From assembly GCA_020975725.1 (NCBI GenBank), contig QXJR01000019.1, forward strand, positions 62,001-126,000: a DNA stretch of 64,000 nt, written 5' to 3'. The notes below the pieces were generated by a model. The model was not told the DNA's origin. It worked only from the letters and a program-made list of their open reading frames with translations, and did no database searches. Position 1 is the stretch's first letter. Every line of letters starts with the position of its first letter. Made by a program: the position numbers and the translations under genes. The DNA is from Picocystis sp. L7. Its lineage: Eukaryota; Chlorophyta; Picocystophyceae; Picocystales; Picocystaceae. This document shows, one piece after another, positions 1-64,000 of this stretch.

Positions 1-884
1 TCAGGCAGTAGAAGGGTACAAAGTGCCTTGGTCACGTTCGGATCATGTCTCAACGCAGCCTTAGCGGCAGCTGTTGTTCGCAGCGGATCTAAAGAAGACA
101 TATGCCCTCCGCATCGAAAACTGTACTCCAAGTCCGGCGAGATCCCAAGGTCTGTCATGAGCGACTTCCATCCAACGTTGTTGTCTTCTAGTTTGTAGGC
201 ATGTATACGCGCAAAAGGCACACCTATCCACGATTGCGAGAAGGTGTGAAACACTTCAATGTAGGTATCGCCTTGAAGTAGATGCATCAAATACTCTTTG
301 ATCCTCTCTTTGCTGCCAATGGGCTGATCAAACTTCTTTTGCACCTGGACGTTTTCCGAGGTCCTATACTCAACCTCTGTATATCCTGAAACAAAACGCG
401 ACAATGGCTCCCTGACCACCGTAAACACTGAGGTACCATTCTGCATATACATCTTTGCAGCTTGCTTGCTTGGGCAATCAACAACCCAACCCTTTCCTGG
501 TGCAGATGCCAGATTGCATCGAGTTCTGTCGTTGCCACTTTTTGGAATGCGAAGGTACAACGCTTTTCCATCCATGAATAAAAAGCTTTTTAATCCACAG
601 TGGAGATAGAATCTCCAGGCTGCGTTCCTCTCTTGCTCGCTACCAAACTCACCGTTCCTTGCGACCTCCATACCCAGGAGTTCTCGAGCATGGTTCCAGA
701 GCCTGGATCGATCCACTTGTCTGTTCAAAGTATGCACACGGTAGCTGTGGGGACCGGCAGGCTGTTGATTTCCTTGGGAGTGTTCCCACCGGCGGTTCCC
801 CATGGTTCTTCCTGGCTTCCATTTGCCTAATCCAGGAGAAGTGCTCATGAGGAGGAGAGCTATCACCAGCCACCGACGTTTCAT
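1..884 (-). CDS. Sulfotransferase-like type II membrane protein, 5' part (runs off left edge)
   Basis: The frame is open from an ATG at 884 to base 1 (294 codons, no stop inside the window), and an in-frame TAG lies three codons upstream of that ATG. Residues 5-19 are a hydrophobic stretch after a Lys-Arg-Arg start, as in a Golgi signal-anchor. Residues 112-117 read IPKSGN, matching the 5'-phosphosulfate-binding P-K-S-G loop of carbohydrate sulfotransferases. Residues 154-168 read VFTVVREPLSRFVSG, the 3'-phosphate-binding motif (R-E-P-x-S-R-F-x-S-G) of the Sulfotransfer_2 type. From family knowledge such enzymes move sulfate from PAPS to glycans in the Golgi lumen. The acceptor cannot be inferred. 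The family call rests on two short motifs plus topology. Confidence 0.8.
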   Translation of the reverse strand, partial: MKRRWLVIALLLMSTSPGLGKWKPGRTMGNRRWEHSQGNQQPAGPHSYRVHTLNRQVDRSRLWNHARELLGMEVARNGEFGSEQERNAAWRFYLHCGLKSFLFMDGKALYLRIPKSGNDRTRCNLASAPGKGWVVDCPSKQAAKMYMQNGTSVFTVVREPLSRFVSGYTEVEYRTSENVQVQKKFDQPIGSKERIKEYLMHLLQGDTYIEVFHTFSQSWIGVPFARIHAYKLEDNNVGWKSLMTDLGISPDLEYSFRCGGHMSSLDPLRTTAAAKAALRHDPNVTKALCTLLLP

Positions 885-2431
885 CCTCACCTAGCCTTGT
901 GAAACATGCACGTGGGAAATGAACGTCTTCGGTGTACGTCCAATCTTCGCCTGCAAAGCCTTCGTGTCTTCCAGAGTGCACCCTCAGTGGAGCTGGAAGG
1001 GAGAACTTGGTCTGAACAGAGTCACGAGCGAAGGAGGCTCTTCCTCGTGCATGTGAATCGTCTCCAGCACCGGCACAGGCACGGGTCCAGGTGCAGCTGG
1101 CGTTCCCGAGCACAAGGATTGCGGCCAGGGTGTTCGATGGGTGCGCCTGAGCTGCTTTTCAGGCTTGACAAATGGAAGGCACAAGCTGGAAGGTCCAGGG
1201 TCGCCGACAAGGGAGTTTCTTCTCACCAGGGTCGTGGTGGATTCGGAAGGGGAGGGACCTCGTGCACGGTCAACGTGGACTCGTGACATCCAATGAGCTT
1301 GGGCCAATCCCCAACAAGACGGGTCCTTTCGCACCTTCAACGGAACGTGTCGCCACTTGAATCGTTCGTTAGGTAGCACATCGACTACATTCGTTCCTTT
1401 GTGGCTCGTCATGCTTACGACTTTGTCAAAAGCCATGAAGGATTGGACGTCGCTTATTCTATGAAAGGAAGTCCTAGTTTAGGCCCCCCAGCCACACCCC
1501 TTACTTGCACGTGTTTCGTCGGACCTGGCAATGCTTCCCGTCACTAAGCATCCCGTGCTTGTCACACTCCCTCCTCCCAAGGCTCCCACGTTTGCGTGTT
1601 TTCCATTCGATCTTGGAGAGCGGAGAGTGGAACGGGCTTTGGTCTCGAAGTCTACCTCCACACACCTTACGCCACTACGACGAACGTGCACGAGCGAGCC
1701 GTCATCGATGTGCATGTCCTATTCTCTGTAATAAGTGTCGCTGCAGTACACATTTCCAACACGCGCGGCATTCCTACCTCGAACGGGACATATGCGTAAC
1801 ATGCAGGGAGTGGAGAACATGATCCATGTATTGGACCTATCGCAACCAAAAAAACCGAGCGAATGAAGCATCGCATATTCCTACATGGCATCGAGTATCA
1901 ACGGATGCATGTCGCATTGAGATTGATAACGATCCCTGTCCAATGGAAAAGGAGTTGGTGTGCAATGTTTCCATGGCTATCCTCATCCACATAATCTAAT
2001 GTCGAAACGTCCTCCATACATCAAGCATTCAAAAGCGCACCTTGTAACTTTTATTGTAGCAAGGCCACACATTTGTACAAGCCAAGCACTTTCCGATCCA
2101 AGACGCAAGGGTGAATCGTGGAGGGCATTCTTGGTCATTGTAGCACGTTCTCTTCGTTGCAACATTCGATGCACTCTACAAGATCTGGATGAGCCTCAAA
2201 CATGACCATATTCTTCGTATTCAATCGTGCCCACTCTCGTCCCCACCATTTCGCTTCATCCTCCACAGACAAGCGGATACAAATTGCATCGCATCCAAGC
2301 GGACATAAGGTTCCACGCGTTGGGATCTCTCGGTGGAAAGCTAACGCTTGGTCCCTCGGTCTTTTCCCGGCTTCGCCACCTGTTGAACCGGTTTGTCCTT
2401 CGGATAGAAACCGAAGGTGATGGGACAACCT
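885..2431. other. Intergenic, no supported gene
   Basis: This stretch between the sulfotransferase start and the LTR element holds only short open frames overlapping on both strands, with no recognisable domain. It presumably contains the sulfotransferase promoter and, at its right end, part of the original upstream region of the arabinosyltransferase that was split by the LTR insertion. I see no RNA gene in it. Confidence 0.5.
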
Positions 2432-2903
2432 TGTTGGAAGGAATTCCCTTCCTTCAAAGAACGGCCCCATCCAAGCGAAAGTGGGGACCCGCCAAATACC
2501 GATTTCCCTAGAAGTCGAGACGTGGAACTCGACAAGACGCACGAGCAGAGCTCTCGTGGGGAGATCTATGCAGCTGGATCAAGGTCGACGAACCCAATGG
2601 TCAGCGTTCGATGCCAACGACGTGGAAAACATCGAAACCCTGGCTGGTGCACACTATAAATAGCGCACACCAGCTCAGTTGCAATCGACTTTCTCAAAAC
2701 CTTCATTCACCCTCCACCGTGCCGTTCCTCACCTTTTCGAGCATCCACCAACCTCACGGAAGGTCCAACGCTGCCCATCGCCATCGCAACATGTGTCGTG
2801 CAGGACGACAAGGGCTGCCGAGCCACCAGGCCGTGAGAGGGATGCCTCTCCCTCGGACCCACCATCCACAACAACGGAGGACACCCGACCGGTTCCTCCA
2901 ACA
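2432..2903 (+). repeat. 5' LTR
   Basis: This 472-bp repeat matches 4223-4694 base for base as far as I can compare by eye. It contains a TATA box (TATAAATAG, 2655-2663). The RNA start is therefore probably near 2690, with the part upstream acting as U3. Confidence 0.9.
2655..2663 (+). promoter_or_regulatory. TATA box in 5' LTR
   Basis: TATAAATAG lies in the middle of the LTR, where a U3 promoter is expected. The same 9-mer occurs upstream of the host IF3 gene at 21242. Confidence 0.65.
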
Positions 2904-3160
2904 GGTTAAGAGCCTTGGTAGCTATCCTTGAAAGCTATTGAATACAGAACTATAGAAATCATGGTAGGAACAAGAATACAAATGGATGAATAAAAGAAAC
3001 CAAAAGAATATATAAATATCAAGTTGTCACAATGAAACGGAATCATGCTTGAGTGCAAAAATGGTGAGCTGAGCGTAGCTCGGAAGAGAAAGTCCCTCAT
3101 CATACATGTTATAAAGAACAAGCTGGATCCAAAAGAACCCACCTGGTGCCCAGATGAGTG

Positions 3161-3719
3161 GGAGTGCGAGTATACCACAGCCGAGAAGAGCATGGTCAAT
3201 GCTTCTGTCACCAGAAAATATTGGAGTGCGAGTATACCACAGCCGAGAAGAGCATGGTCAATGCTTCTGTCACCAGAAAATATTGGAGTGCGAGCATACC
3301 ACAGCCGAGAAGAGCATGGTCAATGCCACTGTCACCAGAAAATATTGGAGTGCGAGTATACCACAGCCGAGAAGAGCATGGTCAATGCCACTGTCACCAG
3401 AAAATATTGGAGTGCGAGTATACCACAGCCGAGAAGAGCATGGTCAATGCCACTGTCACCAGAAAATATTGGAGTGCGAGTATACCACAGCCGAGAAGAG
3501 CATGGTCAATGCCACTGTCACCAGAAAATATTGGAGTGCGAGTATACCACAGCCGAGAAGAGCATGGTCAATGCCACTGTCACCAGAAAATATTGGAGTG
3601 CGAGCATACCACAGCCGAGAAGAGCATGGTCAATGCCACTGTCACCAGAAAATATTGGAGTGCGAGTATACCACAGCCGAGAAGAGCATGGTCAATGCCA
3701 CTGTCACCAGAAAATATTG
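3161..3719 (+). repeat. Tandem array A, 9 copies of a 62-bp unit
   Basis: Nine head-to-tail units of 62 bp, each starting GGAGTGCGAG, fill the first half of the element interior. Units differ only at a few positions. Because 62 is not a multiple of three and the unit lacks stops in any forward frame, all three forward frames stay open across the array. The apparent Ser/Glu/His-rich proteins are therefore a by-product of the repeat and not evidence of a gene. Confidence 0.9.
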
Positions 3720-4109
3720 ATGCCAAATCAATGTCAATCCCACCGATGAATGCGTGGAGTATGTTGCTGTCACCAGAAAATGTGAAGCCAAATCAATGCC
3801 AATGCCACCGATGAATGCGTGGAGTATGTTGCTGTCACCAGAAAATGTGAAGCCAAATCAATGCCAATGCCACCGATGAATGCGTGGAGTATGTTGCTGT
3901 CACCAGAAAATGTGAAGCCAAATCAATGTCAATCCCACCGATGAATGCGTGGAGTATGTTGCTGTCACCAGAAAATGTGAAGCCAAATCAATGTCAATCC
4001 CACCGATGAATGCGTGGAGTATGTTGCTGTCACCAGAAAATGTGAAGCCAAATCAATGCCAATGCCACCGATGAATGCGTGGAGTATGTTGCTGTCACCA
4101 GAAAATGTG
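3720..4109 (+). repeat. Tandem array B, 6 copies of a 65-bp unit
   Basis: Six units of 65 bp carry GTGGAGTATG at 3754, 3819, 3884, 3949, 4014 and 4079. The unit shares its CTGTCACCAGAAAAT segment with array A, so the two arrays probably arose from one ancestral unit that diverged and amplified separately. Copies alternate between two sub-variants (AATGTCAATCCC and AATGCCAATGCC). Confidence 0.85.
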
Positions 4110-4222
4110 AAGCCAAATTAATGCCGCAGTCGCAAGAATCTTCAGTCTTTCATGGATCAAAACACCTGAAACTCAATTGATCAACACTAGTGGACATATG
4201 CTTAGATGTTGCCGAGTGGGAG

Positions 4223-4694
4223 TGTTGGAAGGAATTCCCTTCCTTCAAAGAACGGCCCCATCCAAGCGAAAGTGGGGACCCGCCAAATACCGATTTCCCT
4301 AGAAGTCGAGACGTGGAACTCGACAAGACGCACGAGCAGAGCTCTCGTGGGGAGATCTATGCAGCTGGATCAAGGTCGACGAACCCAATGGTCAGCGTTC
4401 GATGCCAACGACGTGGAAAACATCGAAACCCTGGCTGGTGCACACTATAAATAGCGCACACCAGCTCAGTTGCAATCGACTTTCTCAAAACCTTCATTCA
4501 CCCTCCACCGTGCCGTTCCTCACCTTTTCGAGCATCCACCAACCTCACGGAAGGTCCAACGCTGCCCATCGCCATCGCAACATGTGTCGTGCAGGACGAC
4601 AAGGGCTGCCGAGCCACCAGGCCGTGAGAGGGATGCCTCTCCCTCGGACCCACCATCCACAACAACGGAGGACACCCGACCGGTTCCTCCAACA
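4223..4694 (+). repeat. 3' LTR
   Basis: The second LTR copy matches 2432-2903. It ends 104 bp before the ATG of the arabinosyltransferase gene and carries its own TATA box, so it could supply that gene's promoter. Confidence 0.9.
4446..4454 (+). promoter_or_regulatory. TATA box in 3' LTR, possible promoter of the downstream gene
   Basis: TATAAATAG lies 345 bp upstream of the arabinosyltransferase ATG at 4799 and in the same direction. Transcription from here would give a roughly 320-nt leader that includes several upstream ATGs. Confidence 0.45.
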
Positions 4695-4798
4695 AACCTC
4701 CCTTTCAACCTGAGAGAGGACCCCGAAGGGACTGGAAGAGGGGTACAACCCAGTTGTGAACTTTCGATGGAATTCACAAACGTGTCGAGGCGGCAACC

Positions 4799-6304
4799 AT
4801 GCGCGTTCGAGCGCGCACTGCAGCGTTCATGGCGATGCTGATCGTGGCGATGGCGACGTTTCATTGGTCTTGGAAGGCTATGGGAAGAAGTACCAAGATG
4901 GAAGGAACCTTTCCCGATGCATTGCCTTTGCGAGGCCGCGGCAGGGACTTGCTGTCCAAGGACTCCCAACAGCTGCTGGAAGACAACTTCTTCGTGTTTG
5001 AGACGGACATGGGTTGGTGCAACTCCAACCAGCACACACAGTACGGTGGAGAGGACATTGGCACCATACAGGACGTGCAGGATGCGGGCGTGTGCTGCAA
5101 GGCATGTCAGGAATCCCATCTCGATGTGGACCAGCCTCTCTCCTGCAACGCTTGGACCTGGTGCGGAGACCAAACATCATGTGGATCAAGCTACCTAGAA
5201 TGTGTGCTCAAGCACGTCCCGGATATGAAACGACCCATCACCACAGCATCCGGGTCGGGCGTAGGGTGGAGTTCTGGACTGGTGAACTTTGCAAGGGGTC
5301 CTACCTCGGAGGCAGAATCAAGGAAACAACATGAAGATACAGGAAGGAAGTTTCATGTCCTTCTCACCGCAGCAGGATTTGGGCAACAATGGCTGGCTAG
5401 GATTGCATACTACCACTACTTGAAAGTGAAGAGGGAGAACCCGAACAGCGACATGGGTGGGTTCACCAGGCTCCTACACACTGGGGAACCTGACGTTTGG
5501 ATGGATGTGATCCCCACATTTGTGGCCTTGGCTCTTCCGCCCGGAGTGGACAAGGGCTACATTGTGCTCAACAGACCGTACGGAATCCTCCAATGGATAG
5601 ACCAGGAAATGCACAAAGTTCCAGAGAAGTACGTTCTTATCTCCGAGCCGGATCACCTGTACATCCGCCCTCTACCCAACTTCATGGTCGGGGAAAAACC
5701 AGCCACGTACCCGTTCTGGTACATACGACCCTCCGAAAACAAAGGACTGATTAGGAGCATTCTAGGCCCTATTCCAGATGCGGACTTTGAACACATTCAC
5801 AAGATTGGGAGCAGTCCGCTTATTCTTGCCAAAGCGGATCTGGCAAAGATTGTTCCCACATGGCTGAATGTCTCAGTGGTCCTCAAAAACAATCCTGAAT
5901 CTGACAAAACTTTTGGATGGGTCCAAGAAATGTACGCATGGTCCCTTGCCTCATTTCTTGAAGGCGTGCATGATTATGTCCTGGTGAACAATATGATCTC
6001 ACATCCGCCATTCGACAGCAAGCTGGCGGATGTGCCGATCATTCATTTGACCTATGGGATGACCATTGCGAAGAACGGGAAATTTGTAAGAGATGAACAT
6101 GCACCTTGGATATTCAACAAACGTGACTATGGCAGTGCCCCCCCGCCAAGAAACTTGACCCCCCCACCTAAGGGCACGACTAACAAGGTGGTGGTGAAAG
6201 TGATTGAATTGATCAACGAGGCAACAGCAAACATTCCAGGCTGGGACGAATATGCTAAAAATGCTGTTGATCATTGTTGTCATTTTGATAGAAGCAGACA
6301 CTGA
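4799..6304 (+). CDS. Hydroxyproline O-arabinosyltransferase-like glycosyltransferase (HPAT/SERGT family)
   Basis: This 501-residue type II membrane protein has a hydrophobic anchor at about residues 9-24. A Cys-rich segment follows (about 65-140, including GVCCKACQE and CGDQTSCGS) and resembles a small PAN/apple-like module. From about residue 180 it matches the plant HPAT fold: HVLLTAAG, ARIAYYHY, MGGFTRLLH, DVIPTFVALALP, YIVLNRPYG, LISEPDHLYI, IGSSPLILAK, TFGWVQEMYA and IIHLTYG. Known HPATs add arabinose from UDP-arabinofuranose to hydroxyproline in the Golgi; the EPDH motif is the likely metal/nucleotide-sugar site. An algal relative may instead act on serine (SERGT-like). The ATG at 4799 is the first in frame ahead of the anchor. 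The LTR element ends 104 bp upstream, so native promoter sequence has been displaced. The gene ends 76 bp from the convergent ETHE1 gene. Confidence 0.88.
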   Translation: MRVRARTAAFMAMLIVAMATFHWSWKAMGRSTKMEGTFPDALPLRGRGRDLLSKDSQQLLEDNFFVFETDMGWCNSNQHTQYGGEDIGTIQDVQDAGVCCKACQESHLDVDQPLSCNAWTWCGDQTSCGSSYLECVLKHVPDMKRPITTASGSGVGWSSGLVNFARGPTSEAESRKQHEDTGRKFHVLLTAAGFGQQWLARIAYYHYLKVKRENPNSDMGGFTRLLHTGEPDVWMDVIPTFVALALPPGVDKGYIVLNRPYGILQWIDQEMHKVPEKYVLISEPDHLYIRPLPNFMVGEKPATYPFWYIRPSENKGLIRSILGPIPDADFEHIHKIGSSPLILAKADLAKIVPTWLNVSVVLKNNPESDKTFGWVQEMYAWSLASFLEGVHDYVLVNNMISHPPFDSKLADVPIIHLTYGMTIAKNGKFVRDEHAPWIFNKRDYGSAPPPRNLTPPPKGTTNKVVVKVIELINEATANIPGWDEYAKNAVDHCCHFDRSRH

Positions 6305-6380
6305 TGCTCATCCAGAATAAATTACACAACAGGAAAAAAAATACCCAAGATCACCCACCAAGGCACTCGTGTTTGGGCGA

Positions 6381-7073
6381 TCATTCTTGGACACCGCACA
6401 CCAGGTTGGCCGGAAGCGATGCATCAATCTTTTTGGGATAGGGGAGGTTCAGGTTCTCCATGAGATCGACGAACTCTGTTTTGCTCTTGCTGAGCCTTGG
6501 GTTGTACATCTTTTCTTCCTTCACCGTGGATACGGACCATCCCTTGTAGTCATGGGCGGGATACAGCAAAGTGCTGTCTGGTAGTGTAAATATTTCGTTG
6601 TGCACCGATTCGTACAAACGATCGGCGCTGCCTTGCTGAAAATCTGTGCGCCCACATCCTCTGATGAGCAGAGCATCGCCTGTGAATGCCATTTTCTTGT
6701 CTTCGGTGACGAACGTCATGCATCCATCGGTGTGGCCGGGGGTAGGTCTGCAAATCAGCTTGCACTTCCCAAACCGGACCTCGTCTCCTGGTTCGAGGTA
6801 CACATCTGCCTGTGCTCCGCTGGCTTTCGAAATGAAGCTCTTCACACCCGGACGAAGCTTCTTGATTTTTCCGCTACCCGTGATGTGATCGGCGTGGCAA
6901 TGCGTATTGAGTACGTAATTGAGCTTCAGATCGAGCTCGTCCACCACTTGGAGATCCCTCTCCACCATCTCCAACACCGGATCGATGATCACTGCGTCCT
7001 TGGTGTCTTCGTCGGCCAGGATGTAGGTGTAGGTGTGGCTCCCTGCCGTGTCCATCAACTGCCTGAACAGCAT
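6381..7073 (-). CDS. ETHE1: Persulfide dioxygenase ETHE1
   Basis: This 230-residue metallo-beta-lactamase-fold enzyme carries the iron-binding motif [12 protein letters not shown], the second-sphere motif PGHTDGC and the C-terminal PAHDY, and it tracks human ETHE1 nearly throughout ([37 protein letters not shown]). ETHE1 oxidises glutathione persulfide to sulfite in mitochondrial sulfide and cysteine catabolism. The first ATG in the open frame is at 7073, immediately before [16 protein letters not shown], so the protein starts almost at the catalytic domain. The frame continues upstream without an ATG to a TAG, so a targeting peptide is either absent or on an unseen upstream exon. Confidence 0.95.
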
Positions 7074-8074
7074 GATTCTTGCCGTTTCTGCCTGAGCGAC
7101 GCACGTCCTTTGCTCCACCCGGGTTTTGACGATGGGAATCCCTGTCCACTATGTCCAGGGACTTCCCAAGTGGCAGTTCCTTTGTTTCTTGTGCAGCACT
7201 CTCACTTGCAGTTTCCTGGACCAGGACCCCAACTGCGGGAGGATGGCTAGGAGGAGGGTCACGGAATCCCTCCCTTTCGCCCCACCGCCCCACACAACCT
7301 GTGTGCTGGTTCGTGACACAACACGTCGCCCCGATCCACCAAGCTTCGATGGAGACGTGTCCGTATCCCTTCCCAACGGTCGTTTCTGGGTGGACAACCA
7401 CCAAGGGGGGGCAAAAGCCAGGATCCAACCTGCCTGGAGGCGACAGGGAAAGGGAGGCGCGAAGGAATCGATGGAGAAAGACTCAGAAAGAACACAGAAA
7501 AGACCCGAAACGCATCGAGATCTTCGGGAAGGGGAGGATGGGGGGTCCCCACAACAGTTGCACCGTGAAGCAGATGCACCCCCGAACACGTGGTGAGAGA
7601 AACCCGAACGCGGGGTGCATCTGCTCGATGGTGCAACTGTTGGGGGATCCGTCTCGGGTCCCGACTCGAAGGGGGAGAGGGGATCCGGTTCGCCACCCTC
7701 GGTCCTTCCTCCCCTCTGCTCCCCTCTTTTTTTCCCTGTTGGTCTTTCCTTCCTTTTTTATCTTTCCATCTTTCTTGGATGGGTTGGTGGATGGGTCCAA
7801 CCAGCCAACCTTCTGCAGACCTCCAGGTCTTTCTCCTCGGCGAGGTGGGTAGCCCACACCCCGGTTCTGTCCAGGATCGAGCCGCCAAAAGGGATTGAGA
7901 AAAGGGTCTTCTACACCCTTCCCTTCGGATTGGTGGTGGGGGAACACAACCGAAGCACCACGTGGTGTGGTGGTGAACGTGTGGTGTGGTGCAGCACGCC
8001 CGACCCCCAACGGTCGACCGGGGAGGGCAACCGAGTGCGAGGCGGAGGGGAGGGTGTGGCGTGTGCACGGCAGG
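7074..8074. other. Divergent intergenic region between ETHE1 and SWEET
   Basis: This gene-free kilobase should hold both promoters. Its one clear structure is the imperfect inverted repeat at 7552-7642. The rest is GC-rich with pyrimidine runs around 7700-7780. Long open frames on both strands here cover one another and show no domain. Confidence 0.5.
7552..7642. repeat. 31-bp inverted repeat (hairpin, 29-nt loop)
   Basis: The arms are 7552-7582 and 7612-7642. The second arm equals the reverse complement of the first at 28 of 31 positions, the mismatches clustering in one 4-bp block. No flanking target duplication is evident. It could be a small MITE remnant, a microRNA-like foldback or a cruciform regulatory site. 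Confidence 0.85.
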
Positions 8075-8806
8075 ATGGGCGGAGGGGTGTTCCTGAACAG
8101 CGTGGCTCCCTCGTTGGGGTTGGTGCTGGCCAATGGCATGTTCTTCTCACCACTCGTGGCGGTCCTCAAGGCCAGGAACGCCAAGGAACTGGGACAGCTC
8201 AATCCGCTCCCTTACCCTGCCATCACCTACAACTGCGGGCTCTGGCTGGCGTACTCCTTCCATCAGGACAACCTCTTCATCTTCTTCTCCAATCTGCCCG
8301 GGTTCATGCTGGGGTTCTTCTTCACCCTCGTGGGATACAGCCTGACCAGCCGCGGTAGGAAGCTGGCCATCGAAGTGTACTCCGGGACCCTCAACTGCGT
8401 GGCCATGGTCGCCGGCCTGCTGGTGACCAATTACATCGACAGCAAAGAAGATCAAAGGATACTCCTCGGATCGTTGGCCAACTTCTGCCTCATGTGCTAC
8501 TACTCGTTCCCACTCTCCACGATGCTGCACGTCATACGGACCAAGTGCGCGGCATCCTTGCACCTGCCCCTGAGCATACTGAGCGGATTGAACGGGCTGC
8601 TCTGGTTCGGGTACGGCATGGCCATCGGCGATTACTTCATCGCGGTGCCGAATGGGCTCGGGGCGCTGCTGGCTGGTTTGCAGCTGGTCCTCCTCTTCCT
8701 CTTCCGCAAGGGATCCCCGTGCGCAGATCCGAACATCGTGGAGAATCAAATGTCGGACAGATCGAGGACGGATTCCAAGGAGAAGCTCCCCATCTTTCCC
8801 GTGTGA
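8075..8806 (+). CDS. SWEET-type sugar transporter
   Basis: This 243-residue membrane protein has seven hydrophobic segments in the 3+1+3 MtN3/saliva layout. It opens with the first MtN3 repeat (SLGLVLANGMFFSPLVAVLKARNAKELGQLNPLP, then the Asn in TYNCGLWLAY), and the second repeat has the matching SFPLSTMLHVIRTKCAASLHLPLS and LNGLLWFGYG. The paired Asn residues and the proline tetrad positions are typical of SWEETs, which let sugars diffuse across plasma or internal membranes. The length fits the family (about 230-290), and a short polar tail holds the C terminus. The ATG at 8075 directly precedes the first helix; the frame is open upstream but low-complexity. The sugar and the membrane cannot be inferred. 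Confidence 0.92.
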   Translation: MGGGVFLNSVAPSLGLVLANGMFFSPLVAVLKARNAKELGQLNPLPYPAITYNCGLWLAYSFHQDNLFIFFSNLPGFMLGFFFTLVGYSLTSRGRKLAIEVYSGTLNCVAMVAGLLVTNYIDSKEDQRILLGSLANFCLMCYYSFPLSTMLHVIRTKCAASLHLPLSILSGLNGLLWFGYGMAIGDYFIAVPNGLGALLAGLQLVLLFLFRKGSPCADPNIVENQMSDRSRTDSKEKLPIFPV

Positions 8807-9831
8807 TCGCGCATGATGCGCCGCCGGAAGCATGGCGTGTCCCTGACCAAGACAAAGCTGCGAGGGAATTTGGAAGACATCGGACCCGTTGCAAAGGCCC
8901 AGATTACAAGCCAAACAGGAGCAGCGGGTCCGTCGATGGTGTTTTGCAACTTTGGGCGAACGTGCGGGCGTACATCTCGTGCACGTGCCCTCGTCGTCCC
9001 GATCCGGCACCGACCTCTTCCGCGATGGAAATGGATAGGAAGAGCGGCACCACGGGCGGCACAGTAGCAGGAGTATGCCCTTCCTGGTCAGCGTCATCCT
9101 GGATGCCCCACGAACCTTGTGCACGACCGTGTAATGTCACCCTCCGTGCATGGAGTCTGTCGTTTTTCCTTCGTCTGAACGGGCTGGGTTGCTGGGTTCT
9201 TGACCTGCACCGTTCCGTTTTGAAGGCACAAAGGAAAACCGCATGCAAGCAACCTTGGCGAGGACCCTTTGGATGCATCGACCCCGCACCCACCAAGGCG
9301 GGAGGCTTTACATGGCCAGTTTGGGAGGGGGATCTTTCCCCATCGCAACGTTTCGCTTGGTTCTGCACGATGGAACGAAGGGGAGGCTTGATCTTTCCAA
9401 GGAGATGATCCGGTCCCACCGCATGCATGCCCTCTTTCGAGAGCGCGCACGCCCGACGGAAGGTTCTGTGTGCTCGGCCAGCTCCTTCCAGGTCGCGGAG
9501 GTCCGTCGGGATTCCTTCCTGTGGTTTGGACCGGGGTCACGGGACGTACCTCCGTTTGTGGTTCCGTTGCTTTGCCCGTTGTTGATGGCAGCCTGCGGTT
9601 GTTAGCGGTTCAAGCACCTGAGGTCCATGCCATCGCGGGGTCTGGATCGCTGGTGCATCGCTGTTTTGGAACGTCCGTGCATCTCCTTTGTCCTCCTTTG
9701 CATGCATGACGGCGGGAGGAGCGACCACGTCTGGCAGCGTACGGCTTGGTTTGGAGGGGGAAGGTGCAGGACCCCGTATGCACGCCCGTTCCCGTCCCAC
9801 TTCTGTGTCCTGGACGACGCGATGCACGGGC
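8807..9831. other. Intergenic, no supported gene
   Basis: This 1-kb spacer follows the SWEET stop. Open frames here are shadows or low-quality. The right end runs into the minisatellite that precedes SKI2. Confidence 0.5.
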
Positions 9832-10129
9832 GTGCTTGTGGATGTACACGTGTTCTGTGGATGTAAATGTGTGGCTTGTGGATGTACACGTGTTCTGTGG
9901 ATGTACGTGTGGCTTGTGGATGTACGTGTGGCTTGTGGATGTACACGTGGCTTGTGGATGTACACGTGGCTTGTGGATGTAAACGTGTGGCTTGTGGATG
10001 TACACGTGTTCTGTGGATGTAAACGTGTGGCTTGTGGATGTAAACGTGTGGCTTGTGGATGTACACGTGTGGCTTGTGGATGTACACGTGTGGCTTGTGG
10101 ATGTAAACGTGTGGCTTGTGGACGTGGAT
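9832..10129 (+). repeat. Minisatellite, about 15 units of 18-22 bp
   Basis: Units of the form (GC)TTGTGGATGTAAACGTGTG or TTCTGTGGATGTACACG run head to tail. Three or four units carry TTC where the others carry GGCT, and some units lose 2-4 bp. On the minus strand it reads as runs of His-Pro-Gln/Tyr-Ile-His, which explains long spurious frames there. It ends 335 bp before the SKI2 start codon. Confidence 0.92.
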
Positions 10130-10422
10130 GTCCTTCCGGGGCAGGCGCAGCGCGCTTCCATGCGGTTTTCCCTGCACCTCCATCGCGACCCTGCGTCATG
10201 GCCATCTCCCCACCTGCATAGGATGCATCCTCTGCACACCTTCTTGGCCTGGTTTCCCTCTCCATCCACCACACGCGCTTCGATCCTACTTTCTGCGTCC
10301 TCCTTCTTCTTCACGTTCCTCTTCACGTTCCTCTTCCAGGATGGAGATGGACATGGATGCACCTGGCCCTTTCCCACGTCTTCCATCCCGCATCGCGTCG
10401 GCGAAGGGAACCGTCGCTTGTC

Positions 10423-10440
10423 TTTTTTTTTTTTTTTTTT
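10423..10440 (+). repeat. T18 tract upstream of SKI2
   Basis: Eighteen consecutive T lie 24 bp before the SKI2 ATG, inside an otherwise GC-rich leader. Confidence 0.9.
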
Positions 10441-10464
10441 CTTTCGCGCTCGCGGCGTCGGAGG

Positions 10465-13400
10465 ATGGACGGGACGCGCCTCACCTTGTCTTCCATCTTC
10501 GCGGACGTAAAAGGAGGAGGAGGAGAGCTGGATCGCGTGGTGCAGGAAGGCGCGGTGGACCTGTTCGCGCTGGCCGAGCTGAGCCGCCGTCCGCCGCCTT
10601 CGGATGCGTCCACGAAGGCGCGTCCGCACTGGGCGGTGATGGAGGAGGCCATGGCGGACGTGGACGCGCGTTTCCAGGAGGAAGTGAAGGAACCTGCGCG
10701 CGAGTACGCGTACGAGCTGGATGGTTTCCAGAAGAGAGCCATCTTGCACCTGGAACGTGGCGAGAACGTGTTCGTGTCTGCACACACGTCTGCTGGGAAG
10801 ACCGCGGTGGCGGAATATGCGTTGGCCATGGCCACGAGGAACCGTACCAAAGCCATCTACACTTCGCCCATCAAAACCATCAGCAACCAGAAGTTCAGGG
10901 ACTTCCAAGAGGAAGGATACGAAGTGGGCCTCCTGACCGGAGACGTGAGCATCCGTCCAGATGCACCGTGCCTCATCATGACCACGGAGATCCTGCGGTC
11001 CATGCTGTACCGTGGTGCGGACGTCATACGAGACGTGGAATGGGTCATCTTCGACGAAGTGCATTACGTCAACGACATCGATCGAGGCGTGGTGTGGGAA
11101 GAAGTCATCATCATGCTCCCCAGGCAAGTCAACATGATCATGCTCAGCGCCACCGTGCCCAACACCTTCGAATTCGCAGATTGGATCGGACGCACCAAGC
11201 AGAGGTCCGTCTACGTCACCGGCACCCAAAAGCGACCCGTGCCCTTGGAACACCTCCTCTACTACGCCGGGGACCTGTTCAAGATATGCGAGCACGAACA
11301 GTTCCTGCCCGAAGGATACAGGCAGGCCAAGGCGGCCTACAAGGAGAAGAACGATCCCATGCCCGTGCCCGTGGCGCCTCGAGGGAAGGGACAACCCCAA
11401 CCACCGCAAACGACGGGAAACCGAGGCAGAGGAGGACGGCCGGCAGGACAGCGCGGCAGAGGACAGCAGCAACAACAACAGGGTGCCAGGGGTCGCGGAC
11501 CGAAGCCCACACAGGCCGCAAGGCAGCCGCACCGGGGGAATCCCATGCGATCGGAACGGAACGAATTGGTCAAGCTGATCGGGATGCTGAAGAAGAAAGA
11601 GCTGCTGCCGGCCGTTTTCTTCGTGTTCTCGAAGAAAAAATGCGAGGGGTGCGCGGAGAAGCTGGAAAGTATGGACCTTTCCACCGGGGCGGAAAAGGTG
11701 GAAATCCACCAGTTCTTCGATCGATGCATGTCCAGGCTCAACGAGGAGGATCGGAAGCTTCCGCAGCTGGTCCGTATGAAAGACATGCTGAAACGGGGAA
11801 TGGCCGTCCATCACGCAGGATTGCTTCCCATCGTCAAAGAGGTGGTGGAGATCCTCTTCTGCCGTGGCCTGATCAAGGTGCTGTTCTCCACGGAGACCTT
11901 TGCCATGGGGGTCAATGCCCCGGCACGTGTCTGCGTCTTTCATAGCCTGGAAAAGCACGACGGGCGTGAATTTCGCACTTTGCTGTCCGGAGAATACACC
12001 CAAATGGCGGGACGTGCCGGTCGGAGAGGCATCGATCCCGTGGGGACCGTCATCATCATGTGCTGGGACGAGATTCCCATGGAAAGCACCCTGAAGCACC
12101 TCCTCACTGGCAAAGCCACCAAGCTCCAGAGCCAATTCCGGCTCCGGTACAACATGATCCTCAACGTCTTTCGCGTGGACGATATGAAGATGGAGGACAT
12201 GCTGAAACGCAGCTTCGCGGAGTTGAGCTCCCAGCGATCGCTCCCCTATGCGAAAGTCCTCCTGGAGAAGGGAGAGCAATCCCTCCGTCAATTGGAGAAG
12301 AAGCCTTGGCCGGATTGTTACTTGAAGTGCACCAGGGACGACATCCGGACGTATTGGAGGCTACGCAAGAGATCGGACGACCTTCACAAGTACCTGCAGG
12401 ATTACCTCATGGCATCCAGCGCCGCCCAGCACGCCCTGGGTCCGGGACGGGTGGTGGTGTTGAAACGTCGCGGCAGGACCATGTGGGAGCCCGCGGTGCT
12501 CCTTGCTTCAGACTTCACAGGCACGAGGACCGCCATGTCCACCGCTTCCATGCACAATTCCAAGCAGAAGGGCCAGCTCATAGCTTTGGTGCTGCTCTCC
12601 GGCGCCCTTGAAGCGGAGCCAGGGTCCTCCGGGGACGGGAAGGTGGAGGAGGATGTCTCTCAAGCGGCGGATGAGTTTGCGGGGTTCGGCGCACCGCTCG
12701 GACAGGCATTGATCGGCAAGTACAAGGAAAGCCTTCCATCCAAGCCGGATTTCGCGAGCATGAGTCGCGGACTTCCCAAGTATGGGGAGATCGACGATTT
12801 GCGGTACGGCATGCTGGTGATCCGACCGGAGGAGGTGCTTTCCATCACCAAATCGAAGATTCAAGCGGATGTCGCGGTCATCTTGGAAGGGAAGGATGCA
12901 AGCTCCCTGTCTTCCGCACTGCGGGAGCTACGCGCGTTGGACGAGACCTGCGAGGGCGATATCGAGGTGCTGGATCCCGTGCAGGACTTGAAGATGCGCG
13001 AGCTGGAGTACGCGGAGGCGTACGTGGAGAAGGCGAGGCTGCAGCAGGCCATCACCGCGCACCGCAGCCATCGCTGTCCCCGTTTGGAGGACCAGCTGTC
13101 TCTGGTGGAGGAGTGCGAGCGCTTGGACGAGAAGCTGGAGAAGCTGCGTTACCTCCTGTCGGACGAGAACTTGCAGCAGGCTCCGGAGTTCAAGCAGCGC
13201 ATGCAGGTGCTGCGCACCTTGCATTACATCGACGAGGAGGGGGCGGTCCAGCTCAAGGGTCGGGTGGCCTGCGAGATCAACACGGGGGACGAGCTGGTGT
13301 CCACCGAGCTGATCCTGCGGGGCGTGTTGTCCCCGTTGTGTCCGGCGGAGGCGGTGGCCCTCCTGTCCGCCCTGGTGTTCCAGGAGAAGTCCGAGCAGGC

Positions 13401-13773
13401 GTCCGAGCTGCCCCAAGAGCTCCAATGCGCCCAGGAAGCGTGCACGAACATCGCGCTGGAGATCGGATGGCTGCAGAAGGACGCGGGCATGCTGGTCCCG
13501 CCCGAAGATCACGTGTCCCAGTGCTTGAACTACGGATTGGTGGAAGTGGTGCACGCTTGGGCCATGGGCGAACCGTTCGCACACATCTGCGAACGCACGG
13601 ATGTGATGGAAGGTGCGATCGTGCGCACGGTGGTGCGCCTGGACGAGACCTGCAGGGAGTTCGCCAACGCGGCCAGGATCCTCGGAGACGACGCGCTGGT
13701 GGCGAAGATGGAAGCTGCGTCCCAAGCCATCAAGCGGGACGTGGTCTTCGCCGCCTCCCTGTACGTGCAATGA
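10465..13773 (+). CDS. SKI2: SKI2-like DEVH-box RNA helicase (cytoplasmic exosome cofactor)
   Basis: This 1102-residue protein has all superfamily-2 motifs: the Walker A loop AHTSAGKT (about 106-113), TSPIKTISNQKF, the DEVH box (197-200), SATVPN, TETFAMGVNAPAR and QMAGRAGRRG. The C-terminal arch and helical domains of the Ski2/Mtr4 class follow (DDMKMEDMLKRSFAE, then the DSHCT domain ending near residue 1100). The wording (SPIKTISNQKFRDF, WIGRTKQ) is closer to Ski2 than Mtr4. Ski2 with Ski3 and Ski8 feeds mRNA 3'-to-5' into the cytoplasmic exosome. A Gly/Arg/Gln-rich insert (about 305-355) separates the two RecA domains and could bind RNA. The ATG at 10465 follows a T18 tract; upstream codons in frame are low-complexity. 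No introns are seen over 3.3 kb. Confidence 0.93.
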   Translation: MDGTRLTLSSIFADVKGGGGELDRVVQEGAVDLFALAELSRRPPPSDASTKARPHWAVMEEAMADVDARFQEEVKEPAREYAYELDGFQKRAILHLERGENVFVSAHTSAGKTAVAEYALAMATRNRTKAIYTSPIKTISNQKFRDFQEEGYEVGLLTGDVSIRPDAPCLIMTTEILRSMLYRGADVIRDVEWVIFDEVHYVNDIDRGVVWEEVIIMLPRQVNMIMLSATVPNTFEFADWIGRTKQRSVYVTGTQKRPVPLEHLLYYAGDLFKICEHEQFLPEGYRQAKAAYKEKNDPMPVPVAPRGKGQPQPPQTTGNRGRGGRPAGQRGRGQQQQQQGARGRGPKPTQAARQPHRGNPMRSERNELVKLIGMLKKKELLPAVFFVFSKKKCEGCAEKLESMDLSTGAEKVEIHQFFDRCMSRLNEEDRKLPQLVRMKDMLKRGMAVHHAGLLPIVKEVVEILFCRGLIKVLFSTETFAMGVNAPARVCVFHSLEKHDGREFRTLLSGEYTQMAGRAGRRGIDPVGTVIIMCWDEIPMESTLKHLLTGKATKLQSQFRLRYNMILNVFRVDDMKMEDMLKRSFAELSSQRSLPYAKVLLEKGEQSLRQLEKKPWPDCYLKCTRDDIRTYWRLRKRSDDLHKYLQDYLMASSAAQHALGPGRVVVLKRRGRTMWEPAVLLASDFTGTRTAMSTASMHNSKQKGQLIALVLLSGALEAEPGSSGDGKVEEDVSQAADEFAGFGAPLGQALIGKYKESLPSKPDFASMSRGLPKYGEIDDLRYGMLVIRPEEVLSITKSKIQADVAVILEGKDASSLSSALRELRALDETCEGDIEVLDPVQDLKMRELEYAEAYVEKARLQQAITAHRSHRCPRLEDQLSLVEECERLDEKLEKLRYLLSDENLQQAPEFKQRMQVLRTLHYIDEEGAVQLKGRVACEINTGDELVSTELILRGVLSPLCPAEAVALLSALVFQEKSEQASELPQELQCAQEACTNIALEIGWLQKDAGMLVPPEDHVSQCLNYGLVEVVHAWAMGEPFAHICERTDVMEGAIVRTVVRLDETCREFANAARILGDDALVAKMEAASQAIKRDVVFAASLYVQ

Positions 13774-13930
13774 AGGCCGTTCTTGCTTCGTCCTCCTGGA
13801 ACGCGCGTTCCAAGGACGTGCTCGAGGCGTAGGTTTCGATGGACTCGGGTGTGCGCACATGCATTGCAAAACGGAGGACGTGCCACGCGTCCGTCCTCCT
13901 CCGTCCCCAACAGCTCTCCTGTCGCGCGCT

Positions 13931-14449
13931 TTATTGCTCCTCCGCACCCGCTCGCTCGGCCATCCGTCCCGGCATGGCGCCTTTCCACGCGTACAGCGCC
14001 ACGAGCATCAGCACGTCCGCCACGTACACGCCTGCGAAGGATTTCCAGAGCATGGGAATGGCGACGTTGGCCAGCGGCATGGCGAGGAAGGCGTAGTCCA
14101 AGGCTTCTTTCTCGTCCTGGCTGCATTCACGTGCGCGCAAGGAAGGCACGGCGAGCATCCACACCGACCACATGCCGAGCATGCGCGCCACGGTGGCGCC
14201 GTCGGACGGGAAGAGCACGTTGCACGCCAGCATGCCGCCCACGGCCATGGACGCGACGGCTTGCACCTCGAACACCGTGCACAGGACGGTCCCGCGTGCG
14301 GCTGGACGCGCGGCGGGCGTCGACGGACGCGGCGCGAAGGTCCCTGCGGCCTTCCTCGCCGCACGGCGCAGCTTCTGCGCCTCCACGTGCTTCTTGCCGT
14401 CGGATTCCGGCGCCTTCTCGCACCGCGTGCGCATCGCCAAGCGTCCCAT
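13931..14449 (-). CDS. Small membrane protein, possibly plastid DUF7733-like
   Basis: The likely product is 172 residues starting at the ATG at 14449. After a basic N terminus rich in Lys, Arg and Ala come three or four hydrophobic segments: about 65-85, 90-105, a third around LDYAFLAMPLANVAIPMLWKS, and a last one, VYVADVLMLVALYAWK. The W-K-S-F followed by A-D-V pattern reminds me of a plant chloroplast-membrane family of unknown function (DUF7733), but this is a weak memory match. The frame is open well upstream of 14449, so a longer transit-peptide form is possible. It is convergent with SKI2, 157 bp apart. No function can be assigned. Confidence 0.6.
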   Translation of the reverse strand: MGRLAMRTRCEKAPESDGKKHVEAQKLRRAARKAAGTFAPRPSTPAARPAARGTVLCTVFEVQAVASMAVGGMLACNVLFPSDGATVARMLGMWSVWMLAVPSLRARECSQDEKEALDYAFLAMPLANVAIPMLWKSFAGVYVADVLMLVALYAWKGAMPGRMAERAGAEEQ

Positions 14450-15752
14450 CGCGCGTGCTTCGCGTCCCACCGCCTTCCTAGGGTCCTTCCCTTTCCTTTC
14501 CCGTGCGAAGCACGGCAAAGCACGCGCGTTCTGGACCAAAGCACGGGCCGAGCACGACGTGCGCTCTGGACGCGATGGACACCTTCCAGACGTCGTCGAG
14601 ACCACCTCCCAGATCCTCACCCGATCGAGATCTCCTCCCGAGGACCGACGGTCCACCATCGAAAAAGACCGCAAAGACCGTCTAAAGGTATCACAGTTGT
14701 GATGCATCGAGGACCGTCCAGAGGGAAGGAGGGTTGTGACGTACGGTTGGGTCGTGGCGGATCCACGTCGGAGGGAGGATGCGAGGCGAGAGGGACTCGA
14801 AACGTCGCCACGAAAACACGAGTGGTGGTGAACGTGGAGGCGATGTCGAACGAAACAAGGACTGCTCCGTGCAACCGACGCGGGTCCACGGCGCTGGTTG
14901 GCGCGTGGATCGGAAGACCCTGCGCGTGGAGGCATGGGCGCCCATCAAAAACGGGCCAGGCTTCCCTCGAGGGGGGGGAACCACGCCCATCGCGAACTCG
15001 ATGGACCCTCCAATCGCTCCCCTTGGAATGCAACCCACGAAGGTGGGATGTCAATGCGACGGGAACCCATTGCCCTCTCCAACCTAGACCCTTCCACACC
15101 CCCTCGAAAGGAAGGAAGGCATGGATTGCAAGGGGCACGCGCGAGTTGACGACGAGACGGTCCACCCCATCGACGTGATCCGTTCGAACGGACGAAAACC
15201 TTCTCTTGAAGGCGTGTCGTCAAAAGGAGGGTCTTTGCGAGCTCTTTGTGGGGCTGATCTGCTCCCTTGCGAGGGGTGGCACACGTGGCGGTGTTGGGGG
15301 AAGAAGCGTACGACGTGCGTCCTTGGGCGCGAGGGCGTACCCTTTGTCCTTTCCCTCCCGCAAGAGCGAAGAAGAGTTGTGTCCGGATCCTTCCTCCTCA
15401 CGGGAGAAGATCGATGGTCGAGGAGGTTTCATCCGAGCCAGGGCGGTTCCTCCTGCTTGTCGCACACATCACGGGTGCATCCCTGCTTCGTCGTGGGCAC
15501 GAGACGTTCCCATCCCTTTTCACCATCTTCGCACACCTTGCCTTCCCATCTATCCCTTCCGTTCTATCCCTTCCCATCTATCCCTTCCCATCTATCCCTT
15601 CCCTTCTATCCCTTGTATCCCATCTATCCCTTCCCTTCTATCCCTTTTGTCCCTGGTCTTCTCCTCGGTTGGGAGACCTTCCCCCCCCGCCTGACGACCC
15701 TCTTCGAGAAGAAACTCCCTGGACCAGGGTTTAGGGTCCATTTCGTGCTTTG
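14450..15752. other. Divergent intergenic region
   Basis: This 1.3-kb stretch between the small membrane protein and the HCF173-like gene has no supported gene. It holds CAAAGCACG motifs near 14515 and at 14537-14545, a G8 run near 14977, the pyrimidine minisatellite at 15541-15647, and a CGTGCTTTG motif touching the HCF173-like start codon (15744-15752). Confidence 0.5.
15541..15647 (+). repeat. Pyrimidine minisatellite, 14-bp unit
   Basis: Roughly eight copies of TATCCCTTCCCATC and close variants run in tandem about 105-210 bp upstream of the HCF173-like ATG. The strand is almost purely pyrimidine. Confidence 0.85.
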
Positions 15753-17534
15753 ATGGCGACGTCGATGGCCACGTCGATCGCGCGCTTCTCGTGCACGTCG
15801 AGGCTTCGTCCGCGCCGTCGCGGGCGCGAGGTTGCGAGGCAGGCGAGGAAAGGCACCGAAGAAGGCGCAGGAAGGAAGAGCTGGGACGCAGGGCGGTTCC
15901 TGTCCACGCTGCTGTACTTCAACCGTCCGCCATCGCCTGGCGATCTCGTGCTGCGCGTGCTTCGATCGCCGATGGAGCTCTTGAGCGGAAACAAGCAGGA
16001 AGAAGGACGCACGAAAAAAGTCGTGGACGGTGTGGACGGTCGCATGGACCTGCCGGCTGGCCTGCGAGGCGTCGTGCTCGTGCCTGGCGCCACCGGTGGC
16101 GTCGGCAAGCGCGTCGTGGCCAAGCTCTTGGAACGTGGATGCGACGTGCGTGCGCTCGTGCGAGACGCCGGGAAAGCAGGACGGATGCTCTCGGACCTCA
16201 AAGGTGCGGGAAAGCTGGAAATCGTGGCCGCGGACATCACCCAAGAGAAGACGCTCCGGCCGGAGATGTTCCAAGACGTCTCGGCCGTGGTGTGTTGCAC
16301 GGCCGTCAAAGTGGCGCCGAAGGAAGGAGACGACGAAGATCGATCCAAGTATTACCAAGGCATCCAGTTCTACGATCCGGAGATCGTGGGAGACACGCCG
16401 GAGACCGTGGAGTACGCTGGGATAAGGAGCCTGATCCGGATGTGTCAAGGGAAGCTGGGCCAAGCCAATGGACTCGTGCTCGCGGGCTTGAACGAATACG
16501 GGAAAATGGTGGGGAACGAATGGGGTGCCCTGGACGATGTGGTCATGGGAGGGATCAGCCAGAGCAACCTGAACGTGACGTTGGATGCGGACACAGGAAA
16601 GAAGGTGATGCTCTTCACTGGGAACGTGTCCGAGGAAAACAACGGTGGGTTCATCTCCGTGCGTACGAGGAATTACGAACCCCCGCTCGATCTGCTTCCG
16701 TACGACGGCATACGTCTCAGGATCAAGGGAAACGGGATGCGTTACAAATTCATCGTGCGTACGGAGGATGGATGGGACACGGTGGGATACTGCCAGAGCT
16801 TCGACACCGTCCAAGGCGAATGGCAAGATGTGGATCTGGCCTTCAAAGACTTCTTTCCCACCTTCCGAGCCAAGACCATGACCAATGGACAGACCCTGGA
16901 CCCCTCGAGGATCTACTCTTTCCAACTCATGCTCTCCAAGTTCGAGTACGATGGAAAGTTGAATCCTTCCTTTTCCTCCGGACAGGTCTCGCTGCCCATA
17001 TCCTGCATCTCCGCATACATGGCCAAGCCGGCGGCCACCTGGGTGCATGTTTCCTCCGCAGGAGTGACCAGGCCAAACCGCCCGGGGATCGACGTGGAAG
17101 CTGAACCACCCGCAGTGAAGCTCAACGATGCCCTGGGTGGCATCCTCTCGTACAAGCTTAGAGGAGAAGACGCCGTCCGAGACGCTGGCATGCCCTTTGC
17201 GGTCGTGCGGCCCTGTGCGCTGACCGAGGAACCTGCAGGGGCGGAGCTTGTGGTGGATCAAGGGGACACCATCAAAGGGAAGATATCCAGGGACGACGTG
17301 GCGGAGCTCTGTGTGGCCCTGCTTTCCCAGCCGGAGGCTTCTTCCACCACGTTCGAAATCAAGTCTACGGTACCTTTCTCCACGCCCTGGGAAGTGGATC
17401 CGCAGAACCCGCCCCCGCCGAGAGAATGGGGACCGCTACTGTCAGGGCTTCAGAAGAAGGTAACAGGGAAAACCATTGGAGGGGTGTACACGGGGCGGCA
17501 GCCAGAAGATGCCACGCTGTCTTCGTCAAGCTGA
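15753..17534 (+). CDS. HCF173-like protein: atypical SDR with inserted CIA30 domain
   Basis: The 593-residue protein starts MATSMATSIARF with an Arg/Ser-rich N terminus typical of a plastid transit peptide. A nucleotide-binding Rossmann motif follows (LVPGATGGVGKRVV, about residue 110), with the NmrA-like continuation LLERGCDVRALVRD. The Rossmann fold is then interrupted by a CIA30 beta-sandwich (about 265-430; DDVVMGGISQSN, FTGNVSEENNGGF, GYCQSF, DFFPTFRAK). It resumes with AVVRPCALTEEP and a GKISRDDVAEL segment. This arrangement is that of HCF173, the thylakoid-associated factor needed for psbA mRNA stability and translation of the D1 protein. I saw no intron. Confidence 0.87.
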   Translation: MATSMATSIARFSCTSRLRPRRRGREVARQARKGTEEGAGRKSWDAGRFLSTLLYFNRPPSPGDLVLRVLRSPMELLSGNKQEEGRTKKVVDGVDGRMDLPAGLRGVVLVPGATGGVGKRVVAKLLERGCDVRALVRDAGKAGRMLSDLKGAGKLEIVAADITQEKTLRPEMFQDVSAVVCCTAVKVAPKEGDDEDRSKYYQGIQFYDPEIVGDTPETVEYAGIRSLIRMCQGKLGQANGLVLAGLNEYGKMVGNEWGALDDVVMGGISQSNLNVTLDADTGKKVMLFTGNVSEENNGGFISVRTRNYEPPLDLLPYDGIRLRIKGNGMRYKFIVRTEDGWDTVGYCQSFDTVQGEWQDVDLAFKDFFPTFRAKTMTNGQTLDPSRIYSFQLMLSKFEYDGKLNPSFSSGQVSLPISCISAYMAKPAATWVHVSSAGVTRPNRPGIDVEAEPPAVKLNDALGGILSYKLRGEDAVRDAGMPFAVVRPCALTEEPAGAELVVDQGDTIKGKISRDDVAELCVALLSQPEASSTTFEIKSTVPFSTPWEVDPQNPPPPREWGPLLSGLQKKVTGKTIGGVYTGRQPEDATLSSSS

Positions 17535-17701
17535 GCTGCAGGCAAAGACAGTGCTTACGTTGGGGGGATGTGCAATGGTTGCCTCCAAGTCCATTCGAAA
17601 AGCGACCTTTGCGAATAATCTGAATCGTACGAAATGGAATCTATCTGGCTTCCATATTTTGGTCCTCGCGCGCTCTTTCCTTCGACGCCCCCTTCCTGAG
17701 G

Positions 17702-18484
17702 CTACAGCTCGTCCTTCCCGTGCGAGTCCGGGGACCCCTTCGGCTGGCGCTCTTGGGAGGCTTGTTCCGTTGCAGTGGCATGGTATTGGGGCCTGCTCGC
17801 TCCTTGTTGGGCTTGCTTGCGGAGCAGATCGATTTTATTCTTGAGCGCCTCTCGACGTCTCTTGCATTCTCCTCCGCTTTTCTTTCCCACTTCCAGCCCC
17901 AGTTTGTCCGCTTGCTTCCGAAAGCCGGCATGGTTGCGATAGAGCTCTTCCTTCTCGTCCTGGCTCAAGTGCTGCAGTTTTTCCTCGGCTTCCCTCCTCT
18001 TCCTGGCGGTTTCCTCCTCCACCCCTCCACATCCCTCTGCCACAGGATCTTGCCACGTGGCATCCATGGCCTCCTCCCCCCAGTTGGGCACCGAGCTCCC
18101 CGCCCTCCTGTTTTCGATCGAGTTTACGAAGTGCGCCTGGACTTGGGCTCTGGCGCGCCTCGTCCAAGGCGCTTCCACCTCGTCCTGCTGCGCACGTGCG
18201 GCTTCCGAGAGGGCCTCTTCGCGCGTGGCCAACACCTCCCTCTGCAGGCGTTCGAACACGTCCAGGTCGATCGCGGGAAGGTCCTTCCAGTGCGCGATGC
18301 GCGCCTTCAGGACCGACAGTTCGGCCTCGATCGTCGACGCATCCGCACCTTGCTGCTCCAGGACCGCACGACGACCGGCCATGGCCAATTCGTAGCGCTC
18401 TCTACCCGTCATGCCGCACGCAAGACGCAATAAACACGTCCACAGGAGCGCGTGGAGCAGCCCAAAGGCGCGCCGAAGCGCCAT
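17702..18484 (-). CDS. Coiled-coil ER-lumen protein ending in KDEL
   Basis: The protein is 260 residues from the ATG at 18484. Residues 4-22 form a signal peptide core (FGLLHALLWTCLLRLACG). The rest is hydrophilic, rich in Glu, Lys, Arg, Gln and Ala, with heptad-like helices at about 30-100 and 155-230. The last residues are HGKDEL, a canonical ER-retention signal. The pairing of a cleavable signal peptide with KDEL strongly indicates an ER lumenal resident. I recognise no enzyme or chaperone domain; a central HFVNSIENRRAGSSVPNWGEEAMDATW segment is the most distinctive part (19-residue pieces could be searched). It is convergent with the HCF173-like gene, with about 167 bp between stops. Confidence 0.75.
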   Translation of the reverse strand: MALRRAFGLLHALLWTCLLRLACGMTGRERYELAMAGRRAVLEQQGADASTIEAELSVLKARIAHWKDLPAIDLDVFERLQREVLATREEALSEAARAQQDEVEAPWTRRARAQVQAHFVNSIENRRAGSSVPNWGEEAMDATWQDPVAEGCGGVEEETARKRREAEEKLQHLSQDEKEELYRNHAGFRKQADKLGLEVGKKSGGECKRRREALKNKIDLLRKQAQQGASRPQYHATATEQASQERQPKGSPDSHGKDEL

Positions 18485-19504
18485 CGCCAAGGTCGAAGTG
18501 CATCGAAACGTCGATCGGTTACCCTCTATCTACCCTGTACCGACGAGGAATCTAGCTGTCGAAACAGACAGATCCTCGACGCGGAGAGGGGACCGGAGGG
18601 AGGGTGTCGGTCCAGGTCCCCAATGAAAAAATAATAAAAGCGGACGAAAAATGCGTCGCGGGTGAATTTTTCGGAGCTTTGGAGGGAGCACAAAGCCATG
18701 GTTCCGAAATTCTTTGGGAACGCGACGATGCACGGTCCGACGAGGTGCGCGAAAGAAGGAGGGAGAAGCGCGACAAGAAGCGTTTGCGAACGCGGGAGTA
18801 GCCCGCGTCAGACCCAGGACGCGTGCATCGATCGCATCGCCTTGCCACGGGGTTAGAGGATGCCACAGGCGCTCAACGGTTTTCGGGACATGGGCGTGCC
18901 TACGTCGGACGCCCACGATCGTCGGTTCATCGCCGCACGCCCTCGGCGTCGGATGTTCGGGGAAGGACCTTCGTTTCGAATCGTGTGCCTACTGGTCAAG
19001 TGCCAAGAGGCAGCTCCTTTTGCTCTCGAGCTTCGTCCGTGTGGAGGAAGTTGCCAAGAAGGTCGTGGAGGGGCGTGCGGGGCGGAGCGTGGCCTTCGAT
19101 TTCGAGCTCGACAACGTCGCCGTGTGTGCAGGGTGGCGGTGCAATGCCCTTCCCCCGAACGGGTTTTCACGGTTGTGGTAGGAGGATGCGGACCCTAGCC
19201 CTCCTCCTCCAATGCATCAAGCACGGGTCGTCGGGCGTGTCCAGCAGGCGCCCGTGCATGCATCCTTCTTCGACTGCGAACGTGCTTCGAACCCGGACGC
19301 TCGCCTGGCAAGGCCATCCATCCGACTCTCCTCCTTTCCCGTCCCATCCGCCACACTCCACCCCGGGAAAGGGGGTCCGAGGGAGAGAGAAGAAACTCCC
19401 CTGGATTACGTTCGAAGTTAACCTCGAGGGGGGGGGGTGGAGGTCGTGCTGAGTGGAAACCAAAGCACGAAAGTCGCTTCATTACGAAGCGGATCGAGAC
19501 GGCG
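18485..19504. other. Divergent intergenic region
   Basis: No supported gene. The stretch serves as promoter for the KDEL protein and the RING protein. Near its right end are GTTAAC (19417-19422), a run of G, and CAAAGCACG (19461-19469), within 90 bp of the RING protein start. Confidence 0.5.
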
Positions 19505-20884
19505 ATGCGCGCGCCATCCGCGTGCGCGATCCTCGCGTGCGCGCTCCTGAAGGGTGCCAGTGGCCGTGCACTGTCCCTGTGCGACTGCCAGCCGGCCGAA
19601 GGCGCGCCGCACGGGCTCACGTGCGAGAAAGAAGGACACTTCGTGCGTGGGTTCGAGAGGAGTGGCGCGTGGGTGTCTGGTGGTGGCGGCGTGCCGCTCT
19701 CCAAGGCCGTGTGCTGTCGACCGTGCTTCGGAACGGAGGAAGAAAGCGTGTGGAGAAACGCCACCGTCGTGTCTGCTGCCTGTGGCACGAGGCCGCAAGA
19801 GGAAGATGGACACCAAGGATCCTCGGTGAACTGTGGAACCTCCACCAACGCATTCCTCGCCGGATTCGAACGTGCGTCGCCGGTCACGCTCGCAGCAGAC
19901 ATCTACTACCCCTCCGGAGGCGCGGTGTGCAGAGCCGCAGCGCTCGTGAACGCCACCGGAAACGCCAGGAGGTTGGAAAGGTGCGAATGCACGGAGGTCA
20001 TGGATGCCAGCTGTGGTGGATCCGGCACGGACATGCTGCTGTGGGGATTCGGCGCGTACAGAACCTTGCCATTCCAGATGGAGCAAGTCACCGTACCGAT
20101 GGCCCCCGCCAAGTGCTGCAAGATTTGCCTGGCGGACGAATCCACGCCGCCCGATCAATCGTGCCCGAAAAGTTGCTCCAATCGCGGGGTGTGCAACTTC
20201 GGATGCTGCATCTGCGACGAAGGGTACACGGGGGAGGATTGCAGTCAAGCGGACGAGCAAGGAGTGCCTGTGTTCAGCCAACCGTGGATACTGGTGGCGT
20301 TCTGCCTCATGACCTTCTCCACTCTCGGGTTCATCGGTTTCCTCGTGCAGCAGGTGGCCGCCAACCAAGTGCTTGCCACCTTTGGGAACAACCATCAAGA
20401 GGACGAGGCACAGCCCCTCTTGCGAGAGGATGGTCTGAGTGGGACAGACCTGGGTGAGTCCAGCGAGGGATACTCGGACTGGGACGAAAGCAGCGAAGAC
20501 TTAGAGGAGGGGCGACATGCGATGGACCTTGGCTCGCGTCCTTTGGCACAAATGCACGAGGCTGGAGTTTCTCACTCCGCTCCCACGGCGCTGCACACGG
20601 AACGATACCGTGGGGGGCGTCGCGAAGGTGCGGAGGTAGATCCAGATGTCGAGGAGGAACCCCTCGACGTGGATGAGCAGAAAGAGGCCAACAGGAAGGC
20701 CAAGGCGAGGGGTCCTCCCGCTCAGGATTTTGAGTGCCTGATATGTATGAGCAAGAAGATCCAGGTGGTAGCTATCCCTTGCGGGCATGCTTGCTCTTGC
20801 CGGCACTGCGCCAGGCGCCTGAGGCGGTGCCCCATATGCAGGGAAGTCGTCACGCGGCGTCAAAAGTTGTACATAGGGCAGTAA
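19505..20884 (+). CDS. Membrane RING-HC ubiquitin ligase with Cys-rich/EGF-like ectodomain
   Basis: The 459-residue protein begins with a signal peptide (about 1-20). A roughly 200-residue extracellular or lumenal region has many paired cysteines and NxT/NxS sites and ends in an EGF-like module (CSNRGVCNFGCCICDEGYTGEDC). One membrane span follows at about 257-282. The cytosolic part is acidic and ends in a RING-HC finger (CLICMSKKIQVVAIPCGHACSC...CPICR, about 410-448). The C3HC4 pattern is complete, so E2 binding and ubiquitin transfer are expected. The topology recalls plasma-membrane or endosomal E3 ligases. The ectodomain is not one I can name. No substrate can be inferred. Confidence 0.85.
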   Translation: MRAPSACAILACALLKGASGRALSLCDCQPAEGAPHGLTCEKEGHFVRGFERSGAWVSGGGGVPLSKAVCCRPCFGTEEESVWRNATVVSAACGTRPQEEDGHQGSSVNCGTSTNAFLAGFERASPVTLAADIYYPSGGAVCRAAALVNATGNARRLERCECTEVMDASCGGSGTDMLLWGFGAYRTLPFQMEQVTVPMAPAKCCKICLADESTPPDQSCPKSCSNRGVCNFGCCICDEGYTGEDCSQADEQGVPVFSQPWILVAFCLMTFSTLGFIGFLVQQVAANQVLATFGNNHQEDEAQPLLREDGLSGTDLGESSEGYSDWDESSEDLEEGRHAMDLGSRPLAQMHEAGVSHSAPTALHTERYRGGRREGAEVDPDVEEEPLDVDEQKEANRKAKARGPPAQDFECLICMSKKIQVVAIPCGHACSCRHCARRLRRCPICREVVTRRQKLYIGQ

Positions 20885-21495
20885 TTGCAGCTCTCCGCAT
20901 GGAGGCTCCCCATTGGGAGCAAGCAGGACTGCCGCTTGAACCTCCCTTTTATTTGTACATTGAGATTGCGTTGATATTGGATCGCACGATGCGCGCCCGC
21001 TTTCGAGCCCCTCGTCCGGTCGGTCCTTCGAACCTCCCACCCGGCCGTACTCCTCTTCCCACCCAGCCTCCCCTCGAGCTTGCGCCGACGCAATTCCAGC
21101 ATCCACCTGAAAAGGCCGTCCGACCCTCTCAGGTGGGTGCAGGAGGTGCGTTGTGTGAGTAGGGTGGTGGGGAGTCTTTCATCCCCGATGGAGAAATTTA
21201 GAAAATTTATCAAACTCGTTGCTTACCGTCCCCTCCTTCCCTATAAATAGGTCTTCCCTGCCCGTGCCCCTCTCTCGAACGGTGGTGGGACCCTCTCCGC
21301 CCCAGAAATTCCCTTTTCCCCTTCGTCACCCCCATCCACCAGAGCATTTGAGGGATGGTTCACGCGACCCAATTCCCCCCGGTTTCCATTTCCGCGCCTC
21401 TTTTTCGAGGGAGAGGTGAGAGAGAAAATCCCTTTTTTCGAGGGGGCTTCCCCGACGTGCTTCGGTGCGAAGAGATCCTTTTCGACGCGGATCCG
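20885..21495. other. Intergenic with IF3 promoter
   Basis: This 611-bp spacer lies between two genes on the same strand. It holds the 3' end of the RING transcript and, in its right half, a TATA box for the IF3 gene. No coding region is supported. Confidence 0.5.
21242..21250 (+). promoter_or_regulatory. TATA box upstream of organellar IF3
   Basis: TATAAATAG lies 246 bp before the IF3 ATG. It is the same 9-mer as in the LTRs at 2655 and 4446, so it is probably a real core-promoter element of this genome. Confidence 0.5.
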
Positions 21496-22296
21496 ATGGC
21501 GATGGCCACGGCGATGGCGCGCCTCTGGCGCCTCCTGGCGCGCGTGTCGCCGCCTCCTGCAGTGCTGGGAACCTCCCACAGGACGCAGGTGCGAGGGTAC
21601 CGCCGGGAAGAGGCCGCTCGACTGGCGCAAAGGAACATCACGCGGCCGAGGATCAACCACGAGATCCAGAGCGAGCTGCTGCGCGTGCTCTGGCAAAAAG
21701 GACGCGACAACGAGGTCATGGGTCGCATCGATGCGCTCCGAAAGGCCAAGGAAGCCGGACTGGACCTCGTGGAAGTGGACGCGCGCGCACAGCCGCCGGT
21801 GTGTCGCGTCATGGACTTCTCCAAGTTTCGGTTCGAACAGAGCAAGAAAGAGAAAGACGCCAAAAGGAAGCAAATGGAAAGGAAGAAACTGGACGAAGTC
21901 AAAGAGGTGCAGCTCAAACCGAGGATCGAAGAACACGACCTCGAAGTCAAGATGACGCACCTCCAAAGGTTCCTCGAAAAGGGACACAAGGTGAAACTGG
22001 TGGTCCGGCTCACCCGAGGGATAGGAAAGGATGGACAGAAGCTTGGCCGAGAGCTGCTGGAGCGCGTGATCGGTATGGTGGAGGATAAGGTGCTGGAGGG
22101 GGCGGAAATCAATGCAGAAGGTGCAAGGGTCACCACCATGGTCGCACCGAAGCCAGAACTCGTCGCAGCGGCTCGCGCGGCCATTGAAAGCATCAATAAA
22201 CACACGGCTGCGATGGAGAAACGGACGAAGGAAAAGGAAAGCAGCGGAACCGTTCGTGACGGAGATCACGACGCGGAACCAGAACAGGAAGTTTGA
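21496..22296 (+). CDS. Organellar translation initiation factor IF-3
   Basis: The 266-residue protein starts MAMATAMARLWRLLARVSPP, an amphipathic Arg-rich targeting sequence. The IF-3 N domain (about 55-120) shows IDALRKAKEAGLDLVEVDARAQPPVCRVMDF followed by the Lys-rich linker. The C domain (about 135-215) shows VKEVQLKPRIEEHDLEVKM and GHKVKLVVRLTRG. IF-3 keeps small ribosomal subunits free and checks start-codon pairing. The N terminus looks more mitochondrial than plastid, but the compartment is uncertain. The acidic tail after residue 235 is low-complexity. The frame is open upstream, but an ATG at 21496 precedes the targeting peptide. It is convergent with aspartate kinase. Confidence 0.9.
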   Translation: MAMATAMARLWRLLARVSPPPAVLGTSHRTQVRGYRREEAARLAQRNITRPRINHEIQSELLRVLWQKGRDNEVMGRIDALRKAKEAGLDLVEVDARAQPPVCRVMDFSKFRFEQSKKEKDAKRKQMERKKLDEVKEVQLKPRIEEHDLEVKMTHLQRFLEKGHKVKLVVRLTRGIGKDGQKLGRELLERVIGMVEDKVLEGAEINAEGARVTTMVAPKPELVAAARAAIESINKHTAAMEKRTKEKESSGTVRDGDHDAEPEQEV

Positions 22297-22403
22297 TTGC
22301 GCTTGCGCACGCCACGATGGAGGAGGGAGACCCTTGGAATAAACGTACACACATGCACACCAAAGCACAAACAACGATCATACGCCCTAGCAATGTGCCG
22401 AGC

Positions 22404-24005
22404 TCATGCCCCATTTCCTGCTCCATGAGCGGGAGGACACTTGAAAAATTCGTCGTGCAAGGCCCTAACACAGACCGGTCCTTCGGCAGAGTTTACTAGC
22501 AGTGCGATGTTTGTCTTCGATGCGCCCTGAGACATCATCTGGACGTTTATTCCCTCCTTTACGAACACTGTGAATGCCCGCTGCAGAATTTCGCTGGTCC
22601 TGTCCACATTACCAATCAAGCTGATGATACACCTGTCTCTGTGGACGTTGACCCTCGCGACGTTGCGAAATTCGTTGACCAGAGCATCCAGCTCGAGAGG
22701 GATCAAATCGCGACTCCACAATTTTGCAGGATCCAGCGTCAAGCTGACTGACACCTCTGAGGTGGCCACCACGTCCACGCTCACTCCCAGTCGCTCGCAG
22801 ATGGCAAAGACCCTCGATAGGAAACCCACCTGCCCGAGCATACGCGAAGAAACAATATCGAACATGGTCACGTCTTTCTTCAGGACGATGGAGGTTAGCA
22901 GTGATTCTTTCATGTCCCTGTTGCGGACAATGACCGTCCCTGGTGCACCTCGATTGTAGCTGTTTTTGACCCTCACGTTGACACCGGACCTTTGCGCAGG
23001 CCTCATGCTCTGTGGATGCAGCACCGTGGCCCCAAAATAAGCTAGCTCTGTTGCTTCGTCGTAGGTCAAAAACGGAACTGGATAGGCTCCCACCACCAGC
23101 CTGGGATCGCTGGTCAAGATGCCATCCACGTCTTTCCAGACCTGCACCTCCTCCAGACCCAGGGCCGCCCCGATCACCGTGGCGGTGAGATCGCTCCCAC
23201 CTCTTCCAAGCGTGGTGACTGCCCGGCTCTCCTTTCCACGTCCCAGAAACCCAGTCACGATGGGAAGGTAAGGCTCCTCATCCTGCTGGGGTTGCAGGGC
23301 CGTTGCCACGTTGGCATATGTTTCAGGCAGGATGTCCGCGTTCGTGAAATCATCCGTCGTGACGAATCCCAGCTTCCACGCATCGAATTGCTTGGCCCTC
23401 ACACCTACTCGATTGAGGTATCCTGCGAAGATCCGAGTGGACATCCTCTCTCCAAAGGACACGAGTTTGTCCCTGGTTCTTGGTGTGAGTTCGTCCATGA
23501 GCATGATTCCCGTGAGCAGCTGCACCAATTCTTCCATGAGCAGGTCCACTTCTCGGCTGACGTTCCTGTCCACGCCCAGCTCGTTGCAGGTGTGCCGGTG
23601 CAGCCTGACGATTTCCTTGACGGAATCCAAGTCTTCTACATCTCTCACTTTCTCGTGGGTGAGCTTTCCGTCGTTCTCCCTGCTTTCGGCCAGCGCCAGT
23701 GCGTCTTCTCCCGCTTGCAGCAGCATGTTGGTGGTCTTTCCCATCGCCGAGAGCACCACGCACGGTCGATGGTCCGGGAACGAGCAGACGATGTCGGCCA
23801 CTTCCATCATCCGTTCCGCATCCGCCACCGACGAACCGCCGAACTTCATCACCACGCTCACCTCTTTCCGCTGCCCACCTGGCTGCACCAGCGCGTGTGG
23901 ATCCGTCTTTTCCATCGTGGCAGACGAAACGCACCTCCTCGATCGATTCCGAGCGCCATGAAAGCTCCGAATCGCGCAGAAACGCGCGCTTGACGCCATC
24001 GCCAT
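22404..24005 (-). CDS. AK: Monofunctional aspartate kinase, plastid
   Basis: The 533-residue enzyme starts MAMASSARFCAIRSFHGARNRSRR, a plastid-type transit peptide. The amino-acid-kinase domain follows: KFGGSSVAD (from residue 54), SFGERMSTR, TTLGRGGSDLTA and EVQVWKDVDGILTSDPR. Two C-terminal ACT domains (about 375-520; LGQVGFLSRVFAICERLGVSVDVV and IISLIGN...GINVQMMSQGASK) form the allosteric site, which in plants binds lysine. It catalyses the first step of Lys, Thr, Met and Ile synthesis. There is no homoserine dehydrogenase fusion. GGTTAACC lies 51 bp upstream of the ATG. No introns are seen. Confidence 0.95.
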   Translation of the reverse strand: MAMASSARFCAIRSFHGARNRSRRCVSSATMEKTDPHALVQPGGQRKEVSVVMKFGGSSVADAERMMEVADIVCSFPDHRPCVVLSAMGKTTNMLLQAGEDALALAESRENDGKLTHEKVRDVEDLDSVKEIVRLHRHTCNELGVDRNVSREVDLLMEELVQLLTGIMLMDELTPRTRDKLVSFGERMSTRIFAGYLNRVGVRAKQFDAWKLGFVTTDDFTNADILPETYANVATALQPQQDEEPYLPIVTGFLGRGKESRAVTTLGRGGSDLTATVIGAALGLEEVQVWKDVDGILTSDPRLVVGAYPVPFLTYDEATELAYFGATVLHPQSMRPAQRSGVNVRVKNSYNRGAPGTVIVRNRDMKESLLTSIVLKKDVTMFDIVSSRMLGQVGFLSRVFAICERLGVSVDVVATSEVSVSLTLDPAKLWSRDLIPLELDALVNEFRNVARVNVHRDRCIISLIGNVDRTSEILQRAFTVFVKEGINVQMMSQGASKTNIALLVNSAEGPVCVRALHDEFFKCPPAHGAGNGA

Positions 24006-25568
24006 CCGCGTCCAGCGAACCCAAGCCGGAACTGAACCCCCCTCGTGTTCACACCGGTTAACCTCCTTCCCACGAGGCACGTCTCTCGGGAAGGAGAGGC
24101 GTTTACGAATGTTTACGGAGGAAGGGAACCCGTTCGCGAGGGAGGGGGCGAGTGAAGTCCCAAGTTTCGTGGGAAATAGGCAAGTGGCACAACCAGACAT
24201 GGACACATTGCCGTGCAACCGTGGAACGTGGCGATGGAAAGCACAACGCACGACGGGTCCGAGGGAGGTGACGTGGGAAGAGGTGGGTGGACGCTTCGTC
24301 GGGCGTTCGGGACCTTGGAAGACGTCGAACGGACGTCCCGCCCATGCCTCATGAATGCTAGACCACACCTTGGGGATGCCACCTTGCCATCCACAACGTC
24401 ATCCAATGACAACACCCACCCCAAATCACATCGCATTCCAGGAGACGAGGCTGGCCTCGGAAATCTCCTCGGCAAACCATCAAGCACGATACACGTTTCC
24501 TTGTCTTGGTGGAGGTTCTACACGAATACCGCGCTGGCGTCGCGATTGGGACAGAGATTTCTCTACTCATCACAAGGGCTCCGCTTCTCGTGAAGCAATC
24601 GTCCAGGACCATGCAAAGGCATTCGGGCGAACACTCGCACGGATGCTCCGAGAAGAATGCGTTTTTCCATGATCCCGTGAGCAAAGAACAACATGTGAGA
24701 ACAATGTTGTTTCCCATCCCATACCTACGCGAACAAGTGCAACTCGAACCCACCAGTGCGGTGCGGAAACACATGGCATGAATCGGTCTCACACGATGAA
24801 TTCCGTTGGTCGCGTTCTTCTCGCGGTGGATCGTGACCATCATGCACTCCTCGCGTGAGGGCAGCGATTGGGATTCAACTCGCACCATAGAGCGGCTATG
24901 ACATCTACACGCATCAGTGCAAAGGCAAAAGCCCGAATCACACGGTCAAGCGACATCACTCGTTGGTTTATCCTCATGAGGCTAGTCTGCGTACGACGCA
25001 AGCTCGGAAAGGCGTGGAGACAAGAGACAAGTGTCGGTTCCTTTGCATGGGTGCGATGTGTTCGGACGTTCGAGTCCACCCTGGAGAGTTTCATGGCAAA
25101 CAATGGAATGGGAGCAAACCATGCGCATTGCCGAAATCTTCCCACCAATTCCGTCGCAAACATGCTTCGGCCATTCCACCTCCGAAAGGCGCATGCTCCC
25201 TTGCCCTCCTCTGGCCCTTGTTCGGCTATGACGGCGGTTTGCGACCAGGAGGGTGCATATGAGAGTTGACCTTGACATATGCGTGGGAACGGAACATGAA
25301 AGCCAACGGTGTTGGGCTCCTGCTTCCTCCTTCGTCCGAGCGGAGCACCTGCAAGTGCGAGGGGGTGTGTTGGACGTTTCTCTGGCGGTCATTGGCATCT
25401 GTTTGCCTGGACTGAGCGTATCTCTCCTGGACTCGACGTGCGTTTCTGCTCGTTTCGAAGGCCACCCACCAACAGGAGGTATGTGGTCGATCTATTTCAA
25501 GGTGCGAAGGGTTTCATCGGCCGGTGCAGCACGTCCGAACCCGCACGCGTCTGCACGCCAGTCCGGCT
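24006..25568. other. Intergenic, no supported gene
   Basis: This 1.56-kb region between the aspartate kinase start and the end of the RPL33 gene contains the kinase promoter. Open frames are short, overlap on both strands and show no domain. I found no tRNA or other RNA gene. Confidence 0.5.
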
Positions 25569-25924
25569 TCACTTCTTCTTGATTTCGCGGTGGAGGGTGT
25601 GGCGTCGGAGGTACTTGTTGTACTTCATGAGCTCGAGCCTCCCTGGCGTGTTGCGTTTGCTCTGCGGTGGTCCGGTCAGCCGACTGCTCCGTCTTCCTGC
25701 GGTTCGTTCTCGTCCCATCTCGCAAGCAAACGCACCTTTTGCGTGGTGTATCGGCTGATTCCTGGCACGCCGCTCTCGGCTTGCTCCGTGCACTCGACGG
25801 TGACGACGACGCGCACGCCTTTCTTGCCCGCCATCATGGCCACGCGTCCGCCGTTGCTGGTCCCTGGTCGTGTCGGCAGGGTCCTTCCCAAGAACGTGGA
25901 GCTCGTTCCCGCGGCCATGGCCAT
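25569..25924 (-). CDS. RPL33: Plastid ribosomal protein bL33c, nuclear-encoded, one intron
   Basis: Two exons, 25924-25736 and 25661-25569, join in phase 0 across a 74-nt GT...AG intron (25735-25662), giving 93 residues. The start MAMAAGTSSTFLGRT resembles a plastid transit peptide. The mature part reads KKGVRVVVTVECTEQ, then PGISRYTTQK at the exon end. The second exon continues SKRNTPGRLELMKY and HTLHREIKKK, the L33 signature. The GISRYTTQK wording is plastid/cyanobacterial. The CxxC pair of cyanobacterial and plastid L33 is missing (NKYLRRHT instead), so this copy should not bind zinc at that site. Without splicing neither frame gives a full L33. Confidence 0.9.
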
Positions 25925-27785
25925 CTCGAAGTCGACACGAAAGAGCGCGAAGCGAGGCGCGATGCCACGTCGAATGCGACGTAATGGGCGATGGCGGCTC
26001 CCCAATGGGGTTCCATCCATTCGGGTCTATCCCATCCACATTCCCTTTCAATCCCCAGGATGCGGGTTCAAGCCGCCCGGTTCGAACCGTCGAAGCGCCC
26101 CCTACGGTTCCCCCGCCCGATTTGAACCCGTCGACTCGGGCTCTCCGGTTCTAAACGGTCCGGTTCGAACCCGGAATCTCGTCCCTTTCCGTTCCGATCC
26201 GACCGGGCCGAGGCCAGTGGGAGGGAAATATCGGATAAGGAGGAGAGGGCTCCCTGGGGGAGTTTCTTCTCCGAAGCGAGAGGGTGGATTCACGTGGGCG
26301 GAGGCGATCGCCAACGACGTGCAAGGCGTGGGCATGCCAGAACACGCCGTGGAAGCTCGATTGAAACAGCCATGCAGACCAGGAACTCATAACGTACGAA
26401 AGGAGAACACCTTTTAGACAAGTGGACCCCGGTTTTTCGTGCCTTGCTTCTAGGCCTTACGAAGTTAAGCGTTGCACCCCTACTCTTCCTGTTGCACCGT
26501 GCAAGCTCCGCAAGACACCAATCATCTACGCATACGGCTTCATACATCGGGATGTTCCGATACATTCGACCTAAGCACTCTTGGCCCGTGCTCGACACGG
26601 CCGCGTCCAATGAGTTTGGCACAAGGCTTGGTGCGTTGATTGTGGGCACCATACCCTTGAAAAAAGCAAGCACCTTGCATCGTCGTGGCATCAATTGCAC
26701 CATGAGATTACGGTTATTTTTTCCAAAAACTGAAGCCTTGGCGGGCGTGGTCCAGCTTGAGCCACGAGGTTGCGAAAGTCCACGATGAAGATTTGCTATT
26801 GTCCATCTAGAGCGTTGGGGAGCGTGTTCAATGTGGTTCGATTGTTTTGTGAGGTTTCATGCTCAATCTTTGTTGCTTCATCCATCCCCTTCATGTCCGA
26901 ATTGGTGAGTGGTAGACTTCGGAACGGGCTGTCTTGAACTTACACGCGAGCATTTCGATGGATGCGAGGTGTTGCCCGAAGCCAATCGATGTGGAGGTCG
27001 CGTTTCGCTCCAAGCGTATTGCGGGGCTCTCATGGTCCCGCAACCCGAACAATGTTGGGATCAAAGATCCTCCGCACATGATGCACACGACGGTCGGATA
27101 TGCTCCCGCTCCCACCTTCGACTACCTTGCATGCAGGGTCGCTCTGAATCGCGTGCAACTCTTCGTGCCCCCGTTGCTTTGCATGGAACGCGTACGATGC
27201 GTAAAGGCACCGTACGAAACCGGCGCGACGCCTTGCGTTGATTGGGACTCCCGTTCATCTCCTTGCCGTACGAGGAAGGAAGGATGGGCGCATTCGTAGG
27301 TGTCCGACTCATCGTCCGCACTGGCCAAACCTGCAAAAGACAAGGTCCAATTCGTCCGTCTTGAAGCAGTTCCACCCGTGTTCACGTTGGTGGTGTTTTC
27401 CTCGACACCCACCACGTTCCTGGGTTTCATCGATCGATCGTTCCCTTTCACGATCTCGATAGAAGGGATACCGCTCCCAATCAAACCCAGACCGAACCCG
27501 GGTTCGACCTCCCTTCTATTCCTGAACCTCCGCTTAACTTTCGATCCCTCCCTCCCCGTCCCACACTTTTTTCGCTTAAATCCATGGTTAACTGCGTGGT
27601 TAGGGTTCCCCCAGCATCGATCGGGTTTCCTTCTTTTTTCATTTCTTCGTCGGCATCGTCTGCGCGCGTTTCTTGCGCTTCGCACCTTGCACACGCCTCC
27701 TTTTGCGCGCTTGGCGTCGTCTGGGGTTGGTTCACGCGTCCAAGGCGTACTGGGCACCTCCGAAAGTCCGGGATTGGTCTCCAGG
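25925..27785. other. Divergent intergenic region
   Basis: This 1.86-kb stretch between RPL33 and RPB3 has no supported gene. It holds TTCGAA-type palindromes around 26070-26180 and at about 27495, AGTTAAG near 26462, and GTTAAC at 27587-27592 with a short T run, about 195 bp before RPB3. Confidence 0.5.
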
Positions 27786-29074
27786 ATGGTGCAGGCACGT
27801 GCACGAAAGCCACAGGTGCAGCTCACGGACCTTTCCGAGGAGAGTTGCGCGTTCACGTTGTCTGGAACCGACGCGAGCGTGGCCAATGCCATGCGCAGGG
27901 TGATGTTCGCACAGGTGCCGACCATTGCCATCGATCTCGTGGAAGTGGAAGCCAACACCTCGGTCCTCAACGACGAGTTCATCGCACACCGAATGGTACG
28001 AAACGAAGACGAAGCGCGCCGAAAGACGAGCAGGACGGACGAATGGAGAGGAGAGGTGCCAGATCGAATGCGAACGAACGAGATGGAAGCGAGCACACGA
28101 TGCGACGCGGAACCACCATCCAAGCTGACCCGACCCTGTCCTACCTTTTCCATGGGGATTTCCTCTGCGGGGTCGCCCGGGTGTGTTGAACCTTACCACG
28201 GCCAATGCTCATGCTGGATGTGATACACATCAACCAACGGGCTCGATGCAATGATGGGCGATGGGCGTGCGGCTCCCACCACCACCCGGATTGCGATAAA
28301 CCGCTCGTGGCCTCGGTCGTGCACGAACGCATGCACCATTGTGTCCTCTCCCACGTCTCTCCGTGGTTGCAGGGCCTGATCCCGCTGATCAGCCATCGCG
28401 TGGATGAGATGCAAATGCCCATCGAGGCCGATGAAAACGATTTTACAGATGTCACGCTCACGCTCAGTGTCGTGTGCACCGAGGAAAAGATGGACGTCAC
28501 GAGCAATCACCTGCAGCCGGATCCCAGCTTTCCAGACATAGTACCCATCCACCACAGTCCAGAAAGCCTCATTGGAGATCAACCAGACAAGGGAATCCTG
28601 ATCGTGAAGTTGAAGAAGAACCAAGAGCTGAAGCTCCGTTGCGTGGCCAGGAAGGGCATGGGGAAAGATCATGCCAAGTGGAGTCCAGTCGCTACGGTGA
28701 CCTACCAATTCCAGCCAGAGATCCGCATCAATCGCGAATTGATGAACACGTTGACGGACCAACAAAAAGAAGAGTGGGTAGCCAGTTGTCCCACCAAGGT
28801 TTTCCGTATCAATCCCTTGACAAAAGAAGTGGAGGTAGAAAATCCTTCGTCTTACAAGTACGATGACGAATGTGTCCTGAAAGCAGAAGAAATGGGGAAA
28901 CCGGGCCTGGTAGACATCAAAATGAAGATGGATACCTTCAATTTCCAGGTGGAGTCCACCGGAGCACACCCACCAGATCACATCGTCCTCAGAGCATTGG
29001 GTATCCTGTTGGAGAAGCTGAGCGTCATACAGCTCACATTGGAAACCGAGGGGGACGAGCCCGACGACATGTGA
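27786..29074 (+). CDS. RPB3: RNA polymerase II subunit RPB3, one intron
   Basis: Exon 1 (27786-27995) ends ...VLNDEFIAHRM and exon 2 (28373-29074) begins GLIPLISHRVDEMQ. The 377-nt GT...AG intron (27996-28372) restores the universal HR-x-GLIPLI junction in phase 0. The 303-residue product has the alpha-like dimerisation motif (ANAMRRVMFAQVPTIAID), ILIVKLKKNQELKLR, GMGKDHAKWSPVATV and the plant-type EMGKPGLVDI, which favour RPB3 over the Pol I/III paralogue AC40. RPB3 pairs with RPB11 to nucleate Pol II assembly. The Cys cluster that binds zinc in human, yeast and plant RPB3 is absent here; that loop is acidic and short instead. Confidence 0.92.
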
Positions 29075-29615
29075 TGATGGTCCTATGCACGTCAGCGCAC
29101 CTTCCTTTGTGCCAATCTCCATTCATGATTTGTAGGCATGATCTGCAATGCTGCATCTTGCTTGGCATCACACTGCAGCTCAACGGCAGAAAGATAGATG
29201 CCGCACCATCTGATGGAGATTTTTTTGCCAACAAACGAATAATTTGAGGGGGCTTGCTTCCCGTTTGGTGGGTAACTCAAAGTGGGGTTCTGTTTGCTCC
29301 GGATCGATCCGCTCCGACCGGCCCTTCCTTCTCGCTGCGGAACTTGAGCAGCTGTGTGGCGTTGATAGATGATACACGGCCGAAGGAGCGAACTTTGTGT
29401 ATCCCCTGCCTGCCTGGATAAGTGTCTGCAGTAGCCTTTCTGGGTCCCAGCTGTGAATTCTACTCACGGACAGTTCCGGCTCGATCCTGTTGGTATTGCA
29501 TCGAAGCCAATCTGTTCTCCATGTGGAGACCGAGGCGTACTGCTGGTGCAGGCCATGGCGAATGCATTGAACAGAAATCGTTGCCGTTGGCATTGAATCC
29601 ACTCGAGCAGCACGA
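29075..29615. other. Convergent spacer between RPB3 and the OXA2-like gene
   Basis: This 541-bp stretch is made of two 3' untranslated regions. No gene or repeat was seen. Confidence 0.5.
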
Positions 29616-30677
29616 TCATGGTTTATTGGATTTCTGTCCTCTTTCTCTTTCATTTGCATGCATACGATCCCCATCTTGCTCCTGGCATTCCCGTTCAGCC
29701 TCTCTTTCCGATTTTTCCCCCGTCTGGATATTTTCGCCCTGTTTGTTGTCCTTTTGGGCCCTCTGTTCCCTTAGAAAAGGTTCTAGGTACGCAGCATGCA
29801 CGCGCGGGTCGATGGCCACGGCTGTTCGAAGGCATCGTTCTGCCTCCACGCTGTCCCCTCTCTGTTGGGCCAGGCTGGCCTTGGCTATCCATGCATGCAC
29901 TTGATTTGCATCCAGTTTGGTCGCCCTCTCGAAGAGTGCTTCTGCACGGTCGAGGTTGCCTTGGGTGGCCGTTTTGGCTCCCAGGACGATGGACTTCAGT
30001 GCCTGCATTTTCATCTCCTCTGCGTCTTTGTGCGCGAACACGTTGGTTTGCACGATGGCGGCGGCGTGGTTGCCCATCCAGTAGCACACGGTGGCGTGCG
30101 GTGCCACGCAGGAGGCCAAGAAGACGCCCAGTGCGGTCCAATCTGCAAGCAGCGCTCGCATGTTGGCTCCGTTTGCGGTTGGGGCGACGGCCTGGGTCTG
30201 TTTCCACGGCGCGGTGGACGCTTTGTACGCCAGCGCTGCACACAGCGGCATGAGGGTTCCCCATGCTCCCATGGGCATCTCCCACGCTCTTCCCAGCGTG
30301 TTTTGCGTCAAGTCTTGGAACCAGAGTGCACCTCCAGCCGCCAGGGTGGGTTCCGATTGGGCCAGGGTCCGCACGGCGGAGGAGGCCAGGCCCAGCACGG
30401 GCACGTGGACCGCCACGTGGCCGTACCGTTTCCCGCGATCCGCCCATCCCTTCGTGGGACGCCTCCACGCCTTCCTCTGGGCCGCGGCCAGCGGCCAGAG
30501 CGCCATCCTCGCCGCGAATCCGCAGGCCAACAGGCAGGTCCACCAGCTGGTGTCGCTTCGTGCACGTGCCTCCGCCATGCCGCGCCCCACCGCGTCCCGA
30601 GCGGCGCCCCACCCGAGGAGGAGATCCGTCCCCCCACCTGCCACGTCGGACGGATCCGACTCCGCGGGGCGCCCCAT
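29616..30677 (-). CDS. OXA1/YidC-family membrane insertase with C-terminal TPRs (OXA2-like)
   Basis: The product is 353 residues from the ATG at 30677. Four to five hydrophobic segments (TSWWTCLLACGFAARMALWPL, a segment before GALWFQDLTQ, GTLMPLCAALAY, LGVFLASCVAPHATVCYW) match the Oxa1/Alb3 core, including the R...P-L and the aromatic lumenal loop. A soluble part (about 230-310) holds two TPR-like helical hairpins (GNLDRAEALFERATKLDANQ and GDSVEAERCLRTAVAIDP). Plant mitochondrial OXA2a/b have the same layout and help assemble cytochrome c oxidase. The tail is charged. The start is uncertain: the first residues are not an obvious presequence, and the frame is open further upstream through a (GGT)n run that would encode polyglycine. 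Confidence 0.8.
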   Translation of the reverse strand: MGRPAESDPSDVAGGGTDLLLGWGAARDAVGRGMAEARARSDTSWWTCLLACGFAARMALWPLAAAQRKAWRRPTKGWADRGKRYGHVAVHVPVLGLASSAVRTLAQSEPTLAAGGALWFQDLTQNTLGRAWEMPMGAWGTLMPLCAALAYKASTAPWKQTQAVAPTANGANMRALLADWTALGVFLASCVAPHATVCYWMGNHAAAIVQTNVFAHKDAEEMKMQALKSIVLGAKTATQGNLDRAEALFERATKLDANQVHAWIAKASLAQQRGDSVEAERCLRTAVAIDPRVHAAYLEPFLREQRAQKDNKQGENIQTGEKSEREAERECQEQDGDRMHANERERGQKSNKP

Positions 30678-31586
30678 ATTCGCCCTCGTTGTGCCACGTG
30701 GATCGCCACCACCACCACCACCACCACCACCGAAGGGGACGTCGGTTCCCACTGGTGGAGTTGGGAGTAAAGGACCGGTTGAAATGGAACGAAAGGGCGT
30801 TTCGTGACGCCTTCCTCGGTCTCGTCCCACACGAACCCAGGTGGAAATGGGAAAGGCAACCCATGGACGAACCCGACCGGAGACAGAGGACACATGGTCG
30901 TTCCCAGGTCGGCCATGGACCATGGACCAGGTCGCTTCTGGTCCATCGGTCGACGATTGGACTCCCCGCGACCTCCCCATTGAAGGCAAAGGTCATGCTG
31001 GAACAGAAGATCCATTTCGACTTGACTGGCCGTGCACCACCTCGTCGCGTCCCTCGGACTCGAGTCCAATTGGCGAACGCGGACAAGCTCGCGTCACGCC
31101 CTCAACAAGACATCCATCCGAGCTCCTTTTGCTTTCAAGAGTCAAGCTCAACAATGCCCAATCAAACCTACTGCCCTCGGAACAAGACCTTGGTGGACCC
31201 ACCCAGGTGTTGGTTCTGCGTAGCAATGGTGGGCAACACCACCTCCACGACCGTCCTTGGCCACGCTTCGATTCGAATCTTCGTTTGCCTCTCGTTCGGC
31301 CGTTGGACTCCATCTCGGTGTCCCGTTCCAACCCAGGTCTCGAAAGGAGGTCCGTTTCCAATCTCCATGGAACCTCGTCTCCCGATCGAACCCGAAACCG
31401 TTTTCCCGATCGAACGGTTCGTTTGCTAGGGAAACCGGCATCGGATCGCCTGTGGTGGACTCGCGGCGCCTGGTACAACCCGTTCGTTTCCGTACACAAC
31501 GGTTGTGTACCCTAGCACCAACCGCCGGGGATCCTCGGGGCGAACGGGGCGTCCTCTCATCCCTGCGACGGTGGTGAAGCGGCACC
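30678..31586. other. Divergent promoter region, OXA2-like and glucosidase I
   Basis: No supported gene in this 0.9-kb stretch. It contains the (CCA)n microsatellite and TTCGAA/GATCGAAC-type near-palindromes around 31380-31425. Confidence 0.5.
30706..30731 (+). repeat. (CCA)n microsatellite
   Basis: About 8.7 uninterrupted CCA copies lie 29 bp upstream of the chosen OXA2-like start. On the minus strand they read (GGT)n in the leader or, if translation starts further upstream, polyglycine. Confidence 0.9.
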
Positions 31587-34214
31587 ATGGACGCGAAGAA
31601 GAGGAAGAAGGAAAGCAAACGCAGCCAAACCAAACCAGACGTGGCTTTGGACCGTTCAGATCGACACGGTGGAAAGAAAGCGTCAAACAGATGCATTCCA
31701 ACGAGGTGGAGAGGTGCATTTGCAGCAGCAGCAGCCTTGGGCTTGGCAATGGTATGGGTCCACGGGCAAGGATGGTGGCAGAAGTGGATCAAGGGAAGGC
31801 ATCCCACCTTGGTGAGCTTGGTGGATGATGGTACTGTGCCCATGCACGGTGCCTATCGACCGGCTGCATTGGCGTCCATGAGAGCAAGGAGAAAAACGTC
31901 GCCCATCGGCGCCTTCGCGTGGCATAGAGGAGGCGGAAGCGACTTACGGACCGCTTTCTCCTTGGCGCACGATGCAAAGTTCGAACAGGGGGACCTCATG
32001 TTCAGCGATGGATCTGGCTATCACCTGCACCAGGCTCAAGGGGCTCGGGTGGAGGCCCTGGTGGAGGATCAAGATCCCAGTGGAAAAGTCTGGACCATGC
32101 GCCTGCACATGCCGGAACTGCAAATTGAGCCCTCCGATCGTGCAGAATCAGAGGGACGCAAACTGCCAGTGGGAGAAAGGCTTTCTAGGGTTGTATTCTA
32201 TGTCAGCGACGAATCCGGGGGTGAAGCGATCCCGGTCCGTTCTGGCTCGTACGACCAGAAAAAGTTTCCAAAGCAGATGACCGTGGATCGCAAGGAAGGA
32301 ATGCCTAGTGGTGTGTCTGGCGATGTGGCAATTCGTGGAAAAACGACCGACAAGCGGCACTGGCTTCTTCGTGCTTCGGCATCGAAGGCATCGCTTTACC
32401 CACAGATTTGGGCCACATGCGACGGTGCCTCCTACAATGCCACCCAGGTTGTAGCAAAGAGGCTTTGGAGGGTTGCTGCAGAACGAGCTGATGGCAGATT
32501 TGAGGCAAGGCTTCCCAATCGTACTGCATGTCCTCGTCCCAACTTTGTTGCACTTGAGTGGATTGCACTCCCTCCGTTCGATATCACTGTGTCTATGTTT
32601 GAAGCGTCTGATGTATCCAGTCGTGCCGGGAATGGTACTCCTAGTTCAATAACTTCTGTGGACCAGGAAGATCCCATGCTGGACGGTGTGGAAGCGCTAG
32701 AGCCCTGTTCAGCGAAAGAGGATCGTTTCGAAGCCCAGGTATGCTCCCACCGTGCAGCTTTTGCAGCCCGCTTCCGTCGGCTCTTTCAGCTTCACGCCCA
32801 ACCCGGGGTGGGAGTAGCGGCTGAGCAAGTAGCCAGGGAAGCTCTCAGCCAACTGCTGGCTGGCATAGGATACTTCCACGGCCATTCTCTGTTGTCGTCT
32901 TCGAGGCAAGTACCTGGAATTCGAAAGGGTCCAGTCTCCGAGCTCCTCACCGCCGTTCCTGCTCGCGGTACCTTTCCTCGTGGGTTTCTGTGGGACGAAG
33001 GCTTCCACCAGCTGCTGATTGCAAGATGGAGCGGTCCTACTTCCAGGCTTATCTTTGCTCATTGGCTGGACCTCATGGATGAGAACGGATGGATTCCAAG
33101 GGAGCAAATACTAGGAATTGAAGCCAGGCAGAGGGTGCCATCAGAGTTTGTAGTCCAGTATGCCACCGATGCCAACCCGCCTGCTCTCCTGCTTGTTGTG
33201 GAAGAAGTGCTTGATCGCATCGATGCAGGGGCGCTGGATGAAGATGAAGTGAGTGCTTGGAAATCGTTCTTCACAGCTGCTTGGCCAAAGTTAGTGCTCT
33301 GGGTGAACTGGTACCAGAAATCGCAAGCTGGACCATTGCCATGGAGCTTCCAGTGGAAAGGAAGGGATCCAGCAACTGACCGGGAGCTAAATCCTAAAAC
33401 GCTGATGTCTGGGTTGGACGACTATCCTCGTGCTTCACATCCTGACAATAGCGAGCGCCATTTGGACCTGTTCTGTTGGATGGCTCTCGCGTACAGAGTG
33501 ATGGCTCGGCTGGCACGCAGCTGCGGCATGCCGGAAGATGACAGGGCCACATTTGAAGACCTGAGAGATGCGACAGCTGATCTTGCTTTGCTGCATAAGC
33601 TTCATTTCAACGAACAACTGGGGTTTTTCTCGGATTATGGAAAACATACAGACACCTTGGTCGAGCGCGAGATCAAGGCAGTTGGTGCTAATGGTGCGAT
33701 TGAGACAGTGAGGATTCGAGAAACTGTTGTTTCTGACTTGCCCTCTCATCGCTTCGTTCCTCACTATGGGTACGTCAATCTGTTTCCTCTTATGTTCAAG
33801 TTGTTGGATGCAAACAGTGAAGTGATGCGCAGACAGCTCGAGATGTTACGTTCTGAGGACCACTTATGGACACCGTTTGGGCTCCGGTCGCTCTCAAAGT
33901 CAAGTCCCCTCTATCAGAAACACAATACAATGCACGACCCGCCGTACTGGAGAGGTGCCATATGGATAAATATAAATTATCTGGTGGTGAAGGCTTTGGA
34001 ATTTTATGCCCACGTTCCTGGTCAGAACCAGAAGTTGATTGCCCAAACGCACCAGGAACTGAAGACAGCTTTGATGAAAAGTGTTGTGGATCAATATTCA
34101 AGAGATGGGTTCTTTTTCGAGCAATACAACGACGAGACTGGAAGAGGGCAAGGAGCCCACCCATTTACCGGATGGACAACACTGATCGTGCTAATCATGG
34201 AGAGCAAGATATAA
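31587..34214 (+). CDS. GCS1: Mannosyl-oligosaccharide glucosidase (glucosidase I, GH63)
   Basis: The 875-residue type II ER protein has a very basic cytosolic start (MDAKKRKKESKR), an anchor at about 43-58 and a lumenal GH63 enzyme. GH63 landmarks are FPRGFLWDEGFHQLLI (about 460), NGWIPREQILGIEA, SGLDDYPR, LDLFCWMALAYR, FVPHYGYVNLFPLM and PPYWRGAIWININYL (about 785). It trims the outermost alpha-1,2 glucose from Glc3Man9GlcNAc2 on new glycoproteins. The length is close to plant and human enzymes. No introns. The 5' third looks GC-richer than the 3' third. The ATG at 31587 is preceded by CACC. Confidence 0.95.
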   Translation: MDAKKRKKESKRSQTKPDVALDRSDRHGGKKASNRCIPTRWRGAFAAAAALGLAMVWVHGQGWWQKWIKGRHPTLVSLVDDGTVPMHGAYRPAALASMRARRKTSPIGAFAWHRGGGSDLRTAFSLAHDAKFEQGDLMFSDGSGYHLHQAQGARVEALVEDQDPSGKVWTMRLHMPELQIEPSDRAESEGRKLPVGERLSRVVFYVSDESGGEAIPVRSGSYDQKKFPKQMTVDRKEGMPSGVSGDVAIRGKTTDKRHWLLRASASKASLYPQIWATCDGASYNATQVVAKRLWRVAAERADGRFEARLPNRTACPRPNFVALEWIALPPFDITVSMFEASDVSSRAGNGTPSSITSVDQEDPMLDGVEALEPCSAKEDRFEAQVCSHRAAFAARFRRLFQLHAQPGVGVAAEQVAREALSQLLAGIGYFHGHSLLSSSRQVPGIRKGPVSELLTAVPARGTFPRGFLWDEGFHQLLIARWSGPTSRLIFAHWLDLMDENGWIPREQILGIEARQRVPSEFVVQYATDANPPALLLVVEEVLDRIDAGALDEDEVSAWKSFFTAAWPKLVLWVNWYQKSQAGPLPWSFQWKGRDPATDRELNPKTLMSGLDDYPRASHPDNSERHLDLFCWMALAYRVMARLARSCGMPEDDRATFEDLRDATADLALLHKLHFNEQLGFFSDYGKHTDTLVEREIKAVGANGAIETVRIRETVVSDLPSHRFVPHYGYVNLFPLMFKLLDANSEVMRRQLEMLRSEDHLWTPFGLRSLSKSSPLYQKHNTMHDPPYWRGAIWININYLVVKALEFYAHVPGQNQKLIAQTHQELKTALMKSVVDQYSRDGFFFEQYNDETGRGQGAHPFTGWTTLIVLIMESKI

Positions 34215-34346
34215 ACAACCGTCGATGCCAATTTTTCTTTCGGTAGTTAGACAGCGATAGAGACTAGCCATCCATGGCTAGCTAAGGGATCCAATAAATG
34301 CAACACAGGGTGAACCCTGTAGATCGCACATCCTTATTCGTTATTA

Positions 34347-36815
34347 CTACTCGTACAAGGCAGACATCAACTTTGCAAGCAACTTCCTACAACCGGCCTT
34401 GGTTGTTGTCGGCGTTGCCATCAAATACACCACATTTCCCAATGGCCGAGCAAAAATGCCCTGGGAACGGAGGCTCTTGACGATGCTGGCCGAGGCTGTA
34501 GATCCATACCCTGCATCTCTGGCATTCATCTCCACCGCAAAAACGGTACCCAGTGGAAGGACTCTTCGTACTTTCGGATCCAGAGAGATCTCTGTCGCCA
34601 TAGCTTCATCCCAAAGGTCTGTAAGCTTGGATTTTCCTACATTTTCAGTAGCCCCCTCAAGTCCCTCGGATCTTTCATGCCCAGGGTAATTAGGATTGGA
34701 GGTTTTGTCGCAGTAAATATCCAATGCTGCTACTGACACTTGGCAACCAATTGGATGCGCTGTGTAGGAGTGGCCGTGCAGAAGGGCCTCCATTTTTGAG
34801 GGCCCCTCAAATGCTTTAAATACTTCTTCTCTGGCCAATGTTACTGACAAGGGCAACATCCCACCGGTCAGTAGTTTAGCATAGCAACCTATGTCAGGCG
34901 CTTCACCCAACAACTCTGCCGCACTCTCTGATCCTAGGCGCCATATCCCCGAGAATACTTCATCGAAAATCACTGGGATGCCCCTGTGTCTGCACTCCTG
35001 CACTACGAGTCTTTGCCAAAGCGGGTCAATGAGATTCATGCCCCCTGCACCTTGCAAGACTGCCTCCATGATGCAAGCCCCAAGTTGAATGCCTCCTTCG
35101 CTTGCACTGTCCAATGCTTCTTGTATGCTTTCAAGATAGAACTGAGCCAATCCGTTTTTGCCACGCTCCTCGGCAAAAACCTCCTCCTTTGACGAAAGCA
35201 ATAGTTCGTCGCCAAGGAGCCCTCTTGGGAGCTTTTGCTGCAGTTCCTCACTCAACATCACTTTCCACTGCCCATCGCAAATAGCTGCGTGTGGAGGGTC
35301 CAAGAAAAAACCTTGTGCTCGATACCAGGGCGTCTGCATTTCGCCGTTGAATACTGAGGGAGGGCTACACTGCATTGCCCCTAGGGTGTCACCATGGTAG
35401 GAGTTTTGCAACCCAATCACGTGCAGCTTCAACGGCTCTGCATTTTCGTCGCGATCTAGCAGGTTGGCATCAACGGCAAACTTTCGAAGCGCCATCTTGA
35501 GACCCACTTCTACGGCAGTGGATCCGTCGTCCGAGAAGAATACCCTCGATGCCCAGTTGCGTCCCACTCCACGAAGCAAACGTTCCGAAAGTTCCAAAGC
35601 CGGTGCATGTACTGTTTCAGGAAAGATTACATGGCCGTACCTTCCGGCAGCTTGCGCAATATTACGTACAAGTGTGGTGCTTTGTGTCGCGGAGACACCC
35701 TGGGTCCACCAACTAGCAACACCATCAAAGGCAGCCTGGAACTCACTAGCACCACTGCCTGAGGATGATGCGCCCTTGAAAAGCATCAATTGCTCTCCAC
35801 ATCTACCATCAATGACCGTTGTACCTAGTCCCACAGACTTGTGCTGCGTAAAAGGCCACCAAAACACGTTCCTTGCCCGTTCGGCCATACTCTCGAGATC
35901 TGAGAAGCGATCGGCTGCACGCCTAATCAAGCTTTGTCTCAGCTCGTCGAATGTTCCAGCTGTCGCCACAATCCAATTGGCCATCTGCTCGTCCATTTCA
36001 GCAACATTGGGGCCCGGCTCTTGTCCTTGAAGGGATTGGGTGATGCGCCACACTTCGGTCCTTGCATCCACGTGCTTCTGGATGGCCCGCTCGTTGCCAA
36101 GCTCTCCGCCCATCATCACGATTGCATCCACATCATAGCCTCTCAGGAGGAGAGTTTCGTACGCCGAGATTGTGGAAGAAATTCCACCTAGCCTAGGGTC
36201 TCCCACCAGCACGACCGGCAGACGGAAGGGCCTGAGCAAGTCGCACTGCAGCGTGCCGGACGGTCCAGGACTTGCAGGCCCTCCCGCACCTTCCACAACT
36301 ACCATGGCTTTCTTCATGCTTTCATCCGACAGTGAAGACGCGAAGGTTCTTAACTCGCGAGCAATGCGAGACACCAGGCGATTGTCCGACACGTGCCTTC
36401 CTTCCTTCTGGCAGGCCAAGTCTGGGCTTGCTGGCAACTCCCATGCATAGAGCACACCGCACCGGCGCGGAGGTTCCTCGCTTTGTGCGCTTCCTTTTCC
36501 GTTCCACGTTTCGTTCCAGGATCCTCCACCACTTGTCCTGTTCCTAGGATCGTATCCGTTGCGATGGAGGTGTGCTTTCCACAGCTCTGCTGCATGTGGT
36601 CCGTGTTCCACTTCCAAGCATTGTCCAGCCCTGGCCACACACCTAGCATCGCTGTCTCTTGGGAAGCCTGTTTGCAGTGGCTTCAAGTACATCCATCCAG
36701 CCTGTGCACGTGCTGCAGCAGCTGCCAATCCTGCACTGATTGCAGTCTTTCCCACACCAGTGTTGGCTCCCAACACGGCGAAGCTGGCCAGTTGTGCGGG
36801 GAAACGCACGGCCAT
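34347..36815 (-). CDS. BIO3-BIO1: Bifunctional dethiobiotin synthetase / DAPA aminotransferase
   Basis: One 822-residue reading frame joins two biotin enzymes. BioD comes first: P-loop GANTGVGKT (16-24), YLKPLQTG and VVEGAGGPASP. BioA follows from about residue 315: FWWPFTQHKSV, FFSDDGSTAVEVGLKMA, NSYHGDTLGAMQCSP, VIFDEVFSGIWRLG, the PLP-lysine region CYAKLLTGG and LHGHSYTAHPIGC. It converts KAPA to DAPA and then dethiobiotin, steps 2 and 3 from pimeloyl precursors. The fusion order and gene structure match plant and fungal BIO3-BIO1, which is mitochondrial in plants. The N terminus is short and only weakly presequence-like. GTTAAC lies about 171 bp upstream. It is convergent with glucosidase I (132 bp). 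Confidence 0.95.
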   Translation of the reverse strand: MAVRFPAQLASFAVLGANTGVGKTAISAGLAAAAARAQAGWMYLKPLQTGFPRDSDARCVARAGQCLEVEHGPHAAELWKAHLHRNGYDPRNRTSGGGSWNETWNGKGSAQSEEPPRRCGVLYAWELPASPDLACQKEGRHVSDNRLVSRIARELRTFASSLSDESMKKAMVVVEGAGGPASPGPSGTLQCDLLRPFRLPVVLVGDPRLGGISSTISAYETLLLRGYDVDAIVMMGGELGNERAIQKHVDARTEVWRITQSLQGQEPGPNVAEMDEQMANWIVATAGTFDELRQSLIRRAADRFSDLESMAERARNVFWWPFTQHKSVGLGTTVIDGRCGEQLMLFKGASSSGSGASEFQAAFDGVASWWTQGVSATQSTTLVRNIAQAAGRYGHVIFPETVHAPALELSERLLRGVGRNWASRVFFSDDGSTAVEVGLKMALRKFAVDANLLDRDENAEPLKLHVIGLQNSYHGDTLGAMQCSPPSVFNGEMQTPWYRAQGFFLDPPHAAICDGQWKVMLSEELQQKLPRGLLGDELLLSSKEEVFAEERGKNGLAQFYLESIQEALDSASEGGIQLGACIMEAVLQGAGGMNLIDPLWQRLVVQECRHRGIPVIFDEVFSGIWRLGSESAAELLGEAPDIGCYAKLLTGGMLPLSVTLAREEVFKAFEGPSKMEALLHGHSYTAHPIGCQVSVAALDIYCDKTSNPNYPGHERSEGLEGATENVGKSKLTDLWDEAMATEISLDPKVRRVLPLGTVFAVEMNARDAGYGSTASASIVKSLRSQGIFARPLGNVVYLMATPTTTKAGCRKLLAKLMSALYE

Positions 36816-37156
36816 GGCGATGCCGGATGTCGGGAACGCACGTGTGGCTCCTCCTGCGCCTCCGAAGGATCTTCAAGCGCACAAAAGCGATCCCACTCGC
36901 GTCGCAAGAGCAAGGGAAGCGCCGACGCGACGCGCGTAACGCTCTTCCGACACGTCCACCGCCACTTCTGTTCGATGAACATCTAGTTAACTTTGGACTC
37001 CAGTGGAAATCGTGAGGGCCGAATAGGACTTAACACGGGGTAAATTCGGAGGGGGTCTTGGCCACCTCGTTCGGCTGAACTTGTGCGTTAACATTTCCAT
37101 CCTGGGAGGTTCGTCGGGGGTTGTGGGTACCTAAATTCGAGGTTAACATCGTGGCC
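36816..37156. promoter_or_regulatory. Divergent promoter, BIO3-BIO1 and F-box/LRR gene
   Basis: This 341-bp spacer separates two start codons. It holds three GTTAAC sites (36986-36991, 37087-37092, 37142-37147), the last only 9 bp before the F-box gene ATG, plus a CTTAAC near 37029. A bidirectional promoter is likely; no TATA box is seen. Confidence 0.55.
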
Positions 37157-38716
37157 ATGGCTCCTCCCACGGTTCGTGCGTTGCGGTTGGCCAAGGCTCG
37201 GGAAGCCGAAGAACTCCTTCTTTCGGGGGAAGAGGAGGACGTGAACCGACGAGGAACGCCACGTGGATCCACGTGGACCCGCCCTCGACGAATCTCAGCC
37301 ACAAACGAGGCTCCTCGAAACGTCGCACGTGAGGATCGGATCGACCCAGCACCGTCGCGTGCGGGACCTGTGGATCCAATCGAAAGGCGAAGGAATGGCA
37401 CGGACGTGTACGAGAACAGGGATGGAACGGGTGAAGATCCGTTCGCCAAGCTGCCCACAGAATGCTTGGAAATGGTGGCGTCCAGGATGTCCTTGAAAGA
37501 TGCAAGCAGAGCTGCCTGCAGCTGCAGGACTTGGGCACAATACCTGAGGAAGATAAAATTGAACACAAAGGTTCTGGTCGTGCCCAACCATGTCAACATT
37601 CAAGGGCTTGCGAACCTGGTGGAATCCTATCCGAAACTGCAGGAACTCTCCCTCAAGAGGTGCGTTCGAGCCGCCAAGCTGGATCAGGGAGAAAACATGA
37701 CCCGGGTGATGGGGTCCCTCGTGGGAATCCCCATCCAAAAGCTGGCGATCCCAGGATGCTCCCTTGAAGGAATGGACATGGGAACACTGCTGGCCTTGCT
37801 GCCGAACCTCCACCATTTGGACCTTAGCGGATGCCCAGGCCTCGACGATGCCATCCTCTTCTACCTGGCAAGGAGGAGAAATCCGAACGAACCACCGCAC
37901 ATCCGCTCCTTGGTGCTGAGCAGATGTCCCGAAATATCCCCTGGCGGAATCCGTGCTCTCTTTCAAGGACCAATCACCAGTGCTTCCCTGGAAAATCTGG
38001 ATATCAGCCACTCCCCATGCGACAACAACACCTTCAAGCTCTCGCGGTGCATGAAGCTGGCCACCATCCGGGCTGTGGGCATGCGCAACCTCACTGAACT
38101 CAACCTGCGCTTGCCAGGAAGCCATGTGCTGGAGGAGCTGAACTTTGCCAGTGGCTCCTTGGAGAGATGCACATTGGAACTCCCCACCTTGAAAAAATTG
38201 TCCCTGGCCAACAACACGAAGCTTTGGTTCCTCTCCTTGAGCTGTCCCAAGATGGAGAACATCAGCCTTTCCGCATGCAGCAAACTAGAGTTCCTGGGAT
38301 GGGACCAAAGCATGGGGTACATGGGCAGAAAGGTCAAGTTTTTAAACATAAATGGATGCTACTCCCTCTCAAGCGGACAGATGGAAGAGGTGCTTCCCAC
38401 CCTGGAAGAGCTGGAAGCTTTGGACATGGACGGTTGTCGGGGGATCACCAGACTCACCAACTACAGCCCATCCTTGACCAAGGTCAGTGCCAACGGGTGT
38501 CCATACATTACAAAGGTGGAGGTAGGAAGCAACGCCTTCCACACACTGTTTGCAAGTGGCTGCACAAACCTCATCACGGTCCATGTGAGCTCTGCCGCTT
38601 TACAGGTGCTGGACCTGACCAACTGCTCCAGGTTGACCAACCTGGAGGCAGGGGACTTGCATGGGATTCCTCACCTCAGCCTCGCAGGTTGTACAAGTCT
38701 TCCTCCTCCAAGGTAG
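37157..38716 (+). CDS. F-box / leucine-rich-repeat protein
   Basis: The 519-residue protein has a disordered, charged N terminus (about 1-95). An F-box follows (about 96-140; DPFAKLPTECLEMVASRMSLKDASRAACSCRTW). Roughly twelve irregular Cys-containing LRRs run to the end (LDLSGCPGLDD, LVLSRCPEISPGG, LNINGCYSLSSGQ, LDMDGCRGITRL, LDLTNCSRLTNL). This is the layout of SCF substrate receptors of the FBXL type: the F-box binds SKP1 and the LRR arc picks the target. The target is unknown. Translation stops shortly after the last LRR, where the AAG-GTAGTG context could also be a splice donor, so a longer spliced C terminus cannot be ruled out. Confidence 0.88.
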   Translation: MAPPTVRALRLAKAREAEELLLSGEEEDVNRRGTPRGSTWTRPRRISATNEAPRNVAREDRIDPAPSRAGPVDPIERRRNGTDVYENRDGTGEDPFAKLPTECLEMVASRMSLKDASRAACSCRTWAQYLRKIKLNTKVLVVPNHVNIQGLANLVESYPKLQELSLKRCVRAAKLDQGENMTRVMGSLVGIPIQKLAIPGCSLEGMDMGTLLALLPNLHHLDLSGCPGLDDAILFYLARRRNPNEPPHIRSLVLSRCPEISPGGIRALFQGPITSASLENLDISHSPCDNNTFKLSRCMKLATIRAVGMRNLTELNLRLPGSHVLEELNFASGSLERCTLELPTLKKLSLANNTKLWFLSLSCPKMENISLSACSKLEFLGWDQSMGYMGRKVKFLNINGCYSLSSGQMEEVLPTLEELEALDMDGCRGITRLTNYSPSLTKVSANGCPYITKVEVGSNAFHTLFASGCTNLITVHVSSAALQVLDLTNCSRLTNLEAGDLHGIPHLSLAGCTSLPPPR

Positions 38717-40133
38717 TGACTTGCCTGGATTGGAATACTTCATAGACTCGTTTGCCTTGCTAAGGTAGTGATGGCTCTTGGAAACGCGCAACCACTTGCC
38801 GCACAGCTTTCGTCGAGCTTGGGGCTAGTCTGCAAGTCTCTGTTGGTGTGGCACGATAAGCCTGCCCAAGCATCCTGCACTGTTTTTCACTCATTGTTCA
38901 CATTATATTCTCACGCACAAGGGCATGCCAATTCCTGATCTTGAACCTTCAACCTCATGGTTGGCTCTTCATGTGCCTGGTGGCACCTTGCATCAATGAG
39001 GGAGCGAGGATCTGTTCCCGGTTGTCTTCCCATGTTTGAGGTAGCCGTAGGTTCTTTCCAAAGCGATGGGCCAAGGACGGCATGCATGCTCGCATGCGTC
39101 TTTTTTCCGGAGGACTGCAGCCGATTGTACGGGTGGATTTGGATCGATGGTTTCACGCAGGCCATGCAGGAAAGGTGGCAGGAAGAAGACACCAGTGCGG
39201 TTGTGGTTGGGAATGCAATGCACAGGTCATGACGGGGATTTCTTTCTGCCTCCAAGGTCATCCTTTCCGCTCACACCTTGAGCCGATGTGCCTCGGGTCA
39301 CATTCCCGACACTGCTCCGTCACGCAGCACTTGGGGACCGGGCATGGCATCCATGCCTATGCTTTTCGGGAACATGGGTGTCACCTTGGGTGTCCTTTGA
39401 TCTGTGCTTGAATCATGGAACATTGAATCGCGCTTCATGCACCATCCATTCTGCACCCAATTCGTTGATTTCAAGATGGCATGGACGTGGACCCCACCAT
39501 GTGTCTCCAGGGATTCCTTCCCTGAACACGTGTGGTACGTTTTCGTCCGTACCTCCCCCCTCGTTCGAAGATCTCGCCACGTCACCCGAGGATGGGTGGT
39601 GGAGATCGCTCGTGGGGATATTTCGACCCCCCCGATCGCCCCAGCTGCGATCCGATTGGTCCACGGGATTCGTCGACCGTCGAGGATCGACGTGGAGCTT
39701 CCACGTGTCCGACCCACCCGTGGATCGAAATTCGACGGTCCATGCGGTCTTTTCACGGTCCACACACGGTCCACCGCTGTTCCCCGGATCTCGGGGGACC
39801 GGCCAGGAACGTCCACGTCATGTCCTTCTCATTCCCTCCCCTTTTCTGCATCCCCGCCTGCTCTCATCCGGAAGAATTCAGAACCCACCCTCCCTCACTT
39901 AACCCGAACCGAGTTAACCCCCCAGTCCCCGGGCGCCCTCCCCCCGCCTCCCCAAACGGACCCCCTTCCTCTCCTCCATCCCCTCCGGGGGGTCCCGATC
40001 CCATCCCTTCCTTGGGTGCCGGGCACGGTTCCCCCCTCCACCGAGGGGGGGGGGGTTTGCTTCGTGCTTCTTGGTTTCGTTTCATTGTGAAGGTCTCGCA
40101 CTTTCGTGCTGCGCTCGCTCTGGAGGCGCATCG
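38717..40133. other. Intergenic upstream of the REC-SPA gene
   Basis: No supported gene in 1.4 kb. The right end is a typical promoter of this genome: C-rich, with GTTAAC at 39913-39918 and an 11-G run near 40045-40055. Open frames here are overlapping shadows. Confidence 0.5.
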
Positions 40134-42659
40134 ATGGCGTCTGCGCCCACACCCTCGGAGATCCACGTCCTGCTGGTGGACGACGAAGGGATCTCGAGGA
40201 CCACGGTGGCCAGAGTGCTGCGGAACTGCGCCTATCGGGTCACCGAAGTGAGCGACGGGCTGGAAGCCATGCACGTGTTGAAAGAAAGCTTGCATGGAAG
40301 GGAACAGGACAGGTTCCACCTGCTGCTGACCGACGTCATGATGCCCGAAGTGGACGGAATCGCGCTGCTGAGGTTCGTCCGAGCCCACGAAGCGTTGAGG
40401 AACCTGCCGGTGGTGATGATGTCGGCACACGAACAGGCCGACACCGTGTTCGAATGCATACGTGGTGGAGCGGAAGATTACCTGCTGAAACCCATCAAGA
40501 AGAAAGAAGTGCAACACATATGGCAACACGTCTGGAGGAGGAAAACGCAAGCGCAGACCGTGCCCAGCCTGCACGAAGACGGAAACGCAGAGAACGACGC
40601 CAGGCACCTGCTCATGAGCGTGCCGCAACAAACGCACCAGAACGCGAACGCCAACGGCGGGAGCCCGAACGCGTCCGAGAGGAGAACGGCGGCGGATCCC
40701 ACGCCCAGCATGGTAGACAGGAAAGAAAAGCGAAAACCAGCGCGAAAAGATACCCTGAAAGAGTACCTGCAACGCCCAGGGAGACAGGCACGAGCGTTGG
40801 AGTGCCTCCACGTGTTCCAGAAGCTCGTGATTGAAGTGGCGGAGCGTCACAAAAAGGGGACCATCTTGGGCGCGGCAAGCATCGCCGCAGCGAAGCTCCA
40901 ACCCAACGGCGCTGTTCGCGTACCCATCTCGGAGGACCATGAGCGCAACGGCGACGGGATCAAGGGCATGGAAGTGTACGCTGCTCCGGAGACCTTGGTG
41001 AAAGGCCTTGCTTCCAAGGAGAGCGATATATTTGTCTTGGGGATGGTCCTGTTTGAACTGTTCCATCCTTTTGACGAGGATGCGGATCGCTTGCCGATGC
41101 TGGCAGCGGTCAAGGAGGGAGTTTTCCCCAGAAAGTTTCTGGAGTTGTTTCCCAAGATCGTCGAGCTGTGCGCGTGGATGACCCGTCCTATAATGCAGGA
41201 GAGGCCCACGGTCCAGGACTTGATGGAGTGCGAGGCGCTTCGGGAGGCACGTACAGGGCTGGAAGAGATCATGCAGGATGACCAGGCAAGCTTGCAAGGC
41301 GCGAGCGATGTGCAAGCTAGACTTTTTCTGCGGTCTGTTTGGCTGCAGCAGCAAGCATATGCGTGCAAGGTTGAAGAAGAAGTACAGAGCTTAGAAGAAG
41401 ACATTGCCACAATCAAGGCTTCGTTGCAAGCCAGTGATAAGAAATCACTATCCCATGTACAAAAAAGGCAAAAGAAGGGGGACGCAAACATCCACGAGCA
41501 CCCTGTGCCCCCATCTTTGAATAAGGTCAAAGACTGTTTTGAGGAACTTGATCACTTTTGGTTTGATCGCAGGAACCCGTTGGAGCATGAACCCATCAGT
41601 GAACCAGGGAAGGCAGAGATGTTTAGAGACATCTCGATGGAAATGTCGAAGTTTGTGACACACAACCGAATGGAATGCAAAGCCACTTTGAAACAGGCCG
41701 ATCTGTTGAACAACATGGAGATGATTTGTTCCATGTGTTTCGATAGAGATGATGAGTTTTTTGCGGCCACAGGTGTCTGCAAGAAGATCAAGATCTACGA
41801 GTATAAGTCAGTTGTTGCAGATGGTATGGAGGGACATCTCCCCGTTGCGGACATTGCTTGCAGTTCCAAACTGAACTCTTTGGCATGGAGTTCGTACATC
41901 AAATCTCACATTGCAAGCGCAGACTGTGCTGGTACTGTATGCCTGTGGGATACCTGCACACTGTCTCCGGTCATAGAGTTCCATGAGCACACATCGAGGG
42001 CATGGAGTGTGGACTTGTCTCCTTCAGACCCAACACGCCTACTGTCTGGATCAGACGATGGATCCATTCGGCTGTGGTCCATGTGTCAGCAGCGAAGTGT
42101 GGGTAAGGTTGATTGCAACACCAACATATGCAGCGTCCAGTTTTGTCCTACAGATTCAAACCTGTTTGCTGCAGGAACTACAGATCACAAGGCGTACCTG
42201 TATGATGCAAGGAAGCTTTCCGCTCCACTGGCAGTGCTGGGTGGGCACAAAAACAGCATTGCATACGTCCGGTTTCTTGGCTCGGACTCACTGGTTACAT
42301 CATCGACAGACAACACGTTGAAGCTTTGGGACTTGAAGAGTGCCTGCGCCGATGGTGGCAGCGCAGAAGCTGTTCAGACTTACCGCGGCCACATGAACGA
42401 GAAGAATTTTGTTGGGCTCTCTGTTCACCCTGAGGGATTCATAGCAAGTGGAAGCGAGGACAACACTGTTGTAGCGTACCACCAGAACTTCACCTCTCCC
42501 ATGGTTTCTCACAAGTTTCACGGCATGAACCCCCTGACTGGCAGGGAAGAACTTGATGACCGTGGGCAGTTTGTTAGTAGTCTTGCATTCCAGCGTTCGG
42601 GGAATGTTCTACTGGCTGCAAATTCCTCAGGGATCATCAAAGTTCTGGAGTTTGCCTGA
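40134..42659 (+). CDS. Response-regulator receiver fused to SPA-like pseudokinase, coiled coil and WD40 propeller
   Basis: The 841-residue protein has four parts. Residues 9-135 are a receiver domain with acidic pair D16/D17, phospho-acceptor D67 (LLLTDVMMPEVDG), S97 and K119 (DYLLKPIKKKEV), ending in IWQHVWRR as in plant clock PRRs. Residues 205-370 match the C-terminal part of the SPA kinase-like domain (TLKEYLQRPGRQARALECLHVF, ESDIFVLGMVLFELF, RPTVQDLMECEALR); the N-lobe Lys and HRD motif are absent. Residues 395-450 are a coiled coil. Residues 525-841 are a COP1/SPA-type propeller (FHEHTSRAWSVDLS, LLSGSDDGSIRLW, AAGTTDHKAYLYDAR). SPA proteins work with COP1 in light-controlled ubiquitination. 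The single open frame argues for a true fusion; the ATG at 40134 directly precedes the receiver. Confidence 0.93.
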   Translation: MASAPTPSEIHVLLVDDEGISRTTVARVLRNCAYRVTEVSDGLEAMHVLKESLHGREQDRFHLLLTDVMMPEVDGIALLRFVRAHEALRNLPVVMMSAHEQADTVFECIRGGAEDYLLKPIKKKEVQHIWQHVWRRKTQAQTVPSLHEDGNAENDARHLLMSVPQQTHQNANANGGSPNASERRTAADPTPSMVDRKEKRKPARKDTLKEYLQRPGRQARALECLHVFQKLVIEVAERHKKGTILGAASIAAAKLQPNGAVRVPISEDHERNGDGIKGMEVYAAPETLVKGLASKESDIFVLGMVLFELFHPFDEDADRLPMLAAVKEGVFPRKFLELFPKIVELCAWMTRPIMQERPTVQDLMECEALREARTGLEEIMQDDQASLQGASDVQARLFLRSVWLQQQAYACKVEEEVQSLEEDIATIKASLQASDKKSLSHVQKRQKKGDANIHEHPVPPSLNKVKDCFEELDHFWFDRRNPLEHEPISEPGKAEMFRDISMEMSKFVTHNRMECKATLKQADLLNNMEMICSMCFDRDDEFFAATGVCKKIKIYEYKSVVADGMEGHLPVADIACSSKLNSLAWSSYIKSHIASADCAGTVCLWDTCTLSPVIEFHEHTSRAWSVDLSPSDPTRLLSGSDDGSIRLWSMCQQRSVGKVDCNTNICSVQFCPTDSNLFAAGTTDHKAYLYDARKLSAPLAVLGGHKNSIAYVRFLGSDSLVTSSTDNTLKLWDLKSACADGGSAEAVQTYRGHMNEKNFVGLSVHPEGFIASGSEDNTVVAYHQNFTSPMVSHKFHGMNPLTGREELDDRGQFVSSLAFQRSGNVLLAANSSGIIKVLEFA

Positions 42660-42847
42660 ACATCCTTTGCGGTTTTACGGAGCTGCAGCATGCGTTTTGC
42701 ATAACATTGTTTTCTTTCTCTTCTCCTTGCAGTGCCTGGGTTGGCCGACTACTGCAGGGTTGTGGATCATGCCAAGTCATCTTTTTGGCCGGGCTCTGAC
42801 ATAAATAATGAAAATCCTTACTTAATGAGTTGTATTTGCTGGCTCAG

Positions 42848-43975
42848 TTAGGCAAAACTTTCCTGCATGATGTGCAGGGCAAGTAAATCTGCCAGCGCAG
42901 TGTCGCCTCCTCCGTCGATGAGCGCTTCAATATCTACCTTCCTTCCTGTCGACTGCATAGCCATCACTTCTTTTTTCCACCCAGGACGCGAATCCAAGCA
43001 TCCAGAGCGAAGCATGCTGCCTACCAAATTCCTATCCTTTGCAGTGAGTGGTTGTCCAAAGCATTCAAGTTCTTCTGTCTGTATGTGCTCGCGTCGCACT
43101 CCCAGCCAGAGCAATTCTGGTATGGAATAGCGGCTGGCTTCGAGCATGGTAGTGCGATGCAATCCACCTTGAGCGTAGGTGTGTAGGATGATCACTCCAC
43201 TTGGATTCCAATCCACCACTGCGGCCACTGGTAATGCGGCTTCCACGTGCAGCTTTCGTAAGAACGACCTCGATGCTAGGTCCGGCATGCCTTTGGCGGT
43301 CAGGACGATCACGGGCACCTTTTGGTGGATTCTTTCGCGATAAAGCCGATGCAAAACTGCTTCTTTCTCCACAACCAGCACCAGCTGTGCATCGGTTTGA
43401 AGGTGCCATGCCTCCACTTGACGCACATCTCCTGGAATGGGCACCACGCAGTTCCTGCAGTCTATCCAACCATCATCTCCGCTGCTGCTGCCACCGTTCC
43501 CAGTTCCTGCATCGTTGGCACGAACATGCAAGTTTCCGAAGAACTCACCTTTGCTTGCGGCCACCACGCCCAAGCATGGCCTAGGCACCTGCAAGAGTCC
43601 CACGACCACTTGCACGGCGGCCGATACGCCTTCGTAGGTGCGTGCAGATCGAGGAAAGCTCGCCTTGGCACGATAGTACAAGCCACGCAGCGTGCACGTT
43701 TCTTCTTTGACACAAAGACTGGCCAATACCGTCAGAACGCTCCACACCTGCACGTAATTCGCACGTTGTTTTCGACTGCCGTAGCGGATCTCCACGTGCG
43801 CAAGTCCTCCGTGCACGTCGCACGATTTGATGTAGACGAGAGGAGGGGGTTCTTTTCCTTCCAGGACGGCTTCGGACGCCATTTGCGCAGCTTTGGCGAT
43901 GCGCCACGCCACTTCTTGCTGCGAGACCGTCTCCAACACTTCCACCAGGCAGGCTTCTGGATCCCAGCCTTCCAT
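42848..43975 (-). CDS. SPO11: SPO11-like topoisomerase VI A subunit (meiotic double-strand breaks)
   Basis: From the ATG at 43975 the product is 375 residues. The winged-helix segment carries the catalytic-tyrosine region TLRGLYYRAKASFP. The Toprim part carries LVLVVEKEAVLHRLY, IVLTAKGMPDLASRSFLRKL and AAVVDWNPSGVIILHTYAQG (the D-x-N-P-x-G metal motif). Spo11 cuts DNA to start meiotic recombination. A single gene does not tell SPO11-1 from SPO11-2, but the sequence does not look like the SPO11-3/topo VI paralogue. The frame is open upstream to about 44146 without an ATG; only a GTG (44026) was found. Upstream lies an 11-bp triple repeat and, in another frame, an ATG at 44201, so the N terminus is uncertain. 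Confidence 0.85.
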   Translation of the reverse strand: MEGWDPEACLVEVLETVSQQEVAWRIAKAAQMASEAVLEGKEPPPLVYIKSCDVHGGLAHVEIRYGSRKQRANYVQVWSVLTVLASLCVKEETCTLRGLYYRAKASFPRSARTYEGVSAAVQVVVGLLQVPRPCLGVVAASKGEFFGNLHVRANDAGTGNGGSSSGDDGWIDCRNCVVPIPGDVRQVEAWHLQTDAQLVLVVEKEAVLHRLYRERIHQKVPVIVLTAKGMPDLASRSFLRKLHVEAALPVAAVVDWNPSGVIILHTYAQGGLHRTTMLEASRYSIPELLWLGVRREHIQTEELECFGQPLTAKDRNLVGSMLRSGCLDSRPGWKKEVMAMQSTGRKVDIEALIDGGGDTALADLLALHIMQESFA

Positions 43976-44607
43976 GATCGCGCGACCTGCTTGGTTCACG
44001 CCTTCCGGGTCCGAATCCACCAGCACCTGGTGTGCGTCCCAAACCTGCTTCCGGACGGATCCGAGTGGGTGCCGCGCCGCGTCCTTCGCCTCGTCCGACG
44101 GCGTAACAATGGCGTGCTTTGCTCGTGCTTTGCTCGTGCTTTGCTACAGCCCCCCCGCTGCTGCGTGCCACAGGGGCGGTAGATCGGGGGGCAGGTCCCA
44201 TCTCCCGGGTAGGCATGGAGCGGTGGAAAGGTGAAGACGGTGCATGGAAAAGGAGCCGAGACCCATCCATCCCATGGGAAGAGCAGAGGGGACAACCGGG
44301 GACAGGAGTGGACACCGAGGGAGGGAATCCTACTAATGCATGGAGAGAGGATGCTTCGCACCACCTAGGAAACAGGTGAAAGGAAGTGTGCAGGAAAAAA
44401 GAGAGAGGTTCAAACGGCCATGGATCACCCCGCCTCAAAGCAGGATCCATCGAATATATTTTCTAAGCAGAAGATGTGTGCCGTGCATAGGCGTGCTTCA
44501 TCGCTCCAAGTCCTTCAAGACCAAGCAAAGTGCATCCTTGCTCTGCGCAAAGATGAAGTCAAGCATACATGCCACAGGGGTTCGAGAACGAAACATAAAC
44601 AACCCAG
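43976..44607. other. Spacer between SPO11 start and VIP1 end
   Basis: This 632-bp stretch holds the SPO11 promoter and N-terminal uncertainty zone, the 11-bp triple repeat and the VIP1 3' flank. No separate gene is supported. Confidence 0.5.
44113..44145 (+). repeat. Three perfect copies of an 11-bp unit
   Basis: CGTGCTTTGCT is repeated three times in tandem. On the SPO11 strand it reads AGCAAAGCACG, containing the CAAAGCACG motif seen in other promoters. Eleven is not a multiple of three, so copy-number change would alter any frame passing through. Confidence 0.9.
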
Positions 44608-47600
44608 CTATGGAGACAATGGGCATGCGCTGACGTTCCTGGACACGCTGCCCTTGCTCCGGTCCTTCGAATTCTGGATGTGAGGGCGTAAGAGCTGTTC
44701 CAACAACTCAATGGTCAGTGTTCCTTCCACCTCCGTGTTCAGGTGCAGTGGAATGCAAGGCCTGATTGGCAAGCAGTGATTGCGGTTCAACGGAACGACT
44801 TCAAGTGGGTTGTACGATGCTCCAGGGCTAAAGAGCACTTCGATGTAAAAACGCTTCGGATCTTCCAGCGAAACGTCCTTCCTCTCAAACAAACGAAACA
44901 CGATCTGTGTCAAGTAGTCCAGTTCGTTGATCAATGCCAGCTCGCGCCTGGCATCCTTAGACACAGGCTGGGCTTCTCCATCCTCTCCCACACAAAAATC
45001 ACAATAGATGAGCATATTCAAGAGCGAATGCACATGGCTCTCGCTTGTGAAGTACAAACGCGTCTTTACTCTTCTTTCAGGCGTGTTGATCTCCGATGCA
45101 AACCGAGGATCTAAACGGGTCCTCATACCATCATCGACCTCGTGGTCATCTAGCTCCTCGTCACCTTCATTGCGAGACTCTTTTTTGCCAACTGTATCTT
45201 GCGACGGATTGGAGGACTCGTCCCCCTCCGCCATGCTAAAACCTGCTGCAGTGAAACTCTCCTCCCTGGTATTGCTGAGATCAGTCAAGAGTTTGTTGAG
45301 TAGACTCGAGCATATGTTGCTGCCAATGGCCATTTTGCCGGACACTCCAACACCATATTCGTTAGGAATGACAAGGTCAGCGGCTGCTTTGCTGACCGTG
45401 TAGATCTCTTCCATTCCTTGCAAGTCTAAATCTCCATTGTGAATTGCATCGTATTTGATCATATCGTAGATGTCTGCTATCTTGGAAATGTTGAAGACGT
45501 TCTTCCTGGTGTGGTAAAAGTCAGATTGCAATTTTTTCCATCGATCATACATGAGCATATACCCTTCGTTGTTACACGGGCCTTCTGTGCTGTGCTGCAC
45601 AACACCTGTCATTGTTCCCCGCACCCAATCTTGGAAATGACCATCAGCGCCTTCAGTCATTGCTTCGTGTTCAAACTTCTTTTCCAGCTGCTTCACGAGA
45701 GTTGCTATGTGTCCCTTCAGCATCTGAAGCAATTCAACTGGACGTTCTGGCATGTCATGCATACCTCCTGCAAGCATCTCCTGGCTCTCCGAAAACTGGA
45801 GTGTGGACTTATCTTTTTCTAAGCGTTGGCCATCCCAAGTGTCATTCCCAAATCCTGTGGGAATGCAACTGGTCATTCTAGGCGAATCATCTTCATCGAG
45901 TCCTTCTGTGTATAAGTCCACCCTCATTGCTGGTGGTGGGCAATCTGGTATAGTTGTGTTCTCTCTTGCTGCAGCATCGTGCAGCGATGAGGAAGACAAC
46001 AGCACACAGTTTTCTTCATTTGTCATCGCATCGTGAATGCACTCTTTAGCATGTTGAATATACTCAGAAGCTCCTTTCCCAAAGGCATCGAGCATGGGAG
46101 TGTCTTTCTTAACCATAGCTGCAATGATGGGGGCGAGCGATGCCCCCTCTAAATCCAAAAGTCCCTTGCAGAACGCAGCGGCTGACATCTGGACACGGCC
46201 TTCATCAGAGGAGTAAATCTTCAAATCATGCCGGTACGTGCTGTGTAGTCTTAGGAGACCCCTTCCCTCCTCATAACCATCGCTAGGATACATATTTATT
46301 CGAAAGTCCTTCCCCAGGTTTTCTGCTTGCTCCCTGCCAGCATGAGTCAACACCCCGCCCCACTTCAGAATCAAAAGAGAAAGCGTCACCTTCTCCTGCC
46401 CATCGACAACAGATGTCTGCAACGGTTTGAATTGCGCCTTTCTGTTAACCCCGCTAAACCTACCCCCTACCCCCCCTGTGGTAGAGCGCTCTAGCACTGC
46501 TTTGATCACGCTGAACTTGTTCAACGTTTCCAGCTTTTCTTCCACATACTCCTGCTCATCTTCTGAGGTCGAAGAATCGAGGTACTTGTGTATGGGAGGG
46601 GTGCCAACAAAACCACTGTACTCAGCCCGCGATAGAATTTCTGACACTGCCTCGAGAAGTTCTTCCAACTGGTTGGGAGTTTTCAATTTCGCTTGCTTCC
46701 CTTTGGAGTCCATGTACTTCATTTGCAATTCCAAGAGTTCTGGTTGACTTACCTTCACTTTCAACTTTTGTTTGGGAGTGCGGTCACCGTGTCGAATCAC
46801 TGCAAGGACACAACGGAGCTCGTCTGCAGAGGATCCATCCACCTCCTGATCTTGCAGGCTAAGGGCGCTTGCTGATCGTGTCAATGACAATGCTTCGTCG
46901 TAGTCCCCTGATCTGCCTGAAGGTACATTGTGCAATTGCCTCCTCAATCTTGACGGAGAAAGCTCTGAGAGTATGAGGGTGCGCAGCAAGTCAGACGTGT
47001 CATCGTAATACTTTTTGCTATTTTTCACAAAACTCCAACCATTGACGTCACACACATACGACTTTTCCTGACACCTAAGGAGGTCGAAGCCGCAGACTGC
47101 TTGTCCAAAAGCGATGGATATCTTCCTTGCAATTTCTTTCTCCTCCGGAGTCAGCAGCACTGGATATCGTAGCTCCTTCCCGTCACTCGATCTCTGGACT
47201 CGACCATCAACAGTGGGAGACTTTCTGGCTTCTGCATGTGCATAACCAGACCCCACTGTGTAAACCTTGACATCAGTGCCCCCAGTAGGAAGAAAGGCTT
47301 CGTATATGTATGATTTGTCCCTTCTTACGTGGTTGATATCCGGGGAAAAGTCAGCGCTTCGGTCGGCTCTCTTACGAAACAGGCGTTTGCACCCCCCGCC
47401 CATGCTGTATGGGTAGTAAATGTAGATGTTGTGGTCATCCCCATCCACTGGTTTTTCTACGAATGGTTTCACAATTTTCTCTCCATCAACCATCACAAAA
47501 TCTTCTTCCTCATTGAATTCGTTGAGGTCCACTCCATCCTTGGTGCGGTTCATGATGACGTGCGGTGCTACATCAATGTTGCACGCTTGAAGCAAGGCAT

Positions 47601-48054
47601 AGACCTTCCTCCTGTCGTGCAAGATGTGCTGCGAGGGTAGGTCGTTGATCAAGAACGGTTTCCTCAGCTTGACGTACGCTTCAGCTTTTTCCAGAGGGAA
47701 TCCTTCCGAATGAAAGGCCACGAGGGCATTGCAGATGGGCCACTCCTCCACCGGTTTGTGCAGCAGCGTCTCGTCTCCGAAGTACACCACTTCGAAGTCG
47801 TTCCACGAGTTCATGCGTTGTATGATGGATTCCATGGGTTTTGACCTAGCTTTCTTGTCCATGGCACAGATGCCAAGCACGATAGGTTCACCGTCGTCGG
47901 TCCAGTCTTGTGATCCTGATCTTGTTTTCCTCGGAGGTACGCCTGGTGCGCGCATGTGGAACGGGATGCCTCTCGCACGGGATTGCATGCGATGCAAGGC
48001 TGCATTTTGGAACCTCAGTGCCGCCACGCGTCGGTTCTCGTCCTTCGAGCCCAT
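44608..48054 (-). CDS. VIP1: Inositol hexakisphosphate/diphosphoinositol-pentakisphosphate kinase (VIP1/PPIP5K)
   Basis: The 1148-residue protein matches yeast Vip1 in length and layout. The ATP-grasp kinase (about 55-380) shows IVLGICAMDKKARSKPM, NDFEVVYFGDE, HSEGFPLEKAEAY, HDRRKVYALL, FVEKPVDGDDHNIYIYY, VGSGYAHAEARKSP and CDVNGWSFVKN. The histidine-acid-phosphatase-like domain follows, with RHGDRTPKQKLK (about 417) and the late SESHVHSLL motif. The kinase adds the 1-phosphate to InsP6 or 5-InsP7, making inositol pyrophosphates that signal phosphate status; the second domain removes it. The C terminus ends soon after the phosphatase core. The upstream region carries two CAAAGCACG and two AGTTAAG motifs between 48242 and 48283. 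Confidence 0.96.
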   Translation of the reverse strand: MGSKDENRRVAALRFQNAALHRMQSRARGIPFHMRAPGVPPRKTRSGSQDWTDDGEPIVLGICAMDKKARSKPMESIIQRMNSWNDFEVVYFGDETLLHKPVEEWPICNALVAFHSEGFPLEKAEAYVKLRKPFLINDLPSQHILHDRRKVYALLQACNIDVAPHVIMNRTKDGVDLNEFNEEEDFVMVDGEKIVKPFVEKPVDGDDHNIYIYYPYSMGGGCKRLFRKRADRSADFSPDINHVRRDKSYIYEAFLPTGGTDVKVYTVGSGYAHAEARKSPTVDGRVQRSSDGKELRYPVLLTPEEKEIARKISIAFGQAVCGFDLLRCQEKSYVCDVNGWSFVKNSKKYYDDTSDLLRTLILSELSPSRLRRQLHNVPSGRSGDYDEALSLTRSASALSLQDQEVDGSSADELRCVLAVIRHGDRTPKQKLKVKVSQPELLELQMKYMDSKGKQAKLKTPNQLEELLEAVSEILSRAEYSGFVGTPPIHKYLDSSTSEDEQEYVEEKLETLNKFSVIKAVLERSTTGGVGGRFSGVNRKAQFKPLQTSVVDGQEKVTLSLLILKWGGVLTHAGREQAENLGKDFRINMYPSDGYEEGRGLLRLHSTYRHDLKIYSSDEGRVQMSAAAFCKGLLDLEGASLAPIIAAMVKKDTPMLDAFGKGASEYIQHAKECIHDAMTNEENCVLLSSSSLHDAAARENTTIPDCPPPAMRVDLYTEGLDEDDSPRMTSCIPTGFGNDTWDGQRLEKDKSTLQFSESQEMLAGGMHDMPERPVELLQMLKGHIATLVKQLEKKFEHEAMTEGADGHFQDWVRGTMTGVVQHSTEGPCNNEGYMLMYDRWKKLQSDFYHTRKNVFNISKIADIYDMIKYDAIHNGDLDLQGMEEIYTVSKAAADLVIPNEYGVGVSGKMAIGSNICSSLLNKLLTDLSNTREESFTAAGFSMAEGDESSNPSQDTVGKKESRNEGDEELDDHEVDDGMRTRLDPRFASEINTPERRVKTRLYFTSESHVHSLLNMLIYCDFCVGEDGEAQPVSKDARRELALINELDYLTQIVFRLFERKDVSLEDPKRFYIEVLFSPGASYNPLEVVPLNRNHCLPIRPCIPLHLNTEVEGTLTIELLEQLLRPHIQNSKDRSKGSVSRNVSACPLSP

Positions 48055-50437
48055 CTCGGTTTCCTTTCCTTCCGTCTATCGATCCGTCCCTCGCGGATGC
48101 GCGTTCATCCACGTGTGCGACACGCACGTCTGCTTCGTCCCTGCCACCTTCCAAGGCGTCCTCGAACGGTCCTCCAGGCGCGCGAGATCGGCGCGTGCGC
48201 CGTGCGAAGACCTGCGAAAGTGAACCAACACGTGTTCCGACCAAAGCACGACCAAAGCACGGAAGTTAAGCGACGAAGTTAAGCCAAGAAATGGCGGAGG
48301 ACCGCTTCCAGGACGAGGAAGGGAGAAGGGACGGACGTGGAGCGTGCAGATGCGCGCTTGCAAGGCAGGTGGAACCCGTACGCGTCCTTTCCGGCGTTCG
48401 CAGAGGCGTCTCGTGCAGCGCGTGGGCTCGTGCGATCCGGATGCGGTCCGTGTCGAAGGAGGAGGGACGTGCAGCGGATCCGTTCGCATCTCCTCGTCCA
48501 ACACCAACCAGAACAAGCTGGGTTCGGTGGTATCTCGGCACAGGCAGATCCGAACCTGTGGCGGTGCACGCCTGCATGGTCGCGAAAGCGGATATCCCAC
48601 AGGTCCAGGACACCAGTGCAGGGAATCCACAACGACCAGCCCTTGTCAATGGTGGAGCGAACCCAAGAAGGAACCCTTGCTGAAATATCGATATCTCTGA
48701 GGTTAAACTCTGCGTTCCACGCACTTGCTGTGACGTGGTGGTGACCTTCGGGGCAGTAGGTGGTTTTGCTACTGCGTGTGGTTTGTAATACCCTTTTCTG
48801 CTTCTTCAATGTATTCTTTGTACTTCGACAACGAGTTTCGATGTGTTTGCGCGATGATAGGAGAATTCCGGTGTGGAGGTGATGATTTCGTCAAAGTTCT
48901 GTAGTACAAGGCATGCACTGCGCTCTTAAACAGACGCAGGTGTTCGATTCCGTCCAATGTATTGTCAGTGGTGTACTCGAGTGAATTCGACAGTCGTATG
49001 TCGAATTCTATGGATCGTTCTTCTACGGCGTTTGTTCGTCGCTGGTCATGTCGTCGGCGATCCACTTGTTGAGCGGTCGATCGACCCTTTCCCTCGGTCG
49101 GAGGACTCGGTCTTGGAAGGAGAGCTGTAAACCCTAGACGAATTAACATTCGTTTCAACAACGTTTCCTTCTCCCCCTTTTCCAGGATCCAGGGACGAGA
49201 TGGGAACCCAAAAGGGAGCGAGTGGGTGAGAACGCCACAGGAAGGGAGGGGAGGAGGGACACGAAGATGGGAGTTTCTTCTCTCCTGGGGCGAAGTATGG
49301 GAAGGAGAGACCCCATGGACAACTCAGCATGGACCAGTGCCATCGTTCGAACAACGAACCCGTTGATGCCAAGAGAGTAGAAGGACAAGGAAGAACAATG
49401 CAAGCATCCAGAGGAAGGAAATCACCACGCGTTCGATATCTCAGGGGAAGTGGTGCGCGAGGCCAACGCGTGCGCACCCGACCTGGAACTCTCGTGCAAG
49501 AGATACCGCAAAGGATAGGCCAACTTCAACCACGCGTGTTCGTACAAGGAAACGTTCTTCCGATAGAAATTCGAACGGAGCAGACCTAAATGCAACATTT
49601 TGTTTGCAACCCTTCGCAGATTGCCTTTCGAAAGTGAGTATGGTCTACGAACGCTGTCCTGTCGTGCAGCTTCGGCCTCCCATCTTGGCTCTGTACCTCG
49701 TGTTTGACCCGCCAGGAAGCTTTTCCAACTCGGCACAAGAAACCAAACCGTCCCCGCGGAAGGAAAAAGACTGGAAACGATTCGCCGAATGAAAAACGCT
49801 GGTGCTTGGGTGATGCTCCATCACACTTGGTGTGTACCTGAGTACCGAAGACGAGCAGGAAGTCCATCATGAACCAATGCGCAAGATTTCACCTCAAGCA
49901 CACCCTGTCGACTTTGGAAAGTACCCATGCAAGGTGAGTGACAGAAGATTGTGCATTGCACGCAGTCCCTCGAACGGCATGTATGAAACCACGAGCATGT
50001 TTCTGGAGGCTAGCACATGCTCTGAGCTTGCAGGTGGTATTCGCAAGGTATCCAGGATCATGGGAGGTTGGTCCAGACTGCGACAGAGCGAGGGTAGAGG
50101 ATGTGCTAACAAGACCTCATAAAAATGGGCCACAAAAAAAATCATTTCACAAGCAACAGCTCAGGCAGCAGGGCCAAAGACCGATGGCTTCACAGCTTCA
50201 CTTCTCAATGCAAACAATTATGTGATGTCAACAAGCGGCCTGTACCTGCATCGCTGGCATGAAGATGCGCAGTCCAGGCCCACAACAAGTTATTGCTACC
50301 AGCGTAGCATCATTCAAATCTTCAAAAGGTCGAGGGGTAGGTGTTTGTACAGCATCCAACATCTTCTAGTGCGGAGAATGTTAAATAAGATGGAGGATGT
50401 TTCCTGGTTGCTTGCTCATAGCTTGCCAGCTAGTGCA
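48055..50437. other. Gene-poor interval, no supported gene
   Basis: This 2.4-kb stretch starts with the VIP1 promoter (motifs at 48242-48283). Minus-strand open frames at 48279-48809 (176 codons) and 48769-49161 (130 codons) have fairly ordinary composition, but no domain, no clear start and no linking splice sites that I could defend. A small unrecognised spliced gene is possible. Confidence 0.4.
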
Positions 50438-51358
50438 TCAATTGCCTACAAGCCTTACAGCGGCATGAATGCATGTCCAAGCAGCCATCGCAGAGCTAGC
50501 AACTCGGACCACTTGTGAAGGCTGGATCCAGGTACTCAGAAGTGACGAATTTCCAGCCCATGATCCCGTCTCCTTCTTTACCACTTTGGTATCGTGGGTA
50601 CCTGCGACGCAACAAGGTTCGTCGGTCTTTGCGCTCTGTACTTCAGTGGGGTTGGCCTCTTTCTGTGGGGAGCGTACTTTCCCCTCAACACCTACGTATG
50701 TAAAATTGGCCCCATGCCCAGCCTCCACTCTAGCCTTGGCGCGTGCTTGTGCAATATCCAGTGCAATTTCTCCGCGCATGGCATGGAGTGCTGCCACTCT
50801 GGCCCCTTCACAAACCACTTGGGGTTTGGGTGATTTGCGGGAACATTGCTGCATTTCATGCATCCTCGTGGACAGCGCGGATTTTTTCCCTACCTTTCTG
50901 TCTTTGCTCCACCTTCGTGCTTCAGATGCATCTTTTTCCGTTCCTTCGAGGCTCCACCCTGGGCTGGAGGACACGGCGGCAAGGACGGAGTCCGGGGACG
51001 GTGCTCGATGGCCTGCTACGGTCTTCGTGGCATCGCTTGCTTTGTTTTCTTCCTTTGCCTGGGCAGACACTACGGCGTGCATCATTCCTTCGGTGAGGCA
51101 GGACTGTTTTGGGTTCGGACTGCGTCCGCCTTTGCGTTCGGTCTGATGCTGGACCAGCTTCTCTCCCAGCTGTTCTTCTTCGGGAAATCCACGCACCACG
51201 CTTCGGACGGGTTCGTCCTCTTCCATGCCTTCTTCCACGTCACTCTGACGCTTCCAACGATCGCCCTTTCGCGAACCCAGGCTTCCTTTCGATCGATTCG
51301 TTGCGCCTCGTGCTGCGCTCGAGCGTGCTCGTCCGTTGCCACACGATTGTGAAGCCAT
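50438..51358 (-). CDS. Hypothetical basic, Ser/Lys-rich protein
   Basis: A 306-residue frame opens with an ATG at 51358 after a GC-rich leader with a TTCGAA palindrome. The protein is hydrophilic, rich in Ser, Arg, Lys, Glu and Ala, and mostly looks disordered. A helical stretch near residues 200-225 (ARVAALHAMRGEIALDIAQA) and a weakly hydrophobic tail (SSAMAAWTCIHAAVRLVG) stand out. No signal peptide, zinc finger or known motif was seen. A nuclear or plastid protein would fit but is a guess. The frame is the only long one here that starts like the neighbouring genes, so I think it more likely real than not. Confidence 0.5.
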   Translation of the reverse strand: MASQSCGNGRARSSAARGATNRSKGSLGSRKGDRWKRQSDVEEGMEEDEPVRSVVRGFPEEEQLGEKLVQHQTERKGGRSPNPKQSCLTEGMMHAVVSAQAKEENKASDATKTVAGHRAPSPDSVLAAVSSSPGWSLEGTEKDASEARRWSKDRKVGKKSALSTRMHEMQQCSRKSPKPQVVCEGARVAALHAMRGEIALDIAQARAKARVEAGHGANFTYVGVEGKVRSPQKEANPTEVQSAKTDEPCCVAGTHDTKVVKKETGSWAGNSSLLSTWIQPSQVVRVASSAMAAWTCIHAAVRLVGN

Positions 51359-53071
51359 GATGAGGAAGGCGATCCGGATCGGGGTTCGGGTTCGAACCCA
51401 GAGAACCACCGGGTCTGAAAAGGAAAAGGGGGATCCGATGGAAAGGGATGGAACCGGGGGGCGAGGCCAGCTGGACGGGGACGGTCTCGCGTGGAAGGGG
51501 GTCGCGGGAGGATGGGGCCGAGAAACGGACGTCGCACGCAGAGGATGCATCACGGATCGAGAGCGAGGCCTCCACGGGAAACGGAGAAAGGCACCGTGCT
51601 CGGGGCCCCCGAGGAGGGAAGCCCGAGTCACGTGAGCCCCGATGGTTCAGCCAATGGGAAGAGAGAACCACCCGGGACCTGGGCCTCCGCGACATGCTGC
51701 GGGACCGAAGGGTCGCGAAAGGAAAGGTTTCGGTTCTGTACGATCCGATCTTTCGTGTAGCGTAGAGGATACGACCTTATCGTCGCCCGTTTCTCCCCCG
51801 ATGGCTCCTCTACGCATCCGGTCAGGGTGCGATTGATTTCGTAAGGGCTTGTTCCGGTTAGTACCTTCGACGGTTACGGGTACGCGCAGAGGACCCCCCG
51901 TCCCTCACCTCCTCCCTCCAGGAGCGGTTGGGCCGCCCGGGGGGCCACGTCAGCCCTTCCTACGGTTCCCCTTTCTCGACCCAAGTCGTGGCTGAGCTGG
52001 AAGGCACCCCGACCACACGCATCGCATTACGTAAGGTTGGAGGACCCGACCTGGCGGTGGGGCGCCCCAGATCGGGTCGACCTGTCCTTTTCCCCCCCTC
52101 TCCCAACCGCCCTCGTCCGTCCCACGAGTGGGCTTCGATGCGTCCAAGAAAAACCGTCCAGGAGATCCTCACGTCATGCAAACGCGTGTGGAGGAAGCAT
52201 GGACGTGCGACTGGACGCCTTCCTGGGAATCGGACCGAAGCCGCAACGGTGCGGGACGACGAAGGAGGCAACCGGAGTCGATCCCATGGCAATGGACGCT
52301 CGAGAACGAAGGGTCGGCGAAAGGATTTCCGTCCGATGCACCGTGGCGGGACGGTGTGCACGTCCACGACGGACGCGCGAGGCAGGCTTCGTTCCACGAG
52401 GATTGGTTCGTCCACTTCCGACCAGCACCACGTCCGTCCGATGCCTGTGTTTCGCTTCGGAGCTGCTGTGCAGGCGAGGATGGGCGGACGGGGGTTGGGT
52501 AGGTCGTGGATGTGCGACCACGTACGTCGAACCTTTCGTCCTTGTGCTTCCATCGAGCCATCCTGCCCACCTTGGGACCGAAGATCGGTCCCCACGCTCG
52601 CGTTGGATCCCGTCCTCTCTCCGAACTCACTCACCCTGGGATCACGATCGGTCGAAAGTCCCTCCCTACGACCGTTGGATCCCCTTCGGATCACTTTGAC
52701 CGTGCGTTCAGAGCGGTTCCGGATCGTTGCCATAAGCAGATCTCCCACATCCCCGTTGGATCCCCATCGGATCCCGTCCTCCCTCGATCGCCGCTCGAAA
52801 CGGATCCTGCCGCCATCTCTTCGTTCCTGGCCTTCGTTTCGTACGAACAGAACGAGCGCGTCGGCCTCGCACACGCGCGCCATTCGCGCACCGCATCGCC
52901 TCGATCCGAAGGTGGAAGGAGAGGACACGTGCACGTGCAGTCGATCCGCACGTCGAAGACCAGGTGGATCCACGGGGAAGAAGAAGCACGCAGGGCCGTG
53001 CCAAGGGAAACGGCAGACAAGCTGCCACGTGGAAGGAAGGAAGGAAGACCTCGCGTGCATCTGGAGCGGAC
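51359..53071. other. Divergent GC-rich intergenic region
   Basis: This 1.7-kb stretch has frames of 380-400 codons open on both strands over the same bases (about 51930-53120), Arg/Pro/Ser-rich and without domains. That is what GC-rich non-coding DNA produces. No gene is supported. Confidence 0.5.
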
Positions 53072-53563
53072 ATGGCGAGCCAAAAGGCCACCGGCACGTC
53101 CGCACGTGCCTGTGCCAATGAATCTAACGCACCCAAGGTGGTGCCGAAGACACCCGCGGGTCCGAGTGGGAAGGAAAAGGACACCCTGGGAAGGAGGAGC
53201 CTATGTGCTGCTTGCGTGGCACTGGTGGCCGCCAGCAACCGTGCGGACCGAACCATGGCCATGGAGGGAGATCTCGAAGAGCCCAAGCAAAGGGACGTCT
53301 GCTTGAACTGCAACGGGTCCGGAGCGGTGGTGTGCGACATGTGCGGTGGAACTGGAAAGTGGAGAGCACTCACACGAAAGCGAAGCGATGGATCCTACGA
53401 GTTCACAGAGTGTCCCAACTGCTACGGAAGGGGAAAGCTGGTGTGTCCTGTGTGTCTGGGTACGGGCGTGGGGAATAACAAAGGACTGCTCCGCAGGCCA
53501 TCCTCGAAAGCACTGCTGGACAAGATGTATCACGGAGAACTGAGGCCAGGAATGGAGCTCTGA
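53072..53563 (+). CDS. DnaJ-type zinc-finger plastid protein (PSA2/BSD2/LQY1-like)
   Basis: The 163-residue protein carries four CxxCxGxG-type motifs in two pairs (about 80-135): [24 protein letters not shown] and CPVCLGTG. It lacks a J domain. The tail [21 protein letters not shown] is like plant small DnaJ-type zinc-finger proteins. The N terminus looks bipartite: a Ser/Thr/Lys-rich stretch, then twin Arg with a hydrophobic core ([15 protein letters not shown]) at about 44-58, as for twin-arginine export to the thylakoid lumen. That favours PSA2-like (lumenal, photosystem I assembly) over stromal BSD2 (Rubisco assembly). Family members have disulfide-isomerase or holdase activity. Confidence 0.85.
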
Positions 53564-53884
53564 ATGGAAAGAAGAGGGCTAAGGTCCTGCAAGCAGGGGC
53601 CTTCCTGCCTCTTGCCAAATTCAGGAACAGGGTTGACAAGAGTGAGAGCGGATGTGCGTGTGCAGGGAACCGAAGGCAGGACGCATGCAACTTTTGTGAA
53701 TCACCGGTGCAAGTTGCCTTCAGCGTAGCGTGGTAAGCAGCCAGAAGTGGATTACATTGACGAGTGCAGCATGCACATGGAGTGGTGCGGTGTCGATGTG
53801 CGGTGAGCACCATGTGAATTGGTCAAGTGCCCACCGATGTAATTCGTATGGGTAGTCAGCCGTGGGTGCACGTGTGTGATACAC
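53564..53884. other. Convergent spacer
   Basis: This 321-bp stretch holds the two 3' flanks of the zinc-finger protein and RNase E genes; nothing else was seen. Confidence 0.5.
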
Positions 53885-56290
53885 TCACTTTTTTTTGGCA
53901 GCTGCACGCTGCCCAGTAGTTGTGGTGCGAGGTTGGTTGCCGCTGTGCTCAAGTCGAAATAAACCCTCGTGTGTAAATGGATCGATTGAAATCTTGAACT
54001 GTACCTTTTCTCGAGATTCCAATCGATTTAGCTGCCTCCTGTGCAGCCGTAAGTACTTGCCAAGCATCCCCCCTGTAATCAACTTCAGTATTGGTCTATT
54101 GGCGTTCGAGTGTCCGGCTCCTTCCGTTTCGTTCGATGCGGATATCTTCCATCTCTTCACCTCCCTCTCGATGGCCTGCAACGCGGCCAGTGGGGTCTGA
54201 ACGTACCGAGACCCCGCACAGCTTGGACACTTGCATGTCATGTTGTGGTACGCACTCAGATGAGGCATCCGTCTTGCTCGCGTGAGTTCAAGCAGCCCGA
54301 AGTCACTGATATTGCCGATGTTGTAGTCGGCACCATCTAGAGCCGCCCATTTCATTACCTCATCCTCTACCTGCTTCCTACAGATTTTTTTCTTCATGTC
54401 AATGAAGTCAATCACAACGATGCCACCTATGTCCCTGAGACGAAGTTCTTGGCAGATCTTGCCTGCAGCGGCAATGTTTACGCCCAAAACAGCCTCGTCA
54501 GACTTCAAATCTTGGTTGAAAACTGCACGGCCACCATTCACGTCAATCGTAGTGAGTGCATCTGTGACCTGTAGAATGATGTTTCCCCCACCTTCAAGGG
54601 GGAGGCATTCTGCAGTGAATGATACAAACTCTGTCTCCTCGCCAATGCCATACTCGTCGAACAAGAGGGCATCCTTTTTCTTGAAATGATGTACCCGACT
54701 GGAAAGTTCCTTGTATCCTGCTGTTTGGAGTCCACTCTTGAGAGCCATAAATTCGGCCTTGGAATTGACCACCAGCTCCTCTACCTTTCTTCCAAACATG
54801 TCTTTCACAATGGTCTCTATCAGGCTTGCTCCCTTCAGCAACCGCTTTGGTTTTACTGCATGCTTTCTACTCTTGCACCTGGAGCGTACCTTTTGCAGGA
54901 CCATGGTCCAGCTTGTGTACAGTGACTTGATATCGTCCATAAGTTCCTCCTCGGAGCGACCTTCTGCCTCGGTTCTCACGATGACCCCGCAGTTCGGTGG
55001 TTGACATTCTGAAGCAATGTACGACAGTCGGCTACGTTCCAGTCCCTTTATTTTTCTGGACACACCAACACGCAATGTCTCCGGAGTCAAAACTGTCAGT
55101 TTCCCGGACAAGGAGATCGTGCCGGTGACCTTGTGTCCCTTCCGTCCAGAAGGCATACGCGTCACTTGAACAACGACAGCATCTCCGGGCACAAAGAGGT
55201 CCCCAATATCTTGGCTTGCAGAGAGCGACATTGTGTCATCGTATTCTGCGATATCTTCCTCTATCTCTTCGGATAGTCCATCCTCTAGGCTTTCCTCGAT
55301 ATTGACCTCTGACCCGCTCAAGACTTCTTCCGAGAAGGACATGGTATACACTCCCCCCTCGTCCTCGCTGTCTTCGGCCTCCTCCTCCTCTTCATCTTCT
55401 GTCTCCTCTTCTGCTGAGTCCTCTTCATTGCACTGGAGCTGCGGTTCAGTCGACACTATTTTCATCGTCTTTTTGGCCTTGTGCAGCCCAACGTCCATGA
55501 GTGCAAACTTCTCTGTTCCGATATCCACGAGGTAGGCTTTCATCACTGGCACGTAGCTCTTGATCACTCCGAGCAGCACATCTCCCACCGCTACAGAATC
55601 CTGATCTTCGCGTTCTGTGAGGAGTTGCACCAGCTTTCCTTCTTCCATCACAGCACACCTGGTTTGCCACGTCCCGCAGTCCACCAGCAGCGTCCTCCTG
55701 ACTTCTTGGTTTTCCTTGGCGTCTTCTTCTTCTCCTGCCTGCTTTTCTGCCTGTCCATGCGAGGGCGCATCGGTTCCATTTGATTTCTGTGTCGTTCTGT
55801 GTTTGGTTGTGCCGTTTCTGGACGTCTGTGCATCATTGGGCTGTTGGCCGTGTGCCTGCTGTTCCCGTTCGTGGTGTGGATCCCACAAGGGCACGGTTCT
55901 TCTGCTCCAGGGTTCCCACACGTCCACGACTTGCAGCATGGCCTCCTCCATGCTTGCACATTCCTCTTCATGGGTTTGCATCTGTGTTTGTCCCACTTCT
56001 TGTTCCATGGCCAGCACCAGATCGTTCCCTGGTTGCCACTGCACCACTTGTCCCCGTTCTCCACGTTCGGCCAGGAGCACGTATTTGTATTCCATCCTCC
56101 CCATCCTGGGCAGTTCCACCTTCCCAGACCACACGTCTCCTTTCTCACGCACCATGGCGATGGCGCGCCTGGGATCCCATGCGCCCAGGCGCTCGTGGTT
56201 TCCCAGCAGCGCCACGTGGGTGTTGGGCGGCGGCCGGAGGGGGAGGAGGAAGCGCACGTGGACGTCCCCCGGCGGAGGGGCGGGCGTCAT
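53885..56290 (-). CDS. RNE: RNase E/G-type endoribonuclease with N-terminal starch-binding domain (RNE)
   Basis: The 801-residue protein begins with a CBM20 module (about 5-95; HVRFLLPLRPPPNTHVALLGNHERLGAWDP and EYKYVLL). The RNase E fold starts at about 195 with an S1-like RNA-binding insert (GVIKSYVPVMKAYLVDIG). Acidic, low-complexity sequence interrupts S1 (about 285-360). The DNase-I-like catalytic part holds both metal aspartates (TTIDVNGGR and IVVIDFIDM), ARRMPHLSAYH, and a CKCPSC Zn-link motif near 735. Plant RNE has the same CBM20 plus RNase E layout and processes plastid transcripts. The first ATG is at 56290, almost at the CBM20, with an in-frame stop upstream; no transit peptide is visible. 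A TTG three codons earlier is unlikely as a start. Confidence 0.92.
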   Translation of the reverse strand: MTPAPPPGDVHVRFLLPLRPPPNTHVALLGNHERLGAWDPRRAIAMVREKGDVWSGKVELPRMGRMEYKYVLLAERGERGQVVQWQPGNDLVLAMEQEVGQTQMQTHEEECASMEEAMLQVVDVWEPWSRRTVPLWDPHHEREQQAHGQQPNDAQTSRNGTTKHRTTQKSNGTDAPSHGQAEKQAGEEEDAKENQEVRRTLLVDCGTWQTRCAVMEEGKLVQLLTEREDQDSVAVGDVLLGVIKSYVPVMKAYLVDIGTEKFALMDVGLHKAKKTMKIVSTEPQLQCNEEDSAEEETEDEEEEEAEDSEDEGGVYTMSFSEEVLSGSEVNIEESLEDGLSEEIEEDIAEYDDTMSLSASQDIGDLFVPGDAVVVQVTRMPSGRKGHKVTGTISLSGKLTVLTPETLRVGVSRKIKGLERSRLSYIASECQPPNCGVIVRTEAEGRSEEELMDDIKSLYTSWTMVLQKVRSRCKSRKHAVKPKRLLKGASLIETIVKDMFGRKVEELVVNSKAEFMALKSGLQTAGYKELSSRVHHFKKKDALLFDEYGIGEETEFVSFTAECLPLEGGGNIILQVTDALTTIDVNGGRAVFNQDLKSDEAVLGVNIAAAGKICQELRLRDIGGIVVIDFIDMKKKICRKQVEDEVMKWAALDGADYNIGNISDFGLLELTRARRMPHLSAYHNMTCKCPSCAGSRYVQTPLAALQAIEREVKRWKISASNETEGAGHSNANRPILKLITGGMLGKYLRLHRRQLNRLESREKVQFKISIDPFTHEGLFRLEHSGNQPRTTTTGQRAAAKKK

Positions 56291-58006
56291 GGGGACCAAT
56301 GGGGGATGGACACGTGGTGGGGATGGGGGTCACGTGGGAGGAGGGGGGAGGCCTTCCCCGCTTGCCACGTGGCGATGGTCGGACACGTGCCGAATGGTGG
56401 CGGACACCCAAGGCGATGGCTGGACGAACGTGCAGACGAGATGAAGAAACAACCGAAAGGAACCAGGACGATCGAGGAAATCCGAACGGGTTCGATCGGG
56501 GAACCATCGGACGTTTTCGACGGGTTCAGAAGGAGGAGGAACACCGGGGAAGGACGTCCCCCAGGAACGCCATGGACAGGACAAGGACCACCCACGTGCA
56601 AGGACCAAGGACGCCGCTCAGTGCCTCGCAGTGCCGTGGACAAAGCCAAGGGAAGGAAAAGACAAGCAGAACGCGGTGGATCGGAGGAAAGGGAAATAGA
56701 ACAAGTGGAGATCTCCACCGATCCAGTCGAACACAAGAAGCCACCACCCCGATGCGCGAGAAAAGGCACCACGCAACAAGGGCCGCAACACATCGGCATC
56801 ATAGCAACCGCCAGGCACGATGTACGATTGCGAAAAGCTCCGCACGCAGTATCGACGTACGAAATCTCGTGTGAACGCAGAAGGAGAACCGTGACGTGGT
56901 CAACTTCAACAAACGGCCTTCATCCCCGGCTCTCCTCGACGCAATTCAATAGACTTTCTTCCCCCATGTCAATCGGTTCGGCTCAATACCACAGTGTAGA
57001 AGAACGCAAAGTTTTATTCGTTCACAAGTACAATCGACATGCGTTGCATATGCATACCAAACCCTTCAATTTTGACCCGAAAAAACTCCCGCTTTTTTTG
57101 TGGATGAAAACCTGGGTTGAGACAACAAGAGAAGGGGGTGGGACAACCCGATCTTCTAAAGGCATTCGAATTGGAGCACCGACGGGCACGAGAACGATAT
57201 CCAAGGGTATTTGTACGTTCGTCCGGAGCAAATCTTCCGTCCTTTGGTTTGGAAAGGATGAAGACTATCCTTGCTCGTGTTTGTAACATTCTGGGCATGC
57301 CATCCCCTCTTTTCGAAATGTGCGCTTTGTTGAACGAACTTGCACCAGAATGTAACCAAAGCACTTTGTCTACAATTTTTGCCACAAGTACAAGTTACGA
57401 CGTTGTACACACCATGGGCCAATGATTTCAAGGGATCTACGCGCACCCTAGTGCCGTCGGAATGTTTTCCACACGAAACCGGGTTGGGCTTTGTTGCGGG
57501 GGGGAGGGGGGGCTCGCCACGCGTGTTTCAAGAACTTCGCCAGAGATTTTAGTCGCCGCGTGAGGTGATGGAACCGCACTCCACTCCGAGGAGAGAAGGG
57601 GAATCAGCACCCATCCATTGAACCCTCGATCCACGTACGACCGTCCCATCCACGGCCCTACACACTTCCATCTGCACTCTCCTTGCACGTCCCCGAGACC
57701 TCCATCGGCTCCTTCCTTCTCCTTCGTAGACCGTCCATGGACCGTCGGTCTTTTCGGTCTTTTCACGGTCCTTGGATCCGGTCTCGACGTTCCCCTCGTG
57801 TTTACGAACGAGTTAAGTCCATCGACACGACCGTCGCGCATCCATTGCGACGCTTCTTCGCGACGCGCGTGCGTCGCGATCGTCGCACGCCTTCGAAACC
57901 GAGCGGTGTCGGCGTTGGAACAACAGGATATTCTCGTTGGATCCCTTCTCTTTCGCGCGGAAGGAACGCCTGTGCGTCCCTGGGACAAGGGAGAGGCGTG
58001 GTGTCC
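56291..58006. other. Divergent intergenic region, RNE and HERC-like gene
   Basis: No supported gene in 1.7 kb. The stretch carries AGTTAAG at 57811-57817 and G-rich tracts around 57497-57512. An upstream RNE exon encoding a transit peptide could lie here but could not be identified. Confidence 0.45.
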
Positions 58007-61000
58007 ATGGCTCCTGGGAACACGTGGTCCTGCGGATTGGACGAAGACGGCGAGCTTGGACATGACACGAGCCGAACACGCGACAAAAAAGGCACAATGG
58101 CGTGTCCCAAGCCCAGAAAAGTGAGGATGGGAGACCTGGAGTTCCAACAGCTGCGTGCTGGACACGCTCACGTCGTGGGTGTAGAAAGACACACCGGTAG
58201 AGCCAGGGTGTTCGGACAAGGATTGCCTGCAAACATGGGCGTGATGCTGGATGTGGACGTGCCGATCCAACAAGTGAGCTGTGGTTATGCGCATGCAGCT
58301 CTTATCGGCAAAGACGCCCTGGCCAGGGCCTTCGGATCGGATGAATTTGGACAATGCGCGACCGATGGCAAAGACCATGCCCTAGGACCGGAAGCGATTG
58401 ATGGCGATGCCAAACTCATGCATGCCAAGGTCATGAATGGCATGGAACACGTGAGAGCCTCTCAAGTGGCCTGCGGGCACTTTCACACGCTGGTCGCGAC
58501 CGCAGACGGCACTGTGCTGGCCTGCGGACAAGATGTGAGGACGGGTGGCCAGGGGCAGGATTCCATGCAGGGAATCTGTAGGGTGGAAGGCCTATGGGGG
58601 ATCTATCCCATCTGCATCGCCGCAGGAGAAGGATTCAGCGCCGCAATCAGCAGCCAAGGGGATCTCTTCACATGGGGTCGCAACCGACACGGTCAACTGG
58701 GGCATGGGGAAGGCACCTCTCAAGGATCTTCCCAGATATCGCCGTCACAGGAAACCTCTCAAGGATCCGAATCAAGGCCGTCGTTACCCCAAACGATGCA
58801 AACTGACCCAAATGCTTTGGGTGGACTGGAGCATGGCGTTGTTCATCGTGCCAAAGGCAGGGTCAACCAGAGGATGTTGGAGACCATGCTGGAGATGGGG
58901 ATCGAGAAGGCCAGTGCCGAGGAGGCACTTGAACAGACCGGATCCTTGGGCGTGGAGATGGCACTAGAATGGCTTTATGCTGGAGAAAGAAGTGGCAGAA
59001 CCGCTGTGGAGGAAGCGGCGTCCAGGAGCAACCGTTCGATTGTGCCCTTTTCACAAGTGGCATCACCACAGCAAGGTAGCTCTCCCCTGGACCACGTACC
59101 TAGACTGGTTTTTGGGGCAAGACGTGCGACATGGGTGCAATGTGGCGGGTCTCACACAGCTTTCCTCACAGATGAGGGCAGGGCCTTCACGTTCGGGCTT
59201 GGGAGGCATGGGCAGCTGGGCCATGGGATCACTGCAAACGTATTTTCTCCACGTGAGGTGGCCTTGCTGAGCAACCACTTCGTTGTTGATGTGGCATGTG
59301 GCATGCACCATACCGTGTTTTTGACATCAGAAAAGAGAATATTTACGTGCGGTAGTGGTGAGTTTGGGCAACTTGCACATGAAGATATGCAAGACAAGCT
59401 CATTCCTGTTGAAGTTTGTACCTCTCACTTTCAAAAGGATGGAGAAGACGACGTTGTTGCCATCTCGGCTGTTGCTGCTGGCAGTTACTGCACCTTTTTC
59501 CTGTCTGGAGAAGACCAACGGAGTAACGGTATAGAGATTGACCGCAACGCTGTGCTTGAAGGCGTCCATCAGGCAGTGCGTCTTTGGCAAGCTTCGCAAG
59601 GTACCAGAGGGAAGTTGGAGCTAGAAGCGAGCATTGATTTTTTGTTTGGATCTGCTGCCAGTCTCATGAAAGTTTTTGGAAATTTTGGTTCCTATGACAT
59701 CGATGCAGAAGTGTTGAATTCTTGCTACAAGGGTTTGCTGGCAACGCTGGATGAGAATGTGGTTGGGTGTCTCCAGAAGAGCACAACGAGGCTCTGCAGG
59801 GAGATGGAGTTGCATCAGATCCTTCTCAATTCTCCAGAGCGTGCCGGCATACTGTTTTGCTTGATGCTGAATCCTCTAGTGGCCGAACCAAAGTTGATGT
59901 TCTTACCACGGATATGTAGAATTGTTTCCAGCATCAGTAGAGCTACTAAGGCAGCATTGGTTTACCTTTGGTCACATAGCTGTCCTGCGGATATTTTGGC
60001 AACAAGAATAGTTCGACCTCTCCGTCGATACATCACAGCTTGCCTTGAGAGCGATCCAAGGGCAGGTGAAGAAGTGATACGGGCCATTAGCGTGCTTGGC
60101 ATTGTCGAAGAGGCCAACCAAAGCAGAGCATTAGATTCAGATAGTAGTAACCTGCGGGCCCTTCCTGTAGAAGAATTTTACAATGATTTGATAAGCGAGC
60201 GGTTTGATGCTTTTCAGGATTATGTTCATTGGCGTCGAGGGCAAGAACTTACAGCTACCACCAGGGGTGGTGCGAGTGTACCGTTCACGTTCTGTGCCTA
60301 CCCTTTCCTTCTTGATAGCGCAGCAAAAAGCCGTGTGCTGCATGCGGAAGCCCACATTCAGCAGCAACAGAGTGTCCATCAAGCAAGGATTGAGCAGGTA
60401 TTCGGAGCGCTCGTGGGTATGCAGCGTGCACCTGGATCTGTTGCATCTCTCCAACAAAAGAGCACCCGTCAACAAAGTGGCACCTCCTCTTCACGCACAC
60501 GGACAGAGCCGCAGCGTCCTGCCGACCGGGGTTTCTTTGAGTCCCTCCGAGGCATTTGGGGCCCTTCAGTTCAAGCCCAACCAATGGAGGTCGATGAACC
60601 TGAATCAGCAGATCAGGAACAAGAAGATGCAAGCGAGCGACTGGATCGAACACAATCCATTGAACACCCCCAACCGCATCTGTGTGGTGTGCCAGGAGAG
60701 CATCCAGATCTATGCATACTCCGAGTGCGGCGTGATCACTTGGTAGAAGATGCGTTGGATGAGCTGGCAAGGCAGCATCCCAACGATCTCTTCAAGCCCT
60801 TAAGGGTGCACTTCATTGGAGAGGAAGGTGTAGATGCAGGAGGTGTCCGCAAAGAATTTTTCCAACTCGTGCTGCAAGTTTTGTTTCGTACGGAATACGA
60901 TCTGTTCACGTTTTACCCTGAGAGTCGGATGTTCTGGTTTAATCCAGCATCCCTTGAGTCGAAGGAGGTGTACATGTTAGTAGGGCTTATCATTGGTATA

Positions 61001-61765
61001 GCGGTCTATAACCGGGTTATTTTGGACGTTCACTTTCCCTCTGCATTGTATAAAAAGTTGTTGGGTGTTCCGGTCGGGCTGCCTGAGCTCAAGGAGCTTG
61101 ACCCAACCGTTGGGAAGAGCTTGGAAAGTTTGTTGCATTACGAGGGCCCTGGTTCTATTGAGGAAACATTTTGTCTATCGTTTGCAATAGAACGCACTGC
61201 GTATGGAGAGACCCACAACATTGATCTCAAGCCTGGTGGTTCACAGATTCCAGTAACGAAAGGAAATCGGGAAGAGTACGTGAATCTCTACGTCGAGGAG
61301 GTACTCGACCGGGGAGTAACGGAAAAGTTTGATGCGTTCGCCAAAGGTTTTCTGCTCCTGATTGGTGGCGGAGGCGCCCTCCATATATTTCGGCCTCAGG
61401 AGGTGGAGCGTTTGGTATGTGGAACCCCACACCTGGATTTCAAGGCTCTAGAACGTGCGGCAAAGTACGAAGGTTACAGCGGCAGCGAAAATGTGATCAA
61501 GTGGCTTTGGAACACAGTGAACAGCTACACCATTGAGGATCAAAAACACTTCCTGAAGTTCTTGTCTGGCAGTGATCGTGCTCCGATTGGGGGGCTTCTC
61601 AAGCTGCCTATTTTGATTCAAAGGGCTGGAAGTGACACGAATCGACTACCCACGGCACATACTTGCTTCAACACACTTCTACTCCCTCAGTACAACAGCG
61701 AGGAGAAGCTGAAGGACCGTCTTACTGTAGCCATTCAAAATGCGGTTGGATTTGGTCTTCAGTGA
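58007..61765 (+). CDS. HERC-like ubiquitin ligase: RCC1 repeats, UBA domain, HECT domain
   Basis: The 1252-residue protein begins with RCC1-type beta-propeller blades (1 to about 240; WSCGLDEDGELGHD, AISSQGDLFTWGRNRHGQLGHG). A UBA domain follows (about 286-325; LETMLEMGIEKASAEEALEQT). More RCC1 blades run to about 500 (AFTFGLGRHGQLGHG, IFTCGSGEFGQLAHED). A long helical middle comes next. The HECT domain (about 895-1252) includes RVHFIGEEGVDAGGVRKEFF, MLVGLIIGIAVYN and the active-site cysteine C1220 in HTCFN. It should pass ubiquitin from an E2 through C1220 to substrates. The order resembles human HERC4 apart from the UBA. The 3' half is clearly AT-richer than the 5' half. The ATG at 58007 precedes the first RCC1 blade; the frame is open upstream. 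Confidence 0.93.
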   Translation: MAPGNTWSCGLDEDGELGHDTSRTRDKKGTMACPKPRKVRMGDLEFQQLRAGHAHVVGVERHTGRARVFGQGLPANMGVMLDVDVPIQQVSCGYAHAALIGKDALARAFGSDEFGQCATDGKDHALGPEAIDGDAKLMHAKVMNGMEHVRASQVACGHFHTLVATADGTVLACGQDVRTGGQGQDSMQGICRVEGLWGIYPICIAAGEGFSAAISSQGDLFTWGRNRHGQLGHGEGTSQGSSQISPSQETSQGSESRPSLPQTMQTDPNALGGLEHGVVHRAKGRVNQRMLETMLEMGIEKASAEEALEQTGSLGVEMALEWLYAGERSGRTAVEEAASRSNRSIVPFSQVASPQQGSSPLDHVPRLVFGARRATWVQCGGSHTAFLTDEGRAFTFGLGRHGQLGHGITANVFSPREVALLSNHFVVDVACGMHHTVFLTSEKRIFTCGSGEFGQLAHEDMQDKLIPVEVCTSHFQKDGEDDVVAISAVAAGSYCTFFLSGEDQRSNGIEIDRNAVLEGVHQAVRLWQASQGTRGKLELEASIDFLFGSAASLMKVFGNFGSYDIDAEVLNSCYKGLLATLDENVVGCLQKSTTRLCREMELHQILLNSPERAGILFCLMLNPLVAEPKLMFLPRICRIVSSISRATKAALVYLWSHSCPADILATRIVRPLRRYITACLESDPRAGEEVIRAISVLGIVEEANQSRALDSDSSNLRALPVEEFYNDLISERFDAFQDYVHWRRGQELTATTRGGASVPFTFCAYPFLLDSAAKSRVLHAEAHIQQQQSVHQARIEQVFGALVGMQRAPGSVASLQQKSTRQQSGTSSSRTRTEPQRPADRGFFESLRGIWGPSVQAQPMEVDEPESADQEQEDASERLDRTQSIEHPQPHLCGVPGEHPDLCILRVRRDHLVEDALDELARQHPNDLFKPLRVHFIGEEGVDAGGVRKEFFQLVLQVLFRTEYDLFTFYPESRMFWFNPASLESKEVYMLVGLIIGIAVYNRVILDVHFPSALYKKLLGVPVGLPELKELDPTVGKSLESLLHYEGPGSIEETFCLSFAIERTAYGETHNIDLKPGGSQIPVTKGNREEYVNLYVEEVLDRGVTEKFDAFAKGFLLLIGGGGALHIFRPQEVERLVCGTPHLDFKALERAAKYEGYSGSENVIKWLWNTVNSYTIEDQKHFLKFLSGSDRAPIGGLLKLPILIQRAGSDTNRLPTAHTCFNTLLLPQYNSEEKLKDRLTVAIQNAVGFGLQ

Positions 61766-63587
61766 CTTGTTTCTGTCCTTGAATTATCAGTCCATCTGTT
61801 TTTTTTGCTGTACGCCATGGTAGGAGGGTTCGTTGTCGGGTGGAAAATGCTAGGGAAGAGCTCAACCTTCCCTTTATCCTCGCAATGTGCACAAACGACC
61901 ATTATTTACATTGTTTTCGCGAACCGGCACCCACCCCTCTAGCGGTTGAGGGATGGTTGCTGGAACTAATGTGGAATCGCATGCTGGGTGCTTGTATAAT
62001 GGTGGGCGCATCTGCTCATGGCAGTACTTCTGGAATATCTTTATTCGACCGATCCGAATGTATACCTGAGGCGATGGATTGCTGCAATTCTAGGAGGATT
62101 TCTGTTCGAGTTGCGACTGTCCAATCACCAAGAAGATTTTGTTGGGAGTTCATCAGCAGAGCGTTTGAACTCTTTTGGTGGAGGGCTTGCGTGACTAGTG
62201 TTTCCATCGTTCATTGCACATGGGTTGCAACTCGTTCCCGTCCTTGAGTCTGGGCCCCTTTTTGACTTGTACCAATTGCGCAACCAATGATCACAACGGC
62301 AAATAAACTGCTCCAGGCATGAGGGGTGTGAGCAAGAAACCACGCCAAGGATTTTGGTCTGCCTTGTTCCAGTCATTCCTCTCCGGACGGTTGCTACAGC
62401 AGATTTTCGGGTGCTGCATGGATTGTTTGTGTAGGTGGAGTTAGAAGGCACTTTTACTTTCATGATTTCCTTGGTATTGTACCTGTGTGAAGTTGGATGG
62501 GTCTCCTACCCATGAAACACCGATCCCACTCGTTTGGTTGTGTTGGCAGCCGTTCTCGCTTGCCCACCCTGTATATCTTACCCCAAGTGGTTTGGATCCT
62601 CTTCCATTTTGTATTCCCTCCTCTCGTTTCTGAATCAAGGATTCACACATGGGCTTGTTTCTTGCATGCATGCATGCCATCTTGTCACCTGTCCATCACA
62701 TGGGTGAAGAAGATGAATATGCTCATCCTGTCCCTGGAATCCGCCGAGGTGCTACAGCCTACCCAACGCACCCCTCGAAGGGGGGCAGACGAATCCTCAA
62801 AATTCGACGAGGGAAGAATACCCCAATCCAATACCCCCCTTTCGTCCAGGTTTCCTGGGATCTGGTCCGTCGGCCTTTCGAATGGGGACTACAGCCCATG
62901 CCATGGGCCCCATGGCACCTTGGACAATGGATGGTGCATACTTGGAGACGGGATGCATCAACAGCATGCATCCGTTCCCACACATGCGGGTTGGACGGCA
63001 ACGCTGGAGACCGTGCCGTGGCACTTGGTTCCAGATCCAGGGTTGGATGGGCGGATTGTGTGTTTGTGTCCATCTGCCCTTCCACCACCAAACACCCACC
63101 ATCTCGTTGAGGACGGGTTGCATTTCGAAGGGAACCTTTCCTGTGTCTTCTGTGTCCCTTTCCTCAATCGTGCGACATGGCATGGCCTGTCCTCCTGCAG
63201 TTACACCCCTTCGTGTCCAGTTGCACCCTCGCGGTCCCCCAACCCTCGTCCCCAGCCCAGACACCACACCCCACCGGCAGACACACCCCGGTGGCCACGG
63301 TCCGATCCCTCCCTCCTTCGCTCGGGTCCCCGAGGCTCCCGGGTGTCGTGTGCACCAGTTGCACCCTCTTTTGTGCAAGACACACCCTCGCTGGGCCGCG
63401 TCGCGACGTGCTGCGCTTCTTTCGTCGCGTCGACGCTTCACGTGCGCGTAAAAGACTCCCTCTACGTGCTGGCACCGCACCTGAAAGGAAAAACGCGAAG
63501 AAAAAGCGCCCGGATCGGCCCAGTGGCGCGGGAATGCGAACCGACGGGAGGAGATGGCGTGCTTTTTTGTTGCTTTGGATGTGGACG
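61766..63587. other. Intergenic, no supported gene
   Basis: This 1.8-kb spacer has the HERC-like gene's 3' flank and, on the right, a C-rich promoter-like stretch with repeated GTTGCACCCTC (about 63220 and 63360) and CACACCC words. No coding or RNA gene is supported. Confidence 0.45.
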
Positions 63588-64000
63588 ATGACCAAGCACG
63601 CCACTGGTCAAGACATGAGCGAAGTTGGCGACCTCCAAGGGGATGAGGTCGACCTGGAAGGCGTGGACGAGGAAGACAGCTGCGACGTGGCCGTAGAATA
63701 TACCACCGATGTGGTCTCCAATCCTGGAGGTGGATCTGCACTTCCCATGTTCCTAGGACAGGCCATCTTGGTCAACACTGCGTCCGAACCTGTGAAAGCA
63801 TGGGAGATGAAAGCCATGTTTCGGTACGATGAAACCATCACTCAAGACGGACTGTTTGGAGCGAGGATCTTGCCTCCAGAAGAAGATGCAGGACAAGACG
63901 GGACAGAAAACCCATCCAATGCGAGCATGGTCCATCTGGCCAGTCTTCCAGAAGAAACGCCGGCCATCACCGCAGGTGGACAGGGATCGTTCGTGTTCCT
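63588..64000 (+). CDS. Unidentified protein, 5' part (runs off right edge)
   Basis: The frame stays open to the window end (137 codons). In-frame ATGs occur at 63534, 63579, 63588 and 63615, so the start is uncertain. From 63615 the protein begins MSEVGDLQGDEVDLEGVDEE, an acidic cytosolic-looking start. It continues VEYTTDVVSNPGGGSALPMF, GQAILVNTASEPVKAWEMK, MFRYDETITQDGLFGARILP and then polar sequence. The balanced amino-acid composition and placement after a GC-rich promoter-like stretch suggest a real gene. I do not recognise a family; the visible part reads like the start of a beta-rich domain. Confidence 0.6.
   Translation, partial: MTKHATGQDMSEVGDLQGDEVDLEGVDEEDSCDVAVEYTTDVVSNPGGGSALPMFLGQAILVNTASEPVKAWEMKAMFRYDETITQDGLFGARILPPEEDAGQDGTENPSNASMVHLASLPEETPAITAGGQGSFVF

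What the first reader, a model, noticed from the sequence alone, without database searches (positions are those of the whole stretch)
40134..42659. Receiver domain fused in one frame to a SPA-type light-signalling protein
In land plants SPA proteins carry a kinase-like domain, coiled coil and WD40 propeller and act with COP1. Here the front of the kinase-like domain is replaced by a complete two-component receiver. That would plug phosphorelay or clock-type input directly into the COP1/SPA ubiquitin machinery in a single protein. I know of no described protein with this architecture, though I cannot search. This is my best candidate for an undescribed system.
Basis: partly seen in the sequence, partly recalled or inferred. 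Interest (0 to 1): 0.92.

Follow-up and report, generated by a model that had tools for sequence, protein, structure and literature searches.

The report
Green-algal SPA protein with receiver domain
A green-alga gene encodes one protein that joins a phosphorylation-controlled switch domain to SPA, a regulator of light-controlled protein destruction; many green algae share this design, so a bacterial-style signalling relay may feed straight into a plant light-signalling system.

Summary
40134-42659 (+) is one 841-codon ORF: receiver, disordered linker, SPA-type kinase-like remnant, coiled coil, COP1/SPA WD40 propeller. It is no freak or bad join: 68 of 318 proteins in hand after three searches, the window's included, pair this receiver with this propeller, from volvocine algae to Cymbomonas. 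The receiver is the best-conserved part and its phosphorylation site is intact in 60 of 60 complete copies. Nothing was "replaced": both land-plant SPA tested also lack the kinase N-lobe. And "REC-WD40" was reported in Mamiellales in 2025 (PMC12704426, passages), though its main text does not mention COP1 or SPA1. What looks new is the identification as SPA in many chlorophytes, and this genome's inventory: LOV histidine kinase, HPt, CUL4, DDB1 and DET1 present, COP1 not detectable. Best reading: a phosphorelay sets SPA's activity as a CUL4-DDB1 adaptor. Phosphotransfer is inferred, not shown.

The parts
40134..42659 (+). whole ORF, 841 aa plus stop: chlorophyte SPA with N-terminal receiver
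40158..40532 (+). receiver (residues about 9-133; Pfam Response_reg 12-128)
   Evidence: Pfam E 3e-23; model pLDDT mostly over 90; best-conserved part of the family
40332..40334 (+). codon of Asp67, the presumed phosphate acceptor; the other site residues are Asp16 and Asp17 (40179-40184), Ser97 (40422-40424) and Lys119 (40488-40490)
   Evidence: columns: intact in 60 of 60 complete receivers; role of each residue recalled
40557..40742 (+). linker, residues 142-203, probably disordered
   Evidence: pLDDT under 50 throughout; 67-68% identity to P0003 and P0004 against 97% in the receiver (residues 134-203)
40743..41228 (+). SPA-type kinase-like remnant, mostly helical C-lobe part, residues about 204-365
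   Evidence: Pkinase 158-259 of 263, E 1.2e-4, below cut-off; homologous to land-plant SPA; model
41232..41453 (+). long helix, presumed coiled coil, residues 367-440
   Evidence: model secondary structure; residues 390-841 align with COP1 255-731
41661..42656 (+). COP1/SPA-type WD40 propeller, residues 510-841

Best explanation
This is the chlorophyte orthologue of SPA, the only COP1/SPA-type propeller detected in its genome; in chlorophytes SPA commonly carries an N-terminal receiver. Shown by sequence: a receiver with an intact phosphorylation site, linker, SPA-type kinase-like remnant, coiled coil and COP1/SPA propeller; the same order in dozens of chlorophyte proteins; and in the same genome an HPt, hybrid histidine kinases (one LOV type, two GAF type), CUL4, DDB1 and DET1. 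Inferred: sensor kinases, one of them blue-light type, phosphorylate the HPt, which passes the phosphate to Asp67; this changes how the receiver packs on, or pairs, the coiled-coil/propeller body, and so raises or lowers SPA's ability to bring light-response transcription factors (CONSTANS/CCT type) to a CUL4-DDB1-DET1 ubiquitin ligase. The sign, activating or inhibiting, is not known.
Against: No phosphotransfer, binding or ubiquitination was measured. The pTM of 0.54 says nothing firm on domain arrangement. The proteins compared were gathered partly with receivers as query, so the count is not a frequency. The TOC1-like REC-CCT and other receivers of the genome (11 receiver matches) compete for the one HPt. 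P0017 and many others give no kinase-like match to the window's, so that part is not conserved in all.
Confidence: 0.6

Rival explanations
1. Constitutive docking module: the receiver is kept as a protein-protein interface, PRR-like, tying SPA to clock proteins or to another SPA, and is not switched by phosphate.
For: The receiver's closest listed land-plant relative is a REC-CCT (PRR-type) protein, and plant PRR receivers are known as pseudo-receivers (recalled; PMC12704426 passages contrast them with O. tauri TOC1). The genome has a REC-CCT gene on C5 whose acceptor site looks degenerate (by eye).
Against: All five catalytic positions are kept in 60 of 60 complete copies, which a pure interface would not need.
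Confidence: 0.2
2. Phosphate sink: the receiver mainly drains phosphate from the shared HPt, tuning TOC1-like and type-B-like regulators, with little effect on SPA's ligase role.
For: Only one HPt match for several receivers.
Against: A sink needs no fixed fusion to SPA, yet the fusion recurs in 68 of 318 proteins in hand.
Confidence: 0.08
3. Assembly or annotation artefact: two neighbouring genes joined.
For: None found in these calls.
Against: Same fusion in independent sources; no stop in the frame and no GC3 seam at the junction.
Confidence: 0.01

Closest known systems
REC-WD40 putative response regulator of Mamiellales (PMC12704426, passages only)
   Same: Receiver followed by WD40 propeller in green algae; authors also list LOV-HK, HPT and CCT proteins in the same genomes.
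   Different: The passages and word counts seen do not link it to SPA, COP1 or ubiquitin; their sequences were not compared with the window's here, and the supplement was not read.
SPA proteins of land plants
   Same: Homologous kinase-like part, coiled coil and propeller; WD40 identity 46-53% for the five compared; kinase N-lobe missing in both land-plant SPA scanned.
   Different: 94 SPA-type proteins gave no receiver match; the window protein has one.
Chlamydomonas SPA1 (Cre13.g602700; PMC6736836, PMC8226298, passages)
   Same: Presumed orthologue; relatives Volvox africanus, Gonium, Pleodorina, Astrephomene and Chlamydomonas eustigma carry receiver plus propeller.
   Different: Its own sequence was not in the lists seen; the passages read mention no receiver. 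It works with COP1 there; here no COP1 was detected.
COP1
   Different: No RING; 41% identity over the WD40.
PRR/TOC1 clock proteins
   Same: Receiver of similar type (44% identity to Paulownia REC-CCT).
   Different: No CCT; propeller instead.

Membership tests
SPA family | COP1/SPA-type C-terminal WD40 propeller | tested here: met
SPA family | SPA-type kinase-like domain before the coiled coil | tested here: met
   residues 196-400 matched 115 of 121 proteins, mostly SPA; Pkinase itself below cut-off
SPA family | coiled coil between kinase-like part and propeller | tested here: met
   model helix 367-440, and alignment of 390-841 with COP1; no coiled-coil program was run
SPA family | physical association with COP1 | not testable with these tools
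   No COP1 detected in the genome: WD40 query finds only this ORF and then matches of at most 59.5 bits; RING plus coiled-coil query at most 31.2 bits
COP1 | N-terminal RING | tested here: not met
   receiver at the N-terminus; the COP1 RING query's 16 matches do not include this place
Two-component response regulators | receiver with Asp-Asp, acceptor Asp, Ser/Thr and Lys | tested here: met
Two-component response regulators | accepts phosphate from an HPt or histidine kinase | not testable with these tools
   only the parts list:
PRR/TOC1 | C-terminal CCT motif | tested here: not met
   7 CCT places in the genome, none on the window's contig C17
REC-WD40 of Mamiellales | same orthologous group by sequence | not tested
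   the paper's sequences were not fetched; several unnamed receiver-WD40 proteins may be these

The most novel reading that the evidence does not exclude
In this alga SPA has taken over from COP1: a RING-less SPA sits on CUL4-DDB1-DET1 as the only COP1/SPA-type substrate receptor, and its ubiquitin output is set by a light-driven His-Asp phosphorelay (LOV histidine kinase to HPt to receiver Asp67). That would be direct two-component control of a cullin ubiquitin ligase through one polypeptide. Two pocket substitutions, COP1 Tyr441 to Cys and Lys550 to Asn, shared by this lineage alone (4 of 67 receiver-SPA proteins), would mark a changed substrate code.
Probability: 0.25. Interest if true: 0.85.

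Novelty: new variant of a known kind. Interest (0 to 1): 0.62.

Why it matters
How light signals reach the COP1/SPA machinery in green algae is still largely open. If the receiver is live, phosphorelay signalling acts directly on ubiquitin-dependent control of photoprotection, and that can be tested in Chlamydomonas, where a spa1 insertion mutant and the CONSTANS target already exist (PMC6736836, passages). It would also mean that the land-plant SPA usually studied is the form without the receiver; whether land plants lost it or chlorophytes gained it is not settled here. An alga with SPA but no detectable COP1 would be a natural test of what SPA does alone.

Tried and rejected
Assembly join: rejected on conservation and composition. 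Unique architecture: rejected (68 of 318 proteins in hand; PMC12704426). Kinase N-lobe replaced by the receiver: rejected. COP1 identity: rejected, no RING. Origin of the receiver (gained in chlorophytes or lost in streptophytes): unresolved. With one COP1 sequence as outgroup the receiver-SPA side has support 33/17 only in the careful tree (a hand-picked 27 of 65 receiver-SPA rows and 12 of 17 others), and the quick tree left two long rows, P0035 and P0055, outside the receiver-SPA clade. Sister group of the receiver: unresolved (few columns, long branches; 8 of 68 short receivers dropped before the tree). The C7 Beta-prop_RSE1 match was first a DDB1 candidate; it is SF3B3; the C19 match is DDB1. 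Fold searches were filled by the propeller, so receiver and kinase-like remnant were not tested against solved structures by fold. The second structure job was not used.

Papers: passages only (find mode) of PMC6736836, PMC8775618, PMC12558739, PMC8024647, PMC9612821, PMC4091655, PMC8226298, PMC4336690, PMC12704426, PMC4343026, PMC5108777, PMC5749748 and PMC4167131; of PMC8209157 passages and section 9. Gabilly et al. 2019 on Chlamydomonas SPA1 is not held, so what it says of SPA1's domains is unknown to me. That a receiver-bearing SPA is not described in print rests on the searches in open-licence PMC papers; subscription papers, preprints and supplements were not searched. Against my reading of the kinase-like part as inactive: PMC8024647 says kinase activity was shown for Arabidopsis SPA1 (passage).

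Full report

IT IS A SPA. The block around 204-392 is homologous to the SPA kinase-like domain: as a query, residues 196-400 matched 115 of the 121 proteins then in hand, itself included. Pfam Pkinase matches only positions 158-259 of 263, below its cut-off. Two land-plant SPA scanned behave alike: P0067 (Arabidopsis arenosa) matches from position 80 and P0023 (Marchantia) from 161; the algal P0122 from 138. P0023 begins its SPA motif at residue 18. So nothing was replaced: a receiver stands before a kinase remnant that lacks its N-lobe in land plants too. By eye, the land-plant rows shown have RPS where a kinase has its catalytic Asp, and the window protein lacks even that; yet kinase activity has been reported for Arabidopsis SPA1 (PMC8024647, passage).

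IT IS NOT ALONE. Three searches of the protein collection gave 536, 394 and 305 matches, of which the best 120 were listed each time; with the window's own that made 318 proteins in hand. 68 of these have both the receiver and the COP1/SPA-type propeller. Named holders include Coccomyxa, Elliptochloris, Myrmecia, Trebouxia, Micractinium, Chlorella variabilis, Parachlorella, Nannochloris, Botryococcus (by its JGI code), Dunaliella, Tetradesmus, Volvox africanus, Gonium, Pleodorina, Astrephomene, Chlamydomonas eustigma and Cymbomonas. Two of the searches used receivers as query, so 68 of 318 is not a frequency in nature. Of 161 proteins with a strong propeller match, 67 had a receiver match and 94, had none; the organism names that I read among the latter are land plants, but I did not classify them one by one. 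Chlamydomonas reinhardtii SPA1 was not in the lists seen; that it has the receiver is inferred from its relatives.

THE RECEIVER IS UNDER THE STRONGEST CONSTRAINT. Among 43 receiver-bearing rows the mean pairwise identity is 63% over the receiver (903 pairs), 49% over WD40 (903), 26% over the kinase-like part (741), 23% and 24% over the two linker regions (745 and 820). Of the 68 proteins, 60 have all five site columns filled and all 60 keep the canonical residues; the other 8 lack part of the N-terminus. On the receiver tree the 60 near-complete receivers lie on one side of a branch (SH-aLRT 84), with 8 short ones dropped beforehand; the tree has few columns and long branches. On the WD40 trees receiver-SPA and the receiver-less SPA rows separate: 98 for the 17 receiver-less rows and 84 for 63 of 65 receiver-SPA rows in the quick tree, 100/98 in the careful tree of 40 chosen rows. 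Whether receiver-SPA are a clade once COP1 is added is not shown (33/17, one COP1 only), so gain in chlorophytes and loss in streptophytes both stay open.

THE REST OF THE GENOME. The assembly has 20.5 Mb in 30 contigs; a plant-type telomere repeat was found in 19 different contigs among the places listed (list cut), at contig ends, at both ends in C3 only. COP1 WD40 as query finds this ORF at 285 bits and then nothing above 59.5 bits (52 matches). COP1 RING plus coiled coil finds 16 matches at E up to 1, the best 31.2 bits; 14 lie within the RING part of the query, one spans 6-89 and one, at 15.8 bits, 102-177. So no COP1 is detectable; loss, divergence or an assembly gap cannot be told apart. 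Present: CUL4, DDB1, DET1, three photolyase/cryptochrome-type matches, seven CCT motifs, one HPt, three HisKA matches over the cut-off and one below, all three in genes with a receiver. One of these kinases carries a PAS domain with the sequence GRNCRFLQG (as a LOV signature recalled) that matches phototropin LOV at 119 bits; the other two have GAF domains. Receivers: 11 matches. Two REC-CCT genes exist: by eye the one on C24 has its acceptor Asp and the one on C5 does not.

SUBSTRATE POCKET. At seven COP1 positions recalled as the VP-peptide pocket (422, 441, 465, 467, 528, 550, 595; the letters found agree with that numbering) the window protein keeps five; Tyr441 is Cys and Lys550 is Asn. 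Cys and Asn there occur in P0001-P0004 and in none of the other 63 receiver-SPA proteins. With the long stem of this lineage (0.83-0.87 changes per column) this may reflect altered substrate choice.

LITERATURE. PMC12704426 (2025; passages) reports REC-WD40 among putative response regulators present in all Mamiellales genomes it surveyed, says that to its knowledge WD40 effectors had not been reported in plant response regulators, and found REC-WD40 and CRY-DASH co-expressed in all three genera. COP1, SPA1 and ubiquitin have zero occurrences in its main text; its supplement was not read. PMC4343026 (passages) sets out LOV-HK to HPT to TOC1 as a hypothesis for Ostreococcus. PMC6736836 (passages) shows SPA1 and COP1 acting on CrCO in Chlamydomonas. 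PMC5749748 (passages) states that COP1 and SPA1 are conserved in the microalgae studied, with one SPA each. PMC8209157 (section 9) tabulates COP1 and SPA as absent from Coccomyxa subellipsoidea and Volvox carteri; other Coccomyxa and Volvox species have the receiver-SPA here.

VERDICT. A real, deeply conserved form of SPA whose receiver is not mentioned in the SPA literature that I could search. The likely role, phosphorelay control of a CUL4-DDB1-type ligase, follows from parts and conservation, not from measurement. The boldest reading not excluded is a COP1-less, phosphorelay-driven ligase in this alga.

Noticed in passing
own genome C24, L046:1710-4238 (-): LOV histidine kinase: PAS/LOV, HisKA, HATPase and receiver in one ORF.
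   Followed up: partly
own genome C25, L045:2644-5442 and 5862-8489 (-): Two neighbouring, very similar GAF-HisKA-HATPase-receiver genes in tandem.
   Followed up: no
own genome C24 (L044:2191-3297 -) and C5 (L014): Two REC-CCT (PRR/TOC1-like) genes; the receiver on C24 keeps its acceptor Asp, that on C5 looks degenerate.
   Followed up: partly
window 40134-42656: GC3 falls sharply inside the SPA gene near residue 392 (0.71-0.79 before, 0.50-0.54 after), not at the receiver junction.
   Followed up: no
window 39864-41354 (-): Long antisense ORF over the 5' part of the SPA gene and its upstream region; probably a mirror of the codon pattern, not tested.
   Followed up: no
window 42848-44026 (-): SPO11/topoisomerase VI subunit A-like ORF, tail to tail with the SPA gene.
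   Followed up: no
window 57737-61765 (+): RCC1-UBA-HECT (HERC-like) ubiquitin ligase ORF.
   Followed up: no
window 53885-56290 (-): Starch-binding CBM20 domain joined to an RNase E/G domain.
   Followed up: no
window 34347-36815 (-): AAA_26 and class-III aminotransferase in one ORF, a BIO3-BIO1-like biotin synthesis fusion (gene name recalled).
   Followed up: no
window 44608-48054 (-): PPIP5K/VIP1-type inositol pyrophosphate kinase-phosphatase ORF.
   Followed up: no
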